From positions 248,001-312,000 of the forward strand of contig NZ_BMCG01000004.1 of the NCBI RefSeq assembly GCF_014635065.1: a DNA stretch of 64,000 nucleotides, given 5' to 3'. The notes under the pieces are model-generated. The model did no database searches and was not told the DNA's origin. It saw nothing but the letters and a program-made list of their open reading frames with translations. Made by a program: the position numbers and the translations under genes. This document shows positions 1 through 64,000 of the stretch, in pieces (position 1 is the stretch's first letter; each line of letters begins with the position of its first letter). Source of the stretch: Oxalicibacterium flavum. GTDB lineage: Bacteria > Pseudomonadota > Gammaproteobacteria > Burkholderiales > Burkholderiaceae_D.

Positions 1-225
1 GATTTCGATCAAGCCTTCGGAGGCCAGCACCTTCATGGCTTCCCGCAGCGGCGTACGCGAAATGCCAAGGCGTTCGCAGACTTCGCGTTCGTTGAGCTTG
101 GTGCCGGGAGCGAGGGTGCCCTCGATGATGAGTTTTTGTAAATGTTCGACGACAGCGTCGTGCAGACGCTGCCTTTCGACCTTCGGCAGGATCGGGCTGC
201 TGACGGGCAGGACGGTATCACTCAT
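1..225 (-). CDS. GntR-family transcriptional regulator (N-terminal part, cut by window edge)
   Basis: Reading leftward from an ATG at 223-225, 75 codons remain open to the window edge. The peptide has the typical GntR winged-helix start: an N-terminal tail, then LHDAVVEHLQKLIIEG, GTKLNERE and the recognition-helix region LGISRTPLREAMKVLASEGL. The effector domain (FCD or UTRA) lies outside the window, so subfamily is unknown; the RTPLREAMK stretch is commonest in the FadR/FCD branch. The gene is divergent from the aminotransferase at 479 and shares a 253-bp spacer with palindromes, so it is the likely regulator of that catabolic locus (inference). Confidence 0.85.
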   Translation of the reverse strand, partial: MSDTVLPVSSPILPKVERQRLHDAVVEHLQKLIIEGTLAPGTKLNEREVCERLGISRTPLREAMKVLASEGLIEI

Positions 226-250
226 GGTATGCCTGGAAAGTGTCTTATGT

Positions 251-260
251 ATGACGTCAT
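251..260. promoter_or_regulatory. 10-bp perfect palindrome in the divergent GntR/aminotransferase spacer
   Basis: ATGACGTCAT reads the same on both strands and lies 25 bp upstream of the GntR start. It may be a regulator half-site cluster or part of the regulator's own promoter. Short palindromes occur by chance, so the support is modest. Confidence 0.35.
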
Positions 261-269
261 TTTAATGCA

Positions 270-281
270 ATTGCATGCAAT
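270..281. promoter_or_regulatory. Operator-like palindrome ATTGCATGCAAT, copy 1
   Basis: A perfect 12-bp palindrome, repeated exactly at 391-402 in the same divergent spacer. Two identical palindromes between a GntR gene and its divergent target are the expected arrangement for GntR operators. A third partial relative, TGCAATGCAC, lies at 311-320 and TATGCAATA near 441. Binding by the adjacent GntR protein is inferred. Confidence 0.6.
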
Positions 282-388
282 CTGGAAAACTGTATCACGG
301 TGCTTCGTGGTGCAATGCACAGCAAAGCTATGGCTTTCGCATGCTTTTCAACGTAATCAGTTACATGCGTTGCATTACTGCCACGCGA

Positions 389-404
389 AAATTGCATGCA
401 ATTT
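389..404. promoter_or_regulatory. Operator-like palindrome AAATTGCATGCAATTT, copy 2
   Basis: A perfect 16-bp palindrome whose 12-bp core is identical to the one at 270-281. It sits about 75 bp upstream of the aminotransferase start, where a repressor would overlap or follow the promoter. The two cores are 121 bp apart, roughly 11.5 helical turns, compatible with looping but not proof of it. Confidence 0.6.
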
Positions 405-478
405 CTTTACTCGGCTAAAAACATCTGCTAAAGTATTTTGTATGCAATATTCAATTTATGTTTTTTGAGGAGATAGAT

Positions 479-1702
479 ATGTTGACGCTTGATTTTCATC
501 CCGCTGGTCGCCACTTCCTGCAGATTCCCGGCCCGAGCCCGGTGCCGGACCGCATCCTGCGCGCGATGAGCTACCCGACGATCGACCACCGCGGCCCCGA
601 ATTCGGCGCGCTGGGCCTGAAGGTCCTGTCGGGCATCCAGAAGATCTTCAAGACCACGCAGCCGGTCATCATCTATCCGGCTTCCGGCACCGGCGCCTGG
701 GAAGCGGCGCTGTCCAACACGCTGTCGCCGGGCGATCACGTGCTGATGTACGAAACCGGCCACTTCGCCACGCTGTGGAAAAAGATGGCCGAGGCGCTGG
801 GCCTGAAGCCCGAATTCCTCGGCCTGCCGGGCATCGAAGGCTGGCGCCGCGGCGTGCAGGCCGACATGATCGAAGCACGTCTGCGCGACGACAAGAACCA
901 CTCGATCAAGGCCGTCTGCGTGGTCCACAACGAGACCTCGACCGGCGTGACTTCCAACATCGCCGCCGTGCGCAAGGCGATCGACGCCGCCGGCCACCCG
1001 GCGCTGCTGCTGGTCGACACGATCTCGGGCCTGGCCTCGGCCGACTACCGCCATGACGAATGGGGTGTCGATGTCACCGTCTCCGGATCGCAGAAGGGCC
1101 TGATGCTGCCGCCGGGCATCAGCTTCAACGCCGTCTCGCAAAAAGCGATCGAAGCCAGCAAGACCGCCAAGCTGCCGCGCGCGTTCTGGGGCTGGGGCGA
1201 GATCATCGAGATGAACAAGACCGGCTACTGGCCGTACACGCCGAATACCAACCTGCTGTATGCGCTGCACGAGTCGATCGAGATGATCCTCGGCGAAGGG
1301 CTCGACAACGTCTTCGCGCGCCACCAGCGCTTGGCCGCCGCCTGTCGCGCCGCGGTGCAGGCCTGGGGACTCGAGGTGCAATGCGCCGATGCGGCCGTGT
1401 ATTCGCCAGTGTTGACCGGAGTGATGACGCCGGAAGGTGTGGACGCCGATGTGGTGCGCAAGGTGATTTACGAGCGCTTCAACATGTCGCTGGGAGCTGC
1501 CCTGGGCAAGATGAAAGGACGCATGTTCCGTATCGGTCACCTAGGCGAAGCCAACGACCTCACGTTGATGGCCACCCTGGCAGGTTGCGAGATGGGCCTG
1601 AAACTGGCAGGCATCAAGCTGGCCGGCAGCGGCGTGACGGCAGCGATGGAATCCTTGGCGACGAACGAGCAGCAAGCGCCGCGCTTGAAGAAGGCTTCCT
1701 GA
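479..1702 (+). CDS. Class V aminotransferase, serine-glyoxylate aminotransferase type
   Basis: PLP enzyme of 407 residues expected to transfer an amino group to glyoxylate (serine, alanine or aspartate as donor). The N-terminus PGPSPVPDRILRAM, the PASGTGAWEAAL glycine-rich loop, VVHNETSTGVTSN and the Schiff-base region SGSQKGLMLPPG (Lys206) match the SgaA family end to end. An upstream in-frame ATG exists at 458, but ATG 479 is better placed behind GAGGAG at 467-472. The next gene encodes a flavin/Fe-S 2-hydroxyacid dehydrogenase, which suggests glyoxylate made by oxidation is consumed here. The related BhcA (aspartate-glyoxylate aminotransferase) is an alternative; no bhcB, bhcC or bhcD is adjacent. 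Confidence 0.85.
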   Translation: MLTLDFHPAGRHFLQIPGPSPVPDRILRAMSYPTIDHRGPEFGALGLKVLSGIQKIFKTTQPVIIYPASGTGAWEAALSNTLSPGDHVLMYETGHFATLWKKMAEALGLKPEFLGLPGIEGWRRGVQADMIEARLRDDKNHSIKAVCVVHNETSTGVTSNIAAVRKAIDAAGHPALLLVDTISGLASADYRHDEWGVDVTVSGSQKGLMLPPGISFNAVSQKAIEASKTAKLPRAFWGWGEIIEMNKTGYWPYTPNTNLLYALHESIEMILGEGLDNVFARHQRLAAACRAAVQAWGLEVQCADAAVYSPVLTGVMTPEGVDADVVRKVIYERFNMSLGAALGKMKGRMFRIGHLGEANDLTLMATLAGCEMGLKLAGIKLAGSGVTAAMESLATNEQQAPRLKKAS

Positions 1703-1764
1703 AGCGAACCCACAACCAACGTTCAACACCGTCGATGCCCGATCTCGATGTCGATGTCTGATGC

Positions 1765-1820
1765 GTGCCGCAACATGACGTTGCGGTACGCAGTAATACG
1801 CCCGCACCACGTTGTGGGCA
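1765..1820 (+). other. Two intercistronic hairpins between aminotransferase and dehydrogenase
   Basis: GTGCCGCAAC at 1765-1774 pairs with GTTGCGGTAC at 1780-1789 across a 5-nt loop. A second hairpin starts at 1800 (GCCCGCA with TGTGGGC). Neither is followed by a T-run, so they look like mRNA processing or stability elements rather than intrinsic terminators. They imply that the 133-nt gap may set different expression of the two genes (inference). Confidence 0.4.
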
Positions 1821-1835
1821 AAGGATGTATGCACC

Positions 1836-4832
1836 ATGACCGTGAAGCCGATTCATTTCGCACGACAAGCCAGCCCTGTAACTAGCCCGCTTGCCGCACG
1901 CCTGCGCAAAGAACTGCGAGGAGACGTGCTGTTCGGGCAAGCCGATCGCGGGCGTTACGCAACCGATGCATCGATCTACCAGATCATGCCGATAGGCGTG
2001 GTGGTGCCGCGCGATCAGAAAGACTTGTTGCTGGCGCTGGAGATTGCGCAGTCTGAAAAGGCGCCGATTCTCGCGCGTGGTGGCGGTACCAGCCAGTGCG
2101 GTCAGACAGTGGGCGAAGCACTTGTCATCGATAACAGCAAGTGGCTGAACAACGTAATCGAGTTCGATGCGGTAGCGCGGACCATCATTGTCGAACCCGG
2201 CATGGTCCTCGATCATCTGAATGCCTGGCTGAAGCCTTACGGCCTCTGGTTCCCGGTAGATGTCTCGACCGCGGCGCAATGCACGATCGGCGGCATGGCC
2301 GGTAACAATTCCTGCGGTTCGCGTTCCATCGAATACGGCAACATGGTGCACAACGTGCTCGCGATCGATGCCGTGCTGGCCGACGGCACGCAAGGCCGGT
2401 TCGAAACCATCGACGCCATGGTGCAGACGCCGCGCCTGCAATCCATCGTCGAACGCATCCAGCAGATCGCGCAGCGCGAACATGCGGAGATCATCGAGCG
2501 CATTCCCAAGGTGCTGCGCCGCGTCGGCGGCTACAACATCGACGTGTTCGACTGCCAGAACCCGCGCGCCTATACCGACGACGGCAAGGCCAACCTCGCG
2601 CACATCCTGGTCGGCTCGGAAGGTACGCTCGCCTACAGTCGCCAGATCAAGCTCAAGCTCGCGCCGCTGCCCAAGCACAAGGTGCTGGGCGTCATCAACT
2701 TCCCGACCTTCTACAAGGCGATGGATTCGGCGCAGCACATCGTCAAGTTGCTGCCGGTGGCGGTCGAACTCGTTGACCGCACCATGATCGACCTGTCGCT
2801 GAACATCGCCGCCTTCCGTCCGGTGATCGAGAAGGCGCTGGTCGGCTCGCCGCAGGCGATCCTGCTGGTCGAGTTCGCCGGCGACGACCAGGCTGCGCTC
2901 GTGCAGCGGCTGGCGGCGCTGTCGGACCTGATGAGCGATCTCGGCCTGCCGGGCATGGTGGTCGATATGGTGGATGCCAACGAGCAGAAAGCGCTATGGG
3001 ACGTGCGCAAGGCCGGCCTCAACATCATGATGAGCATGAAGGGCGATGGCAAGCCGGTGTCCTTCATCGAGGATTGCGCGGTGCCGCTCGAACACCTGGC
3101 CGCCTATACCGACAAGCTGACCGAGGTCTTCCACAAGTACCACACCGAAGGCACGTGGTACGCGCATGCGAGCGTGGGTACGCTGCACGTGCGGCCGATT
3201 CTCGACATGCGCCGCGACGGCGCGGCCGACATGCGCGCGATCGCGGAAGAAGCATCGGCGCTGGTGCGCGAATACAAGGGCGCCTATTCGGGCGAGCACG
3301 GCGACGGCCTGTGCCGCGGCGAATGGGTGGCATGGCAGTACGGCCCCAGGCTGAACCGCGCCTTTTCCGAAATCAAGGACCTGTTCGATCCGGACAACCG
3401 CTACAACCCGGACAAGATCGTGCGGCCGCCGAAGATGGACGAGAAGTCCAACTTCCGCTTCAAGCCCGGCTACCGCGAACTGCCGCTGCAGACGAAGCTC
3501 GACTGGTCGGCGTGGAACGTCAAACGCGATCCGGCGACCGGCGTGGAAACGCCGCCCGGCACCGGCGACGACCTGACCGGCGGCCTGGCGAAGGCGGTCG
3601 AGATGTGCAACAACAACGGCCACTGCCGCAAGTTCGACGCCGGCACCATGTGCCCGAGCTACCGCATCACCAAGGACGAGCGCCACGTCACGCGCGGCCG
3701 CGCCAACACGCTGCGGCTGGCGATCTCGGGCCAGCTCGGCGACGACGGTCTGGCCAGCGCCGAGGTCAAGGAAGTGCTCGACCTGTGCGTCTCGTGCAAG
3801 GGCTGCAAGCGCGACTGCCCGACCGGTGTCGATATGGCGCGCATCAAGATCGAGGCACGGGCGGCATGGGCCAAGCGCAATGGCATCACCTTGCGGGACA
3901 AGCTGGTTGCATTCATGCCGCGTTATGCGCCGGTGGCGAGTCGCTTCGGTGTCTTGCTGAGCGCAGGCGAAAAGTTGCCCTTCATCGGCAACTGGGTCAA
4001 GAAAGCGATCGGACTGGCACCGCAACGTTCGTCGCCTGCATTCAAGACGTCCTTCCTGTCGAAGGTCTCTGCTTCGCCGGCCAAGGCGAGCGGCATGGAA
4101 GTGATGCTGTTCGTCGATACGTTCAACAATTACATGGAACCGGAAAACGCACGCGCAGCGCAGCAGGTGCTGGAAGCGGCCGGTTACCACGTGCACTTCA
4201 ATACACGTCAGGGCGAACGCCCGCTCTGTTGCGGTCGTACGTATCTGTCTGCAGGGTTGGTCGAACAGGCCAAGGAAGAGGCGCGTCGCACGCTGGATGC
4301 GCTGATGCCTTTCGTCGAGCGCGGTGTGCCGATTGTCGGTCTGGAGCCATCCTGTCTGCTGTCCCTGCGCGATGAGTTCCTGAACTACGGTTATGGCGAG
4401 GAAGCGCGTCGTCTGGCAAACAATGCATTCCTGTTCGAGGAGTTCCTGGTACGCGAACGCAAGGCCGATCGTCTCAAGCTGGATCTGAAACCATTGCCAT
4501 CGAACAAGGCGATGGTGCACGGACACTGTCATCAGAAGGCGTTCGATGCCTTCCGTCCCGTGCCGGAAATTCTCAAGTGGATTCCGGATCTCGATGTCTC
4601 GGTGATTGAATCGTCGTGCTGCGGCATGGCCGGCAGTTTCGGTTATGAACACGAACATTACGAGGCATCGCTGGCGATGGCGGAACTATCGTTGCTGCCG
4701 GCCATACGCAAAGCGGAGAAGGGAACGATTTTCGTTGCCGACGGGACGAGTTGCCGGCATCAGATTCAGGATGGGACGGAAGAAACGCCGTTGCACGCAG
4801 CGCGCGTGCTTGCGATGGCATTGCAGCAATGA
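1836..4832 (+). CDS. FAD-linked oxidase / [4Fe-4S] / CCG-domain D-2-hydroxyacid dehydrogenase
   Basis: A 999-residue three-part flavoprotein. The N-terminal half is the FAD-binding PCMH and FAD-oxidase C domains (ARGGGTSQCGQT, GGMAGNNSCGSRS, SGEHGDGLCRGEW). Two ferredoxin-type cysteine clusters begin near Cys591 and Cys651 (CVSCKGCKRDCP). Two cysteine-rich CCG units follow, with CC pairs at 798-799 and 928-929. This matches the YdiJ/D-2-hydroxyglutarate and D-lactate dehydrogenase family, which passes electrons from 2-hydroxyacids to the quinone pool. The ATG at 1836 is chosen over an upstream TTG at 1812 because AAGGA precedes it. Between an aminotransferase that uses glyoxylate and another hydroxyacid dehydrogenase, glycolate, glycerate or lactate are plausible substrates; sequence alone does not decide. 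Confidence 0.85.
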   Translation: MTVKPIHFARQASPVTSPLAARLRKELRGDVLFGQADRGRYATDASIYQIMPIGVVVPRDQKDLLLALEIAQSEKAPILARGGGTSQCGQTVGEALVIDNSKWLNNVIEFDAVARTIIVEPGMVLDHLNAWLKPYGLWFPVDVSTAAQCTIGGMAGNNSCGSRSIEYGNMVHNVLAIDAVLADGTQGRFETIDAMVQTPRLQSIVERIQQIAQREHAEIIERIPKVLRRVGGYNIDVFDCQNPRAYTDDGKANLAHILVGSEGTLAYSRQIKLKLAPLPKHKVLGVINFPTFYKAMDSAQHIVKLLPVAVELVDRTMIDLSLNIAAFRPVIEKALVGSPQAILLVEFAGDDQAALVQRLAALSDLMSDLGLPGMVVDMVDANEQKALWDVRKAGLNIMMSMKGDGKPVSFIEDCAVPLEHLAAYTDKLTEVFHKYHTEGTWYAHASVGTLHVRPILDMRRDGAADMRAIAEEASALVREYKGAYSGEHGDGLCRGEWVAWQYGPRLNRAFSEIKDLFDPDNRYNPDKIVRPPKMDEKSNFRFKPGYRELPLQTKLDWSAWNVKRDPATGVETPPGTGDDLTGGLAKAVEMCNNNGHCRKFDAGTMCPSYRITKDERHVTRGRANTLRLAISGQLGDDGLASAEVKEVLDLCVSCKGCKRDCPTGVDMARIKIEARAAWAKRNGITLRDKLVAFMPRYAPVASRFGVLLSAGEKLPFIGNWVKKAIGLAPQRSSPAFKTSFLSKVSASPAKASGMEVMLFVDTFNNYMEPENARAAQQVLEAAGYHVHFNTRQGERPLCCGRTYLSAGLVEQAKEEARRTLDALMPFVERGVPIVGLEPSCLLSLRDEFLNYGYGEEARRLANNAFLFEEFLVRERKADRLKLDLKPLPSNKAMVHGHCHQKAFDAFRPVPEILKWIPDLDVSVIESSCCGMAGSFGYEHEHYEASLAMAELSLLPAIRKAEKGTIFVADGTSCRHQIQDGTEETPLHAARVLAMALQQ

Positions 4833-4902
4833 ATAAGTTGAAGCGCTAGGTAAGTCCGGATTGGCCAGAGGCCAGCGTTCATATTCACACAGGGGAAATG
4901 CA

Positions 4903-5856
4903 ATGCAGAATCAAACATCTATGAAAATGGCTATCGTCGGCGTCGGGGCGGTTGGTGCGGCAACGGCTATGACTATCGTGCTGCGGGGTCATGTGCACGA
5001 ACTCATTCTTATCGACAAGGATGCAGCCCGCGCCAAGGCGGTGGCGACTGACATGAAGTACGGCGTGCCACTATCGCCACTGATGACCGTCCGTGCTGGC
5101 GACTACGAGGACCTGGAAGGTGCCGGCCTCGTCGTCATCACGGCCGGTATCAACGAAAAAGCCGGCGGCGCGACCGACCGTTCGGACCCGGCTGGGCGCC
5201 TTCGCTTACTCGACACCAACGTCAAGATATTCGAAGACATTGTGCCGCGCATCGTCAAAGTGGCGCCTCAGGCGGTGATCCTGGTCGCAACGAATCCTCC
5301 TGAGCCATTGGTCGAAGTCGCGCGACAGCTCGCCGGCCATGATCGCGTCATGAGTACTAGCACAGCACTCGACAGCCTGCGCTTCCGCGTGCATCTGGCG
5401 GAGCGGCTGAGTGTAAGTCCTGCCTATGTCAATGCCCACGTAATCGGCGAACATGGTACGTTCAGCGTCTTCCTGTGGTCGTCAGCGCGCGTCGGCAGCT
5501 TGCCAATCAAAAACGTGCTTGCCAAGAAAAACATCGAGTTTGAGGCTTTCCGTAAGGCAGTTGAGGACGATGTCCGCTACGCCAACATCACAATTATCGA
5601 GGGCACAGGCGCGAGTCAGTACGGCATCGGCATGGTTGTAGGCCGCGTCGCAGAGGTCATCCTGCGCGACGAGCGGGCAGTGTTTCCGGTCGGTTCGCAT
5701 AACCGTGATTACGGCATCACACTTTCGCTGCCGAGCGTCGTCGGCGCGGCCGGTATTTGTGACGTACTGATGCCGGAAATGACGGAGGGCGAACTTGCCG
5801 GCCTTGTGCGCAGCGCCGACCGCCTGCGCGAAGTGACAGGAAAATACTTGCGCTGA
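4903..5856 (+). CDS. Atypical lactate/malate-type NAD(H)-dependent 2-hydroxyacid dehydrogenase
   Basis: 317 residues. The Rossmann motif GVGAVG is at 13-18 and Asp38 at the end of beta-2 favours NAD over NADP. TNPPEPL, the catalytic Asp157/Arg160 pair (DSLRFR) and the proton-relay His184 (GEHG) mark the LDH/MDH family. Two things are unusual. The substrate loop after AGINEK carries extra residues (about 86-97) in place of the usual GESR-type segment, and GEHGD has become GEHGT. The substrate is therefore probably neither plain lactate nor malate. Start chosen at ATG 4903, behind an AGGGGA stretch. It follows the flavin dehydrogenase by 70 nt on the same strand. Confidence 0.75.
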   Translation: MQNQTSMKMAIVGVGAVGAATAMTIVLRGHVHELILIDKDAARAKAVATDMKYGVPLSPLMTVRAGDYEDLEGAGLVVITAGINEKAGGATDRSDPAGRLRLLDTNVKIFEDIVPRIVKVAPQAVILVATNPPEPLVEVARQLAGHDRVMSTSTALDSLRFRVHLAERLSVSPAYVNAHVIGEHGTFSVFLWSSARVGSLPIKNVLAKKNIEFEAFRKAVEDDVRYANITIIEGTGASQYGIGMVVGRVAEVILRDERAVFPVGSHNRDYGITLSLPSVVGAAGICDVLMPEMTEGELAGLVRSADRLREVTGKYLR

Positions 5857-5948
5857 CGTGGAACATCAGCCGCCATCCTGAGTTACGCAAGCGCTTGCGG
5901 ACAGCTGACACCATTTTCGGCAATTACAAAATTCCCTTTTAGACTTTT

Positions 5949-6005
5949 TAACTCCAACTGGAAGCATGGCTTGCGGTTGCCGCAAGATTTATGCGTATAG
6001 GCTCA
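5949..6005 (+). repeat. Direct repeat element, copy A, upstream of the GlcG-like gene
   Basis: Begins TAACTC, runs through ACTGGA and GCAT, then a near-identical 35-nt core starting TTGCGGTTGCCGCAAG at 5971 and ending AGGCTCA at 6005. Copy B at 6498-6556 precedes the PhyH gene. The core contains a dyad, CTTGCGG-TTG-CCGCAAG (5970-5986). Placement before both genes suggests a shared promoter with an operator (inference). Confidence 0.7.
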
Positions 6006-6072
6006 GTACACATCGCGACTGACCGCACGCATTGTCTATCGACAATGTCAGCTCATTTTTAAAGGAGGCACT

Positions 6073-6480
6073 ATGCAAACAAAACAGGTTCTTACACTCG
6101 AAGAAGTCAAGAAAATCGCTGCCGGCGCTGAAACAGAAGCAAAACTGCACAAATGGAATGTGACGATTGCTATCGTTGACGATGGTGGTAATTTGCTATG
6201 GCTGCAACGCATGGATAGTGCCGCACCGATTTCGTCGCACATTGCGCCAGCCAAAGCAAAAACGGCCGCTCTCGGTCATCGCGAATCCAAAGTTTATGAA
6301 GACATCATCAATAATGGACGTTATGCCTTCATGACGGCCCCAACGCTGGAAGGTATGCTGGAAGGTGGCGTACCGATCATGGTTAACGATCAATGCGTTG
6401 GCGCAGTTGGCGTTTCCGGTGTCAAATCCAACGAAGACGTGCAGATTGCCAAGGCAGGTATCACTGCGCTCGGACTTTGA
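6073..6480 (+). CDS. GlcG/HbpS-family (DUF336) protein
   Basis: 135 residues, full length for the family. VTIAIVDDGGNLLWLQRMD, the central helices with AKAKTAA and the glycine-rich C-terminal VGAVGVSGVKSNEDVQIA are diagnostic. Family members bind haem or small cofactors (HbpS) or sit in glycolate-utilisation operons (GlcG); the biochemical role of GlcG is not settled. AAAGGAGG at 6061-6068 is a near-consensus ribosome site. It has its own promoter region with repeat copy A, so it is likely co-regulated with, but transcribed separately from, the hydroxyacid genes upstream. Confidence 0.85.
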   Translation: MQTKQVLTLEEVKKIAAGAETEAKLHKWNVTIAIVDDGGNLLWLQRMDSAAPISSHIAPAKAKTAALGHRESKVYEDIINNGRYAFMTAPTLEGMLEGGVPIMVNDQCVGAVGVSGVKSNEDVQIAKAGITALGL

Positions 6481-6497
6481 TTTAGTCCATTCCTGAT

Positions 6498-6556
6498 TAA
6501 CTCATAAACTGGACGCATAATCTTGCGGTTGCCGCAGGATTATGCGTCTAGGCTCA
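6498..6556 (+). repeat. Direct repeat element, copy B, upstream of the PhyH-like dioxygenase gene
   Basis: Same order of blocks as copy A: TAACTC, ACTGGA, GCAT, then a core starting TTGCGGTTGCCGCAGG at 6523 and ending AGGCTCA at 6556. One dyad arm differs by one base and the core lacks one T. The match runs over nearly 60 bp while the surrounding sequence is unrelated, so it was either duplicated or retained by selection as a regulatory module. Confidence 0.7.
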
Positions 6557-6639
6557 TCCTGCATTTCATTAACATTCCGGCAGAAGCGCGCTGACAGCGT
6601 GACACATGATTCTTTGGGCAAGAGGCCCATTTTCATCTC

Positions 6640-7431
6640 ATGAATTCGCAGCCCACCATGACGTCGGATACGGGGTTATCTGAAACGCAAATCACCCAAT
6701 TCGCGCGTGATGGCTTTCTTGTGTTTCGCGGCATGGCTGATAAGGCTATATGCGAACATATGCTCACCGTCGCCTCCCGACAATTACAGGAAGCAGCGCA
6801 ACCGCTGGAGTTCGAAGCCGAGCTTGGCTACGCAGGCGCGCCGTCATCACTCGAGGCTGAAGGCGGCCGAACCGTTAGACGCCTGCGCGGCGCCTATGAT
6901 CGCGATGCATGCTTTCACGACTGGGCTGAAGATCCGCGTATCGTCGATAAGGTGCGTCAACTGGTCAACGAACCGGTTTGCCTGACACTTGCACATCACA
7001 ATTGTGTGATGACCAAACATCCGCAGTACGGCACCGCAACCGGCTGGCATCGCGACATTCGCTATTGGGCATTCACCCAACCAGATCTGATCTGTGTGTG
7101 GCTGGCGCTTGGCGAAGAAACTTCGGCCAATGGTGGCTTGCGCTTCATCCCTGGCTCACATCGCTTGCAGATCCCACGCGATCAATTGGATGATCTGCTA
7201 TTCCTGCGCCCTGAACATCCTGCCAATCAGGCGCTGTTTGAACAAGGACAAGCGATCGAGTTGCATCAGGGTGATGTGGTGTTTTTCCATAGCCTGCTGT
7301 TCCATGCAGCAGGCGTCAATACATCCAACGTCGTGAAGAAATCGGTCGCCTTTGTTTATCACGGCTGCAGCAATCAGCCCTTGCCAAACACGCGCTCATC
7401 GTCGGCAGCAGACATCCGTTTATCGGATTAA
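6640..7431 (+). CDS. Phytanoyl-CoA dioxygenase (PhyH)-family Fe(II)/2-oxoglutarate oxygenase
   Basis: 263 residues with the double-stranded beta-helix motif: His137-x-Asp139 in GWHRDIRYW, then GSHR and distal His222 in LLFHAAGVNTS. The order and spacing fit non-haem Fe(II), 2-oxoglutarate-dependent hydroxylases of the PhyH superfamily, which act on phytanoyl-CoA, ectoine, phosphonates and many small acids. The substrate is not recognisable. The start is uncertain: ATG 6640 has a distant AGAGG (6621), and ATG 6658 is an alternative. A clear terminator follows at 7458. Its role may be hydroxylation of a compound whose product enters the 2-hydroxyacid pathway (inference). Confidence 0.8.
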   Translation: MNSQPTMTSDTGLSETQITQFARDGFLVFRGMADKAICEHMLTVASRQLQEAAQPLEFEAELGYAGAPSSLEAEGGRTVRRLRGAYDRDACFHDWAEDPRIVDKVRQLVNEPVCLTLAHHNCVMTKHPQYGTATGWHRDIRYWAFTQPDLICVWLALGEETSANGGLRFIPGSHRLQIPRDQLDDLLFLRPEHPANQALFEQGQAIELHQGDVVFFHSLLFHAAGVNTSNVVKKSVAFVYHGCSNQPLPNTRSSSAADIRLSD

Positions 7432-7457
7432 GCTTGTATCGCAAGTGATACTAAAAC

Positions 7458-7486
7458 GCCCTTCAACGAAGGGCTTTTTCTTTTCT
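7458..7486 (+). terminator. Intrinsic terminator after the PhyH gene
   Basis: Stem GCCCTTC-AAC-GAAGGGC at 7458-7474 followed by TTTTTCTTTT. It closes the catabolic locus. Confidence 0.85.
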
Positions 7487-7507
7487 GCGTACCTTAATCC
7501 TTGGGCG

Positions 7508-7579
7508 TGCATGGCAGGTAGCTTCGGCTACGAGGAAGAGCACTACGAAGCCTCGCTGGCGCTGGCCGGCAAGGCGTGA
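7508..7579 (+). pseudogene. Remnant of the C-terminal CCG domain of a second FAD/Fe-S oxidoreductase
   Basis: The last 23 codons of an open frame read CMAGSFGYEEEHYEASLAL and end at a TGA. They match the C-terminal CCG region of the 1836-4832 protein (GMAGSFGYEHEHYEASLAM), but the DNA differs at many third positions. This is therefore the tail of a different homologue rather than a recent copy. The second Cys of the CCG motif and everything before it are missing, and no start or ribosome site precedes it. It is a dead fragment left by a deletion or rearrangement with its breakpoint just before 7508. Confidence 0.8.
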
Positions 7580-7627
7580 GCCGGTTACGCAGTTTTCCTC
7601 ATGGTTGTCCGGCCAGACCGGATACGC

Positions 7628-7873
7628 TCAGTCATGCGACTGGCCGGGCGCAGTCGTCTGCCGCGCACGGGTAGCGCGCGCGAGGGTTTGCACCGCACCC
7701 AGCAGATCGCCCTTGCTCATGTCGCGCTCGACATGGACGCCGCAGCTGGCGGCTTCTTCGAGATGCTCGGGCGAGGCCGCATCTTCCTGATCCTCGCGCA
7801 CCGTGATGGATTGGCGGATTGCATACTCGAGGCTGGTCAGCCGGCCGACCAGATAGTCGGCGAGATGGGTCAC
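7628..7873 (-). CDS. Small hypothetical protein
   Basis: About 81 residues from a GTG at 7871-7873, with strongly coding-like codon use (G/C third positions) on the minus strand. It begins THLADYLVGRLTSLEYAIRQ and is helical, acidic in the middle, with no recognised domain. The start is a problem. A good AAGGAG lies about 22 nt upstream of the GTG and is better spaced for a CTG at 7886-7888. Either the protein uses a rare start or the frame is longer. No function is proposed. Confidence 0.45.
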   Translation of the reverse strand: MTHLADYLVGRLTSLEYAIRQSITVREDQEDAASPEHLEEAASCGVHVERDMSKGDLLGAVQTLARATRARQTTAPGQSHD

Positions 7874-8273
7874 TTTTGCAGGTTCCAGGATAGTGCTCCT
7901 TCGTGCGTCGGGATGCCGCCCGGATGCGGCATGCTCATGCCGCGATGATACCGCCGGAAAATGAAAAGGAGCGATGCAAACCTGCATCGCTCCTTGGCAC
8001 ATCGTTGCGCATCTTCACGCATCGTCGAATTGGTGCCGGTATATTTTCGAACCGCCGGCTCCGGTGATGGGTGATTGCCATGTCTTCATGCCAATCAGTG
8101 ACGCTACTGTAGCGGTGCAGACCGGCGGCCGGCAACGAATCATTTCCGATATGAATATGGCCTGAGCGTTTAAGAATCTTCGGTAATTTGCTTATCCGTT
8201 TTGCCCATTCCGTTCCGTGCCATGAAGCCGGGCCCGAGTCACCGGGCCCGGATGTCTGCTCCGATGTCCGTCG
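7874..8273. other. 400-bp region without a gene between small ORF and porin
   Basis: Holds a strong hairpin at 7966-7995, a small hairpin GCGGCATG-CT-CATGCCGC at 7926-7943 and a GC-rich one at 8229-8250 near the porin stop. Short frames here have no ribosome sites or coding-like codon use. No promoter or RNA gene was recognised. Confidence 0.5.
7966..7995 (-). terminator. Minus-strand hairpin with T-rich tail
   Basis: AAGGAGCGATGCA pairs perfectly with TGCATCGCTCCTT (13 bp, 4-nt loop). Read on the minus strand, the stem is followed by TTCATTTT, as expected for a terminator of leftward transcripts such as the porin mRNA. Confidence 0.65.
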
Positions 8274-9506
8274 TCAGAAACGCTGGCGAATGCCCACGCC
8301 CACGCTGACTGCGTTGGATTGCTCGGTGATCTTGTCGACGCTGACCACGCCATAGATATCCGTGCGCTTGGAAAAGAAATAGTCGTAGCCCAGCGAGGCC
8401 GTGTTGCGCACGATCGACGACTGCACGTCCGAGCCGCCCAGAACGGCGCTGAAATCGCCTTTTGCCTTCACATTGGTGCGTGCCCACGAAAACAGCACCG
8501 AGCCGTTGCCGGCGGGGATGCTGGTTCCCAGCTGCACCGTGTTCGATTTGAGATCGTACTGGCTGTCGTCGGCCGCGCCGATCAGTCGCATCGTCGAGTA
8601 ATTGAGGGTGCCGAACAGTTTCATGAAGCGCAGGTCGTAGGCGCCGCCGACGAACCAGGTATCGTTCTTCGAGGCGGACAAGGTATACGTCGCGCCGCTC
8701 ACCCTGTTGTAAGGCGTGAAGCTGAACACCTGCGAATCGCCGCTGACGGTGGCGTCGAGCGGATTGTTGACCTTGACCGACTGGAAGTAGGCGCCGAAGG
8801 AAAGCGGCCCCTGCTCGTACATGGTGTTCACGCCGAAATTGTTCTTGCCCGAGTTGCCGGCCTGTTCGCCGAACTGGAAGAACAGGCTGGTGGTGAAGCC
8901 GCCGAGCTTGGGCGTGACGTACATGATCTCGTTGCTCCAGCCGGTATCGCCGGAAACGGTGGGCGACCAGGCCTGGCCGCGATAGCTGCCGGCGGAAGTC
9001 TGCGTATGCAGTTCGAGCGGAGCGAATGCGAACGAGCCGCCGAACGGGCTGAAGCTCAGCGTCGGGATGAAATTGGGTGCCAGGTTGCGTCCCACGGAGA
9101 CGCTGCCGAACGAACCGGACAGGCCGACATTGGCATCGCGCGAGAACATCGTATCGCCATCAAAGCGACCGCTGGCACCGCTGTCCGGGCGCAGGAAGCC
9201 GGTCAGCGCGAAATGCGCCTGCAGGCCATTGCCCAGGTCTTCCTTGCCCTTGAAGCCCCACCAGGAGGTTTCCATGCCGCTGCTATCGACGACCGAGGTC
9301 CGGCCGTTGTCGCCGCTGCGCTTGATGGAACCGGCGTAGGCATCGATGGTGCCGCCTATCTGCACGGAGGTCTGCGCCAGCGCCGCCGTTGATGCCATGC
9401 ACGCCGCCAGGCCCAGCATGCCGCCCATGGCAGCATGCCGCAGCGATGTTTCCGAAGCGCGTCCTGCTGCGCGCAAGACGCTTCCCTTCGTTGCGATTTC
9501 CTTCAT
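8274..9506 (-). CDS. Gram-negative outer-membrane porin (Burkholderiales trimeric type)
   Basis: 410 residues. The start at 9504-9506 (MKEIATKGS) follows GAGGAG. A signal peptide ends LAACMASTAALAQ, then the mature barrel begins TSVQIGGTIDAYAG. The chain is rich in alternating beta strands and ends in Phe (GIRQRF), the usual signal for BAM-dependent insertion. It belongs to the OmpC-like general porins of betaproteobacteria and would pass small hydrophilic solutes. It is downstream of the amidase genes on the same strand, so passage of amides is an attractive but unproven role. A small GC hairpin at 8229-8250 follows the stop. Confidence 0.9.
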   Translation of the reverse strand: MKEIATKGSVLRAAGRASETSLRHAAMGGMLGLAACMASTAALAQTSVQIGGTIDAYAGSIKRSGDNGRTSVVDSSGMETSWWGFKGKEDLGNGLQAHFALTGFLRPDSGASGRFDGDTMFSRDANVGLSGSFGSVSVGRNLAPNFIPTLSFSPFGGSFAFAPLELHTQTSAGSYRGQAWSPTVSGDTGWSNEIMYVTPKLGGFTTSLFFQFGEQAGNSGKNNFGVNTMYEQGPLSFGAYFQSVKVNNPLDATVSGDSQVFSFTPYNRVSGATYTLSASKNDTWFVGGAYDLRFMKLFGTLNYSTMRLIGAADDSQYDLKSNTVQLGTSIPAGNGSVLFSWARTNVKAKGDFSAVLGGSDVQSSIVRNTASLGYDYFFSKRTDIYGVVSVDKITEQSNAVSVGVGIRQRF

Positions 9507-9660
9507 TGTCTCTTCTCCTCTTGTATTTGTATTTGCGCGACGAGCGCGCAATCGGGCGAACCGAGCAATCTCGATTTGCCTTGCCGATACTAGGAGAGAA
9601 GGAGAATGCGATCTTGTCCGTCAACGAACAAATCATTGTCCGCAGGACGATGCCGGGAAA

Positions 9661-10401
9661 CTACTGCCGTTTCGGTGCGCGTTCCGCCTGGCGCCTGGCA
9701 TCGCGCGCTTCGGCATAACCGAGTACCAGAAGCAGCACGATGGGCAGCAGCAAGGCCTGGAAGCCGAAGCGGAAGCAGGCGAAGGCCGCGATCAGTGCAC
9801 CGAGGCCGAAGGCGATCATCGGCCAGAAATGCTTGGCGCATCGGTTGCGCGCCTTCTTCCCGCCGCGACCCTGGAGAAGTTCGATGAAATCGATCACGAG
9901 CTGCGTGACGTTGCCCGTCATCATGACGGTCGGTGCGAGTTCCGGCAGCAGCAGGCGGCCGCAGGCACCGTGCACGCCCATCGCCATTGCGCCCGTGATG
10001 CCGGCGAAAATGGCCGCGCCCGACATGTTTTCTTCGATCGGCCCGGCGACGAGGCCGACCAGCATGAAGACGGTAAGCAGCACCATCTCGACCGCGTACA
10101 GCGCGAGCAGTGCATTGCTTCCCTTGCGCTGGCAGCGGGTCGCGATCATCTTCGCCAGCGCCACACCGATGATGAAGGCCGGCAGGGCGAGAATCTTCAG
10201 CAGCGGGAAAGTATGTCCGGGCGTGGCCATTTCTGCGCCGAGCAGGACGAAGTTGCCGGTGATGTGGGCGGTGAACAGGCCGAACAGTGCGATGAAGCCG
10301 AAGGCATCGACATAGCCGGCCAGAAAGCCGAGCGCGATATTCAGGGAGAGTGTCGAGCGCAGTCTCCCGTGGGCCTGGGCGCGTCGCAGCAGCGATCGCA
10401 T
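9661..10401 (-). CDS. DUF1275 (YoaK-family) integral membrane protein
   Basis: 246 residues with six or so hydrophobic helices. GYVDAFGFIALFGLFTAHITGN near the N-terminus and the MMTGNVTQ repeat of that motif are hallmarks of the YoaK/DUF1275 family, whose transport or regulatory role is unknown. The C-terminus is short and basic. It lies 85 nt downstream of the AraC-amidase fusion on the same strand, with no clear terminator between, so cotranscription is plausible. Confidence 0.8.
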   Translation of the reverse strand: MRSLLRRAQAHGRLRSTLSLNIALGFLAGYVDAFGFIALFGLFTAHITGNFVLLGAEMATPGHTFPLLKILALPAFIIGVALAKMIATRCQRKGSNALLALYAVEMVLLTVFMLVGLVAGPIEENMSGAAIFAGITGAMAMGVHGACGRLLLPELAPTVMMTGNVTQLVIDFIELLQGRGGKKARNRCAKHFWPMIAFGLGALIAAFACFRFGFQALLLPIVLLLVLGYAEARDARRQAERAPKRQ

Positions 10402-10486
10402 GCCTAGCGGCCTACCACGATGGAGCGGGTTTCACGCGCGCCGACATGACGCACTCGCTGCAACCGGACGATGAGGAAAGCGTGCT

Positions 10487-12961
10487 TCATGAAATATCCG
10501 GAAACAGCGATTTGCGGACGATGGCATGCACGCCCCAGTTGCCGTTCACCACCTGCGTCACGCCGAAATCCACGCCGACCGAGATCAGCGAGATGGCCTC
10601 GTCCTCGGTGAGTTTGTGCGCGGTCATCAGGTAGCGCCGTACCTTGCGGAAAGCGTCGCGCATCGCCAGGTCCAGCGAGGCGTTCTTATAGACATCCGTT
10701 TCCGCCAGCGGTCCCAGTTGCGCCAGGTGATTGGCATAGCTGAAGCCCTGGATCACCCATTCGGTCTCGGTCTCCAGGAACGGATAATCGAGATCGGCGA
10801 AGAAGCCGCCCTCCAGGTTCTTCTTCTTGTGCAGCAAGAGCTGGAATTTTCCGCTCAGTGAGCATTCGATCGCCGTGCCGCACAGTTCGGAATCGCCTTG
10901 CGAGGCATGCGGGTCGCCGACCGAGAACAATGCGCCCTCGACCGCCACCGGCAGATAGAGTCTGGCACCCTTGGTGGCGCGCCAGTTGTCGAGATTGCCG
11001 CCGAAGTAGCTCGGCGGCACCGAATCGATCGGCTCCTCGTGCGCCGGCGCCACCGCCAGCACGCCGAAGTGCGGTCGCACCGGAATGCGCACGCTCTTGA
11101 GCACGTCGAAATTCTTCTCGATGGTGTCGTGATCAACCGGTACGCCCGGATAATCCATCGTTTCGTGTACCACGCCGAACGGATCGGTCTGCGGTGTCCA
11201 GCGGAAGTTATAGACCGCCTTGGCGCAACTGCCGTGGTCGGCATCGAGGATTTCATAGACGGTCACGACCTCGCGCGGCTTGGGCTCGGTCAGCAGGTCG
11301 TGATAGTGAAAGCCCCACCACAGCGCCGCGTTGCTGCCGAACGACTGGCCGGCGTACTTTGGGTTGGCGGCCGGCCTGGGCATGACGTCGAGGATACGTA
11401 TTTCGAGCACGTCGCCGGGTTCGGCATCGCGTACATAGACCGGTCCGGTGCAGATATGCACGCCGAAACCTTCGCCCGCGCCGCGGCCGAAGATCGAGGC
11501 ATCGATCGGCCCCGCGCCGCGGCGGTCGATGGCCTTCCTGTCCTTGTCCCAGTAGAAGATGCTTTCGATGCCGGCGTCGCCCTGGATCATGCGTTCGTAA
11601 TCGTCGTAGGCGTGCTGGGTGACGGTTTCGATGGTCAGGCAGTCGCCGGAATCGATGGTCAGGATGGGTTTGATGAGACTGCTGAAGTAGCCCCAGTGCA
11701 CGGTGTTGGCGGAAGCCGGGATGTAATAGTGCGTACCGGTCTGTTCTTCCTCGTCCGCGTCATCGGTCTTGTGCGCAGCGGAGCGCTTGGGCGTCAGCGC
11801 CAGCGAGGTTTCCAGCAGCGCCGCTTCCACCAGCACTTCGGCGAAGCGCGCGCTGCGCGGCAGTTCCTCGTTCTGCGCCAGCGCATTCTTGGCATGCTCG
11901 GTTGACGACGGCGTGGGCCGGCCGCGCAATTCGTAGCGCTTTTCGGCGGCGCGCGGTTGCGAGCGGTAGGCCTTGGGCGAGACGCCGTATTCGAGATGAA
12001 AGGCGCGGCTGAAGTTGGCGGCGTCGTTGAAGCCCCAGCGGAAACACAGTTCGGAGATCGTCAGATGCCTGAGGCTCTTGCTGGCGAGGTCGATGCGGCA
12101 GCGGTCGAGGCGGCGCTTCTTCACGTACTCGCCGAAGGTGGTGCCGGCCGAGGCGAACAGTTTCTGCAGATAGCGCGCCGACAATTGCTCGGAGCGGGCG
12201 ATATCGACTGCCGACAGGTCGGGATCGGTCAGCCGAGCCTCGATGGTGCGGCAGATGCGGCGCAGGTGGCTGAGCTGCATCGAGGTTGACTGTTCGCCGT
12301 CGTCCTCGTCCTTGTGCGCGAGGCCGGCGACGAACATCGCGCCGAGCGCACCCTCCATCTGCTCGAGGTCCTCGGGACCGAGCGAGGGCAACTGGAAGGT
12401 GATGGTCTTGACGAATTCGAACGCGATGTTGCCGATGCCCGAGACCGACGAGATCTTGCAGATGTCGGACTTCCCGGTGTGCATCAGCCGCGATATGAAG
12501 TTGCTTTTTTCCAGCCGGATGACGCAGGCGCGAAACGCGGAGGCGAGTTCCAGCTTCCATTCGCGGGAAGAGTCCAGCAGGTAAATGTCGCCGGACGAGA
12601 CGACCGCCGATTCGGCGCCGACGTCGATCTGACCGACGCCATCGAACAGCACGAATGCGGTGACGCAATCCGTGCGCACGAGCATGGCGGGGTCGCGCGC
12701 CGTGAATGCCTGCGGCGAGGCATTCAGCGTGCCGAATACGGAACCTGTCTGCGAAACGCCGAACGTGATGTAGCCGACCAGGGCGGCCTTGTTGCGGCTC
12801 GATATCTCGGAGCGCAGCGCCAGGCTGGCAAGCGCGTTCTGCCACGCCTCTTCACGCAGTTCCACCGGAAATGCGTCTGTAGAGAATGGTTGCGGATCGT
12901 CATGCATGCCTGGCCCTTTCGTTCCCGGTAGGGTAACTGAAACGAGAGCATCGGGCGTCAT
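10487..12961 (-). CDS. Fusion of AraC-type transcriptional regulator and acetamidase/formamidase
   Basis: One uninterrupted 824-codon frame. Residues about 40-215 form an AraC-binding-like sensor domain. Residues about 232-335 are a double helix-turn-helix AraC domain (LSAVDIARSEQLSARYLQKLF, then ISELCFRWGFNDAANFSRAF and GVSPKAYR). A low-complexity, acidic linker spans about 336-408 (DDADEEEQ). Residues 409-824 are a complete FmdA/AmdA-type amidase that aligns from HYYIPA to the end with the stand-alone enzyme at 13627-15051. They retain GDAGIESIFYWDKD, AIDRRGAGP and GDPHASQGDSELCGTAIE. No frameshift or stop lies in the linker. Start could also be Met19 (12905-12907, behind AAAGGG). Cytoplasmic; predicted to bind DNA and hydrolyse short amides to ammonium and an acid. 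The joining of both activities in one chain is the notable point. Confidence 0.85.
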   Translation of the reverse strand: MTPDALVSVTLPGTKGPGMHDDPQPFSTDAFPVELREEAWQNALASLALRSEISSRNKAALVGYITFGVSQTGSVFGTLNASPQAFTARDPAMLVRTDCVTAFVLFDGVGQIDVGAESAVVSSGDIYLLDSSREWKLELASAFRACVIRLEKSNFISRLMHTGKSDICKISSVSGIGNIAFEFVKTITFQLPSLGPEDLEQMEGALGAMFVAGLAHKDEDDGEQSTSMQLSHLRRICRTIEARLTDPDLSAVDIARSEQLSARYLQKLFASAGTTFGEYVKKRRLDRCRIDLASKSLRHLTISELCFRWGFNDAANFSRAFHLEYGVSPKAYRSQPRAAEKRYELRGRPTPSSTEHAKNALAQNEELPRSARFAEVLVEAALLETSLALTPKRSAAHKTDDADEEEQTGTHYYIPASANTVHWGYFSSLIKPILTIDSGDCLTIETVTQHAYDDYERMIQGDAGIESIFYWDKDRKAIDRRGAGPIDASIFGRGAGEGFGVHICTGPVYVRDAEPGDVLEIRILDVMPRPAANPKYAGQSFGSNAALWWGFHYHDLLTEPKPREVVTVYEILDADHGSCAKAVYNFRWTPQTDPFGVVHETMDYPGVPVDHDTIEKNFDVLKSVRIPVRPHFGVLAVAPAHEEPIDSVPPSYFGGNLDNWRATKGARLYLPVAVEGALFSVGDPHASQGDSELCGTAIECSLSGKFQLLLHKKKNLEGGFFADLDYPFLETETEWVIQGFSYANHLAQLGPLAETDVYKNASLDLAMRDAFRKVRRYLMTAHKLTEDEAISLISVGVDFGVTQVVNGNWGVHAIVRKSLFPDIS

Positions 12962-12997
12962 GTCGGACGGACATATTCCTTGCGCGCTGGCTGGATG

Positions 12998-13026
12998 AAA
13001 AAAGGGGGGGCGAGAATGCGCCCCCT
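12998..13026 (-). terminator. Intrinsic terminator between XapX gene 2 and the fusion gene
   Basis: On the minus strand a GGGGGCG/CGCCCCC stem is followed by seven Ts (complement of the A-run at 12998-13003 and nearby). It should end the XapX transcript before the fusion gene. Confidence 0.75.
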
Positions 13027-13035
13027 GGATGATGC

Positions 13036-13230
13036 CTAGCTTACAAAGACCAGTTGTCCGCGCAGGGCGGCAACGAACAGGAAGCCGATGAAGGTGCCCA
13101 GGATGGCGAAGATGCCGCCAAGCACGTTGGGGGCCGGAATCGGTGCGCGCACCGAGGTATAAATCAATCCGGTAACCAGGCCGACGCAGGACGCCAGCAG
13201 TTCGGTGGTGCCAAATCCAATCTCGATCAT
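13036..13230 (-). CDS. XapX-domain (DUF1427) small membrane protein 2
   Basis: 64 residues with two hydrophobic helices separated by the family signature RAPIPAPNVLGGIFAILGTFIG. XapX proteins are small and of unknown function, often beside amidase, purine or urea-type catabolic genes. GGAGAC precedes the ATG. It is a paralogue of the gene at 13275-13484 and lies 44 nt downstream of it. The pair may form a heteromeric membrane protein, by analogy with other paired small membrane proteins (inference). Confidence 0.8.
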   Translation of the reverse strand: MIEIGFGTTELLASCVGLVTGLIYTSVRAPIPAPNVLGGIFAILGTFIGFLFVAALRGQLVFVS

Positions 13231-13274
13231 GTATGTCTCCAGTTTTTATTGATGAATGGCGGTGCGGTGCGCGC

Positions 13275-13484
13275 TTATTCCTTGGGGTGGCCGAATACCA
13301 CCGCCTTGCGGAAGACCTGCACGATCAGATAGCCGATGTAGGTGAAGATGATGGCGAAGATGCCGCCGAGGACGTTGGGCGCCGGGATCGGCAGGTTCAG
13401 CCATGAGTACAGCGTGCCCGTGATCAGGCCGACGACCAGCGCCACGATTTCGTTCCTGCCGATATAGACGTGTTCGGGTTTCAT
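13275..13484 (-). CDS. XapX-domain (DUF1427) small membrane protein 1
   Basis: 69 residues starting MKPEHVYIGRNE at 13482-13484, behind a strong GGAGGAG. Two transmembrane helices flank LNLPIPAPNVLGGIFAII, the XapX signature. Upstream in-frame ATGs extend to 13580 but run through the preceding terminator region and lack ribosome sites. It is probably the first gene of a two-gene transcript with 13036-13230, bounded by terminators at 13583 and 12998. Confidence 0.8.
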   Translation of the reverse strand: MKPEHVYIGRNEIVALVVGLITGTLYSWLNLPIPAPNVLGGIFAIIFTYIGYLIVQVFRKAVVFGHPKE

Positions 13485-13582
13485 TCCAGTTCTCCTCCAG
13501 GGTGGTTGGCATATTTCTGCCGCTAAGACTCGGGTGGCCGGCTGCTCCTTGTTGTGGTTGTGGCGGAGCGGCAGCGGCATGT

Positions 13583-13614
13583 AAAAAAGTGCCGGCGGCG
13601 TTCACCGCCGGCAC
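13583..13614 (-). terminator. Intrinsic terminator after the stand-alone amidase
   Basis: GTGCCGGCGG pairs with CCGCCGGCAC (10 bp, 6-nt loop) and is followed on the minus strand by TTTTTT. It is a strong terminator 12 nt after the amidase stop. Confidence 0.9.
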
Positions 13615-13626
13615 AAGGCGACATCC

Positions 13627-15051
13627 TCACTTGGGAAAGATGTCCTTCCGGATGATGGCGTGCACGCCCCAGTTGCCGTCGACGACCTGAGTCACGCCGA
13701 AGTCCACCGAGATGGAGATCAGCGAGATCGCCTCGTCTTCCGACAGGTTGCGCGTGTCCATGAAGAAGCGGCGCGTCTTGTTGAAGGCGTCGGTCATGGC
13801 GGTATCGAGCGAACCCTTGATCAGCGCGGTCGGGTCTTCGGCGCCGGCGAACTCCTGCAGATAGTTCGGGCTGCTGAAGCCGTGCACGATCAGTTCGCTG
13901 GCGGTTTCGAGCAGCGGATAGTCGAGGCCGTACAGCTTGGTGCCCGGCAGGTCCGCCTTCTTGTGCAGGATGAACTGGAACAGGCCGGTCAGCGAGCACT
14001 CGATGGCGGTGCCGCACAGTTCCGCATCGCCCTGCGACGCATGCGGGTCGCCGATCGAGAACATCGCGCCGGCCACCGAGACCGGGAAGAAGCAGGTCGC
14101 GCCCTTGCCGGTACGCCAGTTGTCGAAGTTGCCGCCGGTGTAGCTGGGCGGGTTGGACGAGACGATGTCCGCTTCCGCTGGCGCTACGGTCACCATGCCG
14201 AAGTGCGGACGCACCGGGATCTCGTAGCCCTTGAGCACATCGTAGTTGGGCGTGATCAGGCTTCTGTTGACGGGAATGCCCGGGTAATCGATGGTCGGAT
14301 GCACGCGGCCCGAAGGATCGGTTTGCGGCGTCCAGCGATAGTTGTAGACCGCCTTGGCGAAGGTCTGCTGGCTGGTGGCGTCAACCTCATAGACGGTGAT
14401 GACTTCGCGCTGCTTCGGTTCGGTGATCAGGTTGTTGTACTGCAGACCCCAGTTGGCCGCCACGTTGACGCCGAAGGACTTGCCGCGATAATCGGGATTG
14501 CTCGACGGACGCTGCATGGTGTCGATGATGCGCACCTCGAGCACGTCGCCCGGCTCGGCGCCATTCACATAGACCGGCCCGGTGCACACGTGCACGCCCA
14601 TGCCGCCGCCGGCACCGGCCGGGTGGTCCATCGGACCCGCGCCGCGACGGTCGATCGCCTTGCTGTCCTTGTCCCAGTGGAAGATGCTTTCGACGCCGGC
14701 GTCGCCCTGGATCATCCGTTCGTAGTCGTCGAAGGAGTGGTGGGTGACGGCTTCGATGGTGGCGTAGTCACCGGAATCCAGCTTCACCAGCGGATCCATG
14801 GACTTGCTGAAGTAGCCCCAGTGGACGGTATCCTTGTTGGCCGGGATGTAGTAGTGCTTGACGTTCTCGCCTTCCTTCTTGGAAGGCAGCGGACGTTGCG
14901 TGACGCCGCCGGTACCTGCCTTGCCGCTGACTTTGGTACCGCCGATATTGGAACGTAGGCTGTGACGCGCTTCCGCGAACTCCGCCTGCAGGTCGGGGTC
15001 GTTCAGGTGAGAAAAGTGATTGCATCCAGCGCTGCAAATATGATCTGACAT
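13627..15051 (-). CDS. Acetamidase/formamidase (FmdA/AmdA family)
   Basis: 474 residues. An N-terminal segment of about 65 residues with HICSAGCNHF precedes the catalytic domain, which starts HYYIPANKDTVHWGYF. Conserved motifs are GDAGVESIFHWDKD, AIDRRGAGPMD, VHVCTGPVYV, VRPHFGMV and GDPHASQGDAELCGTAIE. The family hydrolyses formamide or acetamide to ammonium and formate/acetate in the cytoplasm. AGGAGAC lies just before the ATG. A terminator follows immediately. The AraC-amidase fusion 660 nt downstream is a paralogue of the catalytic part and is the obvious candidate to regulate this gene. Substrate preference cannot be read from the sequence. Confidence 0.9.
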   Translation of the reverse strand: MSDHICSAGCNHFSHLNDPDLQAEFAEARHSLRSNIGGTKVSGKAGTGGVTQRPLPSKKEGENVKHYYIPANKDTVHWGYFSKSMDPLVKLDSGDYATIEAVTHHSFDDYERMIQGDAGVESIFHWDKDSKAIDRRGAGPMDHPAGAGGGMGVHVCTGPVYVNGAEPGDVLEVRIIDTMQRPSSNPDYRGKSFGVNVAANWGLQYNNLITEPKQREVITVYEVDATSQQTFAKAVYNYRWTPQTDPSGRVHPTIDYPGIPVNRSLITPNYDVLKGYEIPVRPHFGMVTVAPAEADIVSSNPPSYTGGNFDNWRTGKGATCFFPVSVAGAMFSIGDPHASQGDAELCGTAIECSLTGLFQFILHKKADLPGTKLYGLDYPLLETASELIVHGFSSPNYLQEFAGAEDPTALIKGSLDTAMTDAFNKTRRFFMDTRNLSEDEAISLISISVDFGVTQVVDGNWGVHAIIRKDIFPK

Positions 15052-15437
15052 AAGTCTCCTGATTTTCTGATGGCACCACTTGATCGTGGTCTGTGTCAGA
15101 TCATAGGAGCGCAGGAATCGGGATTCTTGTTCAGAGGCGCACTATTTGTTGTCGAATGTTGTGAGCGCGCTGTTGCAAGGCATCCTTAACTGCTATGTGG
15201 AGGGGCATATCTGAGCAGGTGGCTGGTGACCATGCAGTCATGTTCATGCGGTCGTCGAATGGGCTTGCAGGTGCGTATCATCCTTTGTCGCCTTGAGCGA
15301 CGCGCATCGGTTGGCAGCCCTTGGAACACAAAAAGGAGATGGGACTTGTCGATACATGGTTTTCAGGACATGCGCCATCCTTCGATAGCAGGTTGTGTTG
15401 ATGCGTGGCAATGTGGCAATACTTCAGGAAGATTTCG
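15052..15437. other. 386-bp divergent spacer between amidase and DNA glycosylase
   Basis: Contains the amidase promoter region. A TATGAT -10 candidate reads leftward at 15105-15100, and related TGCGCCTC and TGCGCTCC blocks upstream of it could be AraC half-sites. No -35 consensus is present, as expected for an activator-dependent promoter. Small frames here (20-25 codons) were not judged real. Confidence 0.4.
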
Positions 15438-16202
15438 ATGAAAGACGACATGCATGCAGCAGCCCCCGGCAATACTCGGCTTCATATGCTGGAGCCATCC
15501 TTCTTCAATCGCGACAGCCCTGCGCTGGCACGCGCGCTGATCGGCAAGGTGTTGCGCCGGCGCTGGAAAGACCAATGGCTGTCGGCGCGCATCATCGAAA
15601 CGGAAGCCTACCGCCTGGATGACCGTGGCAGCCATGCATCGCTGGGCTACACCCACAAGCGGCGCGCCTTGTTCATGGAACACGGCGGAACCATCTACAT
15701 GTACTACGCGCGCGGCGGTGATTCATTCAATGTCGGGGCGGCAGGCGCCGGCAATGCGGTCCTGATCAAATCGGCCTATCCGTGGATCGATGCGATTGCA
15801 GGGCCGGAAGCGCTGGCGATCATGCAGGAACAAAACCCAGGCGCCGGCGGCGAGATGCGGCCCCTGCATCGGCTGTGCGCAGGGCAGACCCTGCTATGCC
15901 GCGCGCTGGCGCTGCGTGTGCCGGACTGGGATGCGCGATCGTTCGATCCCGCCGAACTTTTCATCGACGACGTAGGCGAATCTCCGGAGCTTCTGATCCA
16001 GACGACGCGTCTGGGGATTCCGGCGGGACGGGACGAACATCTTCCCTACCGCTATGTCGATCCCGCCTATGCGCGCTACTGCACGCGCAATCCGCTGCGC
16101 CGGGGACAGACCGTGCCCGAGCATTACTGCTGGGTGGATCGGGATGGAAAGGTGGTGGCCTGCGAAGGATTACCGCCGGCAATGGCTCCATCATCCATAT
16201 GA
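15438..16202 (+). CDS. DNA-3-methyladenine glycosylase (AAG/MPG family)
   Basis: 254 residues; base-excision repair enzyme that removes alkylated purines. Recognised by MLEPSFFNRDSPALARALIGKVL, the catalytic glutamate in ARIIETEAY, GSHAS, YMYYARGG and the C-terminal lobe with GIPAGRDE and YRYVDP. ATG 15438 is preceded by AGGAAG; an upstream in-frame ATG at 15405 lacks one. The gene stands alone, with no terminator clearly visible in the 288 nt before arsR. Confidence 0.9.
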   Translation: MKDDMHAAAPGNTRLHMLEPSFFNRDSPALARALIGKVLRRRWKDQWLSARIIETEAYRLDDRGSHASLGYTHKRRALFMEHGGTIYMYYARGGDSFNVGAAGAGNAVLIKSAYPWIDAIAGPEALAIMQEQNPGAGGEMRPLHRLCAGQTLLCRALALRVPDWDARSFDPAELFIDDVGESPELLIQTTRLGIPAGRDEHLPYRYVDPAYARYCTRNPLRRGQTVPEHYCWVDRDGKVVACEGLPPAMAPSSI

Positions 16203-16434
16203 ACGGCGGAGTTACGGACGCGCCGGAGATCTGATTCCGGTAATTGCGGTTTCCATAATTGTTGGCGTACCGTTGCTTTCAAAGAAACGCAGGCAGCAGC
16301 CAATACCGCGACAGAGTGTTCCGGCGACTAATGACGAGAGAAAACAATGTTCGTCGAGTGCGGGGTAGCTAAGTTACTGAGTTAATTACAGCTGCTCACT
16401 GCTCCAAAGTTTGTTGGCGATGCAGACATGACGC

Positions 16435-16467
16435 TTGCATTAATTCAATATTTCAACTATTGTTGAA
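16435..16467 (+). promoter_or_regulatory. ars operon promoter with ArsR-type operator
   Basis: TTGCAT (16435-16440) and TATTGT (16458-16463) are separated by 17 bp. A perfect palindrome TTCAAC-TATT-GTTGAA (16452-16467) covers the -10 box. Repressor binding there would block RNA polymerase, the usual autoregulation of arsR operons, relieved by arsenite. Confidence 0.75.
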
Positions 16468-16490
16468 CAAATATTTCAAGGATTATTGAA

Positions 16491-16829
16491 GTGACTCCTA
16501 AAGCTGTCGTAGCCGCGCTTGGCGCATTGGCACAAGAAACACGTTTGAGCGTGTTTCGTCTTCTCGTACAAGCAGGGCGTGCTGGGCTATCAGCATCTCA
16601 AATTGCGGAAGGCATTGGCATCGCGCCGTCACTGCTCTCCTTCCATCTTAAAGAGCTTTTGCATGCCGGCTTGGTTACGCAAGAGCGTGAAGGTCGTTCA
16701 CTCATCTACGCAGCTGATTTTGATGCGATGAATGGACTGCTCGGGTACCTGACCGAGAACTGTTGCGGCGGAAATCCATGCTCTCCCGATTCAAAGGTTG
16801 CCTGTGCTACAGAAGGCGGCTGCACGTAG
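16491..16829 (+). CDS. arsR: ArsR-family arsenite-responsive repressor
   Basis: 112 residues from a GTG start behind AAGGA. The winged-helix core LSASQIAEGIGIAPSLLSFHLKELLHAGLV is typical of ArsR. Metalloid ligands are likely the C-terminal cysteines: Cys91 and Cys92 with Cys97 (CCGGNPC). This resembles the C-terminal trio described for the Acidithiobacillus ArsR rather than the CVC site within the recognition helix of plasmid R773 ArsR. It is the first gene of the ars operon. Confidence 0.9.
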   Translation: MTPKAVVAALGALAQETRLSVFRLLVQAGRAGLSASQIAEGIGIAPSLLSFHLKELLHAGLVTQEREGRSLIYAADFDAMNGLLGYLTENCCGGNPCSPDSKVACATEGGCT

Positions 16830-16898
16830 AAATCTTCGTTTCTCCACCAGCTATATCAGCGTGTACGTGCACGCTAATTCACTCTACAAAGGAAAATC

Positions 16899-17405
16899 AT
16901 GTCTAACAAGCAGTTCAATATCTTGTTTCTCTGTACTGGCAACTCCGCACGCTCCATCATGGCTGAAGCCCTTGTGACGACCATGGGCCATGGTCAATTC
17001 AAAGGCTACAGTGCTGGCAGTAACCCCAACGGCGTCGTCAATCCATATGCGATTGAGCAGGTCAAAAAGACGGGTTATCCAACGGACAATCTCCGTAGTA
17101 AAAGCTGGGACGAGTTCGCAGCACCTGATGCGCCTCACATGGACTTCATCATCACTGTTTGCGACAACGCCGCTGGCGAAGTGTGTCCAATCTGGCCAGG
17201 TCATCCATCATCGGCACATTGGGGATTTCAGGACCCTGCGGCTGTTGAAGGTACTGACGAAGACAAGCGTGCAGCATTCGAACGCGTCTTCAAGCAAATC
17301 TTGGCTCGCATGAACACCTTCGTCAGCTTGCCGCTCAACATGCTGGAGAAGCATGCCATTCATCAGGAAATCAAAAAGATTGGCGCAACTCCTGTTGCTG
17401 AGTAA
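16899..17405 (+). CDS. arsC: Arsenate reductase, low-molecular-weight phosphatase type
   Basis: 168 residues. The P-loop FLCTGNSARS places the nucleophile at Cys12. Cys88 and Cys96 (TVCDNAAGEVCPIWPG) are positioned for the resolving disulfide relay, and the Asp of WGFQDPA is the acid. It reduces arsenate to arsenite, which the next gene exports. The family is thioredoxin- or glutathione-coupled; which reductant is used here is not visible. AAAGGAAA precedes the start and acr3 follows after 9 nt. Confidence 0.9.
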   Translation: MSNKQFNILFLCTGNSARSIMAEALVTTMGHGQFKGYSAGSNPNGVVNPYAIEQVKKTGYPTDNLRSKSWDEFAAPDAPHMDFIITVCDNAAGEVCPIWPGHPSSAHWGFQDPAAVEGTDEDKRAAFERVFKQILARMNTFVSLPLNMLEKHAIHQEIKKIGATPVAE

Positions 17406-17414
17406 GGACAGAAG

Positions 17415-18452
17415 ATGGGACGCTTCGAACGATACCTGACAGTATGGGTTGGCTTGTGCATCATTGCAGGTGTCATCCTCGGGAAGCTCTTCCCATCTCT
17501 GTTCCAATCCCTTGCCCAAATGGAAGTCGCACAGGTCAATCTGCCTGTCGGCCTTCTCATCTGGGTAATGATTATCCCGATGCTGGTCAAAATCGACTTC
17601 TCTGCGCTCTCACAGGTGAAAAATCATTGGCGCGGCATTGGTGTGACACTAGTCATCAACTGGTTAGTCAAGCCATTCTCGATGGCACTACTGGGCTGGC
17701 TCTTCATTCGACATGTCTTCGCAGATTGGCTGCCGGCAGACCAGATTGACAGCTACATCGCTGGCCTAATCCTGCTTGCGGCTGCGCCCTGTACGGCAAT
17801 GGTGTTTGTGTGGAGCCAGCTATGCAAGGGCGATCCTTACTTCACGCTATCGCAAGTAGCATTGAACGACGCCATCATGATTGTGGCGTTTGCACCGTTG
17901 GTTGCACTGCTTCTCGGCATGGCATCCATTACGGTGCCGTGGGATACGCTTATCACGTCGGTCGGCTTGTACATCATCGTGCCGGTTGTCTTGGCGCAGA
18001 TGATTCGAAAGACACTGCTCAAGCAAGGACCAGATGCCTTGACAAAGGTCTCCCAGCAGTTGGGACCGTTCTCGATAGCGGCCCTGTTGTTGACGTTGGT
18101 CTTGCTGTTTGCTTTCCAGGGTGAAGCTATAACCGAACAACCGCTTGTTATCGGCATCCTTGCTATCCCCATCCTGATTCAGGTCTTCCTGAACTCAGGG
18201 CTGGCTTACGTACTAAACCGCAAGCTCGGTGTGGCGCACTGCGTTGCAGGGCCATCCAGCCTCATCGGTGCTTCAAATTTCTTTGAGTTATCCGTAGCGA
18301 CCGCCATTAGCCTCTTCGGCTTTCAGTCTGGAGCGGCCTTGGCAACCGTGGTCGGCGTACTGATAGAAGTGCCGGTCATGCTGTTAGTCGTCGGCATCGT
18401 CAATCGGTCACAGGGTTGGTACGAGGCAGGCATTGGAAGCAATGGGAAATGA
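17415..18452 (+). CDS. acr3: ACR3-type arsenite efflux permease
   Basis: 345 residues, about ten transmembrane helices, inner membrane. The essential cysteine lies in [16 protein letters not shown] (Cys126), and the C-terminal half-repeat carries a [19 protein letters not shown] motif of the bile/arsenite/riboflavin transporter superfamily. It exports As(III) by proton antiport. It sits tightly between arsC (9 nt) and arsH (1 nt), implying one transcript. Confidence 0.92.
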
Positions 18453-18453
18453 C

Positions 18454-19188
18454 ATGACAAACAGCAATGCAGAACTACCAAATTTATCGTCTCAACTCGA
18501 CATACCCACACACGCGCAGTTAGACGCATCGGGCGTCTCCAAGCATCCACCTCGAATTCTTCTGCTGTATGGCTCGCTTCGTGAGCGTTCATACAGCAAG
18601 CTATTGACGCTGGAAGCTGAAAGAATCCTGAAGCACTTTGGTGCCGAAACAAGAGTCTTCGACCCGACTGGCTTGCCAACGGTCGATAGCTGCCCAGCAG
18701 ACCATCCAAAAGTGCAGGAGCTACGCAATCTATCTGCATGGTCTGAAGGTCATGCCTGGTGCAGTCCCGAGCGTCATGGCGCAATGACGGGTGTATTTAA
18801 ATCCCAGATTGACTGGTTGCCACTTGAAGTCGGCAGCATCCGCCCTACGCAAGGGCGAACGCTGGCGGTGATGCAAGTGAGCGGCGGCAGCCAGTCATTT
18901 AACGCTGTCAATCAGTTGCGTGTACTCGGCCGCTGGATGCGCATGGTCACTATCCCGAATCAAAGTTCGGTTGCCAAGGCATTCGAAGAGTTCGATGACG
19001 CCGGGCGGATGAAGCCATCCAGCTATTACGACCGCTTGGTCGACGTGATGGAAGAACTGTACAAGTTCACACTTCTTGTTCGCGACCGGTCGGAATACCT
19101 AACCGACCGATACAGCGAACGTAATGCAGAACAAGAGAAACAACGGGCTGCCTTGGCAGCTAAGGCCATGAGTCATGAAAGGAAGTAA
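18454..19188 (+). CDS. arsH: ArsH, NADPH-dependent FMN reductase / organoarsenical oxidase
   Basis: 244 residues from ATG 18454, one base after the acr3 stop. The flavodoxin-like fold is indicated by [15 protein letters not shown] (phosphate loop) and by [36 protein letters not shown] follows. Family members oxidise trivalent organoarsenicals such as methylarsenite and reduce azo dyes or quinones. An upstream in-frame ATG at 18433 overlaps acr3 and is less likely. A strong terminator at 19361 ends the operon. Confidence 0.9.
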
Positions 19189-19578
19189 GCAAGAGGTCCG
19201 CTATTGGCCGATTGCGGACGTTAGCCAATACGAATCGGTGGCAATGTTTATCCGAATATCATTCAGCGGCATTTATCCCCAATATCTGAAGCCATGAACA
19301 CGTTAGGAACTGGCTTTTGAAGAATTGGTGGACGTTCGAAAACTAATCTGAGAAGTGTAAAAACAGCCGGGAAATCCCGGCTGTTTTCTTGTGAGATGGA
19401 AAGCTAACGCGTGTTGTTTGGGCTTTCTCAGTTTGCTTCTGCTAAGAGTACATTCAGGCGGCTCTTGGTATTGTTGCGAGTTCATTCTACGGCTTTGGGG
19501 CCATCTATTCTATGACTTCGAAATCAATTCTATGACTCTGATAACAATGAACATTCAGTGCAATTGCCGAATGATGCT
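19189..19578. other. 390-bp region between arsH and glmS
   Basis: Lower GC than the surroundings. It contains the ars terminator and a short direct repeat TTCTATGACT at about 19508 and 19528 near the glmS stop. No gene, attachment site or insertion-sequence end was recognised. Confidence 0.5.
19361..19386 (+). terminator. Intrinsic terminator of the ars operon
   Basis: AAACAGCCGGG and CCCGGCTGTTT form an 11-bp stem with an AAAT loop, followed by T-rich sequence. A-rich sequence on the other side makes it potentially bidirectional. Confidence 0.85.
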
Positions 19579-21396
19579 TTATTCCACCGTCACCGACTTC
19601 GCCAGATTGCGCGGCTTGTCGACGTCCGTGCCGCGCGCCAGCGCGGTGTGATAGGCGAGTAGTTGCAGCGGTACCACGTGCAGGATGGGCGACAGCAGGC
19701 CGTAGTGCTCGGGCATGCGGATCACGTGCACGCCTTCGCTGCTGGTGATGCGCGAATCGCCATCGGCAAACACGTAGAGCTCGCCGCCGCGTGCGCGCAC
19801 TTCCTGCATGTTGGACTTCAACTTCTCGATCATCGAATCGGCCGGCGCCACCGTGACAACCGGCATCTCTTCCGTCACCAGTGCCAGCGGACCGTGCTTG
19901 AGTTCGCCGGCCGGATAGGCTTCGGCGTGGATGTACGAGATTTCCTTGAGCTTGAGTGCGCCTTCGAGCGCGATCGGGTAGTGGATGCCGCGGCCGAGGA
20001 AGAGCGCGTTTTCCTTGCGTGCGAAGGCTTCGGCCCACGCGATGATCTGCGGCTCCAACGCCAGCACGGCGGTGATGGCGGCCGGCAGGTGGCGCATTTC
20101 CTTGAGGAAGGCGACTTCCCTTTCCTCCGGCAGGCGACCCTTGACCTGCGCCAGCGTCAGCGTCAGCAGGAACAGCGCGGCAAGCTGGGTGGTGAAGGCC
20201 TTGGTGGAGGCGACGCCGACTTCGACGCCCGCGCGCGTGATGTAGGCCAGCGCGCATTCGCGCACCATGGCACTGGTGGCGGCGTTGCAGATCGTCAGCG
20301 TGTGCTGCATGTCTTGTGACTGCGCATGGCGCAGCGCGGCCAGCGTGTCGGCGGTCTCGCCGCTTTGCGAGATGGTGACGACCAGCGCGTTCGGATTCGG
20401 CACGCTGTCGCGGTAGCGGTATTCGCTGGCGATCTCGACGTCGGTGCGCACGCCGGCGACGGCTTCGAGCCAGTACTTGGCGGTCAGGCCCGCGTAGTAG
20501 CTGGTGCCGCAGGCGAGAATCAGCACCGAGTCGATCTTCTTGAAGACCTTGTAGGCGTCGTCGCCGAAGATGTCGGGCGTGATGCTCTCGACGCCTTCGA
20601 GCGTGTCGGCAATGGCGCGCGGCTGCTCGAAGATTTCCTTCTGCATGTAGTGGCGATACGGGCCGAGCTCGACCGCGCCGGTATGCGCGTGCACGGTCTT
20701 GACCTCGCGTGCGACCTGGCGGCCGTTGGCGTCAACGATCCAGATGCGCTGCATCTGCAGATCGACCACATCGCCTTCTTCCAGATAGATGATCTGGTCG
20801 GTGGTGCCGGCTAGCGCCAGTGCGTCGGAGGCGAGGAAATTTTCGCCATCGCCCAGGCCCACGATCAGCGGCGAACCGCGTCGTGCGCCGACCACGCGGT
20901 GTGGCTCGTCGCGGCAGAACACCGCGATCGCGAAGGCGCCGGTCAGACGCCGCGTGGCGAGCTGCACGGTTTCGAACAGATCGCCCGTATAAAGGTGATC
21001 GACAAGGTGAGCGATTACTTCGGTATCGGTCTGGCTTTCGAATTCATAGCCGGCGGCGCGCAGTTCATCGCGCAGTTCGTCGTGATTTTCGATGATGCCG
21101 TTGTGCACGAGGGCGATGCGGCCGCGTGAGAAATGCGGATGCGCATTATGCGAGGCGGGCGCGCCGTGCGTGGCCCAGCGCGTGTGGGCGATGCCGGTAA
21201 AGCCTTCGAGGTGCGCTTCGGCGACCTGCTTTTCGAGCTCGGCCACGCGCGAAGTGCTGCGCGAACGCTCGAGCTTGCCTTCGATGTGCAGCGCGATGCC
21301 GCAGGAATCATAGCCGCGGTATTCGAGGCGTTTCAGTCCTTCGACCAGGATGGGAGTGATGTTGCGTTGCGCAACCGCGCCGACGATACCGCACAT
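19579..21396 (-). CDS. glmS: Glutamine-fructose-6-phosphate aminotransferase (isomerizing)
   Basis: 605 residues. The N-terminal glutaminase domain begins [10 protein letters not shown] with the catalytic Cys2 and has HTRWATHG. Two SIS sugar-isomerase domains follow ([18 protein letters not shown] and [12 protein letters not shown]). The C-terminus [20 protein letters not shown] is the family standard. It makes glucosamine-6-phosphate for cell-wall precursors. It is divergent from the Lrp-type regulator at 21543. No ribozyme-like leader was seen, as expected for a Gram-negative. Confidence 0.97.
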
Positions 21397-21542
21397 GATG
21401 AGCCTTGCTGAAATAGGGAAGATGGCTCATCCTAGCGAAGCGCGGATGAAATAAGGTTTCGAAATTATGAATAATTTGGTTTATTATTTCTCGTTGATGC
21501 TATATTGAAATAATATTTCAAATCATATTCATATTTGACTGA

Positions 21543-22013
21543 ATGGATGCTGAAATCGAACTCGATGAACTGGACCGCCGCATCCTGAACGCCCTACAAG
21601 CCGATGCGTCGCTGACCAACGCCGATCTGGCGGCGGCCGTGCATGCATCGCCGCCGACCTGCCTGCGCCGCGTCAAGCGCCTGACCGATGCCGGCGTGAT
21701 CGAAAAGCAGGTCGCCATTGTCGCGCCGCACAAGGTTGGACTCGGCCTCACCGCCATCGTCGAGATCACGCTCGACAACCAGGCGGCCGAGCGCCAGACC
21801 GAGTTCGAGCAGTTGGTGGCCGACGAGCGCGCGGTGCTGCAGTGCTATCGCGTCTCGCCGGGGCCGGATTTCGTGCTGCTGGTGCAGGTGGCCGACATGC
21901 CGGCCTACAACGCGCTCGTGCATCGGCTGTTCGCCGCGCATGCGAATGTGCGCAACGTGAAGACCTTCTTCTCCGTGCATCGCAGCAAGTTCGACACGCG
22001 CATCGACGTCTGA
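21543..22013 (+). CDS. Lrp/AsnC-family transcriptional regulator
   Basis: 156 residues. The N-terminal helix-turn-helix is in LDRRILNALQADASLTNADLAAAVHASPPTCLRRVKRL and the C-terminal RAM domain in AIVEITLDN, CYRVSPGPDFVLLVQVAD and NVRNVKTFFSVHRSK. Such proteins usually sense amino acids. The divergent neighbour glmS is 146 bp away with an AT-rich spacer, the expected location for autoregulatory sites; control of glmS is not implied by family knowledge. It is convergent with the LysR gene. Confidence 0.88.
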   Translation: MDAEIELDELDRRILNALQADASLTNADLAAAVHASPPTCLRRVKRLTDAGVIEKQVAIVAPHKVGLGLTAIVEITLDNQAAERQTEFEQLVADERAVLQCYRVSPGPDFVLLVQVADMPAYNALVHRLFAAHANVRNVKTFFSVHRSKFDTRIDV

Positions 22014-22038
22014 TCGCGCGCGGTGCGGATCGGCGGCG

Positions 22039-22920
22039 TTAGAACATTTCGAGAAACTTCCTCGCCGCCGCCGACAGCCGCTGGCCCTTGAGCCAGGTGA
22101 TCGCCACCGATGACTCGAGCCGGCAATCCGTGATCTCCATGATGTGCAATGCCTCACTGGGTTTGAGCGCCGCCGCCGAGCGCGGCACGATGGCGGCGCC
22201 CATGCCGAGTTCCACTAGTGTCAGCAGCGCCGTCACGTTGTCGCTCTCGCAGAACACGGTCGGTTCGACCCCGGCCGCGCGCAGCGCATCCGACACCATG
22301 TCGTGACATTGAATGCCCTGCTGCCGGTGCATGAGCAGCAGCGGCTGGCGCGCCAGCTCGGCCAGCGAAATGCTGGGCGGGCGCGCCTGTCCTTGCGCGG
22401 TACGCGTCACGGCGACCCACGGTTCGGTGACGAGCGGCTTGATCTCGTAGGCGTTTTCATCCACCGGCAGCCGCACGATGCCGATCTCGATCACGTGCGC
22501 ATCCAGCAGTTCGAGCACGCGATAGGTATTGCCCTCGCGCCACTGGAAGCTTACTTCCGGATAGGCGGCATGGAAGGCGGCAATGCGCGATGGCATGGTC
22601 AGGTGGCCGATGCCGGGCGGGCTGCCGATGCCGAGCGTGCCGCGCAGGCCTTGGTCGAACTCGCGGATTTCCTTGGTCGTGTTGTCAACCAGGCCGACGA
22701 TCTGCTCGGCGCGCTGGTAGAGCGCGTGGCCGGCTTCGGTCAGGCGCAGGCGCTTGTTGGTGCGCTCGATGAGTTGCACGCCGAGTTCCTCTTCCAGCGT
22801 TTTCAGTTGCAGGCTCAGCGGCGGCTGTGCCATGTGCAGGCGCCGCGCGGCGCGGCTGATCTGGCCTTCCTCGACGATGGCCATGAAATATTTGAGTTGG
22901 CGCAGGTCCATGTCTTTCAT
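22039..22920 (-). CDS. LysR-family transcriptional regulator
   Basis: 293 residues. The N-terminal winged helix MDLRQLKYFMAIVEEGQISRAARRLHMAQPPLSLQ is followed by a periplasmic-binding-like effector domain (GIGSPPGIGHL, LLLMHRQQGIQCHD). It is divergent from an MFS transporter gene 95 bp away, the classic LysR arrangement, so it probably activates that gene in response to a ligand. An ATACTA/TAGTAT inverted pair at the regulator end of the spacer may be part of its binding site. Confidence 0.9.
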   Translation of the reverse strand: MKDMDLRQLKYFMAIVEEGQISRAARRLHMAQPPLSLQLKTLEEELGVQLIERTNKRLRLTEAGHALYQRAEQIVGLVDNTTKEIREFDQGLRGTLGIGSPPGIGHLTMPSRIAAFHAAYPEVSFQWREGNTYRVLELLDAHVIEIGIVRLPVDENAYEIKPLVTEPWVAVTRTAQGQARPPSISLAELARQPLLLMHRQQGIQCHDMVSDALRAAGVEPTVFCESDNVTALLTLVELGMGAAIVPRSAAALKPSEALHIMEITDCRLESSVAITWLKGQRLSAAARKFLEMF

Positions 22921-23015
22921 ACTAAATGCATATGATGAAGCGACAAATATAGTATTTTTCTTATGATCGTGCCGCGGCTAGACTGCCTTTTCCATTTTCA
23001 GAATCGGGAAGTTCG

Positions 23016-24191
23016 ATGCTGCGTAAAACAACAGTCTGGATCATGGCCGTGACGGGCGGCATGGTGGTCGCCAACAACTATTACAACCAGCCGCTGCTGG
23101 TGGAGTTCGCCCATACCTTCGGCGTGACCGAAAAGGCGGCCGGTCCCGTGGCCGCGCTCACGCAGTTCGGCTATGCGGTCGGCATGCTGCTGTTCCTGCC
23201 CTTGAGCGACATGTTCGAGCGGCGCCGCATGATCCGCCTGCTGCTGCTGGCGGCGACGCTGGCGCTGATCGCCACCGCGCTGTCGCCGTCCATCCACTGG
23301 CTGATCGTGGCGGGTTTCGCGGTCGGCTTCACTTCGGTGGTGCCGCAACTGGTCACGCCCTTCGCAGCGCAACTGGCCGATCCCAAGGAGCGCGGCAGCG
23401 TGGTCGGCATCGTGATGGGCGGGCTGCTGACCGGCATCCTGTTGTCGCGCACGATCGCCGGTTTCGTCGGCGCGCATCTGGGCTGGCAGGCCATGTACTG
23501 GATCGCGGCCGGATTGATGGTCGTGCTGTTCTTCGTTCTCGGCCGCACGCTGCCGCAGGGACCGCCGACCTTCGAGGGCAGCTATGGTTCGCTGCTCAAG
23601 TCGCTGGCCGAACTGGTGCGCACCCAGCCGGTGCTGCGCGAAACCTCGCTGGTGGCGGCCCTGCAGTTCGCGGCCTTCAGCGCCTTCTGGACCACGCTGG
23701 TATTTCACCTGCACAGTTTTCCCGAGCAGTACGGCAGCGACGTGGCCGGCATGTTCGGCGTCATCGGCGTGCTCGGCGCGATGGCGGCGCCCTACGCGGG
23801 CAAGTTGTCGGACCGTACCGGCGCACGCCTGACGGTGATGTTGAGCAGCATCGTCTTCGTGCTCGCCTTCCTGGCGTTCGCCGCCTTCGGTTACGGCCTG
23901 GTCGGGCTCGCGTTCGGTGTGGTGTTGCTGGACCTCGGCATGCAGTCGGGCCACGTGTCCAACATGACGCGCAACTTCGCGCTGAAGAAAGAGGCGATGG
24001 GGCGTGTGAACACCGTCTATAACGTCACGCGCTTCCTCGGCGGCGGTATCGGCTCGGTGGTCGGCAACGTCGCGTGGAGCCACTGGCGCTGGCCCGGCGT
24101 ATGCGCGATGGGCGTGGTCCTGTGCCTGCTGGCGGTGGCGGTGCAGCTGTACTACGGGCGACGCTATGCAGCCGCGGCGCCGGCACAATGA
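23016..24191 (+). CDS. Major facilitator superfamily transporter (YgaY-like)
   Basis: 391 residues with about twelve transmembrane helices, inner membrane. The cytoplasmic loop 2-3 motif appears as LPLSDMFERRRMIRL and the second-half equivalent as GKLSDRTGARLTV. The start NNYYNQPLLVEFA is characteristic of a drug/sugar efflux-like group annotated YgaY. The substrate is unknown. It is divergent from and probably controlled by the LysR regulator. It ends at a bidirectional terminator shared with glmU. Confidence 0.88.
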   Translation: MLRKTTVWIMAVTGGMVVANNYYNQPLLVEFAHTFGVTEKAAGPVAALTQFGYAVGMLLFLPLSDMFERRRMIRLLLLAATLALIATALSPSIHWLIVAGFAVGFTSVVPQLVTPFAAQLADPKERGSVVGIVMGGLLTGILLSRTIAGFVGAHLGWQAMYWIAAGLMVVLFFVLGRTLPQGPPTFEGSYGSLLKSLAELVRTQPVLRETSLVAALQFAAFSAFWTTLVFHLHSFPEQYGSDVAGMFGVIGVLGAMAAPYAGKLSDRTGARLTVMLSSIVFVLAFLAFAAFGYGLVGLAFGVVLLDLGMQSGHVSNMTRNFALKKEAMGRVNTVYNVTRFLGGGIGSVVGNVAWSHWRWPGVCAMGVVLCLLAVAVQLYYGRRYAAAAPAQ

Positions 24192-24194
24192 AAA

Positions 24195-24222
24195 AACGGG
24201 CCCGCGGGCCCGTTCTTCTTTT
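24195..24222. terminator. Bidirectional terminator between MFS gene and glmU
   Basis: AACGGGCCCG-CGGGCCCGTT is a perfect palindrome flanked by an A-run on the left and TCTTCTTTT on the right. It can terminate transcripts arriving from both converging genes. Confidence 0.85.
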
Positions 24223-24233
24223 CATGGTCCAAC

Positions 24234-25589
24234 CTACTTCTTCTTGACCGGCCGCTTCCAGTTCTCGACCGTCACCTGCTTCGCGCGCGCAACGGTCAGC
24301 TTGTCCGCCGGCGCATCCTTGGTCAGCGTGGTGCCGGCGCCGAGCGTGGCGCCCTTGCCGACGCGGATTGGCGCCACCAGTTGCGTGGCGCTGCCGACGA
24401 ATACGTCGTCCTCGATCACCGTGCGCGACTTGTTGACGCCGTCGTAGTTGCAGGTGATGGTGCCGGCGCCGAGGTTGACGCGTGAGCCGACCGTGGAGTC
24501 GCCGACATAGGTCAGGTGGTTGGCCTTGCTGTGGGCGGCGATCTCGCTGTTCTTCACTTCCACGAAGTTGCCGATGTGGACGTCCTCCGCCAGCACGGTG
24601 CCCGGGCGCAGGCGCGCATAGGGGCCGATGATGCACTCGGGGCCGACCACGGCCTGCTCGAAATGCGAGTAGGGACGAATGTGCGTCTGCGCACCGATGC
24701 GCGTATCGCGGATCACGCAATATGCATCGACGCGCACGCCGTCGGCCAGCACGACGTCGCCTTCGAAGATGCAGCCGACGTCGATGCTGACGTCGCGTCC
24801 GCAGGTCAGCGCGCCGCGCACGTCGATGCGCGCCGGATCGGCCAGCGTCACGCCCTGTTCGAGCAGGGCATGCGCGATGTTGCGCTGGTGCGTGCGTTCA
24901 AGTTCGGCCAGCTGCACCTTGCTGTTGACGCCGTGCGTTTCCCACACGTGGTCTGGCTGCGCGGAGACGACTTCCACGCCGTCGCGCACGGTGGCGGCCA
25001 CGATGTCGGTCAGGTAGTACTCGCCCTGCGCATTGTTGTTGGACAGGTTGGCCAGCCAGTTCTTGAGCAGACCGGTCGGCGCCACCATGATGCCAGTGTT
25101 GACCTCGTGGATTGCACGCTGCGCTTCGTTCGCATCCTTCTGCTCGACGATGGCGCGGATCTTCCCGTCCTCGCGCACGATGCGGCCGTAGCCGGTCGGG
25201 TCCGCCAGATCGACAGTCAGGATGCCGAGCTTGTCGTTGTCGGCGATCGCCAGCAGGCGGCGCAGCGAGGCGGCGGTGGTCAGCGGCACGTCGCCGTAGA
25301 GGATCAGCGTCGGCACGCTGAAGTCGAGCTGCGGTACCGCCTGCATGACGGCATGGCCGGTACCGAGTTGCGGCTCCTGTCTGGCGAAGCAGAGATCGGC
25401 AGCCTGCAGCGTTTGCGGTACCTGTTCGCCGCCGTGGCCGTAGATCACGCACAGGCGCGACGGCGAAAGCTGGCGCGCGGTATCGATGACGTGGGACAGC
25501 AGCGGTTTGCCGGCGAGCGGATGCAGGACCTTGGGCAGGGCGGACTGCATGCGTTTGCCCATGCCGGCGGCAAGAATGACGATGTTCAT
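24234..25589 (-). CDS. glmU: Bifunctional N-acetylglucosamine-1-phosphate uridyltransferase / glucosamine-1-phosphate acetyltransferase
   Basis: 451 residues from the ATG at 25587-25589. Residues 1 to about 230 are the uridyltransferase with [25 protein letters not shown]. The C-terminal half is a left-handed beta-helix of hexapeptide repeats ([24 protein letters not shown]). It completes UDP-GlcNAc synthesis downstream of glmS, 3 kb away and on the same strand. The much longer open frame upstream (to 25820) is not coding; the ribosome site is weak. It is divergent from the lipoprotein gene, with only 18 bp between the starts. Confidence 0.96.
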
Positions 25590-25607
25590 AAAAGGCCAGT
25601 GAAGAGA

Positions 25608-26504
25608 ATGCAAAATACTATCACGCAGAAGTCCCGTTTCCGGTGGCGCACGCTGCTGATCGTGGCGTTTGCCGGCCTGCTGGCAGCCTGCAGCGCGGCG
25701 CGCATCGGCTTCAACAACGGCACCACCGTTTCCTACTGGTGGCTCAACAGCTACGTCGATTTCGAAGGCGAGCAGAAGCCGTGGGTCAAGCGCCATATCG
25801 ACGAGCTGTTCGCCTGGCACCGCCGCACCCAGCTGCGCGGCTATGTCGAACTGGCTTCACGCATCCAGCGTCGCGACCTGGCGACTGTCACTGCCGAGCA
25901 ACTGCTGAGCGATTACGAGGACGGCAAGACGCGCGTCCTCGCCATCACCGACAAGGCTGCGCCCGAACTGGCCGACCTCGCGCTGTCGCTGACGCCGGAG
26001 CAGATCGTCAACATCGAGGACAAGCTCGAGAAGAACAACCGGAAATTCCGCAAGGAATACCTGCAGGGCAGCAAGGAGAAGCGGCAGGAATTCCGCTACA
26101 AGAAGATGATGAAGCAGGCCGAATACTGGTTCGGCAACTTCAACCGCGAGCAGGAGGCAAAGCTGCGCCAGCTGTCGGATGCGCGGCCGCTGAACAACGA
26201 ACTGGTGTTCGAGGACAGGCTGCGCCGTCAACAGGAACTGATCGACCTGCTGCGCAAGATCCAGGCGCAGCGGCCGGCCAGGGAAGAGGCCGCACGCCTG
26301 ATTCGCGCCTACATCGCGGCCGCTTCCGACCGCTTCGGCAACCGCCAGCACCAGGCATTCTTCGATGCCACCGTTCGTGGCAATGCCGAACTGGTGGCCG
26401 GCATGATGCACCTGGCGACGCCGGCGCAGCGCTCGCACTTCGTCAAGACGCTGCAGGACTGGATCAGCGATTTCAACCGGCTGTCGGCGCTGGCGGAGTC
26501 CTGA
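25608..26504 (+). CDS. DUF6279-type lipoprotein
   Basis: 298 residues starting at ATG 25608 with AAGAGA before it. The N-terminus is a lipoprotein signal peptide with lipobox LLAAC (Cys about 24). The rest is charged and largely helical ([20 protein letters not shown]-like start, then [16 protein letters not shown]). It matches the family of betaproteobacterial and gammaproteobacterial lipoproteins called DUF6279, of unknown function. Its start is 18 bp from that of glmU in the opposite direction, so the two must share a very short promoter region or initiate inside each other. Confidence 0.75.
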
Positions 26505-26507
26505 CTG

Positions 26508-27158
26508 TCATTGCTGCCGATATCCGACAGCAGCGCCGGCTGGCGTGGACATGCGCGCAATCGTCAGCGACAATTTCTCATGCAACTGGCGGCGTGCGTC
26601 ATCGAGCGCGGTCGCCACGGCTTGGGGGCCGAATACCAGCCCCTGCAGCGGAAAGAAATGCACGTCGCGAATGCCGATGGATGCCAATGCATAGCGCAGG
26701 TACGGGGTCAGGAAGTCGGCCTGCCTTGCGTGTTCTCCTGCATGAAATCCGCCGGAACTGACCAGCACGAAAGTGGGCCTGTCCTTCAGCAGTCCGATCT
26801 TGCCTTCCGGCGTTGCATGAAAGGTGCGGTGGATGCGGATGACATGATCAATCCACAGCTTCAGCGTGGCTGGCACGGTGAAGTTGTGCATCGGTGTGAC
26901 GATGAATAGCATTTCATGTTGTTCCAGTTCCACGATCAGCCGTTCCGACCAATCGAATGCCTGGGCGTCGGTCGCCGTGTCGGAGGTAATTGCCAACGCA
27001 TATTCGCGGCCGATGACAGGCAGCGGCGTGCGTATCAGATCGCGTTCGGTGATCTGCTGTTCCGTGATGCCGTGCGCGGCAAGAGTGTCGCGCGCCAGCC
27101 GGTAGCCGTGGCTGGCCCCGCTGTGCGGGCCGCTGTTCAATAACAGAATGCTGCTCAT
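26508..27158 (-). CDS. FMN-dependent NADH-azoreductase / NAD(P)H quinone reductase family
   Basis: 216 residues from the ATG at 27156-27158, behind AGGAAG. The flavodoxin-like fold is shown by ILLLNSGPHSGASHGYRL, then TPMHNFTVPATLKLWIDHVIR and LVSSGGFHAG. It resembles AzoR/YieF-type reductases that detoxify quinones and azo compounds. Its start overlaps the stop of the GNAT gene by four bases (ATGA), so the two are translationally coupled. It is convergent with the lipoprotein gene. Confidence 0.85.
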   Translation of the reverse strand: MSSILLLNSGPHSGASHGYRLARDTLAAHGITEQQITERDLIRTPLPVIGREYALAITSDTATDAQAFDWSERLIVELEQHEMLFIVTPMHNFTVPATLKLWIDHVIRIHRTFHATPEGKIGLLKDRPTFVLVSSGGFHAGEHARQADFLTPYLRYALASIGIRDVHFFPLQGLVFGPQAVATALDDARRQLHEKLSLTIARMSTPAGAAVGYRQQ

Positions 27159-27592
27159 GATTCTTCCTGTGGAAGCGTTTCGACGAAATGCAGGCCACGT
27201 GCAAGCAAGCCTTGCCGGAAATAGAAGCGCTGCGCCAGCGCCATGTGCAGGCCGGTGTCGAGCACGAAGTGCTGGCATTGCAGGGCAATGGCCTGCTGCC
27301 GTGCTGCCTGCAGCAGCCGTTCTCCGACGCCTGCACGGTGCAGCGCAGCGGTGACGACCAGGTCATCGACATAGACGAAGCGGCCGTACAGCAGGTTCTC
27401 GAGCACGCGGTAGCCGGCCAGGCCGACGACGCCGCCGTCGCGCCATGCCGCCAGCAGGTAATAGCCCTGCGTGCGCTGGCGCGCGATTTGCGCGATATAG
27501 CTTGCGCGGTTGACAAGATGCGGCCGCAATTCCTGCATGACGGCAAAGGAGGCGTCCAGTCCGGTGTCGTCTTCGATGTGTCTGATGTCCAT
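27155..27592 (-). CDS. GNAT-family N-acetyltransferase
   Basis: 145 residues from ATG 27590-27592. The acetyl-CoA site is visible as VYVDDLVVTAALHRAGVGERLL, with an ATP-like R-x-x-G-x-G variant (RAGVGE). The YFRQGL segment near the C-terminus is the usual tail of GNAT enzymes. The acceptor is unknown. It is first in a two-gene unit with the azoreductase. Confidence 0.85.
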   Translation of the reverse strand: MDIRHIEDDTGLDASFAVMQELRPHLVNRASYIAQIARQRTQGYYLLAAWRDGGVVGLAGYRVLENLLYGRFVYVDDLVVTAALHRAGVGERLLQAARQQAIALQCQHFVLDTGLHMALAQRFYFRQGLLARGLHFVETLPQEES

Positions 27593-27660
27593 GTGATCGG
27601 CGCGATGTGGTGTCCGGTCGGATTGACGGCGGCCTGTGTCTGGCCATGTCACCGCGTTGC

Positions 27661-28101
27661 TTATTCCGCCGGCATCTTGCGGAAGGCGACACAGAAGCGG
27701 TTCCAGCTATTGATCGACGTGATCAGTAGCGTCAGTTCCGCCAGTTCGGCATCGGTGAAGTGTGGCCGGACGGCTTCCCAGACGGCGTCCGGCACGTGGG
27801 TTTGCGCCACCAGCGTCAGCGATTCGGCCCATTCCAGCGCGGCGCGCTCCTGGTCGTTGAAGAACGGCGCCTCGCGCCAGGCGGCGACGGTGGCGAGACG
27901 GCGTTCGCTTTCGCCCGACTTGCGCGCATCGGTCGTGTGCATGTCGAGGCAGAACGCACAGCCGTTGATCTGGGATACGCGCAGGCGGACCAGCTCCTTC
28001 AGTAGATGATCGAGCCTGCTTTTGCCGATCTGGGTTTCGACGCCCATCTGGGCTTTGACGATGTCCGGGCCGGCTGCATAGAAATCGAGGCGGGGCTGCA
28101 T
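27661..28101 (-). CDS. AhpD-like carboxymuconolactone decarboxylase-family protein
   Basis: 146 residues from ATG 28099-28101 behind AAGGAG. The active-site motif is Cys48-x-x-Cys51 with His55 (NGCAFCLDMHTTDAR), as in peroxidase-type AhpD proteins. It probably handles peroxides or acts as a thiol-disulfide partner. It is divergent from a MocR regulator with a 102-bp spacer and is a likely target of it. The GNAT and azoreductase genes follow after 68 nt, suggesting an oxidative or electrophile stress set. Confidence 0.88.
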   Translation of the reverse strand: MQPRLDFYAAGPDIVKAQMGVETQIGKSRLDHLLKELVRLRVSQINGCAFCLDMHTTDARKSGESERRLATVAAWREAPFFNDQERAALEWAESLTLVAQTHVPDAVWEAVRPHFTDAELAELTLLITSINSWNRFCVAFRKMPAE

Positions 28102-28193
28102 GTGAACTCCTTGGTTGGGGTGACGGTTCGGTGTGAATGAAGCGTAGTATGCGAGTATCTTGGTCATGTCAGAAGGGCCAAGAAATGCAAAAA

Positions 28194-28203
28194 GGACTAG
28201 TCC
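28194..28203. promoter_or_regulatory. Palindrome GGACTAGTCC directly before the MocR start
   Basis: Perfect 10-bp palindrome ending one base before the start codon and overlapping the ribosome site AAGGA. It is a possible autoregulatory operator of the MocR protein; MocR sites are often repeats in the divergent spacer. The short length limits confidence. Confidence 0.35.
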
Positions 28204-29631
28204 ATGATGGCCGCCAAATCGAATCTCGACTTGCGCATCGACCGCGCGCTGGCGCAGCCGATGTATCTGCAAATCTGCCAACGCTTCAAGACGGCGATCG
28301 AACGCGGGCATCTGCGTGCTGGCGATCGCGTGCCCGCGGTGCGCGCGCTGGCAACCGAACTCAATCTGGCGCGCGGTACGGTCGATATGGCGTATCGGGT
28401 CTTGGCCGACGAGGGATATTTCCAGGTGCGCGGCGCGGCCGGTACCGTCGTTTCGCCCTCGCTGCCGCAGCCGGCGCTGGCCAAGCCGCAAGCCACGGTG
28501 CCTCGTCATTCCTCGGCCGTTGCCACGGACTACGACGGCAGAGCGCCCAGGCCCCTGCAGTTGGGCCTGCCGGCACTCGATGCCTTTCCGCGCAAGGTGT
28601 GGAACAGGCTGGTCGCGCACCGGCTGCGTTACAGCGAACCGATGCGGCTGGCCTATCCGCATCCGGCCGGCTATGACCAGTTGCGCGAACGCATTGCCAC
28701 CTATCTGGGCGTCTCGCGCGGAGTGGCCTGCCTGCCGGAACAGGTGTTTGTCACGAGCGGCTTGCGAACCTCGCTGGAACTGACGTTGAGCAGTCTGTCC
28801 AGTCCGGGCGATGCATTCTGGTACGAGGATCCGGGCTACCTCCTTGCGCGTCCGTTTCTGCAAAGCGCGGCGATCCGGTTGGTGCCGGTGCCGGTCGATG
28901 AAGATGGACTGATGGTCGAGCAGGGCCGGCGACTCGCGCCGCACGCAAGATTCGCAATGGTCACGCCATCTCACCAAAGCCCGCTAGGCATGACGCTCTC
29001 ATTGGAGCGCCGGATGGCGTTGCTGGAATGGGCCGCCAATGCCAACAGCTGGATCATCGAGGACGATTACGACAGCGAATTCCGCTATCAGGGCCGTCCT
29101 TTGCCGGCGTTGAAAAGCCTGGATCGCAATGACCGCGTCATTTATTGCGGCACGTTCAGCAAGGTAATGTTTCCGGGCTTGCGGCTGGCCTACGTGGTGG
29201 CGCCGGCCAGCGCGGTGGCGCGTTTCGAGGCCGTGTCCTCCAACCTGAATGCAGGCGGTCCCTATCTGTTGCAGGCGGCGGTGGCCGACTTCATGTCCGA
29301 AGGACATTTTTCCCGTCACCTGAAGAAAATGCGGCAACTGTACGCAGAACGCCGGGACATCACCCAGCGCGTATTCCAGGAAGTATTGGGCGAGCGGATA
29401 CGCATCAATTTGCGGCCTGGCGGGTTGCAGATGCTGGCAAAACTGGATGAGCGCGAGAACGATGTCCTGCTGGGAGCGCGGGCGCGTGCGGCAGGATTGG
29501 CGCCATATCCGCTGTCGCGCTGGTATGTCGATGCGAAGCCGCAGCAGGGCTTGCTGCTGGGGTTTGCCAATGTGCAGGACGAGGCGGAGGCCGAACGCCT
29601 GGCGCTGACGCTAAAGCGGGCATTCGCATGA
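28204..29631 (+). CDS. MocR/PdxR-type GntR-aminotransferase fusion regulator
   Basis: 475 residues. A GntR winged helix (residues about 15-85, MYLQICQRFKTAIERG and RALATELNLARGTVDMAYR) is joined to a fold-type I aminotransferase domain. That domain has HQSPLGMTLSLERR, DDYDSEFRY and the PLP-lysine region YCGTFSKVMFPGLRL. This is the standard MocR architecture; effectors are PLP or an aldimine. It is divergent from the AhpD-like gene, its probable target. Confidence 0.92.
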   Translation: MMAAKSNLDLRIDRALAQPMYLQICQRFKTAIERGHLRAGDRVPAVRALATELNLARGTVDMAYRVLADEGYFQVRGAAGTVVSPSLPQPALAKPQATVPRHSSAVATDYDGRAPRPLQLGLPALDAFPRKVWNRLVAHRLRYSEPMRLAYPHPAGYDQLRERIATYLGVSRGVACLPEQVFVTSGLRTSLELTLSSLSSPGDAFWYEDPGYLLARPFLQSAAIRLVPVPVDEDGLMVEQGRRLAPHARFAMVTPSHQSPLGMTLSLERRMALLEWAANANSWIIEDDYDSEFRYQGRPLPALKSLDRNDRVIYCGTFSKVMFPGLRLAYVVAPASAVARFEAVSSNLNAGGPYLLQAAVADFMSEGHFSRHLKKMRQLYAERRDITQRVFQEVLGERIRINLRPGGLQMLAKLDERENDVLLGARARAAGLAPYPLSRWYVDAKPQQGLLLGFANVQDEAEAERLALTLKRAFA

Positions 29632-29670
29632 GGCAAGGCTTTCCATGCCTCGCCTCCTGCAGCTAGCTGC

Positions 29671-30618
29671 CTAGTCGTCGTCTTCCTGCGCGCGCAAGGG
29701 AATGACGCTGGACACGGTGCTGCCGGTCGAGCACGGCTCCTCGTCGAAGGCAATGTCGCCGCCGGGCACCGCTTCGCCGGTCGCCTTCAGTTCGGCGAAG
29801 CCGAACTGGCCGCGGTCCATCAGGTGCGAGGGCACCACGGTCGAGAGCGAGGCGAAGATGTTCTCGACGCGGCCCGGATACTGCTTCTCCCATTCGCGCA
29901 GCATGTTCTTGATCTGCTTGCGCTGCAGGTTTTCCTGGCTGCCGCAGAGGTCGCACGGGATGATCGGGAAATTCTTCACCTTCGCATAGCGTTCGGTATC
30001 GGCTTCCTTCACGTAGGCGAGCGGACGGATCACGATGTGCTTGCCATCGTCCGACTGCAGCTTGGGCGGCATGCCCTTGATCTTGGCGCCGAAGAACATG
30101 TTGAGGAAGAAGGTTTCCATGATGTCGTCGCGGTGATGGCCGAGCGCGATCTTGGTCGCGCCCAGTTCGTCGGCCACGCGGTACAGGATGCCGCGCCGCA
30201 GGCGCGAGCACAGTGAACAGGTGGTCTTGCCTTCCGGGATCAGGCGCTTGACGATGCTGTAGGTATCCTGGTTCTCGATGTGGTACGGGATGCCGAGCTT
30301 GTCCAGATAGGCCGGCAGCACGTCGGCCGGGAAGTTCGGCTGCTTCTGGTCGAGGTTGACGGCGACGATGTCGAAATGAATCGGTGCGCGCTCGCGCAGC
30401 GTCATCAGGATGTCGAGCAGCGCATAGCTGTCCTTGCCGCCGGACAGGCAGACCATGACCTTGTCGCCGTCCTCGATCATGTTGAAGTCGCCGATCGCCT
30501 GTCCGACCTGGCGGCACAGGCGCTTGTGCAGCTTGTTGTTCTCGTAGGCGATCTTCTCGATCTGTTTTGCCGTCGGGCTGGCGCTCAGGCCGGCCTCGTT
30601 CTTCAGCACGGAACTCAT
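29671..30618 (-). CDS. ttcA: tRNA 2-thiocytidine biosynthesis protein TtcA
   Basis: 315 residues from ATG 30616-30618. The PP-loop ATPase motif SGGKDS is at 59-64. Cys134 and Cys137 (TCSLCSR) plus Cys222 (PCDLCG) are the cluster and sulfur-transfer cysteines of TtcA, which thiolates C32 of certain tRNAs. The acidic C-terminal tail is extra. Its start overlaps the folB stop (ATGA), so it is coupled to folate genes. Confidence 0.95.
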
Positions 30619-31016
30619 GACTGGCTCTCCTTGATGCGGAACACTTCCACGCCGACCGAATGGCAGTCCGGATAGACGTCGGGCTTCTCGGTCGAGACGC
30701 GCGCGGCGCGCACCTTGGGATGCGCGAGCATGGCCTTGATGACGTCGTCGCACAGGGTTTCCTGCAGGTGGATGTGACCCTGCGCCATGCGTTTGGCGAT
30801 GGTGCTGCGCATGAAGTCGTAGTCCACCACTTCGTCGAGCGAATCGTGCGACGGCGTCGATTCGTCGAGCGGGATGAAGAGATCGACGTTGATCAGCACG
30901 CGCTGCTCGCCCTTCTTCTCGAACTCGTGGACGCCGATGTTGATCTGCACCTCGTAGTCGCGCAGGAAGAGGCGGCGGCAATCGGCCAGGTTGGGATGGA
31001 ACAGGAACGAATTCAT
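30615..31016 (-). CDS. folB: Dihydroneopterin aldolase
   Basis: 133 residues. [32 protein letters not shown] and the [15 protein letters not shown] region identify the FolB/FolX fold; the catalytic Lys and Glu occur in [20 protein letters not shown]. The step belongs to folate synthesis. It precedes ttcA by overlap and follows an SDR by 32 nt, forming a three-gene unit. Confidence 0.93.
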
Positions 31017-31048
31017 GGAAGCAATCGGTTGAGCAACAGGAAAAAAGA

Positions 31049-31828
31049 TCAGGACGCGACGAACATCACGTCGCGCTGCAGGGGAATCAGGTGCTGGCCG
31101 CCGTCAACGAGCAGCGTGGTGCCGGTGATGGCGGGCGAATCGGCGACGAAGCAGACGGCGGCCGCGATGTCGTCCGGCGTGCTGGAACGGCCGAGCGGCG
31201 TATGCGCGTGCGCTTCCTGAAACTGCGCCTCGCTCATGTCGCCCGACACCAGCGTGATGCCGGGCGCCACGCCGGCCACGCGCACCTTGGGCGCGAGCGC
31301 CTGCGCGAGCATGGTGGTGGCGCTTTGCAGCGCGGCCTTCGACAGCGTATAGGACAGGAAGTCGGGGTTCAGGTTGTAGAGCTTCTGGTCGAGCAGGTTG
31401 ACCACGACCGCCTGCGCGCCGTCCGGCGTGGCCGCGTGCAGCGCCTGCGCGAGCAGGATGGGCGCGGCGAGGTTGACGTGCATGTGGGCATCGAGCGCGG
31501 CGGTCGAAAAGCCGGTGGCATCGTCGAAATCGAAGCGCGAGGCATTGTTGACCACGCACGACACCGGCCCCAGCGCCTGCGCGGCCTGTGCCAGCAGCTG
31601 CCTCACCGCCGCCTCGTTTGCCAGTTCGCAGGGCAGGGCGACGGCGCGTCGGCCCAGTGCCTGGATGTCGCGCACGGTCGCCTGCGCCTCGTCCGCCGAG
31701 CGCGCGTAGTGCACGGCCACGTCCCAGCCGCGCTGCGCGAGCGCGAGCGCAATCGCGCGCCCGATGCGGCGTGCGGCACCGGTGACGAGGGCGACGCGGC
31801 GGGCGTCTGGATGAGTGGCGGTGGACAT
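31049..31828 (-). CDS. Short-chain dehydrogenase, pteridine-reductase (FolM)-like
   Basis: 259 residues with the NADP motif [16 protein letters not shown] and the catalytic YTLSKAA. The TGAARRIG start, the SRFDFDD segment and linkage to folB point to the FolM/PTR1 subgroup, which reduces dihydromonapterin or dihydrofolate. Specific activity is inferred from context. It is divergent from MidA. Confidence 0.85.
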
Positions 31829-31891
31829 CGAAGCCTGGTCTTATGTTGGCCTAAGGTTGTGTGTTTTGCCGAATTCTCTACAATACCTGCC

Positions 31892-33052
31892 ATGCAAGCG
31901 CATCTTCCCGAACCTTCCCCGGACGCCTACCAGGCATCTTCCCAGCTCCAGAACCTGATCGTTGAAGAAATTCGCCGACAAGGCGGATGGATTCCCTTCG
32001 CGCGGTACATGGACCTGGCGCTGTATGCGCCGGATCTCGGTTATTACAGCGGCGGCGCGGCAAAACTCGGCAAAGACGGTGATTTTACAACCGCTCCCGA
32101 GATGACGTCGCTTTTCGGGGAAACCCTGGCCCACGCGGCCGACGAGCTGATGCGCCAGAGCAGCGCCCACATCCTCGAGTTCGGCGCCGGCACCGGCAAG
32201 CTGGCGGCCGACATCCTGACCGAATGCGCGGCGGCCGGCATCACGGTCGAGCGCTATTCGATCGTCGAACTGTCGGGCGAACTGCGCGCGCGCCAGCAGC
32301 AGACGCTGGCGGAATTCCCGCAGGTCAACTGGCTCGACGACTTTCCGCAGGCTTTTTCGGGCGTGGTGATCGGCAACGAGGTGCTCGACGCGATGCCGGT
32401 GTCGCTGGTCGTCAAGCACGACGGCCGCTGGCACGAGCGCGGCGTGGTCTGGCAGGACGGGCGCTTCGATTACGAGGACCGTCCCTGCGCGGCCGAACTG
32501 GTCGAGCAGATTCCGGAGGCCGATGCCTTGCCCGACGGCTACCTGACCGAAGTGCATCCGGTCGCGATCGGCTTCATGCGCACGCTGGCCGGCATGCTGA
32601 CGGCCGGTCACGAGCAGAACGGCAAGGGCGGCGCGGCGATCCTGATCGACTACGGCTTCCCCGGCAGCGAGTTCTACCTCGACCAGCGCAGCCAGGGCAC
32701 GCTGATGTGCCATTACCGCCATCATTCGCATCCCGATCCGTTCTACCTGCCGGGTTTGCAGGACATCACGGCGCACGTCGATTTCACGGCGATGGCCTAT
32801 GCCGCCGTGCGCAACGGGCTGGAAATGCTGGGCTACATGAGCCAGGCCGGCTTCCTGATGTCGGCCGGCATCGCCGACCGCCTGCTGCAGACCTCGCCGG
32901 AAGACGTGCAGCTTTACCTGCCCAAGGCCAACGCCGTGCAGAAGCTGACTTCGCCGGCCGAGATGGGCGAGCTGTTCAAGGTGCTGGTGGTCGGCAAGGA
33001 AGTGGTGATGGATGACCGCTTCGACCGTGCCGACCAGAGCCGGCGCCTGTAA
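31892..33052 (+). CDS. MidA/NDUFAF7-family SAM-dependent methyltransferase (DUF185)
   Basis: 386 residues from ATG 31892. Typical features are IPFARYMDLALYAPDLGYYSGG, GDFTTAPEMTSLFGE, the SAM loop LEFGAGTGKLA, GNEVLDAMPV and LIDYGFPGSEFY. The mitochondrial relative NDUFAF7 methylates an arginine of complex I. The bacterial target is unknown; a homologous role on NuoCD is possible. Confidence 0.9.
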   Translation: MQAHLPEPSPDAYQASSQLQNLIVEEIRRQGGWIPFARYMDLALYAPDLGYYSGGAAKLGKDGDFTTAPEMTSLFGETLAHAADELMRQSSAHILEFGAGTGKLAADILTECAAAGITVERYSIVELSGELRARQQQTLAEFPQVNWLDDFPQAFSGVVIGNEVLDAMPVSLVVKHDGRWHERGVVWQDGRFDYEDRPCAAELVEQIPEADALPDGYLTEVHPVAIGFMRTLAGMLTAGHEQNGKGGAAILIDYGFPGSEFYLDQRSQGTLMCHYRHHSHPDPFYLPGLQDITAHVDFTAMAYAAVRNGLEMLGYMSQAGFLMSAGIADRLLQTSPEDVQLYLPKANAVQKLTSPAEMGELFKVLVVGKEVVMDDRFDRADQSRRL

Positions 33053-33078
33053 GTCCATTCACGAGCGCGCCCCTTTCC

Positions 33079-33273
33079 ATGCTGCGCTGGTTCATCGTCA
33101 TCTTCCTCGCCGTGATCGTGTTCTCGGCCGCGCTGCCATGGCTGGAAAAGCTCGGCATCGGCCGCCTGCCGGGCGACTTCCGCTTCCGCATTTTCGGCCG
33201 CACCGTATTCCTGCCGTTCGCTTCGACCGTGCTACTCTCGCTGCTGGTGTTCCTGCTGGTCCGCCTGTTCTGA
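33079..33273 (+). CDS. DUF2905 small membrane protein 1
   Basis: 64 residues, two transmembrane helices with GIGRLPGDFRFRIFGRTVFLPFASTVLLS between. The family is of unknown function. It has a near-paralogue immediately downstream at 33316. Confidence 0.85.
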   Translation: MLRWFIVIFLAVIVFSAALPWLEKLGIGRLPGDFRFRIFGRTVFLPFASTVLLSLLVFLLVRLF

Positions 33274-33315
33274 GCGCGGCAACACTTCCGGCGACAACTT
33301 CATGGAGGAAAGGCA

Positions 33316-33525
33316 ATGATTCGATGGGTCGTGGTGATCTTTTTGTTTCTGACCATCTTCAATGCATTGCTGCCCTGGATCTTCATCAAAATCGGCGTCG
33401 GCCGCATCCCGGGCGATATCCGCCTCAAGCTCGACCGCCGCACGCTGATCCTGCCTCTCGGCTCCACCGTGTTGTGGTCGGCGGTCGCCTTCCTGATCGC
33501 GGAGCTCGTCAAGCGCGTGCTGTGA
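33316..33525 (+). CDS. DUF2905 small membrane protein 2
   Basis: 69 residues, same two-helix layout with GVGRIPGDIRLKLDRRTLILPLGSTVLWS. About half the residues match the preceding gene, so the pair is an old tandem duplication. GGAGGAAAGG lies just upstream of the ATG. Function unknown; a joint inner-membrane complex is possible. Confidence 0.85.
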   Translation: MIRWVVVIFLFLTIFNALLPWIFIKIGVGRIPGDIRLKLDRRTLILPLGSTVLWSAVAFLIAELVKRVL

Positions 33526-33672
33526 TGCCGGCGGCGCTCGGCTTACTTCGCTGAACATGCCGTCATCTGACATGAAATTGACAACATTTCGGCTAGGGTG
33601 CCGGCTGGATGGTATGATTCCCCTCCTTTCAACAGCAGGGCTGGCGGGTATTAACCGCGAGTTCCCTTTTCA

Positions 33673-34998
33673 GTGGACATACTGATCATCCTTGGTTTGA
33701 TTCTGGTCAATGGCATCTTTGCCATGTCCGAAATCGCCGTCGTCACCTCCAAACGCATACGTCTTCAAAAACTCGCTGAAAACGGCAGCCGCGGCGCCAA
33801 AGCCGCGCTCGATCTGTCGGACAGTCCCAGCCGTTTTCTCTCGACCATCCAGGTCGGCATCACCCTGATCGGCATTTTCAACGGCGCCTTCGGCGAGGCC
33901 TCGCTGGTCGCGCAACTGACGCCCGAGGTGGCGATGCTGCCGTTGGTCGGCGACTACGCGCGCGAGATTGCGCTCGGCATCGTGGTGGTCGGCATCACCT
34001 TCGCCTCGCTGATCTTCGGCGAACTGGTGCCCAAGCGCATCGCCATGCAGTATCCGGAAGTGGTGGCCTCGCTGGTGGCGGCGCCCATGCTGTGGCTGTC
34101 GCGCCTGATGGGGCCGTTCGTCAGGGTACTGACGGTCTCGACCGAGTTCATCCTGCGCCTGCTCGGCATGCATCACAAGAAGGATGATGCGGTCACGGAA
34201 GAAGAGATCGCCGGCCTGTTCCGTGAAGGTGCCGACGCCGGCCTGTTCGAAAAGACCGAGCACGACATCGTCTCGCGTGCGCTGCGCCTCGACGACCAGC
34301 GCGTGACGGGACTGATGACGCCGCGCATGGACGTGCACTTCATCAACATCGACGACTCGCTCGAGATCAATCTGACCAAGATCGCAGACAGCGCCTATAC
34401 GCGCTTCCCGGTCTGCAAGGGCGATCTGTCGAACGTGATCGGCATCGTGCACGCCGGCAGCCTGTTCGACCAGGCGATCCGCGGCAATGCGATCACGGCC
34501 GTCGATATCGCCGCCGCCACGCGTCCGCCGCTGTTCGTGCCGGAGACCATCAGCGCCATGCAACTGCTGGAAACGCTCAAGAAGAACCGCGCCGAACTGG
34601 CCCTGATCATCGACGAATACGGCGAGATCGAAGGCATCGTGACGCTGAGCGACGTGCTCGAGGCATTGGTCGGCGACGTCTCCGTGATCGACGAGCATCA
34701 CGAGGTGGACGGCGTGCGGCGCGACGACGGCTCGTGGCTGCTCGACGCCGGCATCACCTTCGATCGCTTTCGCGAATTGCTGGAGACCGAAGTGCGCTTC
34801 CCCGACGAGGCATCGGGTTCCTACCATACGCTGGCGGGCTTCGTGATGTCCTTCCTCGGCCACATTCCGCAGATGTCGGACAGCTTCGAATGGGAAGGCT
34901 ATCGTATCGAGGTCATCGACATGGACCGCAACCGCATCGACCGCCTGCTGGTCAGCCGCCTGCCGGAGCAGGCGGAAGCCGCCGACGAGACGGTCTGA
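33673..34998 (+). CDS. CNNM/CorC-type (HlyC-like) transporter protein with CBS domains
   Basis: 441 residues from a GTG start. A DUF21 (CNNM) membrane domain with three or four helices (MSEIAVVTSKRIRLQKL, SLIFGELVPKRIA) is followed by two CBS domains (GLMTPRMDVHFI, IIDEYGEIEGIVTLSDVLEALVGD) and a CorC_HlyC C-terminal domain. Related proteins influence Mg2+ or Co2+ efflux. The 147 nt upstream was inspected for a manganese riboswitch without convincing result. A clear terminator follows at 35014. Confidence 0.9.
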   Translation: MDILIILGLILVNGIFAMSEIAVVTSKRIRLQKLAENGSRGAKAALDLSDSPSRFLSTIQVGITLIGIFNGAFGEASLVAQLTPEVAMLPLVGDYAREIALGIVVVGITFASLIFGELVPKRIAMQYPEVVASLVAAPMLWLSRLMGPFVRVLTVSTEFILRLLGMHHKKDDAVTEEEIAGLFREGADAGLFEKTEHDIVSRALRLDDQRVTGLMTPRMDVHFINIDDSLEINLTKIADSAYTRFPVCKGDLSNVIGIVHAGSLFDQAIRGNAITAVDIAAATRPPLFVPETISAMQLLETLKKNRAELALIIDEYGEIEGIVTLSDVLEALVGDVSVIDEHHEVDGVRRDDGSWLLDAGITFDRFRELLETEVRFPDEASGSYHTLAGFVMSFLGHIPQMSDSFEWEGYRIEVIDMDRNRIDRLLVSRLPEQAEAADETV

Positions 34999-35013
34999 AC
35001 ATCTGAACCCTGA

Positions 35014-35042
35014 AAGCCGGATCGCCGATCCGGCTTTTTTTT
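35014..35042 (+). terminator. Intrinsic terminator after the CorC-type gene
   Basis: AAGCCGGATC-GCC-GATCCGGCTT followed by a run of Ts. Confidence 0.92.
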
Positions 35043-35202
35043 ACCCGGCCGATCACGTTGGGCTTTCGAATTTTTGCGGAACAGCGCCGGCGTCCGCAGT
35101 CAGGCAAGCCGCGCGCACGAACTGCCGCACGCCAGACCAGTCGAACCAGGCATTCCCCCGCGATTCCCGCAAGGCGCGGCCTTCCGCTATCGTCACGAAC
35201 CT

Positions 35203-36627
35203 ATGGCGCACACACTCGAAGAACTGCGGACGCGTTACGGCGCCCGCTACAAATGGCTGGTCCTGCTGACCTGCATGATCGGTAGCGTCGCCGCCATCCT
35301 GTCCTCGACCATCGTCAACGTCGCGATTCCCGACCTGAGCCGCCACTTCGCGCTCGGCCAGGAACGCGCGCAATGGGTCTCGACCGGCTTCATGCTGGCG
35401 ATGACGCTGTCCATGCTGACCACGCCGTGGCTGCTGATGCGCTTCGGGCTGCGGCGCACCTACATGGGCGCGATCTGTCTGCTGTTGTGCGGCGGCGTGC
35501 TCGGCGGCTTCAGCATCAACTACTCGATGCTGCTGACGATGCGCGTGGCCGAAGGCATCGCCTCCGGCATCATGCAGCCGATTCCGGCCATCGTGATCCT
35601 GCGCGCCTTCGCCACCCACGAGCAGGGAAGGGCGATGGGTATCTTCGGCTTCGGCGTGGTGCTGGCGCCAGCGGTCGGGCCCAGCGTCGGCGGCTTCCTG
35701 GTGGAATTGTTCGGCTGGCGCTCGATCTTCTTCGTGGTGGTGCCGCCGTGCCTGATCGTGCTGGCGCTGATCCAGCGCTATCTGCCGCTCTACAGCCAGT
35801 TGTCGGAGGCGCGCCGCGCGCTCGACTGGAAAGGACTGGGGCTGATGGCGCTGGCGGTGCTGGGCATCCTCAACGGCCTGGTCGAACTGCGCGCCGATGC
35901 GGTCGAGGCCGGCGTGCTGCTGACGGTCGGGCTAGCCAGCCTGGCGGCGTTCGTCGTCTATCAGTTGCGCACGCATGCCGAGCCGCTGCTCAACATGCGG
36001 CTGTTCCGCTACCGCCAGTTCACGATGGGTGCGCTGGTCGCCTTCATCTACGGCATGGGGTTGTTCGGCTCGACCTATCTGTTGCCGATCTACATGCAGA
36101 TGGCGGTCCATTACTCGCCCTCGGAAGCGGGGCTGGTGCTGCTGCCGGCCGGCATCGTGCTGGCGGTCACCATCCCGCTGGCGGGCCGGCTTGCCGACCG
36201 CTATCCGCCCAATGTGCTGGTGGCAATCGGCCTGAGCCTGTTGGCATTGTCGTTCGCGCTGATGGCGCTGGGCGGCACGGCATCCGGCTACGTACTGCTG
36301 ATGATCTGGGCGGCGCTGGGCCGCATCGGCCTCGGCTTCGTGCTGCCGGCGCTGAGCCTGGGCGCGATGCGTGGTCTCGACGTCGATCTGATCGCGCAGG
36401 GGGCGAGCGCCGTCAATTTCGTGCGGCAACTGGGCGGCGCGATCGGCGTCAGCCTGGTCGGCATCGTGCTCGAATGGCGCATTTCGGTGCATGGCGCGCA
36501 GGCAACAGGCCAGCGTGATGCATTCGGCGAGACTTTCCTGCTGGTCGCCGGGCTGTGTGCGCTGGCGGTGGTGGCGGCATGGTTTATGCGTGAAGCGCAG
36601 GCGGCTGGCCCGGCCGCCACGCAATGA
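35203..36627 (+). CDS. DHA2-family MFS multidrug efflux transporter (EmrB/QacA type)
   Basis: 474 residues from ATG 35203, about fourteen transmembrane helices. IVNVAIPDLSRHF, AQWVSTGFMLAM, RFGLRRTYM and GFGVVLAPAVGPSVGGFLVE (motif C of drug antiporters) are typical of the 14-helix DHA2 group. The drug spectrum is unknown. No EmrA-type adaptor gene is adjacent, so it may work alone in the inner membrane. The upstream in-frame extension to 35074 is not supported. Confidence 0.88.
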   Translation: MAHTLEELRTRYGARYKWLVLLTCMIGSVAAILSSTIVNVAIPDLSRHFALGQERAQWVSTGFMLAMTLSMLTTPWLLMRFGLRRTYMGAICLLLCGGVLGGFSINYSMLLTMRVAEGIASGIMQPIPAIVILRAFATHEQGRAMGIFGFGVVLAPAVGPSVGGFLVELFGWRSIFFVVVPPCLIVLALIQRYLPLYSQLSEARRALDWKGLGLMALAVLGILNGLVELRADAVEAGVLLTVGLASLAAFVVYQLRTHAEPLLNMRLFRYRQFTMGALVAFIYGMGLFGSTYLLPIYMQMAVHYSPSEAGLVLLPAGIVLAVTIPLAGRLADRYPPNVLVAIGLSLLALSFALMALGGTASGYVLLMIWAALGRIGLGFVLPALSLGAMRGLDVDLIAQGASAVNFVRQLGGAIGVSLVGIVLEWRISVHGAQATGQRDAFGETFLLVAGLCALAVVAAWFMREAQAAGPAATQ

Positions 36628-36750
36628 GTTGCCGTTGTTGCCAATGGCAAACAATGGGCGCATGATTCCAGCCAAGCGGTGCGATGCCGTCGGTTGCGCC
36701 GCGATGCTGCCCGTATGGGCGGCCGGATTGTTTCGGATCATCTCATTCCC

Positions 36751-37965
36751 ATGCAGCGCACAGGCGAACAGGACGACGAGGGCGCGCCGACGGAATCGGC
36801 GACGGAAGCGGACGATGAGGCCGCGCCCTCGCCATTTCCGCCCGGATTTCCTGCTGCATCTCCCTCCACGCCGCCCGAACGCCGCCAGTCCGTGTTGTCC
36901 AGCCTTGCGGACCAGCAGGCAGCGCGCCTGTCGCGCCTGACGCTGACCGGACTTTTCTCTGCTCTATACCTGGCGACGCTGGGTATCTTCCACCTGCTGG
37001 GCCGGCTCGAGCTGCGCGTGCTGCAGACGGCCGCCATTCTGACTCTCTGCGCCTATATCGTCTTTTACGGCTTGTTCGCCAGCGGCCTCAACCTGCGCAG
37101 CCGCGCCCGCAACCTTCGCATGCCGATGGCGGTCAGCGCGATCGGCATCATGCTGTTCGTGGTCTATCTGGAGCCGGCCGCACAGATGGCGTTTGCGCCG
37201 TTCTTCCTGCTGACGATGGCGTTCGTGATGCACCGCATGTCGTCGCGCACCATGTTCCGGCTGGCCTTGTCCGTGATGCTCTTCCACGCACTGGTGATCG
37301 CCGCGCATTACCGGCAGTATGCCGATCTCGACCTGTTCAAGCTGGAGGCGATGCAGTTTCTGGCATTGGCGCTGACGTTGCCCGGCTTCGTCATGCTGGC
37401 CGATCGCGTGCAGCGGCTGCATGGCGCGCTGTACCGCGCCAACCGCAAGATCCGCGACATAGAGGCCGACGCGCAGCGCGACACGTTGCTGGGCTGCTAC
37501 AACCGACGCTACATCGTGGCCGCGCTGGAACAGCAGAAGCGGCTGGCCGAGCAGAGCGGCGAGCCGCTGTGCCTAGCGGTGCTCGATCTCGATCATTTCA
37601 AGCTCATCAACGACGATGCCGGCCATCTGGTCGGCGACGAGGTCTTGTGCAAGTTCGCGCGGATCGCGTTGCGCAACATCCAGCCGACCGACATTTTCGG
37701 CCGCTACGGCGGCGAGGAATTCCTGCTGGTGCTGCCGCGCACCACGCTCGAGGTCGCGTTGCCGGTGGTGGAAGGCATCCGGCGCCAGATCGAACGCTTC
37801 GACTGGGGCGTCTCGCTGCGCCACCGGGTCACGGTTTCCATCGGCCTGGCGCAGCACGTGCGCGGCGAATCGGTGCTCGACCTGTTTTCGCGCACCGACG
37901 CGGCGATGTACAACGCCAAGCAGGCAGGGCGCAACCGCGTGGTGGTCGACCAATCGACAGAATGA
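36751..37965 (+). CDS. Membrane-bound diguanylate cyclase (GGDEF domain)
   Basis: About 404 residues; the start is uncertain (36679 or 36715 also possible). A low-complexity acidic/proline N-terminus is followed by about six transmembrane helices and a GGDEF domain. That domain has DTLLGCYNRRYI, LDLDHFKLINDDAGHLVGD and the active-site YGGEEF near residue 320. The residues before it read QPTDIFGRYGGEEF. The Arg of the RxxD inhibitory I-site is Gln, so product inhibition is probably lost. Predicted to make cyclic di-GMP in response to a membrane signal. Confidence 0.88.
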   Translation: MQRTGEQDDEGAPTESATEADDEAAPSPFPPGFPAASPSTPPERRQSVLSSLADQQAARLSRLTLTGLFSALYLATLGIFHLLGRLELRVLQTAAILTLCAYIVFYGLFASGLNLRSRARNLRMPMAVSAIGIMLFVVYLEPAAQMAFAPFFLLTMAFVMHRMSSRTMFRLALSVMLFHALVIAAHYRQYADLDLFKLEAMQFLALALTLPGFVMLADRVQRLHGALYRANRKIRDIEADAQRDTLLGCYNRRYIVAALEQQKRLAEQSGEPLCLAVLDLDHFKLINDDAGHLVGDEVLCKFARIALRNIQPTDIFGRYGGEEFLLVLPRTTLEVALPVVEGIRRQIERFDWGVSLRHRVTVSIGLAQHVRGESVLDLFSRTDAAMYNAKQAGRNRVVVDQSTE

Positions 37966-38068
37966 CTTTCTGACATGTTGTGCAATGTGATTTAACAGTT
38001 GCGCGGCGCGGGAGTAATATTGCGGCACGGCATCATTTGGTGCCCTTCGTTATTTGCCATTCACTCCC

Positions 38069-39715
38069 ATGCAAGCACTCGCAGGACTGACCGCCCTCAT
38101 CATCGAGCCGCACGCCGGCATGCGCGCCGGCATTCACAACATGCTGAGCCAGGGCGGCCTGACCAAGATCGACTATGCCGTCAGTGCCAGCACGGCGATC
38201 CGTCCGCTGCGCAACCGCACCTTCGATCTGGTGATCTGCGAATACGATCTCGGCGAAGGGCAGGACGGTCAGCAACTGCTCGAGGACCTGCGCCACCATC
38301 GTCTGCTGCCGCCGGAAACGGTATTCGTCATGGTGACGGCCGAGCGCACGCGCGACAAGGTGGTCAGCGCCGCCGAGCTGTCGCTCAACGACTACATCCT
38401 CAAGCCTTTCACAGCCGAGATGCTGCTCGAACGCCTGGCGCGCGCCATCGAGCGACGCAATGCGCTGCAGGCGGTGCGCCAACTGATCGAGGATGGCAAC
38501 CTCGCCGGCGCGATCGAGGCCTGCGCCGCCGGTGCCGAAAAGCTGCCGCGTCATGCGCCGGACTTCATGCGGGTGCGCGCGGAACTGCACACCATGCTCG
38601 GCGAACTGGCCGAGGCTGAAAACATCTACGCCGACCTGTACGCACGCCGTGCGCTGGCCTGGGCCCGGCTCGGGCAGGCGGTCACGCTGCACCGGCAGGG
38701 ACGCTTCTCCGAGGCGGAAACCATGCTGCAGGCGCTGATCGAGAGCAAGCCGCAGTTTCTGGAGGCCTACGACTGGCTCGCGCGCACGCAGGAAGAGTTG
38801 GGGCGCTTCGAGCAGGCGCAGCGCACGCTGCAGGCGGCCGTCGAGCGTTCGCCGCATGCCGTGCAGCGCCTGCGGCGACTGGGCCGCGTGGCGCTGGAGG
38901 CCGGCGATGCCGATACCGCGCACCGTGTGTTCCAGCAGGTCGTCAACCGCACGCGTTTTTCTGAATTCCGCGAACCGGAAGACCATGTGCGGCTGGTCGA
39001 GACGGCGCTGGGGCAGGGCGAGGCGCAACTGGCTTCGTCACTGATCCGCGATCTGTCCAAGACATTGGCGCATGCGGCCAGGACGCCGGTCTGTCGCGCG
39101 CTGTCGATGGCCATGCTGCATCGCCACGAAGGTGAGCAGGAGCAGGCCGTCGAGGCGCTGGAAGAAGCGGTGGCGGCGTGCCGCCAGCCGGTCGCGCTGT
39201 CGGCCGACGCACGCATGCTGCTGGCCAGGAACTGCCTGCAGAGCGGATTGGAGCAGGGCGCGGTGGAGGTCATGACGACCGTGGTCGGCAATGCCTCGGG
39301 CACTGCCGCTGCGGCGCGTACCTTGCGTCTGTTCCACGACGCGGGACGCCAGGACCTGATCACCCGCGTCAAGCGCGACAGCAAGAACCAGGTGCTCGAT
39401 CTGGTTGCCTCGGGAGCCGAGAAGGCGCGCCTGGGCGACTATCGCGGTGCGGTGGCGCTGATGTCGGAAGCCGCCACGCGTCTGCCGGACAATCCGCAGG
39501 TGGTGTTCAATGCCGCCGTCGCGGTACTCAAATGTCTGGACAATCAGGGCTGGGACGAGGAACTCGGGGAGCGGGCGCGCGATTACGTCTCTGCCGCGCG
39601 CCGCCTCGACCCGCGCAATCCGCGCCTGTCGCTGCTCGGCAGCATGTACCGCGAACTGCTGAAGAAATATGCGATCAGCCGCAGTGATCGCCATGGCGGT
39701 TTCGCGCGCCTGTAG
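38069..39715 (+). CDS. Receiver-TPR protein with altered phosphoacceptor site
   Basis: 548 residues from ATG 38069. Residues 1-125 are a CheY-like receiver; about 135-530 are tetratricopeptide repeats. The pocket is atypical. The position of the phosphorylated Asp is Glu58 (VICEYDLGEGQDG), and the usual acidic pair is EP (residues 13-14). Thr90 and Lys112 (ILKPF) remain. This suggests phosphorylation-independent protein-protein signalling. The gene follows the diguanylate cyclase by about 100 nt on the same strand, so a shared signalling role is possible. Confidence 0.85.
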   Translation: MQALAGLTALIIEPHAGMRAGIHNMLSQGGLTKIDYAVSASTAIRPLRNRTFDLVICEYDLGEGQDGQQLLEDLRHHRLLPPETVFVMVTAERTRDKVVSAAELSLNDYILKPFTAEMLLERLARAIERRNALQAVRQLIEDGNLAGAIEACAAGAEKLPRHAPDFMRVRAELHTMLGELAEAENIYADLYARRALAWARLGQAVTLHRQGRFSEAETMLQALIESKPQFLEAYDWLARTQEELGRFEQAQRTLQAAVERSPHAVQRLRRLGRVALEAGDADTAHRVFQQVVNRTRFSEFREPEDHVRLVETALGQGEAQLASSLIRDLSKTLAHAARTPVCRALSMAMLHRHEGEQEQAVEALEEAVAACRQPVALSADARMLLARNCLQSGLEQGAVEVMTTVVGNASGTAAAARTLRLFHDAGRQDLITRVKRDSKNQVLDLVASGAEKARLGDYRGAVALMSEAATRLPDNPQVVFNAAVAVLKCLDNQGWDEELGERARDYVSAARRLDPRNPRLSLLGSMYRELLKKYAISRSDRHGGFARL

Positions 39716-39717
39716 TC

Positions 39718-40086
39718 TCAGTCCTGCAGAATGCGCAAGGCCAGTTCGGAAGGGCGCGCGATGATGGCGCGTTCGTCGCGGCGCACGATCGGGCGTTGCA
39801 GCAGGATGGGGTGCGCGGCCAGCGCATCCAGCAGCCGGGCATCGTCGGCGTCGTCCAGGCCCAGTTCCGCGAAGACGGCTTCACCGTCGCGCACCATGTC
39901 GCGCACGGAAACCGCACCTTCCGACTGCAGCAGTCGGTGCAGCTCTTCCAGTTGCGCGCGCGTCAGCGGCGTCTTCTGATAGTCGATGATGTGCAGCTCT
40001 AGGCCGTGCCGTTCGGCGAACTGCGTTGCCAGTTCCAGGGCGCCGCGCGATTTCGAGCAGCGCGGATTGTGATAGATGGTCAGCAT
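39718..40086 (-). CDS. Glutaredoxin-type ArsC-family arsenate reductase (YfgD-like)
   Basis: 122 residues from ATG 40084-40086. Catalytic Cys10 in YHNPRCSKSR and the C-terminal RPIVRRDERAIIARP are characteristic of ArsC/YfgD. It may reduce arsenate via glutathione and glutaredoxin, but many members have other roles. It is distinct from the phosphatase-type arsC at 16899. It is convergent with the receiver-TPR gene, with only two bases between the stops. Confidence 0.9.
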   Translation of the reverse strand: MLTIYHNPRCSKSRGALELATQFAERHGLELHIIDYQKTPLTRAQLEELHRLLQSEGAVSVRDMVRDGEAVFAELGLDDADDARLLDALAAHPILLQRPIVRRDERAIIARPSELALRILQD

Positions 40087-40246
40087 GATTCGATGTGCAG
40101 GAATGAATGCCCGCATTATGCATGCGCGCCCGATCCGTTGCAGGTTTGTCGTCCCGCCAACGGCATGCTTGGACATGGAACGGCAGGGTGGCGGATAATT
40201 CACGGCAGGTTGTTGTCTATCACCTTTCGATTCCAGAGCGAGCTTT

Positions 40247-41326
40247 ATGTCCGACCAGTCCGATATCAACCTGCCACCCGCACCCCGAAACGCCGCCGGC
40301 GTGACGCCGCCTGCCGATCCGTTGCCCCCTGCCTCGCAAGCCCCCGTCGAAGGAGAAGCGCCGGTCGCTGTCGAAGCGGCATCGGTCGAACCGCCGGCAC
40401 AGCCTGCGCCCTACACGCCGCGACCGGACTTCGGCAGCAGCAGCGCACCCGCCTACCAGCGTCCCGACGACTCCGTTTGGCAGCATACGTGGCGCGTGTT
40501 CTCGGCACGCATTCGCAGCCTGTCGGATCAGGTTGGTCGCCGGCTGACGCAGCGCACGCTCAAGATTGGCGTCTCGGCGCGCATCTTTCATCCCGAAAGC
40601 GGCGCCAAGGGATTGCAGGCCAAGACGCTGCAGTATCTGGAGGAATCGATTGCGCAATGGGTCATGTCGCGCGACGTGCTGGTCTTCATGATTCCGACCG
40701 TCAATACCAACGGCATGCTGCATCCGAGCAAGATTCGCCTGCGCGACTACGCTAAGCACCTCGACGGGCTGGTGCTGCAGGGTGGCGCCGACGTCGCGCC
40801 GCAGACGTATTCGCGCACCGCGACGCGCCCGGAATGGATAGGCGACAGCGCGCGCGACATGTACGAGCTCGAACTGCTGCACGAATTCATCGAGGCCGGC
40901 AAACCGGTGCTCGGCATCTGCCGCGGTTGCCAGTTGATCAACGTCGCCTTCGGTGGCACCTTGTACCAGGACATCGCCACCGACGTGCCGGAAGCCAATC
41001 CGCACGTGCACGAAACCTACGACAACCACCGCCACCGCATTCAGTTCCCGGCCGGCTCCTCGCTCGGCGCGCTGTTTTCGACGCACAAGGCGCCGCTCGT
41101 CAACTCCATCCACCACCAGGCGGTGCGCGATCTCGGGCGCGACCTCATCATCGAGGCCGTTTCCGAGGGCGACAACATCGTCGAGGCGGTGCGCCACACC
41201 AAGTCGCGCTTCGTCATGGGGCTGCAATGGCACCCGGAGTTCCACCGCGCCGGCGGTGCCGACCTGCTCGACTGCACGCCGATTCTCGACAACTTCCTGC
41301 GCGCCGCCCGCGAAACGCGCTTCTAG
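40247..41326 (+). CDS. Class I glutamine amidotransferase-like (peptidase C26, PuuD-type) protein
   Basis: 359 residues. An unusual proline/alanine-rich N-terminus of about 70 residues precedes a C26 domain. That domain has GLVLQGGADVAP, the nucleophile region LGICRGCQLINVAFGGTLYQD, HHQAVRDLG and the catalytic HPE (LQWHPEFH). Relatives hydrolyse gamma-glutamyl-GABA or similar gamma-glutamyl amides. The basic segment before the domain resembles a linker, not a signal peptide. The substrate is inferred only by family. Confidence 0.85.
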   Translation: MSDQSDINLPPAPRNAAGVTPPADPLPPASQAPVEGEAPVAVEAASVEPPAQPAPYTPRPDFGSSSAPAYQRPDDSVWQHTWRVFSARIRSLSDQVGRRLTQRTLKIGVSARIFHPESGAKGLQAKTLQYLEESIAQWVMSRDVLVFMIPTVNTNGMLHPSKIRLRDYAKHLDGLVLQGGADVAPQTYSRTATRPEWIGDSARDMYELELLHEFIEAGKPVLGICRGCQLINVAFGGTLYQDIATDVPEANPHVHETYDNHRHRIQFPAGSSLGALFSTHKAPLVNSIHHQAVRDLGRDLIIEAVSEGDNIVEAVRHTKSRFVMGLQWHPEFHRAGGADLLDCTPILDNFLRAARETRF

Positions 41327-41391
41327 TTTCGGGGAAACCCCGGCGGCGGATCGGTATCGCGAAAATTTATGGTTTTGGATGCTGTCGATTG

Positions 41392-41420
41392 TTGACAAGC
41401 TGCATGAACTCGCCTATAGT
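41392..41420 (+). promoter_or_regulatory. Sigma-70 promoter of the tRNA-tuf unit
   Basis: TTGACA (41392-41397), 17-bp spacer, TATAGT (41415-41420). It lies 15 bp before tRNA-Tyr, so the start point is only a few bases upstream of the mature tRNA. Confidence 0.85.
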
Positions 41421-41434
41421 CTGCGGTTCCCTGC

Positions 41435-41520
41435 GGAGGGGTGGCCGAGTGGTTAATGGCAGCAGACTGTAAATCTGCCCTCTTACGAGTACGCTGGTTC
41501 GAATCCAGCCCCCTCCACCA
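41435..41520 (+). tRNA. tRNA-Tyr (anticodon GTA)
   Basis: 86 nt, class II with a long variable arm. Acceptor GGAGGGG pairs with CCCCTCC, CCA is encoded, anticodon GTA is at 41469-41471 and the T-loop reads GGTTCGAATCC. Confidence 0.97.
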
Positions 41521-41572
41521 GTCCGGATGATCGGATGCAGAGAGAAATGGCAGTAGAGAAGTGGTGATCCTC

Positions 41573-41646
41573 GCGGGTGTAGCTCAATGGTAGAGCTGAA
41601 GCCTTCCAAGCTTATGACGAGGGTTCGATTCCCTTCACCCGCTCCA
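41573..41646 (+). tRNA. tRNA-Gly (anticodon TCC)
   Basis: 74 nt. Acceptor GCGGGTG pairs with CACCCGC, discriminator T, encoded CCA. Anticodon TCC is at 41605-41607 and the T-loop is GGTTCGATTCC. Confidence 0.97.
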
Positions 41647-41688
41647 GTTTCAGAATTGGGCGCACCGTTCGGTGCGAGCAATTGAAAT

Positions 41689-41763
<75 letters not shown>

Positions 41764-41849
41764 AGAATTCAGCAGTCTTTTCTGTGTTTCGTAGTATGTC
41801 GGTCGGGCGCGTGCCTGAGCATTCTCATCAAAATTGTTAGGAGTCCAAG

Positions 41850-43040
41850 ATGGCAAAAGGCAAATTCGAGCGGACCAAGCCGCACGTGAATGTGGGCACG
41901 ATTGGTCACGTTGACCATGGCAAGACGACGCTGACGGCGGCGATTGCGACGGTGTTGTCGAAGAAGTTTGGCGGTGAAGCCAAGGGCTACGACCAGATCG
42001 ACGCGGCACCTGAAGAGAAAGCACGCGGCATCACCATCAACACCGCGCACGTCGAATACGAAACCGCCAACCGTCACTACGCGCACGTTGACTGCCCAGG
42101 CCACGCCGACTATGTGAAAAACATGATCACGGGCGCTGCGCAGATGGACGGCGCCATCCTGGTCTGCTCCGCAGCCGACGGCCCGATGCCGCAAACGCGC
42201 GAACACATCCTGCTGTCGCGCCAGGTTGGCGTTCCGTACATCATCGTCTTCCTGAACAAGGCAGACATGGTTGACGACGAAGAACTGCTCGAACTGGTCG
42301 AAATGGAAGTGCGTGAGCTCCTTTCGAAATACGAATTCCCAGGCGACGACCTGCCGATCGTCAAAGGCTCGGCCAAGCTCGCCCTCGAAGGCGACACCGG
42401 TCCTCTGGGCGAACAAGCCATCATGGCCCTCGCAGAAGCCCTCGACACCTACATCCCGACGCCGGAACGCGCCGTTGACGGCACCTTCCTGCTGCCGGTC
42501 GAAGACGTGTTCTCGATCTCGGGTCGTGGTACGGTCGTCACCGGCCGTGTCGAACGCGGCGTGATCAAGGTCGGCGAAGAAATCGAAATCGTCGGTATCC
42601 GCGACACCCAGAAAACCACCTGCACCGGCGTCGAAATGTTCCGCAAGCTGCTCGACCAAGGTCAGGCAGGCGACAACGTCGGCGTGCTGCTGCGCGGCAC
42701 CAAGCGTGAAGACGTCGAGCGTGGTCAGGTGTTGGCAAAACCAGGTTCGATCAAGCCACACAAGCACTTCACCGGCGAGATCTACGTGTTGTCGAAAGAC
42801 GAAGGCGGCCGTCACACCCCGTTCTTCAACAACTACCGTCCGCAGTTCTACTTCCGTACGACGGACGTGACGGGATCGATCGAACTGCCGAAGGACAAGG
42901 AAATGGTCATGCCGGGCGACAACGTGTCGATCACGGTGCAGTTGATCAACCCGATCGCAATGGAAGAAGGTCTGCGTTTCGCCATCCGTGAAGGCGGTCG
43001 TACCGTCGGCGCCGGTGTCGTGGCTAAGATCATCGAGTAA
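41850..43040 (+). CDS. tuf: Translation elongation factor Tu
   Basis: 396 residues. GTPase motifs [13 protein letters not shown] and NKADM, then domains 2 and 3 ending [10 protein letters not shown], full length. It delivers aminoacyl-tRNA to the ribosome. AGGAG precedes the ATG. Upstream are three tRNAs (the usual tufB context), downstream is rpsJ (the usual tufA context). Both contexts meeting on one gene is unusual. Confidence 0.98.
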
Positions 43041-43121
43041 TTCGATTCATGTGGCGGCAGTGATGCCGCCGCTCATCGCCGCGGGCATCTCGCTCGCGGC
43101 TCGCTCTTTTAAGGAATGAAC

Positions 43122-43454
43122 ATGTCGACCGCACCAAAGTCTGCTCCAAACCAGAAAATCCGTATCCGCCTGAAGGCATTCGATTACCGTCTGATCGATC
43201 AGTCGGCACTCGAAATCGTCGATACCGCCAAGCGTACCGGCGCCGTCGTCAAGGGCCCGGTCCCGCTGCCGACCCGCATTCAGCGCTACGACGTTCTGCG
43301 TTCGCCGCACGTCAACAAGACTTCGCGTGACCAGTTTGAAATCCGCACCCACGTTCGTCTGATGGATATCGTCGATCCGACCGACAAGACCGTGGACGCA
43401 TTGATGAAGCTCGATCTGCCGGCTGGCGTCGACGTCGAAATTAAGTTGCAGTAA
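43122..43454 (+). CDS. rpsJ: 30S ribosomal protein S10
   Basis: 110 residues. [29 protein letters not shown] is the standard S10 start, but a short STAPKSAP extension precedes it. ATG 43122 fits AAGGA at 43111-43115; the ATG at 43116 would touch it. S10 binds NusB in antitermination as well as the 30S head. It is separated from rplC by 210 nt containing a hairpin with a GAAA loop (43463-43496) and a promoter. Confidence 0.97.
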
Positions 43455-43498
43455 TAGAAATACCCGCTTGCATTGCCGAAAGGCAGGCAGGCGGTAAG

Positions 43499-43557
43499 GC
43501 GCGGAAACAACAGCTTTTTCGCTGCTTGTTGTGAATGCCCGGTTTCCGCGCTATAAT
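43499..43557 (+). promoter_or_regulatory. Strong promoter with inverted repeat upstream of rplC
   Basis: TTGTGA (43529-43534), exactly 17 bp, TATAAT (43552-43557). GCGCGGAAAC (43499-43508) is the inverse complement of GTTTCCGCGC (43542-43551), whose copy forms most of the spacer. The rest of the ribosomal cluster can therefore be transcribed independently of tuf-rpsJ. The dyad could be a regulator site or a DNA structure; which is unknown. Confidence 0.75.
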
Positions 43558-43664
43558 TTCCGGCTTCGTCAAGGATTCCGTTTGTGGAGTCCTTGCGGCG
43601 CTTGCAGTTCCTGTAGTTTCAAATACATCAGCCCCGCCCAATCGCAGGTGGGAATGGAGAAAAA

Positions 43665-44327
43665 ATGAACCAAAACCAAGGCCTCTTGGGTCGCAAGGTT
43701 GGTATGATGCGCATCTTCACGGATGACGGGGATTCGATTCCTGTGACCGTGCTCGACGTGTCAAACAACCGCGTGACGCAAATCAAAACGCCTGACACCG
43801 ATGGTTATTCGGCTGTCCAGGTCGCTTTCGGCTCCCGCCGTGCCTCCCGTGTCAATAAAGCCGCTGCTGGCCACTTCGCCAAGGCTGGCGTCGAAGCCGG
43901 CACCATGCTCAAAGAATTCCGTATCGCTGCTGATGCTGCTTCCGAACTGAAGGTTGGCGACGTGTTGCCAGTCAGCCTGTTCGAAGTCGGTCAGAAGGTC
44001 GATGTGCAAGGCGTGTCGATCGGTAAGGGCTATGCCGGTACCATCAAGCGTTACAACTTCGCATCCGGTCGTGCCACCCACGGTAACTCGCGTTCCCACA
44101 ATGTTCCTGGCTCCATCGGTATGGCGCAGGATCCGGGTCGTGTTTTCCCTGGCAAGCGCATGACGGGTCACCTGGGTGATGTCACCACCACCACGCAAAA
44201 CCTCGAGATCGCTCGCATCGATGCTGAGCGCCAGCTGCTGCTGGTCAAAGGTGCTGTTCCTGGTGCAAAAAACGGTCAGGTTGTCGTGTCGCCGGCTGTT
44301 AAAGTCAAAGCAAAGAAGGGGGCTTAA
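43665..44327 (+). CDS. rplC: 50S ribosomal protein L3
   Basis: 220 residues, [32 protein letters not shown] at the N-terminus and the conserved GHGNSRSH-like [16 protein letters not shown] loop. First gene behind the internal promoter at 43529. The Gln methylated by PrmB lies in this loop in E. coli. Confidence 0.98.
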
Positions 44328-44330
44328 TCC

Positions 44331-44951
44331 ATGGAACTCAAGCTCCTGAATGATCAAGGTCAAGCTGCATCGAACGTTGCTGCGCCGGACACCATTTTCG
44401 GCCGTGACTACAACGAAGCGCTGATTCACCAGGTCGTCGTCGCATATCAAGCCAATGCTCGCAGCGGTAACCGCAAGCAGAAGGATCGCGAAGAAGTCCA
44501 TCACACGACCAAGAAGCCATGGCGTCAAAAAGGTACGGGCCGTGCTCGTGCCGGTATGTCGTCGTCGCCTCTGTGGCGCGGCGGTGGTCGCATCTTCCCG
44601 AACTCGCCTGACGAAAACTTCTCGCACAAGGTCAACAAGAAGATGTATCGCGCAGGTGTCTGCTCGATCCTCTCGCAACTGGCTCGCGAAGGCCGTCTGT
44701 CGGTTATCGAAAACCTGTCGGTTGACGCGCCCAAGACCAAGCTGCTGTCGCAAAAACTGAAGGGTATGGGTCTGGATTCCGTGTTGGTCATCACCGACAG
44801 CCTGGATGAAAACCTGTTGTTGGCGTCCCGCAACCTGCCGAACGTGCTGGTTTGCGAGCCGCGTCATGCCGATCCTGTTTCGCTCGTGTTCTACAAGAAA
44901 GTTCTGATCACGAAGCCGGCATTGGCCAAGATTGAGGAGATGCTGGCATGA
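44331..44951 (+). CDS. rplD: 50S ribosomal protein L4
   Basis: 206 residues with the extended tunnel loop [15 protein letters not shown]. It starts 3 nt after rplC. In E. coli L4 represses the S10 operon through its leader; an equivalent leader would here have to lie upstream of rplC or rpsJ. Confidence 0.98.
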
Positions 44952-45265
44952 GCGCAGTGCAGAAATTCAGCGATGAGCGCCTGATGAAGGTGCTGCTCGC
45001 GCCGGTCATTTCCGAGAAAGCCACGTTCGTTGCCGAAAAGAACGAGCAAGTCGTTTTCCTCGTGACGCCGGATGCAACCAAGCTGGAGGTCAAGGCAGCC
45101 GTCGAATTGCTGTTCAAGGTCGAAGTGGAGTCCGTTCAGGTCGCCAACCGCCAGGGCAAGCAAAAGCGTTCGGGTCGTTTCGTCGGCCGTCGCAACCATA
45201 CTCGTCGTGCCTTTGTGAGCCTCAAGCCTGGTCAGGAAATCAATTTCACCGAGGAGGCTAAATAA
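44948..45265 (+). CDS. rplW: 50S ribosomal protein L23
   Basis: 105 residues, [19 protein letters not shown] start and GRKKRF-type [10 protein letters not shown] segment. It overlaps rplD by four bases (ATGA). It binds at the peptide exit site, docking trigger factor and SRP. Confidence 0.97.
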
Positions 45266-46092
45266 TGGCACTCGTTAAAGTCAAGCCGACCTCGCCTGGT
45301 CGTCGCGGCATGGTCAAGGTCGTCAACAGCGACCTGTACAAAGGCCGTCCGTTTGCCGGCCTGATCGAAAAGAAATCGAAGTCGGCCGGCCGTAACAACA
45401 ACGGTCACATCACCACCCGTCACATCGGCGGTGGTCATCGCCAGCACTATCGCGTCATCGACTTCAAGCGCAACAAGGATGGCATTCCTGCGAAAGTGGA
45501 ACGTATCGAATACGATCCAAACCGCACCGCCAACATCGCGCTGCTGCTGTACGCGGATGGCGAGCGTCGCTACATCATCGCGACCAAGGGTCTGGCAGTC
45601 GGCGATCAACTGCTGAGCGGCTCGGAAGCGCCGATCAAGGCAGGCAACACGCTGCCGATCCGCAATATTCCGGTCGGCACGACGATTCACTGCGTCGAAA
45701 TGCTGCCAGGCAAGGGCGCGCAGATTGCGCGTACTGCCGGCGCCGGCGTGGTGCTGATGGCGCGTGAAGGCGTTTATGCGCAGGTTCGTCTGCGTTCGGG
45801 TGAAGTTCGTCGCATCCACGTCGAATGCCGTGCAACGGTTGGTGAAGTCGGCAATGCCGAGCACAGCCTGCGCAAGATCGGCAAGGCTGGTGCGATGCGC
45901 TGGCGCGGTGTTCGTCCTACCGTTCGCGGTGTGGTCATGAACCCGGTCGATCACCCGCACGGTGGTGGTGAAGGTAAAACGGCGGCAGGTCGTCACCCGG
46001 TATCTCCGTGGGGCCAGCAGACCAAGGGCAAGAAGACGCGCAGCAACAAGCGCACGTCTTCCATGATCGTCTCGCGCCGCGGCAAGAAATAA
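45265..46092 (+). CDS. rplB: 50S ribosomal protein L2
   Basis: 275 residues, [14 protein letters not shown] start and the catalytic-centre histidine in [12 protein letters not shown]. Its A overlaps the rplW stop by one base (TAATG). Confidence 0.98.
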
Positions 46093-46102
46093 GGGATAAG
46101 AC

Positions 46103-46378
46103 ATGACACGTTCATTGAAAAAAGGGCCGTTTTGCGACGCCCACCTGGTGAAAAAAGTCGAAGCCGCGCAAGCGAACAAAGACAAGAAGCCGATCAAAAC
46201 CTGGTCCCGTCGTTCGACCATCATGCCTGACTTCATCGGCCTGACGATCGCGGTGCACAACGGCAAGCAGCACGTGCCGGTCTATGTGTCCGAGAACATG
46301 GTTGGTCACAAGCTTGGCGAATTCGCGCTGACCCGTACGTTCAAGGGCCACGCTGCTGACAAGAAGGCTAAGAAATAA
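46103..46378 (+). CDS. rpsS: 30S ribosomal protein S19
   Basis: 91 residues, [19 protein letters not shown], typical length. It ends one base into the rplV start. Confidence 0.98.
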
Positions 46379-46707
46379 TGGAAACTAAAGCTATCCTCAA
46401 GGGCGTTCGCCTGTCGGATCAGAAAGGTCGCCTGATCGCCGATCTGATTCGCGGCAAGAAAGTCGATGCTGCCTTGAACATTCTGCAGTTCAGCCCGAAA
46501 AAAGGCGCTGCAATCGTCAAGAAGGTGCTCGAATCCGCCATCGCCAACGCTGAACACAACGACGGCGCCGATATCGACGAACTGTTCGTGAAAACGATCT
46601 ACGTCGAAAAGGGCCCGATCCTGAAGCGCTTCACTGCTCGCGCAAAAGGTCGTGGTGATCGTATCTCTAAACAATCCTGTCACATTTACGTGACTGTCGG
46701 TAACTAA
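46378..46707 (+). CDS. rplV: 50S ribosomal protein L22
   Basis: 109 residues with [18 protein letters not shown] and the exit-tunnel loop region RAKGRGDRI near the C-terminus, where macrolide-resistance changes arise in other bacteria. Overlaps rpsS by one base. Confidence 0.98.
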
Positions 46708-46716
46708 GGAGTCACG

Positions 46717-47535
<819 letters not shown>

Positions 47536-47537
47536 TC

Positions 47538-47957
47538 ATGCTGCAACCAGCACGCAGAAAATATCGCAAAGAGCAAAAAGGTCGCAACACCGGTATTTCG
47601 CATGGCACCGGCACCGCCGTGTCGTTCGGCGAATTCGGCCTGAAGGCAGTTGGTCGTGGTCGTATCACGGCACGTCAGATCGAAGCCGCGCGTCGCGCAA
47701 TGACCCGTCACATCAAACGTGGCGGTCGTATCTGGATCCGTATCTTCCCAGACAAGCCGATTTCGAACAAGCCGGCCGAAGTCCGTATGGGTAACGGTAA
47801 AGGTAATCCGGAATACTACGTCGCCGAGATTCGTCCAGGCAAAATGTTGTACGAGATGGATGGTGTGGATGAAAGTCTGGCGCGCGAAGCGTTCCGCCTG
47901 GCTGCAGCGAAGCTGCCTTTGGCTACCACGTTCGTTGTCCGTCAAGTCGGCCAATAA
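47538..47957 (+). CDS. rplP: 50S ribosomal protein L16
   Basis: 139 residues, [19 protein letters not shown] and the [12 protein letters not shown]-type conserved loop. Two nt after rpsC. Confidence 0.98.
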
Positions 47958-47969
47958 TAAGGGGCTAAC

Positions 47970-48161
47970 ATGAAAGCATCTGAACTCAAGGGCAAAGACC
48001 AAGCGGCTTTGGCCAAGGAACTGAACGATCTGCTGAAGGCCCAGTTTGGCCTGCGCATGCAGATCGCTACCCAGCAGCTGAACAATACTGCGCAGCTGAA
48101 GAAGGTACGTCGCGACATCGCACGTGTCAAAACGGTCATCAACCAGAAGGACGCCAAATAA
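47970..48161 (+). CDS. rpmC: 50S ribosomal protein L29
   Basis: 63 residues, a helical hairpin with [15 protein letters not shown]. One-base overlap with rpsQ (TAATG). Confidence 0.97.
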
Positions 48162-48433
48162 TGAACGATCAGGCAAAACAAGCGCTCAAGCGTACGTTGA
48201 TTGGCAAGGTTGTGTCCGACAAGATGGACAAGACCGTTACCGTGCTGATCGAGCGTCACGTCAAGCATCCGCTGTACGGCAAGATCATCGTGCGCTCGAA
48301 CAAGTATCACGCACACGATGAAAGCAACCAGGCCAAGGAAGGCGATACCGTCGAGATTCAAGAAGGTCGTCCGATTTCCAAGACCAAGGCTTGGACCGTC
48401 ACGCGTGTTGTGCAGGTGGCACAGGTAGTTTAA
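48161..48433 (+). CDS. rpsQ: 30S ribosomal protein S17
   Basis: 90 residues, [30 protein letters not shown] and YHAHDE motifs. It is the last gene of the S10 segment; a 214-nt gap with a hairpin follows. Confidence 0.98.
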
Positions 48434-48647
48434 TTAGTTGTTGCAAGCCCGCCGTTTATCCCTGATAATGGCGGGCTTCGTTCCTGCAAAGTAACGCAGG
48501 AAAAGCAGTAAAGTTAGTGCCGAAGAGTTGTACTAATCGAAGTTTTGAAAAACGTCCACCTCATCAGCCTGCCACGCAGGTTGCCGAGACCAAGACTGAC
48601 CGTACCGCGCATTGTGCGCAGCGGGTTAAGTTGGGAAAGAAAATACT
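48434..48647 (+). promoter_or_regulatory. Spacer between S10 and spc gene blocks, with hairpin
   Basis: AAGCCCGCC (48445-48453) pairs with GGCGGGCTT (48470-48478); no true T-run follows, so termination would be partial. The remaining 170 nt probably hold a promoter for rplN, but no clear -35/-10 pair was found. It corresponds to the S10/spc operon boundary of E. coli. Confidence 0.55.
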
Positions 48648-49016
48648 ATGATTCAAACTGAAAGCCGGCTCGAAGTAGCCGACAACACGGGCGCTCGTGA
48701 AGTCCTGTGCATCAAGGTGCTGGGCGGTTCGAAGCGCCGTTATGCCAGCATTGGCGATGTGATCAAGGTCACGGTCAAGGTTGCTGCGCCGCGTGGTCGC
48801 GTGAAGAAGGGCGAAATCTACAACGCAGTTGTCGTGCGTACTGCCAAGGGTGTTCGTCGCCAGGACGGCTCGCTGGTCAAGTTCGACGGCAATGCAGCCG
48901 TTTTGCTGAATGCAAAGCTGGAGCCAATTGGTACGCGTATTTTTGGACCGGTTACACGTGAGCTGCGCACTGAGCGCTTCATGAAAATCGTTTCTCTCGC
49001 GCCTGAAGTTCTGTAA
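48648..49016 (+). CDS. rplN: 50S ribosomal protein L14
   Basis: 122 residues, [28 protein letters not shown], universal L14 start. First gene of the spc block. Confidence 0.98.
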
Positions 49017-49025
49017 GGAGTCGTG

Positions 49026-49340
49026 ATGGATAAGATTCGTAAAAGCGACGAAGTCATTGTGCTGACAGGCAAGGACAAGGGCAAGCGTGGCGTGGTTCAG
49101 CGTCGCGTCGATGCCAACTACGTCATCGTGGAAGGTGTCAATGTCGCCAAGAAGGCGACCAAGCCGAATCCGATGACGGGTGCTACCGGTGGCATCGTCG
49201 ATAAGTTGATGCCGATTCATGTGTCGAATGTTGCGTTGTTCAATGCGGCAACCGGCAAGGCAGATCGCGCTGGCTTCAAGGACGTGGATGGCAAGAAAGT
49301 CCGTGTCTACAAGTCGAGCGGCGAAGTTGTAAAGGGTTAA
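49026..49340 (+). CDS. rplX: 50S ribosomal protein L24
   Basis: 104 residues, [22 protein letters not shown] (KOW motif). ATG 49026 is used; a GTG at 49023 is also open, and AAGGAG at 49015-49020 allows both. Confidence 0.97.
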
Positions 49341-49346
49341 GAGATC

Positions 49347-49886
49347 ATGGCCCGTCTCCAAGAGTTTTACAAAGAAAAAGTCGTTGCCGATCTGACTTCC
49401 AAGTTCGCTTACAAGTCGGTGATGGAAGTGCCGCGCATCCAGAAGATCACCCTGAACATGGGTCTGTCGGAAGCTGTTGCCGACAAGAAGATCATCGAGC
49501 ACGCTGTGGGCGACCTGACCAAGATCGCTGGCCAGAAGCCTGTCGTGACCAAGGCACGCAAGGCAATCGCTGGTTTCAAGATCCGCGAAGGTTATCCGAT
49601 CGGTTGCATGGTGACCCTGCGTGGCGCCCAGATGTACGAATTCCTCGATCGCCTGATCACGGTTGCGCTGCCTCGCGTGCGCGATTTCCGTGGTGTGTCG
49701 GGCAAGGCATTCGATGGTCGTGGCAACTACAACATCGGTGTGAAAGAGCAGATCATTTTCCCCGAGATCGAGTACGACAAGATTGATGCGCTGCGTGGTC
49801 TGAATATCAGCATCACGACAACCGCGAAGACCGACGACGAAGCGAAAGCGCTTCTCGCCGCATTTAAATTCCCGTTCAGAAACTGA
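49347..49886 (+). CDS. rplE: 50S ribosomal protein L5
   Basis: 179 residues, [17 protein letters not shown] and the P-site loop region [17 protein letters not shown], full length. Binds 5S rRNA. Confidence 0.98.
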
Positions 49887-49893
49887 GGTTGCC

Positions 49894-50199
49894 ATGGCAA
49901 AACTGGCGCTGATTAACCGTGAACAAAAGCGTGCGAACCTGGTGAAGAAATACGCCGGCAAGCGCGCCGAGTTGAAGGCAATCATTGATGACCAATCGAA
50001 GTCGGAAGAGGAACGTTACGAAGCGCGTCTGAAGCTGCAGGCTCTGCCGCGTAACGCCAATCCGACCCGTCAACGTAATCGTTGCACTCTGACTGGTCGT
50101 CCCCGTGGCACTTTCCGCAAGTTCGGTCTGGGCCGTATCAAACTCCGTGAAACCGCCATGCGTGGCGAGATCCCGGGTATGACCAAAGCTAGCTGGTAA
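49894..50199 (+). CDS. rpsN: 30S ribosomal protein S14
   Basis: 101 residues, the long zinc-free type: [25 protein letters not shown] lacks the two CxxC pairs of the short S14 form. Confidence 0.98.
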
Positions 50200-50213
50200 T
50201 AGGAGAACAAGCA

Positions 50214-50609
50214 ATGAGTATGAGCGATCCTATCGCCGATATGCTGACCCGTATCCGCAATGCGCAAGTCGTGCAGAAAACGACGGTTGCAATGCCTTCC
50301 TCGAAGGTCAAGGTTGCCATCGCCAACGTTCTGCGCGACGAGGGTTACATCGAAGATTTCGCCGTGACGGAAGCTGCCGGCAAGGCAGAACTGAAAATCG
50401 GTCTGAAATACTACGCCGGTCGCCCGGTCATCGAGCGTCTCGAGCGTGTCTCGCGTCCCGGCCTGCGTATTTACAAGGGCAAGGACGAGATTCCAAGTGT
50501 CATGAACGGTCTGGGCGTTGCCATCGTGTCGACCCCTCGTGGCGTCATGACTGATCGCAAAGCGCGCGCAACCGGTGTCGGTGGCGAAGTGATTTGCTAC
50601 GTCGCGTAA
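50214..50609 (+). CDS. rpsH: 30S ribosomal protein S8
   Basis: 131 residues, [14 protein letters not shown] start and [23 protein letters not shown] end. In E. coli S8 represses the spc operon by binding mRNA near rplE; that site was not analysed. Confidence 0.98.
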
Positions 50610-50619
50610 GGAGTGCAAG

Positions 50620-51153
50620 ATGTCTCGTGTAGGTAAAATGCCGATTGCACTGCCGAGTGGCGCAGAAGTCGCCATCAGCGCAGAGCAGATCACCGTCAAG
50701 GGCCCGCTGGGCAGCCTGACCCAGGCGCTGACCGGTCTGGTCAAGATCGAAAACGACAACGGTACGTTGAACGTCAAGCCGGCTGATGAAAGCCGCGAAG
50801 CCAATGCCATGTCCGGCACCATCCGTGCGCTGGTCAACAACATGGTCAACGGCGTCACCAAGGGTTTCGAGAAGAAGCTGACGCTGGTCGGCGTGGGTTT
50901 CCGCGCTGCCGCTCAGGGCGACAAGCTCAACCTGTCGCTGGGTTTCTCGCATCCGGTCGTGCACCAGATGCCGGAAGGCATCAAGGTTGAAACGCCGACG
51001 CAAACCGAAATCCTGATCAAGGGGATCGATCGTCAACGTGTCGGTCAGGTTGCTGCGGAAGTCCGTGCTTACCGCTCGCCGGAGCCTTACAAGGGCAAGG
51101 GCGTTCGCTATGCGGATGAAGTGGTTGTAATCAAAGAAACCAAGAAGAAGTAA
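50620..51153 (+). CDS. rplF: 50S ribosomal protein L6
   Basis: 177 residues, [16 protein letters not shown] and the C-terminal [14 protein letters not shown], full length. Confidence 0.98.
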
Positions 51154-51162
51154 GGGTTGATG

Positions 51163-51525
51163 ATGGATAAGAAACAATCACGTCTGCGCCGCGGTCGCCA
51201 GACTCGCGCGAAGATCGCCGAGTTGAAAGTGAATCGTCTGGCCGTGCATCGCACCAATCTGCACATCTACGCCACCGTCATCGGTCCTGATGCCAAAGTG
51301 CTGGCTTCGGCTTCGACGCTGGAAGCGGAAGTGCGCAAGGAACTGGCCGGTCAATCGGGCGCTGGCGGCAATGTGGCCGCTGCTGCCCTGGTCGGCAAGC
51401 GCGTTGCAGAGAAAGCACTGAAAGCCGGAGTTGCCGAAGTTGCGTTTGATCGCTCCGGTTTCCGTTATCACGGCCGCATCAAGGCAGTTGCAGAAGCTGC
51501 GCGCGAAGCCGGTCTGAAGTTCTAA
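51163..51525 (+). CDS. rplR: 50S ribosomal protein L18
   Basis: 120 residues from the ATG at 51163 ([17 protein letters not shown]), the usual family start. ATG 51160 and TTG 51157 immediately before are also in frame, giving a stuttered start. Binds 5S rRNA. Confidence 0.97.
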
Positions 51526-51537
51526 GGAAGAATCGTC

Positions 51538-52056
51538 ATGGCAAAAATGCAATCGAAAATGCAAAGCGATAAGCCGGATGATGGCATGCGCGAAAAAATG
51601 ATCGCGGTCAACCGTGTGACCAAGGTGGTCAAGGGTGGTCGTATCATGGGTTTCGCAGCACTGGCCGTGGTCGGTGACGGCGATGGCCGCATCGGCATGG
51701 GCAAGGGCAAGTCGAAGGAAGTCCCGGTCGCCGTGCAGAAGGCAATGGAAGAAGCGCGTCGCAAGATGATCAAGGTCACCTTGAAGAACGGCACGCTGCA
51801 GCACACGGTTACCGGCAAGCACGGTGCGTCGTCGGTCCTGATGCTGCCGGCCAAGGACGGTACGGGCGTCATCGCCGGCGGTCCGATGCGCGCAATCTTC
51901 GAAGTCATGGGTGTGACGAACGTGGTGGCCAAATCCACCGGCTCGACCAACCCGTACAACATGGTTCGCGCCACGCTGGACGGCTTGTCCAAAATGAATA
52001 CGCCGTCGGAAATTGCTGCCAAGCGCGGCAAGTCCGTCGAAGAAATCCTGGGCTAA
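51538..52056 (+). CDS. rpsE: 30S ribosomal protein S5
   Basis: 172 residues, [25 protein letters not shown] and [15 protein letters not shown], full length. Confidence 0.98.
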
Positions 52057-52066
52057 GGTGAACGCA

Positions 52067-52246
52067 ATGGCAAATACCATCAAAGTCAAACTGGTCAAAG
52101 GTCTGATCGGCACGCGTGAGACCCACCGTGCAACCGTTCGCGGTCTCGGTCTGCGTCGTGTCAACTCGGTTTCCGAACTGGAAGATACGCCGGCAGTGCG
52201 CGGCATGATCAACAAAGTAGCGTACCTCGTGAAAGTAGTGTCGTAA
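52067..52246 (+). CDS. rpmD: 50S ribosomal protein L30
   Basis: 59 residues, [32 protein letters not shown] 52067 lies behind AAGGTG, 10 nt after rpsE. Confidence 0.97.
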
Positions 52247-52272
52247 GCTTCGGCTCGCACACGGAGAACATC

Positions 52273-52704
52273 ATGGAATTGAACACCATTCAACCAGCGG
52301 ACGGCGCCAAGCACGCAAAGCGTCGCGTCGGTCGCGGTATCGGCTCCGGCCTGGGCAAGACGTCCGGCCGTGGTCACAAAGGTCAGAAGTCCCGTTCGGG
52401 TGGCTTCCACAAGGTTGGTTTCGAAGGCGGTCAGATGCCTTTGCAACGTCGTCTGCCGAAGCGCGGTTTCAAATCGCTGGCAACGCCGTACAAGGCTGAG
52501 GTTCGTCTGTCCGACCTGGAAAAGCTGCCGGTTTCGGAAATTGACATCCTGGCGCTGAAGCAGGCAGGCGTGATTGGCGAGCTGGCACGTGTCGTGCGCG
52601 TTATCCAGTCCGGCGAGATCACCAAGAAAGTGGCGCTCAAGGGTCTGATCGCCACCAAAGGCGCAAAAGCGGCGATCGAAGCAGCTGGTGGTTCCGTTGC
52701 TTAA
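52273..52704 (+). CDS. rplO: 50S ribosomal protein L15
   Basis: 143 residues, [28 protein letters not shown] start, full length. secY follows after 27 nt. Confidence 0.98.
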
Positions 52705-52731
52705 TCCTGCAGTCTGATAACGGAGTAAGAA

Positions 52732-54063
52732 TTGGCTACTACTCCTCAGCTTGCCAAAGGCGCTGCCAGCGGTTTTCCGTGGTCACGTCTGTGGTTCCTG
52801 CTTGGCGCACTGGTTGTTTTCCGCATCGGCGCGCACATTCCGGTTCCAGGTATCGATCCGGAACAGCTGGCGCAGTTGTTCAAGCAAAATCAGGGCGGCA
52901 TCCTCGGCATGTTCAACATGTTTTCCGGTGGTGCGCTGTCCCGTTTCACGATTTTTGCGCTGGGCATCATGCCGTACATTTCGGCATCGATCATCATGCA
53001 GTTGATGACGGTCGTGTCGCCGCAGCTCGAAGCGCTGAAGAAGGAAGGCGAATCGGGCCGTCGCAAGATCACGCAATATACGCGCTACGGCACTCTGGTG
53101 CTGGCGACGTTCCAGGCGCTGGGTATTGCGGTGGCGCTGGAATCGCAGATCGGTCTGGTCATCGATCCGGGTCTGGCTTTCCGTGCTACCACGGTTATCA
53201 CGCTGGTTACTGGCACGATGTTCCTGATGTGGCTGGGTGAGCAGATTACCGAGCGCGGACTGGGCAACGGCATCTCGATCATCATTTTTGCGGGTATCGC
53301 GGCAGGTTTGCCGAGCGCGATCGCAGGATTGTTCGAGCTGGTGCGTACGGGTTCGATGAGTGCTCTGGCGGCGATCCTGATCTGCGTGGTGGTGGCACTG
53401 GTGACGTATCTGGTCGTGTTCATCGAACGCGGTCAGCGCAAGATCCTGGTGAACTATGCCAAGCGTCAGGTCGGCAACAAGATCTATGGTGGCCAAAGCA
53501 GCCATCTGCCGCTGAAGCTGAACATGGCAGGCGTGATTCCGCCGATCTTTGCATCGTCGATCATCCTGTTCCCGGCCACGATCACGAGCTGGTTCACGTC
53601 GGGCGAAACGAGCAACCCGGTGGTGCGCTTCCTGAAGGATCTGGCAGCGTCGATGGCACCAGGCGAGCCGATTCATGCCTTGCTGTACGCAGCGGCGATC
53701 GTGTTCTTCTGCTTCTTCTATACCGCGCTGGTGTTCAACAGCAAGGAAACGGCAGACAACCTGAAGAAGAGCGGCGCCTTTGTGCCGGGTATTCGTCCAG
53801 GTGAGCAGACGGCACGCTACATCGACAAGATCCTGACGCGTCTGACCCTGGTTGGCGCGGTGTATATCACGCTGGTGTGCTTGTTGCCGGAATTCATGAT
53901 CGCGCGCTGGAAGGTGCCGTTCTACTTCGGTGGAACCTCGCTGCTGATTATCGTGGTGGTGACGATGGACTTCATGGCGCAAGTACAGAACTACGTGATG
54001 TCCCAGCAATACGAGTCGTTGCTGCGCAAGGCGAATTTCAAGGGTGGCATTCCGACGCGATAA
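52732..54063 (+). CDS. secY: Protein translocase subunit SecY
   Basis: 443 residues, ten transmembrane helices. [39 protein letters not shown] and [19 protein letters not shown] are characteristic. The only well-placed start is a TTG at 52732 behind CGGAG. A weak start codon for an essential membrane channel may limit its synthesis relative to ribosomal proteins (inference). Confidence 0.97.
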
Positions 54064-54087
54064 GCGGGCGGTAAAACAGGCGAACGA

Positions 54088-54306
54088 ATGGCAAAAGACG
54101 ACGTAATTCAGATGCAGGGCGAGATTCTCGAGAATCTTCCGAATGCAACATTCAGAGTCAAGTTGGAAAATGGGCATGTGGTGCTCGGTCACATTTCCGG
54201 AAAGATGCGCATGAACTACATCCGCATCCTGCCGGGAGACAAGGTGACGGTGGAACTGACGCCTTATGATTTAAGCCGGGCACGGATCGTTTTCCGTACC
54301 AAGTAA
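54088..54306 (+). CDS. infA: Translation initiation factor IF-1
   Basis: 72 residues, [29 protein letters not shown] and [25 protein letters not shown]. Placement between secY and rpmJ, unlike E. coli, is common in Burkholderiales. Confidence 0.98.
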
Positions 54307-54345
54307 TTTAAAAACGAATCAAGAACTGTAAGGAAGAGGGCAAAA

Positions 54346-54459
54346 ATGAAAGTGCTCGCATCAGTCAAGCGGATCTGCCGCAACTGCAAGATCATCAAGC
54401 GCAAAGGCGTCGTTCGCGTCATCTGCATCGAACCGCGCCACAAGCAGCGCCAAGGTTAA
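54346..54459 (+). CDS. rpmJ: 50S ribosomal protein L36
   Basis: 37 residues, [20 protein letters not shown] then [16 protein letters not shown]. Zinc ligands CxxC, Cys and His (the C+ form) are present, so this is the zinc-binding paralogue. GGAAGAGG precedes the ATG. Confidence 0.97.
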
Positions 54460-54486
54460 TTAACGTTATTGATTGAGGAATAACGA

Positions 54487-54852
54487 ATGGCACGTATCGC
54501 TGGGGTAAACGTACCCAATCATCAACATACCGTAATCGGTCTGACCGCAATCTATGGTATCGGCCGTCCACGCGCGCAGAAAATCTGCGACACAACGGGC
54601 GTTCCGACGACCAAGAAGGTCAAGGATCTGGACGATAACGAGCTGGAAAAGCTGCGCGACGAAATCGCGAAGTTCATCGTCGAGGGCGATCTGCGTCGTG
54701 AACTCTCGATGAACATCAAGCGCCTGATGGATCTGGGCTGCTATCGCGGTCTGCGTCATCGCCGTGGTCTGCCGGTTCGCGGTCAGCGTACCCGTACCAA
54801 TGCCCGTACCCGTAAAGGTCCGCGCAAGGCAGCGCAATCGCTGAAGAAATAA
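54487..54852 (+). CDS. rpsM: 30S ribosomal protein S13
   Basis: 121 residues, [25 protein letters not shown] start and the basic [25 protein letters not shown] tail. It opens the alpha block. Confidence 0.98.
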
Positions 54853-54892
54853 TCCAGTCGCAGTTTGACTCGTCGGATTCAAGGAAAGAATT

Positions 54893-55297
54893 ATGGCAAA
54901 AGCATCCAATAACGCCGCAGCAGCACGCGCGCGCAAGAAGGTTAAAAAGAACGTTGCCGAAGGCATCGCGCACATCCACGCGTCCTTCAACAACACCATC
55001 ATCACGATCACCGATCGTCAAGGCAATGCCTTGTCGTGGGCAACGTCGGGCGGTGCAGGCTTCAAGGGTTCGCGCAAATCGACCCCGTTCGCCGCGCAGG
55101 TCGCTGCCGAAACCGCTGGCAAGGTTGCCATCGAGTACGGCATCAAGAACCTCGAAGTGCGTATCAAGGGCCCGGGTCCTGGCCGTGAATCGTCGGTTCG
55201 CGCCCTGAACAACCTCGGTATCAAGATCACGCAAATCCAGGACGTGACGCCTGTTCCGCACAACGGTTGCCGTCCGCCGAAGCGTCGTCGTATCTAA
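54893..55297 (+). CDS. rpsK: 30S ribosomal protein S11
   Basis: 134 residues, [23 protein letters not shown] and [17 protein letters not shown] end, universal. Confidence 0.98.
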
Positions 55298-55335
55298 ATT
55301 TGCTGTATCATCGGCAGTTTTTCTGTCGTTCCCGG

Positions 55336-55365
55336 CCCGCCAAATGTTTGGCGGGTTTTGTTCTT
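55336..55365 (+). terminator. Hairpin with T-run between rpsK and rpsD
   Basis: CCCGCCAAA-TG-TTTGGCGGG (55336-55355) followed by TTTTGTTCTT. It has all marks of an intrinsic terminator or attenuator inside the alpha block, so rpsD needs partial read-through or its own promoter in the next 100 nt. Confidence 0.8.
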
Positions 55366-55467
55366 AAGACCACCGTCTGATTGCAGGTTGATCAGACTAG
55401 CGCCCGATGAATTGTGTTTTCGCAAGAAGATTCATTCCGGGGCGTCATGCATAACTAAGGAAAAATC

Positions 55468-56091
55468 GTGGCACGTTATATCGGACCCAAAGCAAAACTC
55501 TCCCGCCGTGAAGGCACCGACCTCTTCCTGAAGAGCGCACGCCGTTCGCTCGACTCGAAGTGCAAACTCGACTCCAAGCCAGGTCAGCACGGTCGCACCT
55601 CGGGTGCACGTACCTCCGACTACGGCAATCAGCTGCGCGAAAAGCAAAAGGTAAAGCGCATGTACGGCGTCCTCGAGCGTCAGTTCCGCCGTTACTTCGC
55701 CGAAGCCGATCGCCGCAAGGGCAACACCGGTGAAACGCTGCTGAAGCTGCTGGAAGCCCGTCTGGACAACGTCGTCTATCGCATGGGGTTCGGTTCGACC
55801 CGCGCCGAAGCACGTCAGCTGGTGTCGCACAAGGCACTGACCGTCAACGGTATTGTCGTCAACATCGCGTCGTACCAGGTCAAGGCCGGTGACGTGATCG
55901 CCATCCGCGAAAAAGCCAAGAAGCAGACCCGTATCGTCGAAGCGCTGTCGCTGGCGGAACAGGTCGGCCTGCCATCGTGGGTGTCGGTCGATTCCAAGAA
56001 AATGGAAGGCACCTTCAAGTCGGCACCGGATCGCAGCGAGATTGCCAACGACGTCAACGAATCGCTGATCGTCGAATTGTATTCCCGCTAA
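55468..56091 (+). CDS. rpsD: 30S ribosomal protein S4
   Basis: 207 residues, [25 protein letters not shown] start and an S4 RNA-binding domain ([25 protein letters not shown]). In E. coli S4 represses the alpha operon; here it is framed by hairpins on both sides. Confidence 0.98.
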
Positions 56092-56103
56092 TCAGTTTTT
56101 CCG

Positions 56104-56127
56104 GCCCACCTACTTGGTGGGCTTTTC
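56104..56127 (+). terminator. Hairpin with T-run between rpsD and rpoA
   Basis: GCCCACC-TACTT-GGTGGGC followed by TTTTCT. Weaker than the one before rpsD; likely an attenuator. Confidence 0.7.
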
Positions 56128-56185
56128 TCGTAATGCCATCAGCCTTATCGGTGTAATGAGCCGAGGGTATTGAAAAGGACATTTC

Positions 56186-57163
56186 ATGCAAAACAGCTTG
56201 TTGAAACCCCGTATTATCGAAGTCGAAGCACTCGGTGCCGGTCACGCCAAGGTCGTGATGGAGCCGTTCGAGCGCGGCTACGGCCACACCCTGGGCAATG
56301 CCCTGCGTCGCGTTCTGCTGTCGTCGATGGTCGGCTATGCCCCGACCGAAGTGACGATCGCCGGTGTCGTGCACGAATACTCGTCGCTGGACGGTGTGCA
56401 GGAAGACGTCGTCGATCTGCTGCTGAACCTGAAAGGCGTGGTCTTCAAGCTGCACAACCGCGATGACGTCACGCTGATCCTGAAGAAGGAAGGCGAAGGC
56501 GCCGTGCTGGCTTCCGACATCGAGCTGCCGCACGACGTCGAACTGATCAATCCGGATCACGTGATTGCGCATCTGACCGCCGGCGGCAAGCTGGACATGC
56601 AGATCAAGGTCGAAAAAGGCCGCGGCTATGTGCCGGGCAACGTGCGTCGCCTGTCGGAAGACGCCAACAAGACCATCGGCCGCATCATCCTTGATGCCTC
56701 GTTCTCGCCAGTGCGTCGCGTGTCGTACGCTGTCGAATCGGCGCGTGTGGAACAGCGTACCGATCTGGACAAACTGGTCATCAACATCGAAACCAACGGC
56801 GTCATCACGCCGGAAGAAGCGATCCGCCAGTCGGCACGCGTGCTGGTTGACCAGCTCAACGTGTTCGCGGCACTGGAAGGCACCGAAGCGCCGGCAGATG
56901 CACCGTCGCGCGCACCGGCCGTCGATCCGATCCTGCTGCGTCCGGTTGACGATCTGGAACTGACGGTGCGTTCGGCCAACTGCCTGAAGGCCGAAAACAT
57001 CTACTACATCGGCGACCTGATCCAGCGCACCGAGAACGAACTGCTCAAGACGCCGAACCTCGGCCGCAAGTCCCTGAACGAAATCAAGGAAGTGCTGGCA
57101 TCGCGCGGTCTGACGCTGGGCATGAAGCTCGAAAACTGGCCGCCGGCTGGTCTCGAGAAGTAA
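56186..57163 (+). CDS. rpoA: DNA-directed RNA polymerase subunit alpha
   Basis: 325 residues. N-terminal assembly domain ([24 protein letters not shown]) and C-terminal domain with [21 protein letters not shown] that binds UP elements and activators. A flexible linker with [11 protein letters not shown] joins them. Confidence 0.98.
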
Positions 57164-57229
57164 TTGTCGTATCCGCGGCGGCTGGAGATTCCGGTCGCCG
57201 CGGCTGTAGTGCCACAGCCTGCCAGGCTG

Positions 57230-57235
57230 TATAAT
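57230..57235 (+). promoter_or_regulatory. Candidate -10 box upstream of rplQ
   Basis: A consensus TATAAT lies 74 nt before rplQ, in the 145-nt spacer after rpoA. No good -35 sits 17 bp upstream, so this is only a candidate promoter. Confidence 0.35.
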
Positions 57236-57308
57236 TCGATCCCCTACCGGTCCGCGTCACCTGATGACGATAGAAGAACTGGATACAAACTAACTGAAAG
57301 GAAATACC

Positions 57309-57704
57309 ATGCGTCACCGTCACGGCCTTCGCAAGCTGAACCGTACTTCTTCCCATCGCCTCGCGATGCTCCGCAACATGACCGTTTCGCTGCTGCGTCA
57401 TGAAGCCATCAAGACCACGCTGCCGAAGGCAAAAGAACTGCGCCGCGTCGTCGAACCGATCCTGACCCTCGGCAAGAACGACACGCTGGCCAACAAGCGT
57501 CTGGCTTTCAACCGTCTGCGCGACCGCGAAATCGTCGGCAAGCTGTTCTCGGAACTGGGCCCACGCTACGCAAACCGCAACGGCGGCTACCTGCGTATCC
57601 TGAAAATGGGTTTCCGCGTTGGCGACAATGCACCGATGGCCTTCGTCGAACTCGTTGACCGTCCGGAAAACACCGAAGCCGTGGAAGACAACAGCGGCGA
57701 ATAA
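57309..57704 (+). CDS. rplQ: 50S ribosomal protein L17
   Basis: 131 residues, [24 protein letters not shown] start, RIVKKRG-type [25 protein letters not shown] end. Last gene of the ribosomal cluster. Confidence 0.98.
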
Positions 57705-57736
57705 TCGATTCCGCATCGATTCGGTATCGATCAAGC

Positions 57737-57767
57737 AAAGCCAGGCATCGCCTGGCTTTTGTTTTTT
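57737..57767 (+). terminator. Intrinsic terminator of the ribosomal cluster
   Basis: AAAGCCAGGC-ATC-GCCTGGCTTT followed by TGTTTTTT. Confidence 0.92.
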
Positions 57768-57917
57768 GTGCATCTGCAAGACAGATGGTTTATGGCAAGA
57801 TAGGTGCTCGCCGCATCCGGTGGCGAACCGGCGGCCGGTTTTGGCGTCTATTCGTGACTTCCATCTGTGGCAGCCATCATGCGCGCGGCGACGCGCATGT
57901 ACTACCCATTCAAGAAC

Positions 57918-58259
57918 ATGCTGACGACACAACACATGCTGCTGGTCCTGACGACCTGGCCCGATCGCGCTTCGGCCGCGGCGTTCGCGCAGCGCGTGCT
58001 GGAGGCGCGCCTGGCGGCCTGCGTGCACATCGGCATGCCGGTGCAGGCGCTCTATCGCTGGCAGGGAAAGATCGAGCAGGGCGAGGAAATCCCGCTGCAG
58101 ATCAAGACCACGCAGGCACGCTACGCGGAAGTGCAGGCAGCGATCCAGGCAGCGCATCCCTACGACGTGCCGGAGATCGTCGCAGTGCCGATCAGCGAAG
58201 GACTGCCGGCCTACATGAACTGGGGCGCGGCCGAAACGGAACCCTTGCAGCGGACCTGA
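57918..58259 (+). CDS. cutA: Divalent-cation tolerance protein CutA
   Basis: 113 residues from ATG 57918 (MLTTQHMLLVLTTWPDR). The CutA fold is clear from ARLAACVHIGMPVQALYRWQGKIEQGEEIPLQIKT and HPYDVPEIVAVPI. CutA is linked to copper tolerance, but its biochemical role is debated. An upstream in-frame start at 57867 is possible. It precedes dsbD by 7 nt, which fits E. coli cutA-dsbD order. Confidence 0.92.
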   Translation: MLTTQHMLLVLTTWPDRASAAAFAQRVLEARLAACVHIGMPVQALYRWQGKIEQGEEIPLQIKTTQARYAEVQAAIQAAHPYDVPEIVAVPISEGLPAYMNWGAAETEPLQRT

Positions 58260-58266
58260 GGGACGG

Positions 58267-60069
58267 ATGACGAAGACTCTCTTGCAACGAATGGATGGTG
58301 TAGTCCTGCCTGCGGCGACAGGGCTGCGCAGGCTGCTCCGTGCGCTGATCATGTTGTTCATGTTCGCCGCCTTGCCGTCTGCACAGGCGGCGGAAGAATT
58401 TCTCGACCCGCATGCGGCCTTCGCGCTGTCGCTGCGCATGAGCGAACCCGGTGTGGTGGAAGCGCGCTACCGGATCGCCGACGGCTATTACATGTATCGC
58501 GAACGTTTCGGCTTCGAAGCGCAGGAAGCACAGCTCGGCGCGCCGCAGATACCGGACGGACGCATTACCTTCGACGAAACCTTCCAGAAGGACGTGGAGG
58601 TCTATCGCGACAGCGTGACGATCCGGCTTCCGGTGCAGACGGATGGCACCTTCACGCTGGCCGTGACCAGCCAGGGCTGTTCTGACAAGGGACTCTGCTA
58701 TTCACCCGTGACCACGCTCGCGCAACTGTCGCCCGATGGCGGTACGGTGCGTCTGCTCGATGCGGCCGACGGCGAAGGGATGGCCTCGAGCAGTCCACCC
58801 GAATCCGAGATGGGACGCATAGAGCGCACCCTGCAGGGTGGCCGGCTGCTGGCAGTGGCCTCGCTGTTCTTCCTGCTGGGCCTGGGGCTCGCGTTCACGC
58901 CGTGCGTGTTGCCCATGCTGCCTATCCTGTCCGGCATCATCGTCGGCGAAGGAGCAGTCACGCGGCGCCGTGGCTTCGTGCTGGCGCTGGTCTATTCGCT
59001 CGGCATGGCGATCGTCTATACCGCGCTCGGCACTGCAGCCGGCCTGATCGGCGAAGGGCTGGCCGCCGGCCTGCAGAATCCATGGGTGCTTGGTGCCTTT
59101 GCGCTGCTGATGGTCGGATTGGCGCTGTCGATGTTCGATGTCTATCAGTTGCAGATGCCGGTCTTCGTGCAGGGCAAATTGAGCGATACCTCGCGCCGCC
59201 AGCGTGCGGGACGCCTGCCCGGCGTGTTCGTGATGGGCGCGCTGTCGGCGCTGATTGTCGGACCCTGCGTGGCGGCGCCGCTGGCCGGTGCGCTGCTCTA
59301 CATCAGCCAGACGCGTGACGTGGCGGTTGGCGCCGGTGCGCTGTTCTCGATGGCGATGGGCATGAGCGTGCCGCTGCTGCTGCTCGGCCTGTCGGCCGGT
59401 ACGCTGCTGCCGCGCGCCGGCGCCTGGATGGATGCGGTCAAGCGCTTCTTCGGCGTATTGATGCTGGCGGTGGCGCTGTGGATGATTTCGCCGGTGATCC
59501 CGGCCGTGGCCTACATGTTTGGCTGGGTGGCGCTGGGCATCGGTTATGGCGGCTGGCTGCTGTGGGGGGCGCGCGGCGGCTGGCTGGCGAAGGCGCTGGG
59601 TGTGTTGTTCGTTGCCGGCGGCCTGTTGCAGCTGGTTGGGCTGGCGACTGGCGGACGCGATGTGCTGGCGCCGCTGGCGCATCTGACGGGCGAGCCGCAC
59701 GGCGAAGAAGTGAAGTTCGTGCGGGTCAAGACCGTGGACGACCTCGAACGTGCACTGCAGCAGGCGCGCGGAAAACCTGTCATGCTCGACTTCTACGCCG
59801 ACTGGTGCGTATCCTGCATCGAGATGGAACGGTTCACCTTCAGCCAGCCGCAGGTGCGTGCGCGGCTCGACGAGATGGTGCTGCTGCAGGCGGATGTGAC
59901 GAAGAACGATGCGGACGACAAGGCCATGTTGCGCCGCTTCAATCTGTTCGGGCCGCCCGGCATCATCTTCTTCGACCGCAATGGGCAGGAGGTGCAGGGC
60001 GGGCGCGTGATCGGATTCCAGAACGCGCAACGTTTCCTGCAGTCGCTGGACTTTGCGGCCGGCAAATGA
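58267..60069 (+). CDS. dsbD: Thiol:disulfide interchange protein DsbD
   Basis: 600 residues: signal peptide (to about 42), periplasmic N-domain with Cys138 and Cys144, an eight-helix membrane domain with Cys213 (FTPCVLPML) and Cys334 (VGPCVAAPL), and a thioredoxin-like domain with Cys514-x-x-Cys517 (DWCVSC). All six redox cysteines are present. It moves electrons from cytoplasmic thioredoxin to DsbC and cytochrome c maturation. It supports the haem-protein genes later in the window. Confidence 0.96.
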   Translation: MTKTLLQRMDGVVLPAATGLRRLLRALIMLFMFAALPSAQAAEEFLDPHAAFALSLRMSEPGVVEARYRIADGYYMYRERFGFEAQEAQLGAPQIPDGRITFDETFQKDVEVYRDSVTIRLPVQTDGTFTLAVTSQGCSDKGLCYSPVTTLAQLSPDGGTVRLLDAADGEGMASSSPPESEMGRIERTLQGGRLLAVASLFFLLGLGLAFTPCVLPMLPILSGIIVGEGAVTRRRGFVLALVYSLGMAIVYTALGTAAGLIGEGLAAGLQNPWVLGAFALLMVGLALSMFDVYQLQMPVFVQGKLSDTSRRQRAGRLPGVFVMGALSALIVGPCVAAPLAGALLYISQTRDVAVGAGALFSMAMGMSVPLLLLGLSAGTLLPRAGAWMDAVKRFFGVLMLAVALWMISPVIPAVAYMFGWVALGIGYGGWLLWGARGGWLAKALGVLFVAGGLLQLVGLATGGRDVLAPLAHLTGEPHGEEVKFVRVKTVDDLERALQQARGKPVMLDFYADWCVSCIEMERFTFSQPQVRARLDEMVLLQADVTKNDADDKAMLRRFNLFGPPGIIFFDRNGQEVQGGRVIGFQNAQRFLQSLDFAAGK

Positions 60070-60118
60070 TTGCCGCTGGTACATAGCTTGTCGTTATTTG
60101 TTTAATGCATATTTGTCG

Positions 60119-60147
60119 TTGGTAAAAGCGCACGATGCTTCTATAGT
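60119..60147 (+). promoter_or_regulatory. Promoter of the peroxiredoxin gene
   Basis: TTGGTA (60119-60124), 17 bp, TATAGT (60142-60147), 30 bp before the start codon. Confidence 0.65.
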
Positions 60148-60177
60148 CAAACATTGATCAATGCAAAGGAGAAAGCG

Positions 60178-60816
60178 ATGACCTTACGTCTGGGCGATAC
60201 CGCACCCGATTTCGAACAGGATTCCTCGATCGGCAAGATCCGGTTTCATGAATGGGCGGGCGATTCCTGGGTGGTGCTGTTCTCGCACCCGGCCGATTTC
60301 ACCCCGGTCTGCACCACCGAGCTGGGCCTGACCGCCAAGCTCAAGCCCGAATTCGACAAGCGCAACGTCAAGGCGATCGCGCTGTCCGTCGATCCGGCCG
60401 AGAAGCACATCGACTGGATCAAGGATATCGAAGCCACGCAGAAGACCGTGGTCGGCTTCCCGATCGTTGCCGATGCCGACAAATCGGTGTCCGACAAGTA
60501 CGACATGATCCACCCGAACCAATCGACCACGGCCACCGTGCGTTCGCTGTTCGTGATCGATCCGCAGAAGAAGGTGCGCCTGATCTTCACCTACCCGCTG
60601 ACCACCGGCCGCAACTTCGAGGAAGTGCTGCGCGTGATCGATGCGCTGCAGCTGACCGATGGCTACTCGGTTGCCACGCCCGGCAACTGGAAGGACGGCG
60701 ACGACGTCATCATCCCGCTGACGATCCAGGACGAGGAAGTGATCAAGCAGAAATTCCCGAAAGGTTACAAGGCCGAGCGTCCGTACCTGCGCGTGACGCC
60801 GCAGCCGAACAAGTAA
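60178..60816 (+). CDS. 1-Cys peroxiredoxin (Prx6 family)
   Basis: 212 residues from ATG 60178 behind AAAGGAG. The peroxidatic cysteine is in HPADFTPVCTTELG, followed by the Prx6-type C-terminal domain (GDDVIIPLTIQDEEVIKQKFPKGY). It reduces peroxides in the cytoplasm. The long C-terminal domain and the lack of a clear C-terminal resolving cysteine support the 1-Cys assignment. A strong terminator follows. Confidence 0.93.
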   Translation: MTLRLGDTAPDFEQDSSIGKIRFHEWAGDSWVVLFSHPADFTPVCTTELGLTAKLKPEFDKRNVKAIALSVDPAEKHIDWIKDIEATQKTVVGFPIVADADKSVSDKYDMIHPNQSTTATVRSLFVIDPQKKVRLIFTYPLTTGRNFEEVLRVIDALQLTDGYSVATPGNWKDGDDVIIPLTIQDEEVIKQKFPKGYKAERPYLRVTPQPNK

Positions 60817-60836
60817 TCAGGTTATGCATCGACACT

Positions 60837-60864
60837 AAAAAAGCGTCCCGCGGGACGCTTTTTT
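60837..60864. terminator. Bidirectional terminator between peroxiredoxin and hemB
   Basis: AAGCGTCCCG-CGGGACGCTT flanked by A and T runs on either side, serving both converging genes. Confidence 0.9.
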
Positions 60865-60883
60865 ATTTGAGCGAGCGGTAAGC

Positions 60884-62105
<1,222 letters not shown>

Positions 62106-62944
62106 TCCTCTTCTTCCGTCTCGTTCAATCCCAGCAGTTCGATGATGCGGTCGTTCGCTTCCTCGATGCCGTCGCGTTTCAGCGCGGAAAACAATTGGGC
62201 CGTGAAGGGGAAGGGTTGCCCCTCTTCATCGACGTAACTGTTCAGCAGCGTGCGCGCGGCGCGCAGGGCGTTGGTGGCCTCGTTGCGATTGAGTTTATCC
62301 GACTTTGTCAGCAGACAATGAATGGGTTTGCCGGTTGGCGCAAACCATTCGAGCATCTGGATATCGAGATCGGTGAAGGGCCGGCGCGAATCGACGATCA
62401 GCACCAGCGCCGCCAGTTGCTCGCGGCGTTGTACATAGTCACCCAGCAGGCTTTGCCAATGCAGCTTGGCCGAACCGGACACTTCGGCATAGCCGTAGCC
62501 GGGCAGATCGACCAGCAAGGCGCGGATTTCATCGACCCTGGTGGCATCCTTGCGGTGCTGCCCCACATGCGCGCCGCCGATCGAGAAAAAATTGATGTGC
62601 TGTGTGCGCCCCGGCGTCTTGGAGGCGAACGCCAGCTTTTTCTGGTTTGCGAGAATGTTGATCGCGGTCGACTTACCGGCGTTCGAGCGGCCGGCGAAGG
62701 CGATCTCGGGGACTTGTGTATTTGGCAAATCACGGAGATGATTCACCGTGGTGAAGAAGCGGGCTTGCCAAAGTCGGGACATAGGGATGAGGGAGAAAAA
62801 GCTGCGGGCTGGCAAAAATGCCGAAAAGCTATTGTACAATGCGGCGTTACATCGCGTTGCGCAAGGGAGTGAACTCGCACCTCAGTAGCTGCTAAAAACG
62901 GTTGCCAACCTGGCAGATTTTAAACAAGTCTTCAAGGTGTCCGA

Positions 62945-63607
62945 ATGAATCGTATTTGCCTACCGGTCGTAAAAACGTTGTTCATCGCTATCCTGACGGC
63001 TGCTTTCTCTGCCCAGGCCGCCGAGCAGAAACCTGCTGCCAAGCCCGATCCCGCCAAGGGAGAAATGCTCTACAACATGGGTGACACGGCACGTAACGTG
63101 ATTGCCTGCATTACCTGCCACGGTCCGGCAGGCAACGCATCCCTTCCTGAAAATCCCAAGCTCTCGGCCCAGCACGGCGCCTACATCCACAAGCAGCTCG
63201 TCAATTTCCAGACTGGCGAGCGGCACAATCCGATCATGGAGCCCATCGCCAAGGGCATGACGGAGGAGGATATCCGCAACGTCGTGGCCTACCTGGCAAA
63301 ATCGTCCAAGCCTTCTCCAGGTGCGGCGCGCAACGCCGACACGGTGGAGCTCGGCAGGAAAATCTTCCGCGGCGGCATCGCCGAGCGCAGCGTGCCGGCC
63401 TGCGCGGCCTGCCACAGCGCCAACGGTGCCGGCATCCCGGCCCAGTTCCCGCGTCTGGCCGGCCAGCATCAGGCCTATACCGAAGCGCAACTGCTGGCTT
63501 TCCGTTCCGGCGCGCGCAAGAACAGCGAGCAGATGACGCAGATCGTCAAGCGCATGTCGGAGGAGGAAATCAAGGCGGTTGCGGATTACGTCGCCGGCCT
63601 CAAGTAG
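62945..63607 (+). CDS. Diheme cytochrome c4
   Basis: 220 residues. The signal peptide ends SAQAA. Two haem c sites: Cys55-x-x-Cys58-His59 and Cys153-x-x-Cys156-His157. Axial methionines are likely in EPIAKGMTEEDIRNV and KRMSEEEIKAV. Periplasmic electron carrier between bc1 or other donors and terminal oxidases. A terminator at 63631 separates it from resB. Confidence 0.95.
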   Translation: MNRICLPVVKTLFIAILTAAFSAQAAEQKPAAKPDPAKGEMLYNMGDTARNVIACITCHGPAGNASLPENPKLSAQHGAYIHKQLVNFQTGERHNPIMEPIAKGMTEEDIRNVVAYLAKSSKPSPGAARNADTVELGRKIFRGGIAERSVPACAACHSANGAGIPAQFPRLAGQHQAYTEAQLLAFRSGARKNSEQMTQIVKRMSEEEIKAVADYVAGLK

Positions 63608-63630
63608 AACGATCACCGATCGCATGAACA

Positions 63631-63657
63631 AGGGGCAGCCGGACTGCCCCTTTTTAT
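63631..63657 (+). terminator. Intrinsic terminator after cytochrome c4
   Basis: AGGGGCAG-CCGGA-CTGCCCC followed by TTTTTATT. Confidence 0.9.
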
Positions 63658-63725
63658 TCTGGCGGCCGGCAAGACAGTAAAATCGACGCAGGCATGGATA
63701 GAGACAAAGAGGAGCAGGTCGCGGC

Positions 63726-64000
63726 ATGACGATGGAAGCGGATACGAGCACGACCGGCTGGCAACTGAATACGCGTCGCCGCTGGCTGGCGGAAAGTGTC
63801 GAATTGCTGTCGTCCATGCGTTTCGCCATCAGTCTGCTGACGCTGATCTCGATCGCTTCCGTGATCGGCACCGTGCTCAAGCAGAACGAGCCGATGTCCA
63901 ACTACGTCAACCAGTTCGGTCCGTTCTGGTTCGAGGTGTTCGGCAAGCTCGATCTGTACGCGGTCTATTCCACCTGGTGGTTCATGGCGATCATGGGATT
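63726..64000 (+). CDS. resB: Cytochrome c biogenesis protein ResB (N-terminal part, cut by window edge)
   Basis: 91 codons are present from ATG 63726, behind GAGGAG at 63709-63714; ATG 63732 is an alternative. RWLAESVELLSSMRFAISLLTLISIASVIGTVLKQNEP is the typical start of ResB/Ccs1, a membrane protein of the system II haem-ligation pathway. System II is the usual type in betaproteobacteria. Its place after cytochrome c4 and near dsbD fits a c-type cytochrome maturation role; resC/ccsA would be expected just downstream. Confidence 0.9.
   Translation, partial: MTMEADTSTTGWQLNTRRRWLAESVELLSSMRFAISLLTLISIASVIGTVLKQNEPMSNYVNQFGPFWFEVFGKLDLYAVYSTWWFMAIMG

Follow-up and report, generated by a model that had tools for sequence, protein, structure and literature searches.

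AraC-family transcriptional regulators normally end at their helix-turn-helix (HTH) domain. Regulators of the AraC/XylS group follow the rule that paired half-sites lie about two helical turns apart and reach the -35 region, and in the class II layout of activation a half-site takes the place of the -35 element. Enzyme-derived effector domains are described for the MocR/GabR regulators, in which a GntR-type winged HTH is joined by a flexible linker to an aminotransferase-like domain (PMC6917764, from the text available). Two systems of amide metabolism are also close to the present case. According to the available part of PMC10781810, formamide co-induces formamidase, an outer-membrane porin and ABC-type amide uptake from the Methylophilus fmdCABDEF cluster, and the putative regulator is a separate gene. 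In Variovorax, a stand-alone AraC gene lies beside amiD, as stated in the accessible portion of PMC11573777.

We analyzed a window of 64,000 nucleotides from Oxalicibacterium flavum, on whose minus strand follow, in this order, an amidase, two small XapX-like proteins (XapX is the name we take to be right for these DUF1427-like proteins), a gene fusing an AraC-type regulator to an amidase, a DUF1275 protein and a porin. The features are given below.

8274..9551, minus strand: porin (Porin_4, PF13609, E 8.8e-43), presumed regulon member
9587..9592, minus strand: porin promoter -10 box, TAGTAT, 20 nt past the operator
9613..9639, minus strand: probable operator before the porin gene, ACAATGATTTGTTCGTTGACGGACAAG, not among the sites used to derive the motif
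9661..10401, minus strand: DUF1275 membrane protein (Pfam search) directly behind the fusion gene, presumed cotranscribed
10487..12907, minus strand: AraC-amidase fusion gene, 806 aa from Met19 of an 824-codon frame that extends to 12961
10490..11746, minus strand: FmdA/AmdA amidase domain, residues 406-824 (PF03069, 3b9t match)
11615..11617, minus strand: Gln449 codon (His in 45/45 stand-alone amidases and 7/7 canonical FmdA)
11747..11956, minus strand: linker, residues 336-405, mostly with pLDDT <50 and with one predicted helix
11915..11926, minus strand: linker motif RGxP, residues 346-349, present without change in 89/89 fusions
11957..12280, minus strand: AraC-type double HTH, residues 228-335 (PF12833 and fold match)
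12437..12886, minus strand: AraC-type sensor (cupin/jelly-roll), residues 26-175, AF2 strands at 45-132
13036..13230, minus strand: small DUF1427/XapX-like protein between amidase and fusion (weak PF07235, E 0.036, below cut-off)
13275..13484, minus strand: second small DUF1427/XapX-like protein (weak PF07235, E 0.0022, below cut-off)
13627..15051, minus strand: stand-alone amidase of the fusion's subfamily, first gene of the presumed operon (PF03069 86.3 bits; 3b9t E 1.4e-205)
15100..15105, minus strand: -10 box TATGAT of the amidase promoter, 20 nt past the operator
15126..15152, minus strand: probable operator upstream of the amidase operon, ACAACAAATAGTGCGCCTCTGAACAAG, whose ACAA half-sites lie 22 bp apart

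The fusion shares with AraC/XylS activators of the FeaR or AraC_binding_2 type the modelled cupin sensor fold, the long helices, the double HTH and the (predicted) paired half-sites over -35, but it continues after the HTH with an enzyme domain of 420 residues. With the FmdA/AmdA acetamidase-formamidases, whose nearest solved member is 3b9t of Methylobacillus flagellatus, it shares the whole fold; here, however, the domain is fused to a regulator, carries the loop residues Arg493 and Phe499 and has Gln in place of His449 in 64 of 92 fused domains. It is like the MocR/GabR proteins in plan but not one of them as they are described in the text available, since it has an AraC HTH, an FmdA/AmdA fold, another number of domains and an additional AraC sensor (PMC6917764). 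The same set of amidase, porin and ABC genes occurs in Methylophilus, where the putative regulator is a separate gene in the available part of the study (PMC10781810), and AraC-type control of an amidase is also common to Variovorax amiD, where, in the accessible portion of the report, two proteins are concerned and the enzyme belongs to the amidase-signature family (PMC11573777). We filed the fusion as a new variant of AraC-family regulators.

The frame runs for 824 codons without a stop on the minus strand (10487-12961 of the window), and the true start is probably at 12907, giving a protein of 806 aa, because the orthologues within the genus begin at residue 19. Pfam HTH_18 (PF12833) was found at residues 255-334 (E 8.7e-18, 64.8 bits against a cut-off of 33.6) and FmdA_AmdA (PF03069) at residues 501-805 (101.1 bits against 27); in a sequence search, the amidase domain matched 3b9t with E 3.6e-188. 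AraC_binding_2 scored 17.7 bits in the window protein, below the Pfam cut-off of 27, and exceeded this cut-off in the relatives L042 (58.3 bits), L071 (49.4) and L106 (30.7). The best NCBIfam match was FeaR (NF007243) with 123.9 bits, below the cut-off of 199, and the formamidase FmdA equivalog (NF045496) gave 58.4 bits where 500 are required. An AF2 model built with 57 aligned fusions (mean pLDDT 83.1, pTM 0.78) places in order a sensor of cupin type with a jelly roll, two long helices, the double HTH, a linker of low confidence and the amidase fold. Searched with this model, Foldseek returned 3b9t at the top (TMt 0.93, 418 alignment columns, 62-63% identity), followed by further acetamidases and then by the AraC proteins CuxR (5nla), ToxT and Rns. 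The Pfam domains, the model and the Foldseek matches therefore indicate that both modules are complete. Thus, the observation of the original prediction, that one polypeptide contains an AraC sensor-HTH module, a linker and an amidase, is confirmed, with the open frame, Pfam and AF2/Foldseek in agreement. Internal starts were considered as Met (ATG) codons only. A free amidase made from such a start was rejected for the window protein, which has no internal ATG for it because no Met occurs at residues 229-457 (between residues 228 and 458); 38 of 89 aligned fusions do have a Met at 336-420, from which a free amidase may start.

The same fusion was found in many species. A genome scan with the HTH-linker-amidase stretch gave at least 460 relatives, of which the best 80 span the stretch nearly whole, and 15 records of the plasmid collection cover at least 80% of the fusion query. 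The set of 92 loci consists of these best 80, 11 of the 15 plasmid records and the window, and it leans towards near kin because only the best 80 of at least 460 relatives were kept. Two more plasmid loci, L039 and L040, were examined as well, and L039, a split version, was excluded from the 92. HTH and amidase lie in one frame at 90 of the 92 loci, and at 89 the N-terminal sensor is also reached; L048 and L119, both among the 90, are cut by contig ends, and the remaining two are L108, which is split over two frames, and L110, which stops at a contig edge. These relatives answer the concern about a stop or frameshift in the linker, and an artefact joining two genes in assembly or annotation is hardly conceivable with both modules in one frame at 90 of 92 loci. 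Among the loci examined, the fusion occurs in Alpha-, Beta- and Gammaproteobacteria, in genera including Herminiimonas, Pseudomonas, Nitrincola, Aquabacterium, Rubrivivax, Paraburkholderia, Caballeronia, Cupriavidus, Pandoraea, Variovorax, Novosphingobium, Sphingomonas, Bradyrhizobium and Hyphomonas.

In samples of genomes its distribution was patchy. It was present in 9 of 13 genomes of the genus, in 9 of 294 of the family (all nine belonging to that genus), in 1 of 369 of the class, the sole carrier being the window's own genome, and in 7 of 398 of the phylum (six spanning matches and G688; G739 was not counted), where in the family, class and phylum samples two or three candidates per genome were scored. 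G796 (L150), whose frame length suggested a further fusion, was rejected: judged by eye, its leading part looks non-coding and its protein looks like a stand-alone amidase with a leader of twin-arginine-like type. Databases label the fusion either as "acetamidase/formamidase family protein" or as "AraC family transcriptional regulator", and among the matches listed in text searches of the open-access literature no paper describing an AraC-amidase fusion was found. The suggestion that the family is unrecognized therefore holds insofar as no describing paper was found, but the architecture, spread over three proteobacterial classes, is no oddity.

To investigate the origin of the fusion, 144 amidase domains (92 fused, 45 stand-alone and 7 canonical FmdA) were placed in a quickly built maximum-likelihood tree. 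The 92 fused domains form one clade (SH-aLRT 99), apart from the stand-alone amidases and the canonical FmdA. The simplest reading would be one old fusion event followed by spread; the stand-alone rows are mostly neighbours of fusions, and because of this later fissions could have been missed. Mean pairwise identity among 89 fusions was 0.27 in the sensor, 0.30 in the coil, 0.54 in the HTH, 0.23 in the linker and 0.66 in the amidase. The linker has a median aligned length of 56 residues (range 40-95), and although its sequence varies, all 89 fusions have R346, G347 and P349. A dN/dS approach was abandoned; dN was used alone because dS was saturated or undefined. Against four near relatives, dN was 0.051-0.074 for the fused amidase domain and 0.056-0.120 for the stand-alone amidase, the fused one being lower in three of four comparisons. 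Judged from these sequences, the fusion is under strong constraint.

The amidase half retains most of its conserved residues. His450, Asp453, Asp462, His502, Asp517, Glu564, Asp603, Arg629, His631, Asn656, Asp658, Arg661, Asp683, His685, Asp690, Glu692 and Glu730 are kept in all 92 fused domains, Glu699 and Asp798 in 91, and Glu520 in 89. All 52 unfused relatives carry His at position 449, which belongs to the THH motif; of the 92 fused domains, 64 have Gln there, among them that of the window, and 28 have His (61 Gln and 28 His in the aligned set of 89). On the tree this substitution needs two changes, and starred branches also allow one. H449Q as a mark of every fusion was discarded: 19 of 20 members of a first set show it, but in the wider set His is retained by 28 of 89. 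The near-invariant Asp572 is Asp in 40 of 92 fused domains and Leu in the window, and the near-invariant Asp806 is Asp in 54 and Asn in 38, again including the window. Hence, the claim that the fused domain has all motifs of the stand-alone paralogue was not borne out, as Gln449 stands for His, Leu572 for Asp and Asn806 for Asp. In the GRGxGEGFG loop, Arg493 and Phe499 occur in 89 of 89 fusions and Arg493 in 15 of 39 stand-alone amidases; this loop is not a fusion-only insert, since the stand-alone amidase L040 also has it. No structure paper on the FmdA/AmdA family was among the matches listed in a text search of the open literature, and we attribute no metal-binding or catalytic role to H449.

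Gene neighbourhoods were counted by searches with chosen representatives, which replaced a clustering of raw frames because shadow frames swamped the latter. In 76 of 90 loci the fusion has an amidase gene nearby, which belongs either to the same subfamily or to the canonical type; SBP_bac_3 genes were found in 30, ABC permease or ATPase genes in 36, RidA in 22 and XapX-like genes in 7. Judging by these neighbours, the setting of the fusion is amide uptake and breakdown. One Caballeronia fusion locus also carries nitrile hydratase genes.

When upstream regions of the genus were compared, a shared block was found before amidase genes and before fusion genes that stand alone. The predicted operator, ACAA-N18-ACAAG, has half-sites 22 bp apart and ends 20-21 nt before a -10 box resembling TATGAT or TAGTAT. 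The pattern ACAAYRANTNGKNCGYNNNNNNACAAR has 20 perfect matches in the 13 genus genomes, with an amidase downstream of 12, a fusion downstream of 3 and a porin downstream of 5; 19 of these were read downstream, and the 20th (G010:C11) was placed by its distance to an amidase match. Seven of the 20 (five porin and two amidase sites) had been excluded from the derivation of the pattern. Within the window, no match with up to two mismatches exists apart from the two perfect sites, against a chance expectation of 0.09, and homology to porins starts 64 nt past the site at 9613-9639. Every site read is followed 20-21 nt on by TATGAT, TAGTAT or a close variant; by eye there is no good -35 element, and the proximal half-site occupies its place. 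As far as sequence alone can tell, the predicted site of the fusion fits the half-site spacing of AraC/XylS regulators. Three one-mismatch sites were found in the genus, one with a porin gene downstream, one with a DUF1275 gene downstream and the third in G007; the one-mismatch operator in G006 (L157) belongs to a relative of the window's DUF1275 gene. Three two-mismatch sites lie elsewhere in the window's own genome, and with up to two mismatches matches occur in 13 of 13 genus genomes, the backwards control matching in 12 of 13. No perfect or one-mismatch site was found in the four genus genomes that have no fusion (G005, G008, G011 and G012), a coincidence of site and fusion that is not independent evidence because these four also lack this amidase. 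We consider ACAA-N18-ACAAG the probable operator of the fusion. Control of the amidase locus, another part of the original prediction, gains support from this predicted operator, which precedes the amidase operon that holds the fusion and, in three genomes where the two are apart, the fusion gene.

Beyond the genus, a matrix built from 19 genus sites was scanned over 89 loci of other genera (L041 of Herminiimonas sp. KBW02 and L053 of Oxalicibacterium solurbis were left out). It scored at least 14 in 33 of the 89 loci, and in none of the 89 when the sequences were shuffled or the matrix reversed; in a preceding scan of 91 loci that used a different background, a single reversed-matrix score rose to 12.0. 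Of these 33 sites, 29 precede amidase, ABC-transporter or fusion genes, compared with 6.0% of random positions. A matrix retrained on these loci, for which the controls defined the cut-off, gave sites in 53 of 89, 38 of them in zones upstream of amidase, ABC or fusion genes. A TANNNT box follows 18-23 nt on at 38 of the 53 sites, in 34 of these at a distance of 20-21 nt, compared with 33 of 2650 positions chosen at random. After retraining, 36 of 89 loci had no site above control level, some of them because the stretch ends early. The short loci L123-L126, whose stretches stop short of the promoter, scored at most 7.5; the site is present in the wider L181-L184. All six fusion loci added later have a site (scores 28.9-36.0), with an ABC binding protein downstream in five and an amidase in one, five of the six genomes being of family f216, whose relatives helped to train the matrix. 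In contrast, the site was found at none of eight amidase places in genomes or records without a known fusion (best score 5.9), among which L129, L130 and L031 have flanks of only roughly 1.5 kb each and L040 represents its plasmid record alone.

Based on these results, we propose that the fusion is an amide-responsive activator of AraC type and class II layout whose C-terminal part is a former, perhaps still active, amidase, and on balance we lean towards this statement as a whole. A dimer of the fusion would bind the operator with its two half-sites and, when amide is present, recruit RNA polymerase, switching on the genes for amide uptake and hydrolysis and the fusion gene itself. The activator and operator are the likely part of this proposal, and very probably the fusion turns on amide uptake and breakdown genes. 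Less certainly, the amidase domain would read the amide, and the signal would be relayed through the flexible linker and its RGxP motif; that the amidase domain is the main sensor we regard as an even choice. It is suggested by conservation far above that of the AraC sensor domain and by H449Q at an otherwise invariant His. Nevertheless, an active enzyme would account for the conservation just as well, H449 is retained in 28 of 92 fused domains, and the protein also has the AraC sensor fold, which could be the real effector domain. A more speculative version, rather doubtful to us, would make the amidase both sensor and clock, bound amide locking the AraC part in an activating state, hydrolysis releasing it, and the change of His to Gln tuning the lifetime of the signal by lineage. 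Alternatively, the fusion may be a trigger enzyme, as the original prediction suggested, that is, a fully active amide hydrolase that also regulates, with substrate occupancy or turnover setting its DNA binding. The full amidase fold, the retention of most superfamily-invariant polar residues in 91-92 of 92 fused domains and of histidine 449 in 28, and the lower dN in three of four comparisons agree with such an enzyme; H449Q in 64 of 92, Asn for Asp806 in 38 of 92 and the amidase gene nearby in 76 of 90 loci, so that hydrolysis does not require a second enzyme, speak against it, leaving it possible but somewhat doubtful. By itself, the lost His449 would support an enzyme-derived sensor as much as a regulating enzyme.

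If instead the N-terminal AraC domain were the sensor, as in regulators like FeaR or XylS, the amidase half would only tether, oligomerize or remove inducer locally. The AraC fold is kept, FeaR is the top NCBIfam match (below cut-off), and three relatives exceed the Pfam cut-off for AraC_binding_2, but the domain of the window does not, and a mean identity of 0.27 compares with 0.66 for the amidase half. The low conservation is a weak argument, because the sensor domain of a regulator frequently changes along with its ligand, and we consider this arrangement unlikely. Even more improbable is that another regulator owns the conserved site and the fusion merely travels with amide genes. The site does follow the gene cluster, and its binding by the fusion is a prediction; however, further frames resembling the AraC half (E 1e-10 or better) occur in only 4 of 92 loci, the same genomes carry the site before separate amidase, porin and fusion loci, and the site is missing at the eight amidase places without a known fusion. 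The interpretation made in the original prediction is, as a whole, partly supported, and we continue to prefer an AraC-type, amide-responsive activator.

New here are the probable operator ACAA-N18-ACAAG and the predicted regulon of the fusion. A widespread family of fused regulators, each member of which databases label by one half, is now defined, and a predicted operator and regulon, comprising amidase, porin or ABC uptake and the fusion gene, is assigned to it. To our knowledge, the question of how an enzyme becomes a sensor is known mainly from MocR-type proteins, and the natural H449 and Q449 versions offer a ready comparison for it. The fusion may also supply an amide-responsive switch for biotechnology.

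The genes around that of the fusion, in which an AraC-type regulator and an FmdA/AmdA amidase share one chain, were as follows (window coordinates).

458-7431, consecutive genes for class V aminotransferase, FAD oxidase, malate/lactate dehydrogenase, HbpS-like and PhyH proteins
8274-9551, Porin_4 gene, with a perfect copy of the predicted operator (ACAA-N18-ACAAG) in front at 9613-9639
9661-10401, DUF1275 membrane protein, behind the fusion gene
13036-13230 and 13275-13484, a pair of small XapX/DUF1427-like proteins, encoded between the amidase and fusion genes
16899-19188, consecutive genes for a low-molecular-weight phosphatase-type protein, an SBF-family transporter and an FMN reductase (Pfam)

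The FAD oxidase of the first row (about 1000 residues) is joined to Fe-S/CCG domains, and a glyoxylate or hydroxy-acid pathway is possible for these genes. The last row looks like an arsenic-type cluster that would encode arsenate reductase, ACR3 and ArsH.

Among stand-alone amidases of the subfamily, a twin-arginine-like leader was recognized by eye in L150 (genome G796) and in 3b9t, the nearest solved structure; the arginine pair of such a leader seems, again by eye, to be gone from the window's stand-alone amidase. A stand-alone amidase of another genome, G010, is broken (G010:C11:190578-191812), as are the fusion copies of loci L108 and L039. In the tree, the fusion of L080, on a metagenome-bin contig titled Actinobacteria bacterium, nests with sphingomonad fusions, and a misplaced contig is more likely than transfer.

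XapX/DUF1427-like proteins were found near the fusion family in 7 of 90 loci. The DUF1275 protein may serve amide handling, because its relative in genome G006 (L157) has the predicted operator with one mismatch. Since the perfect copy precedes the Porin_4 gene, the regulon, as read from sequence, would presumably extend to outer-membrane uptake.
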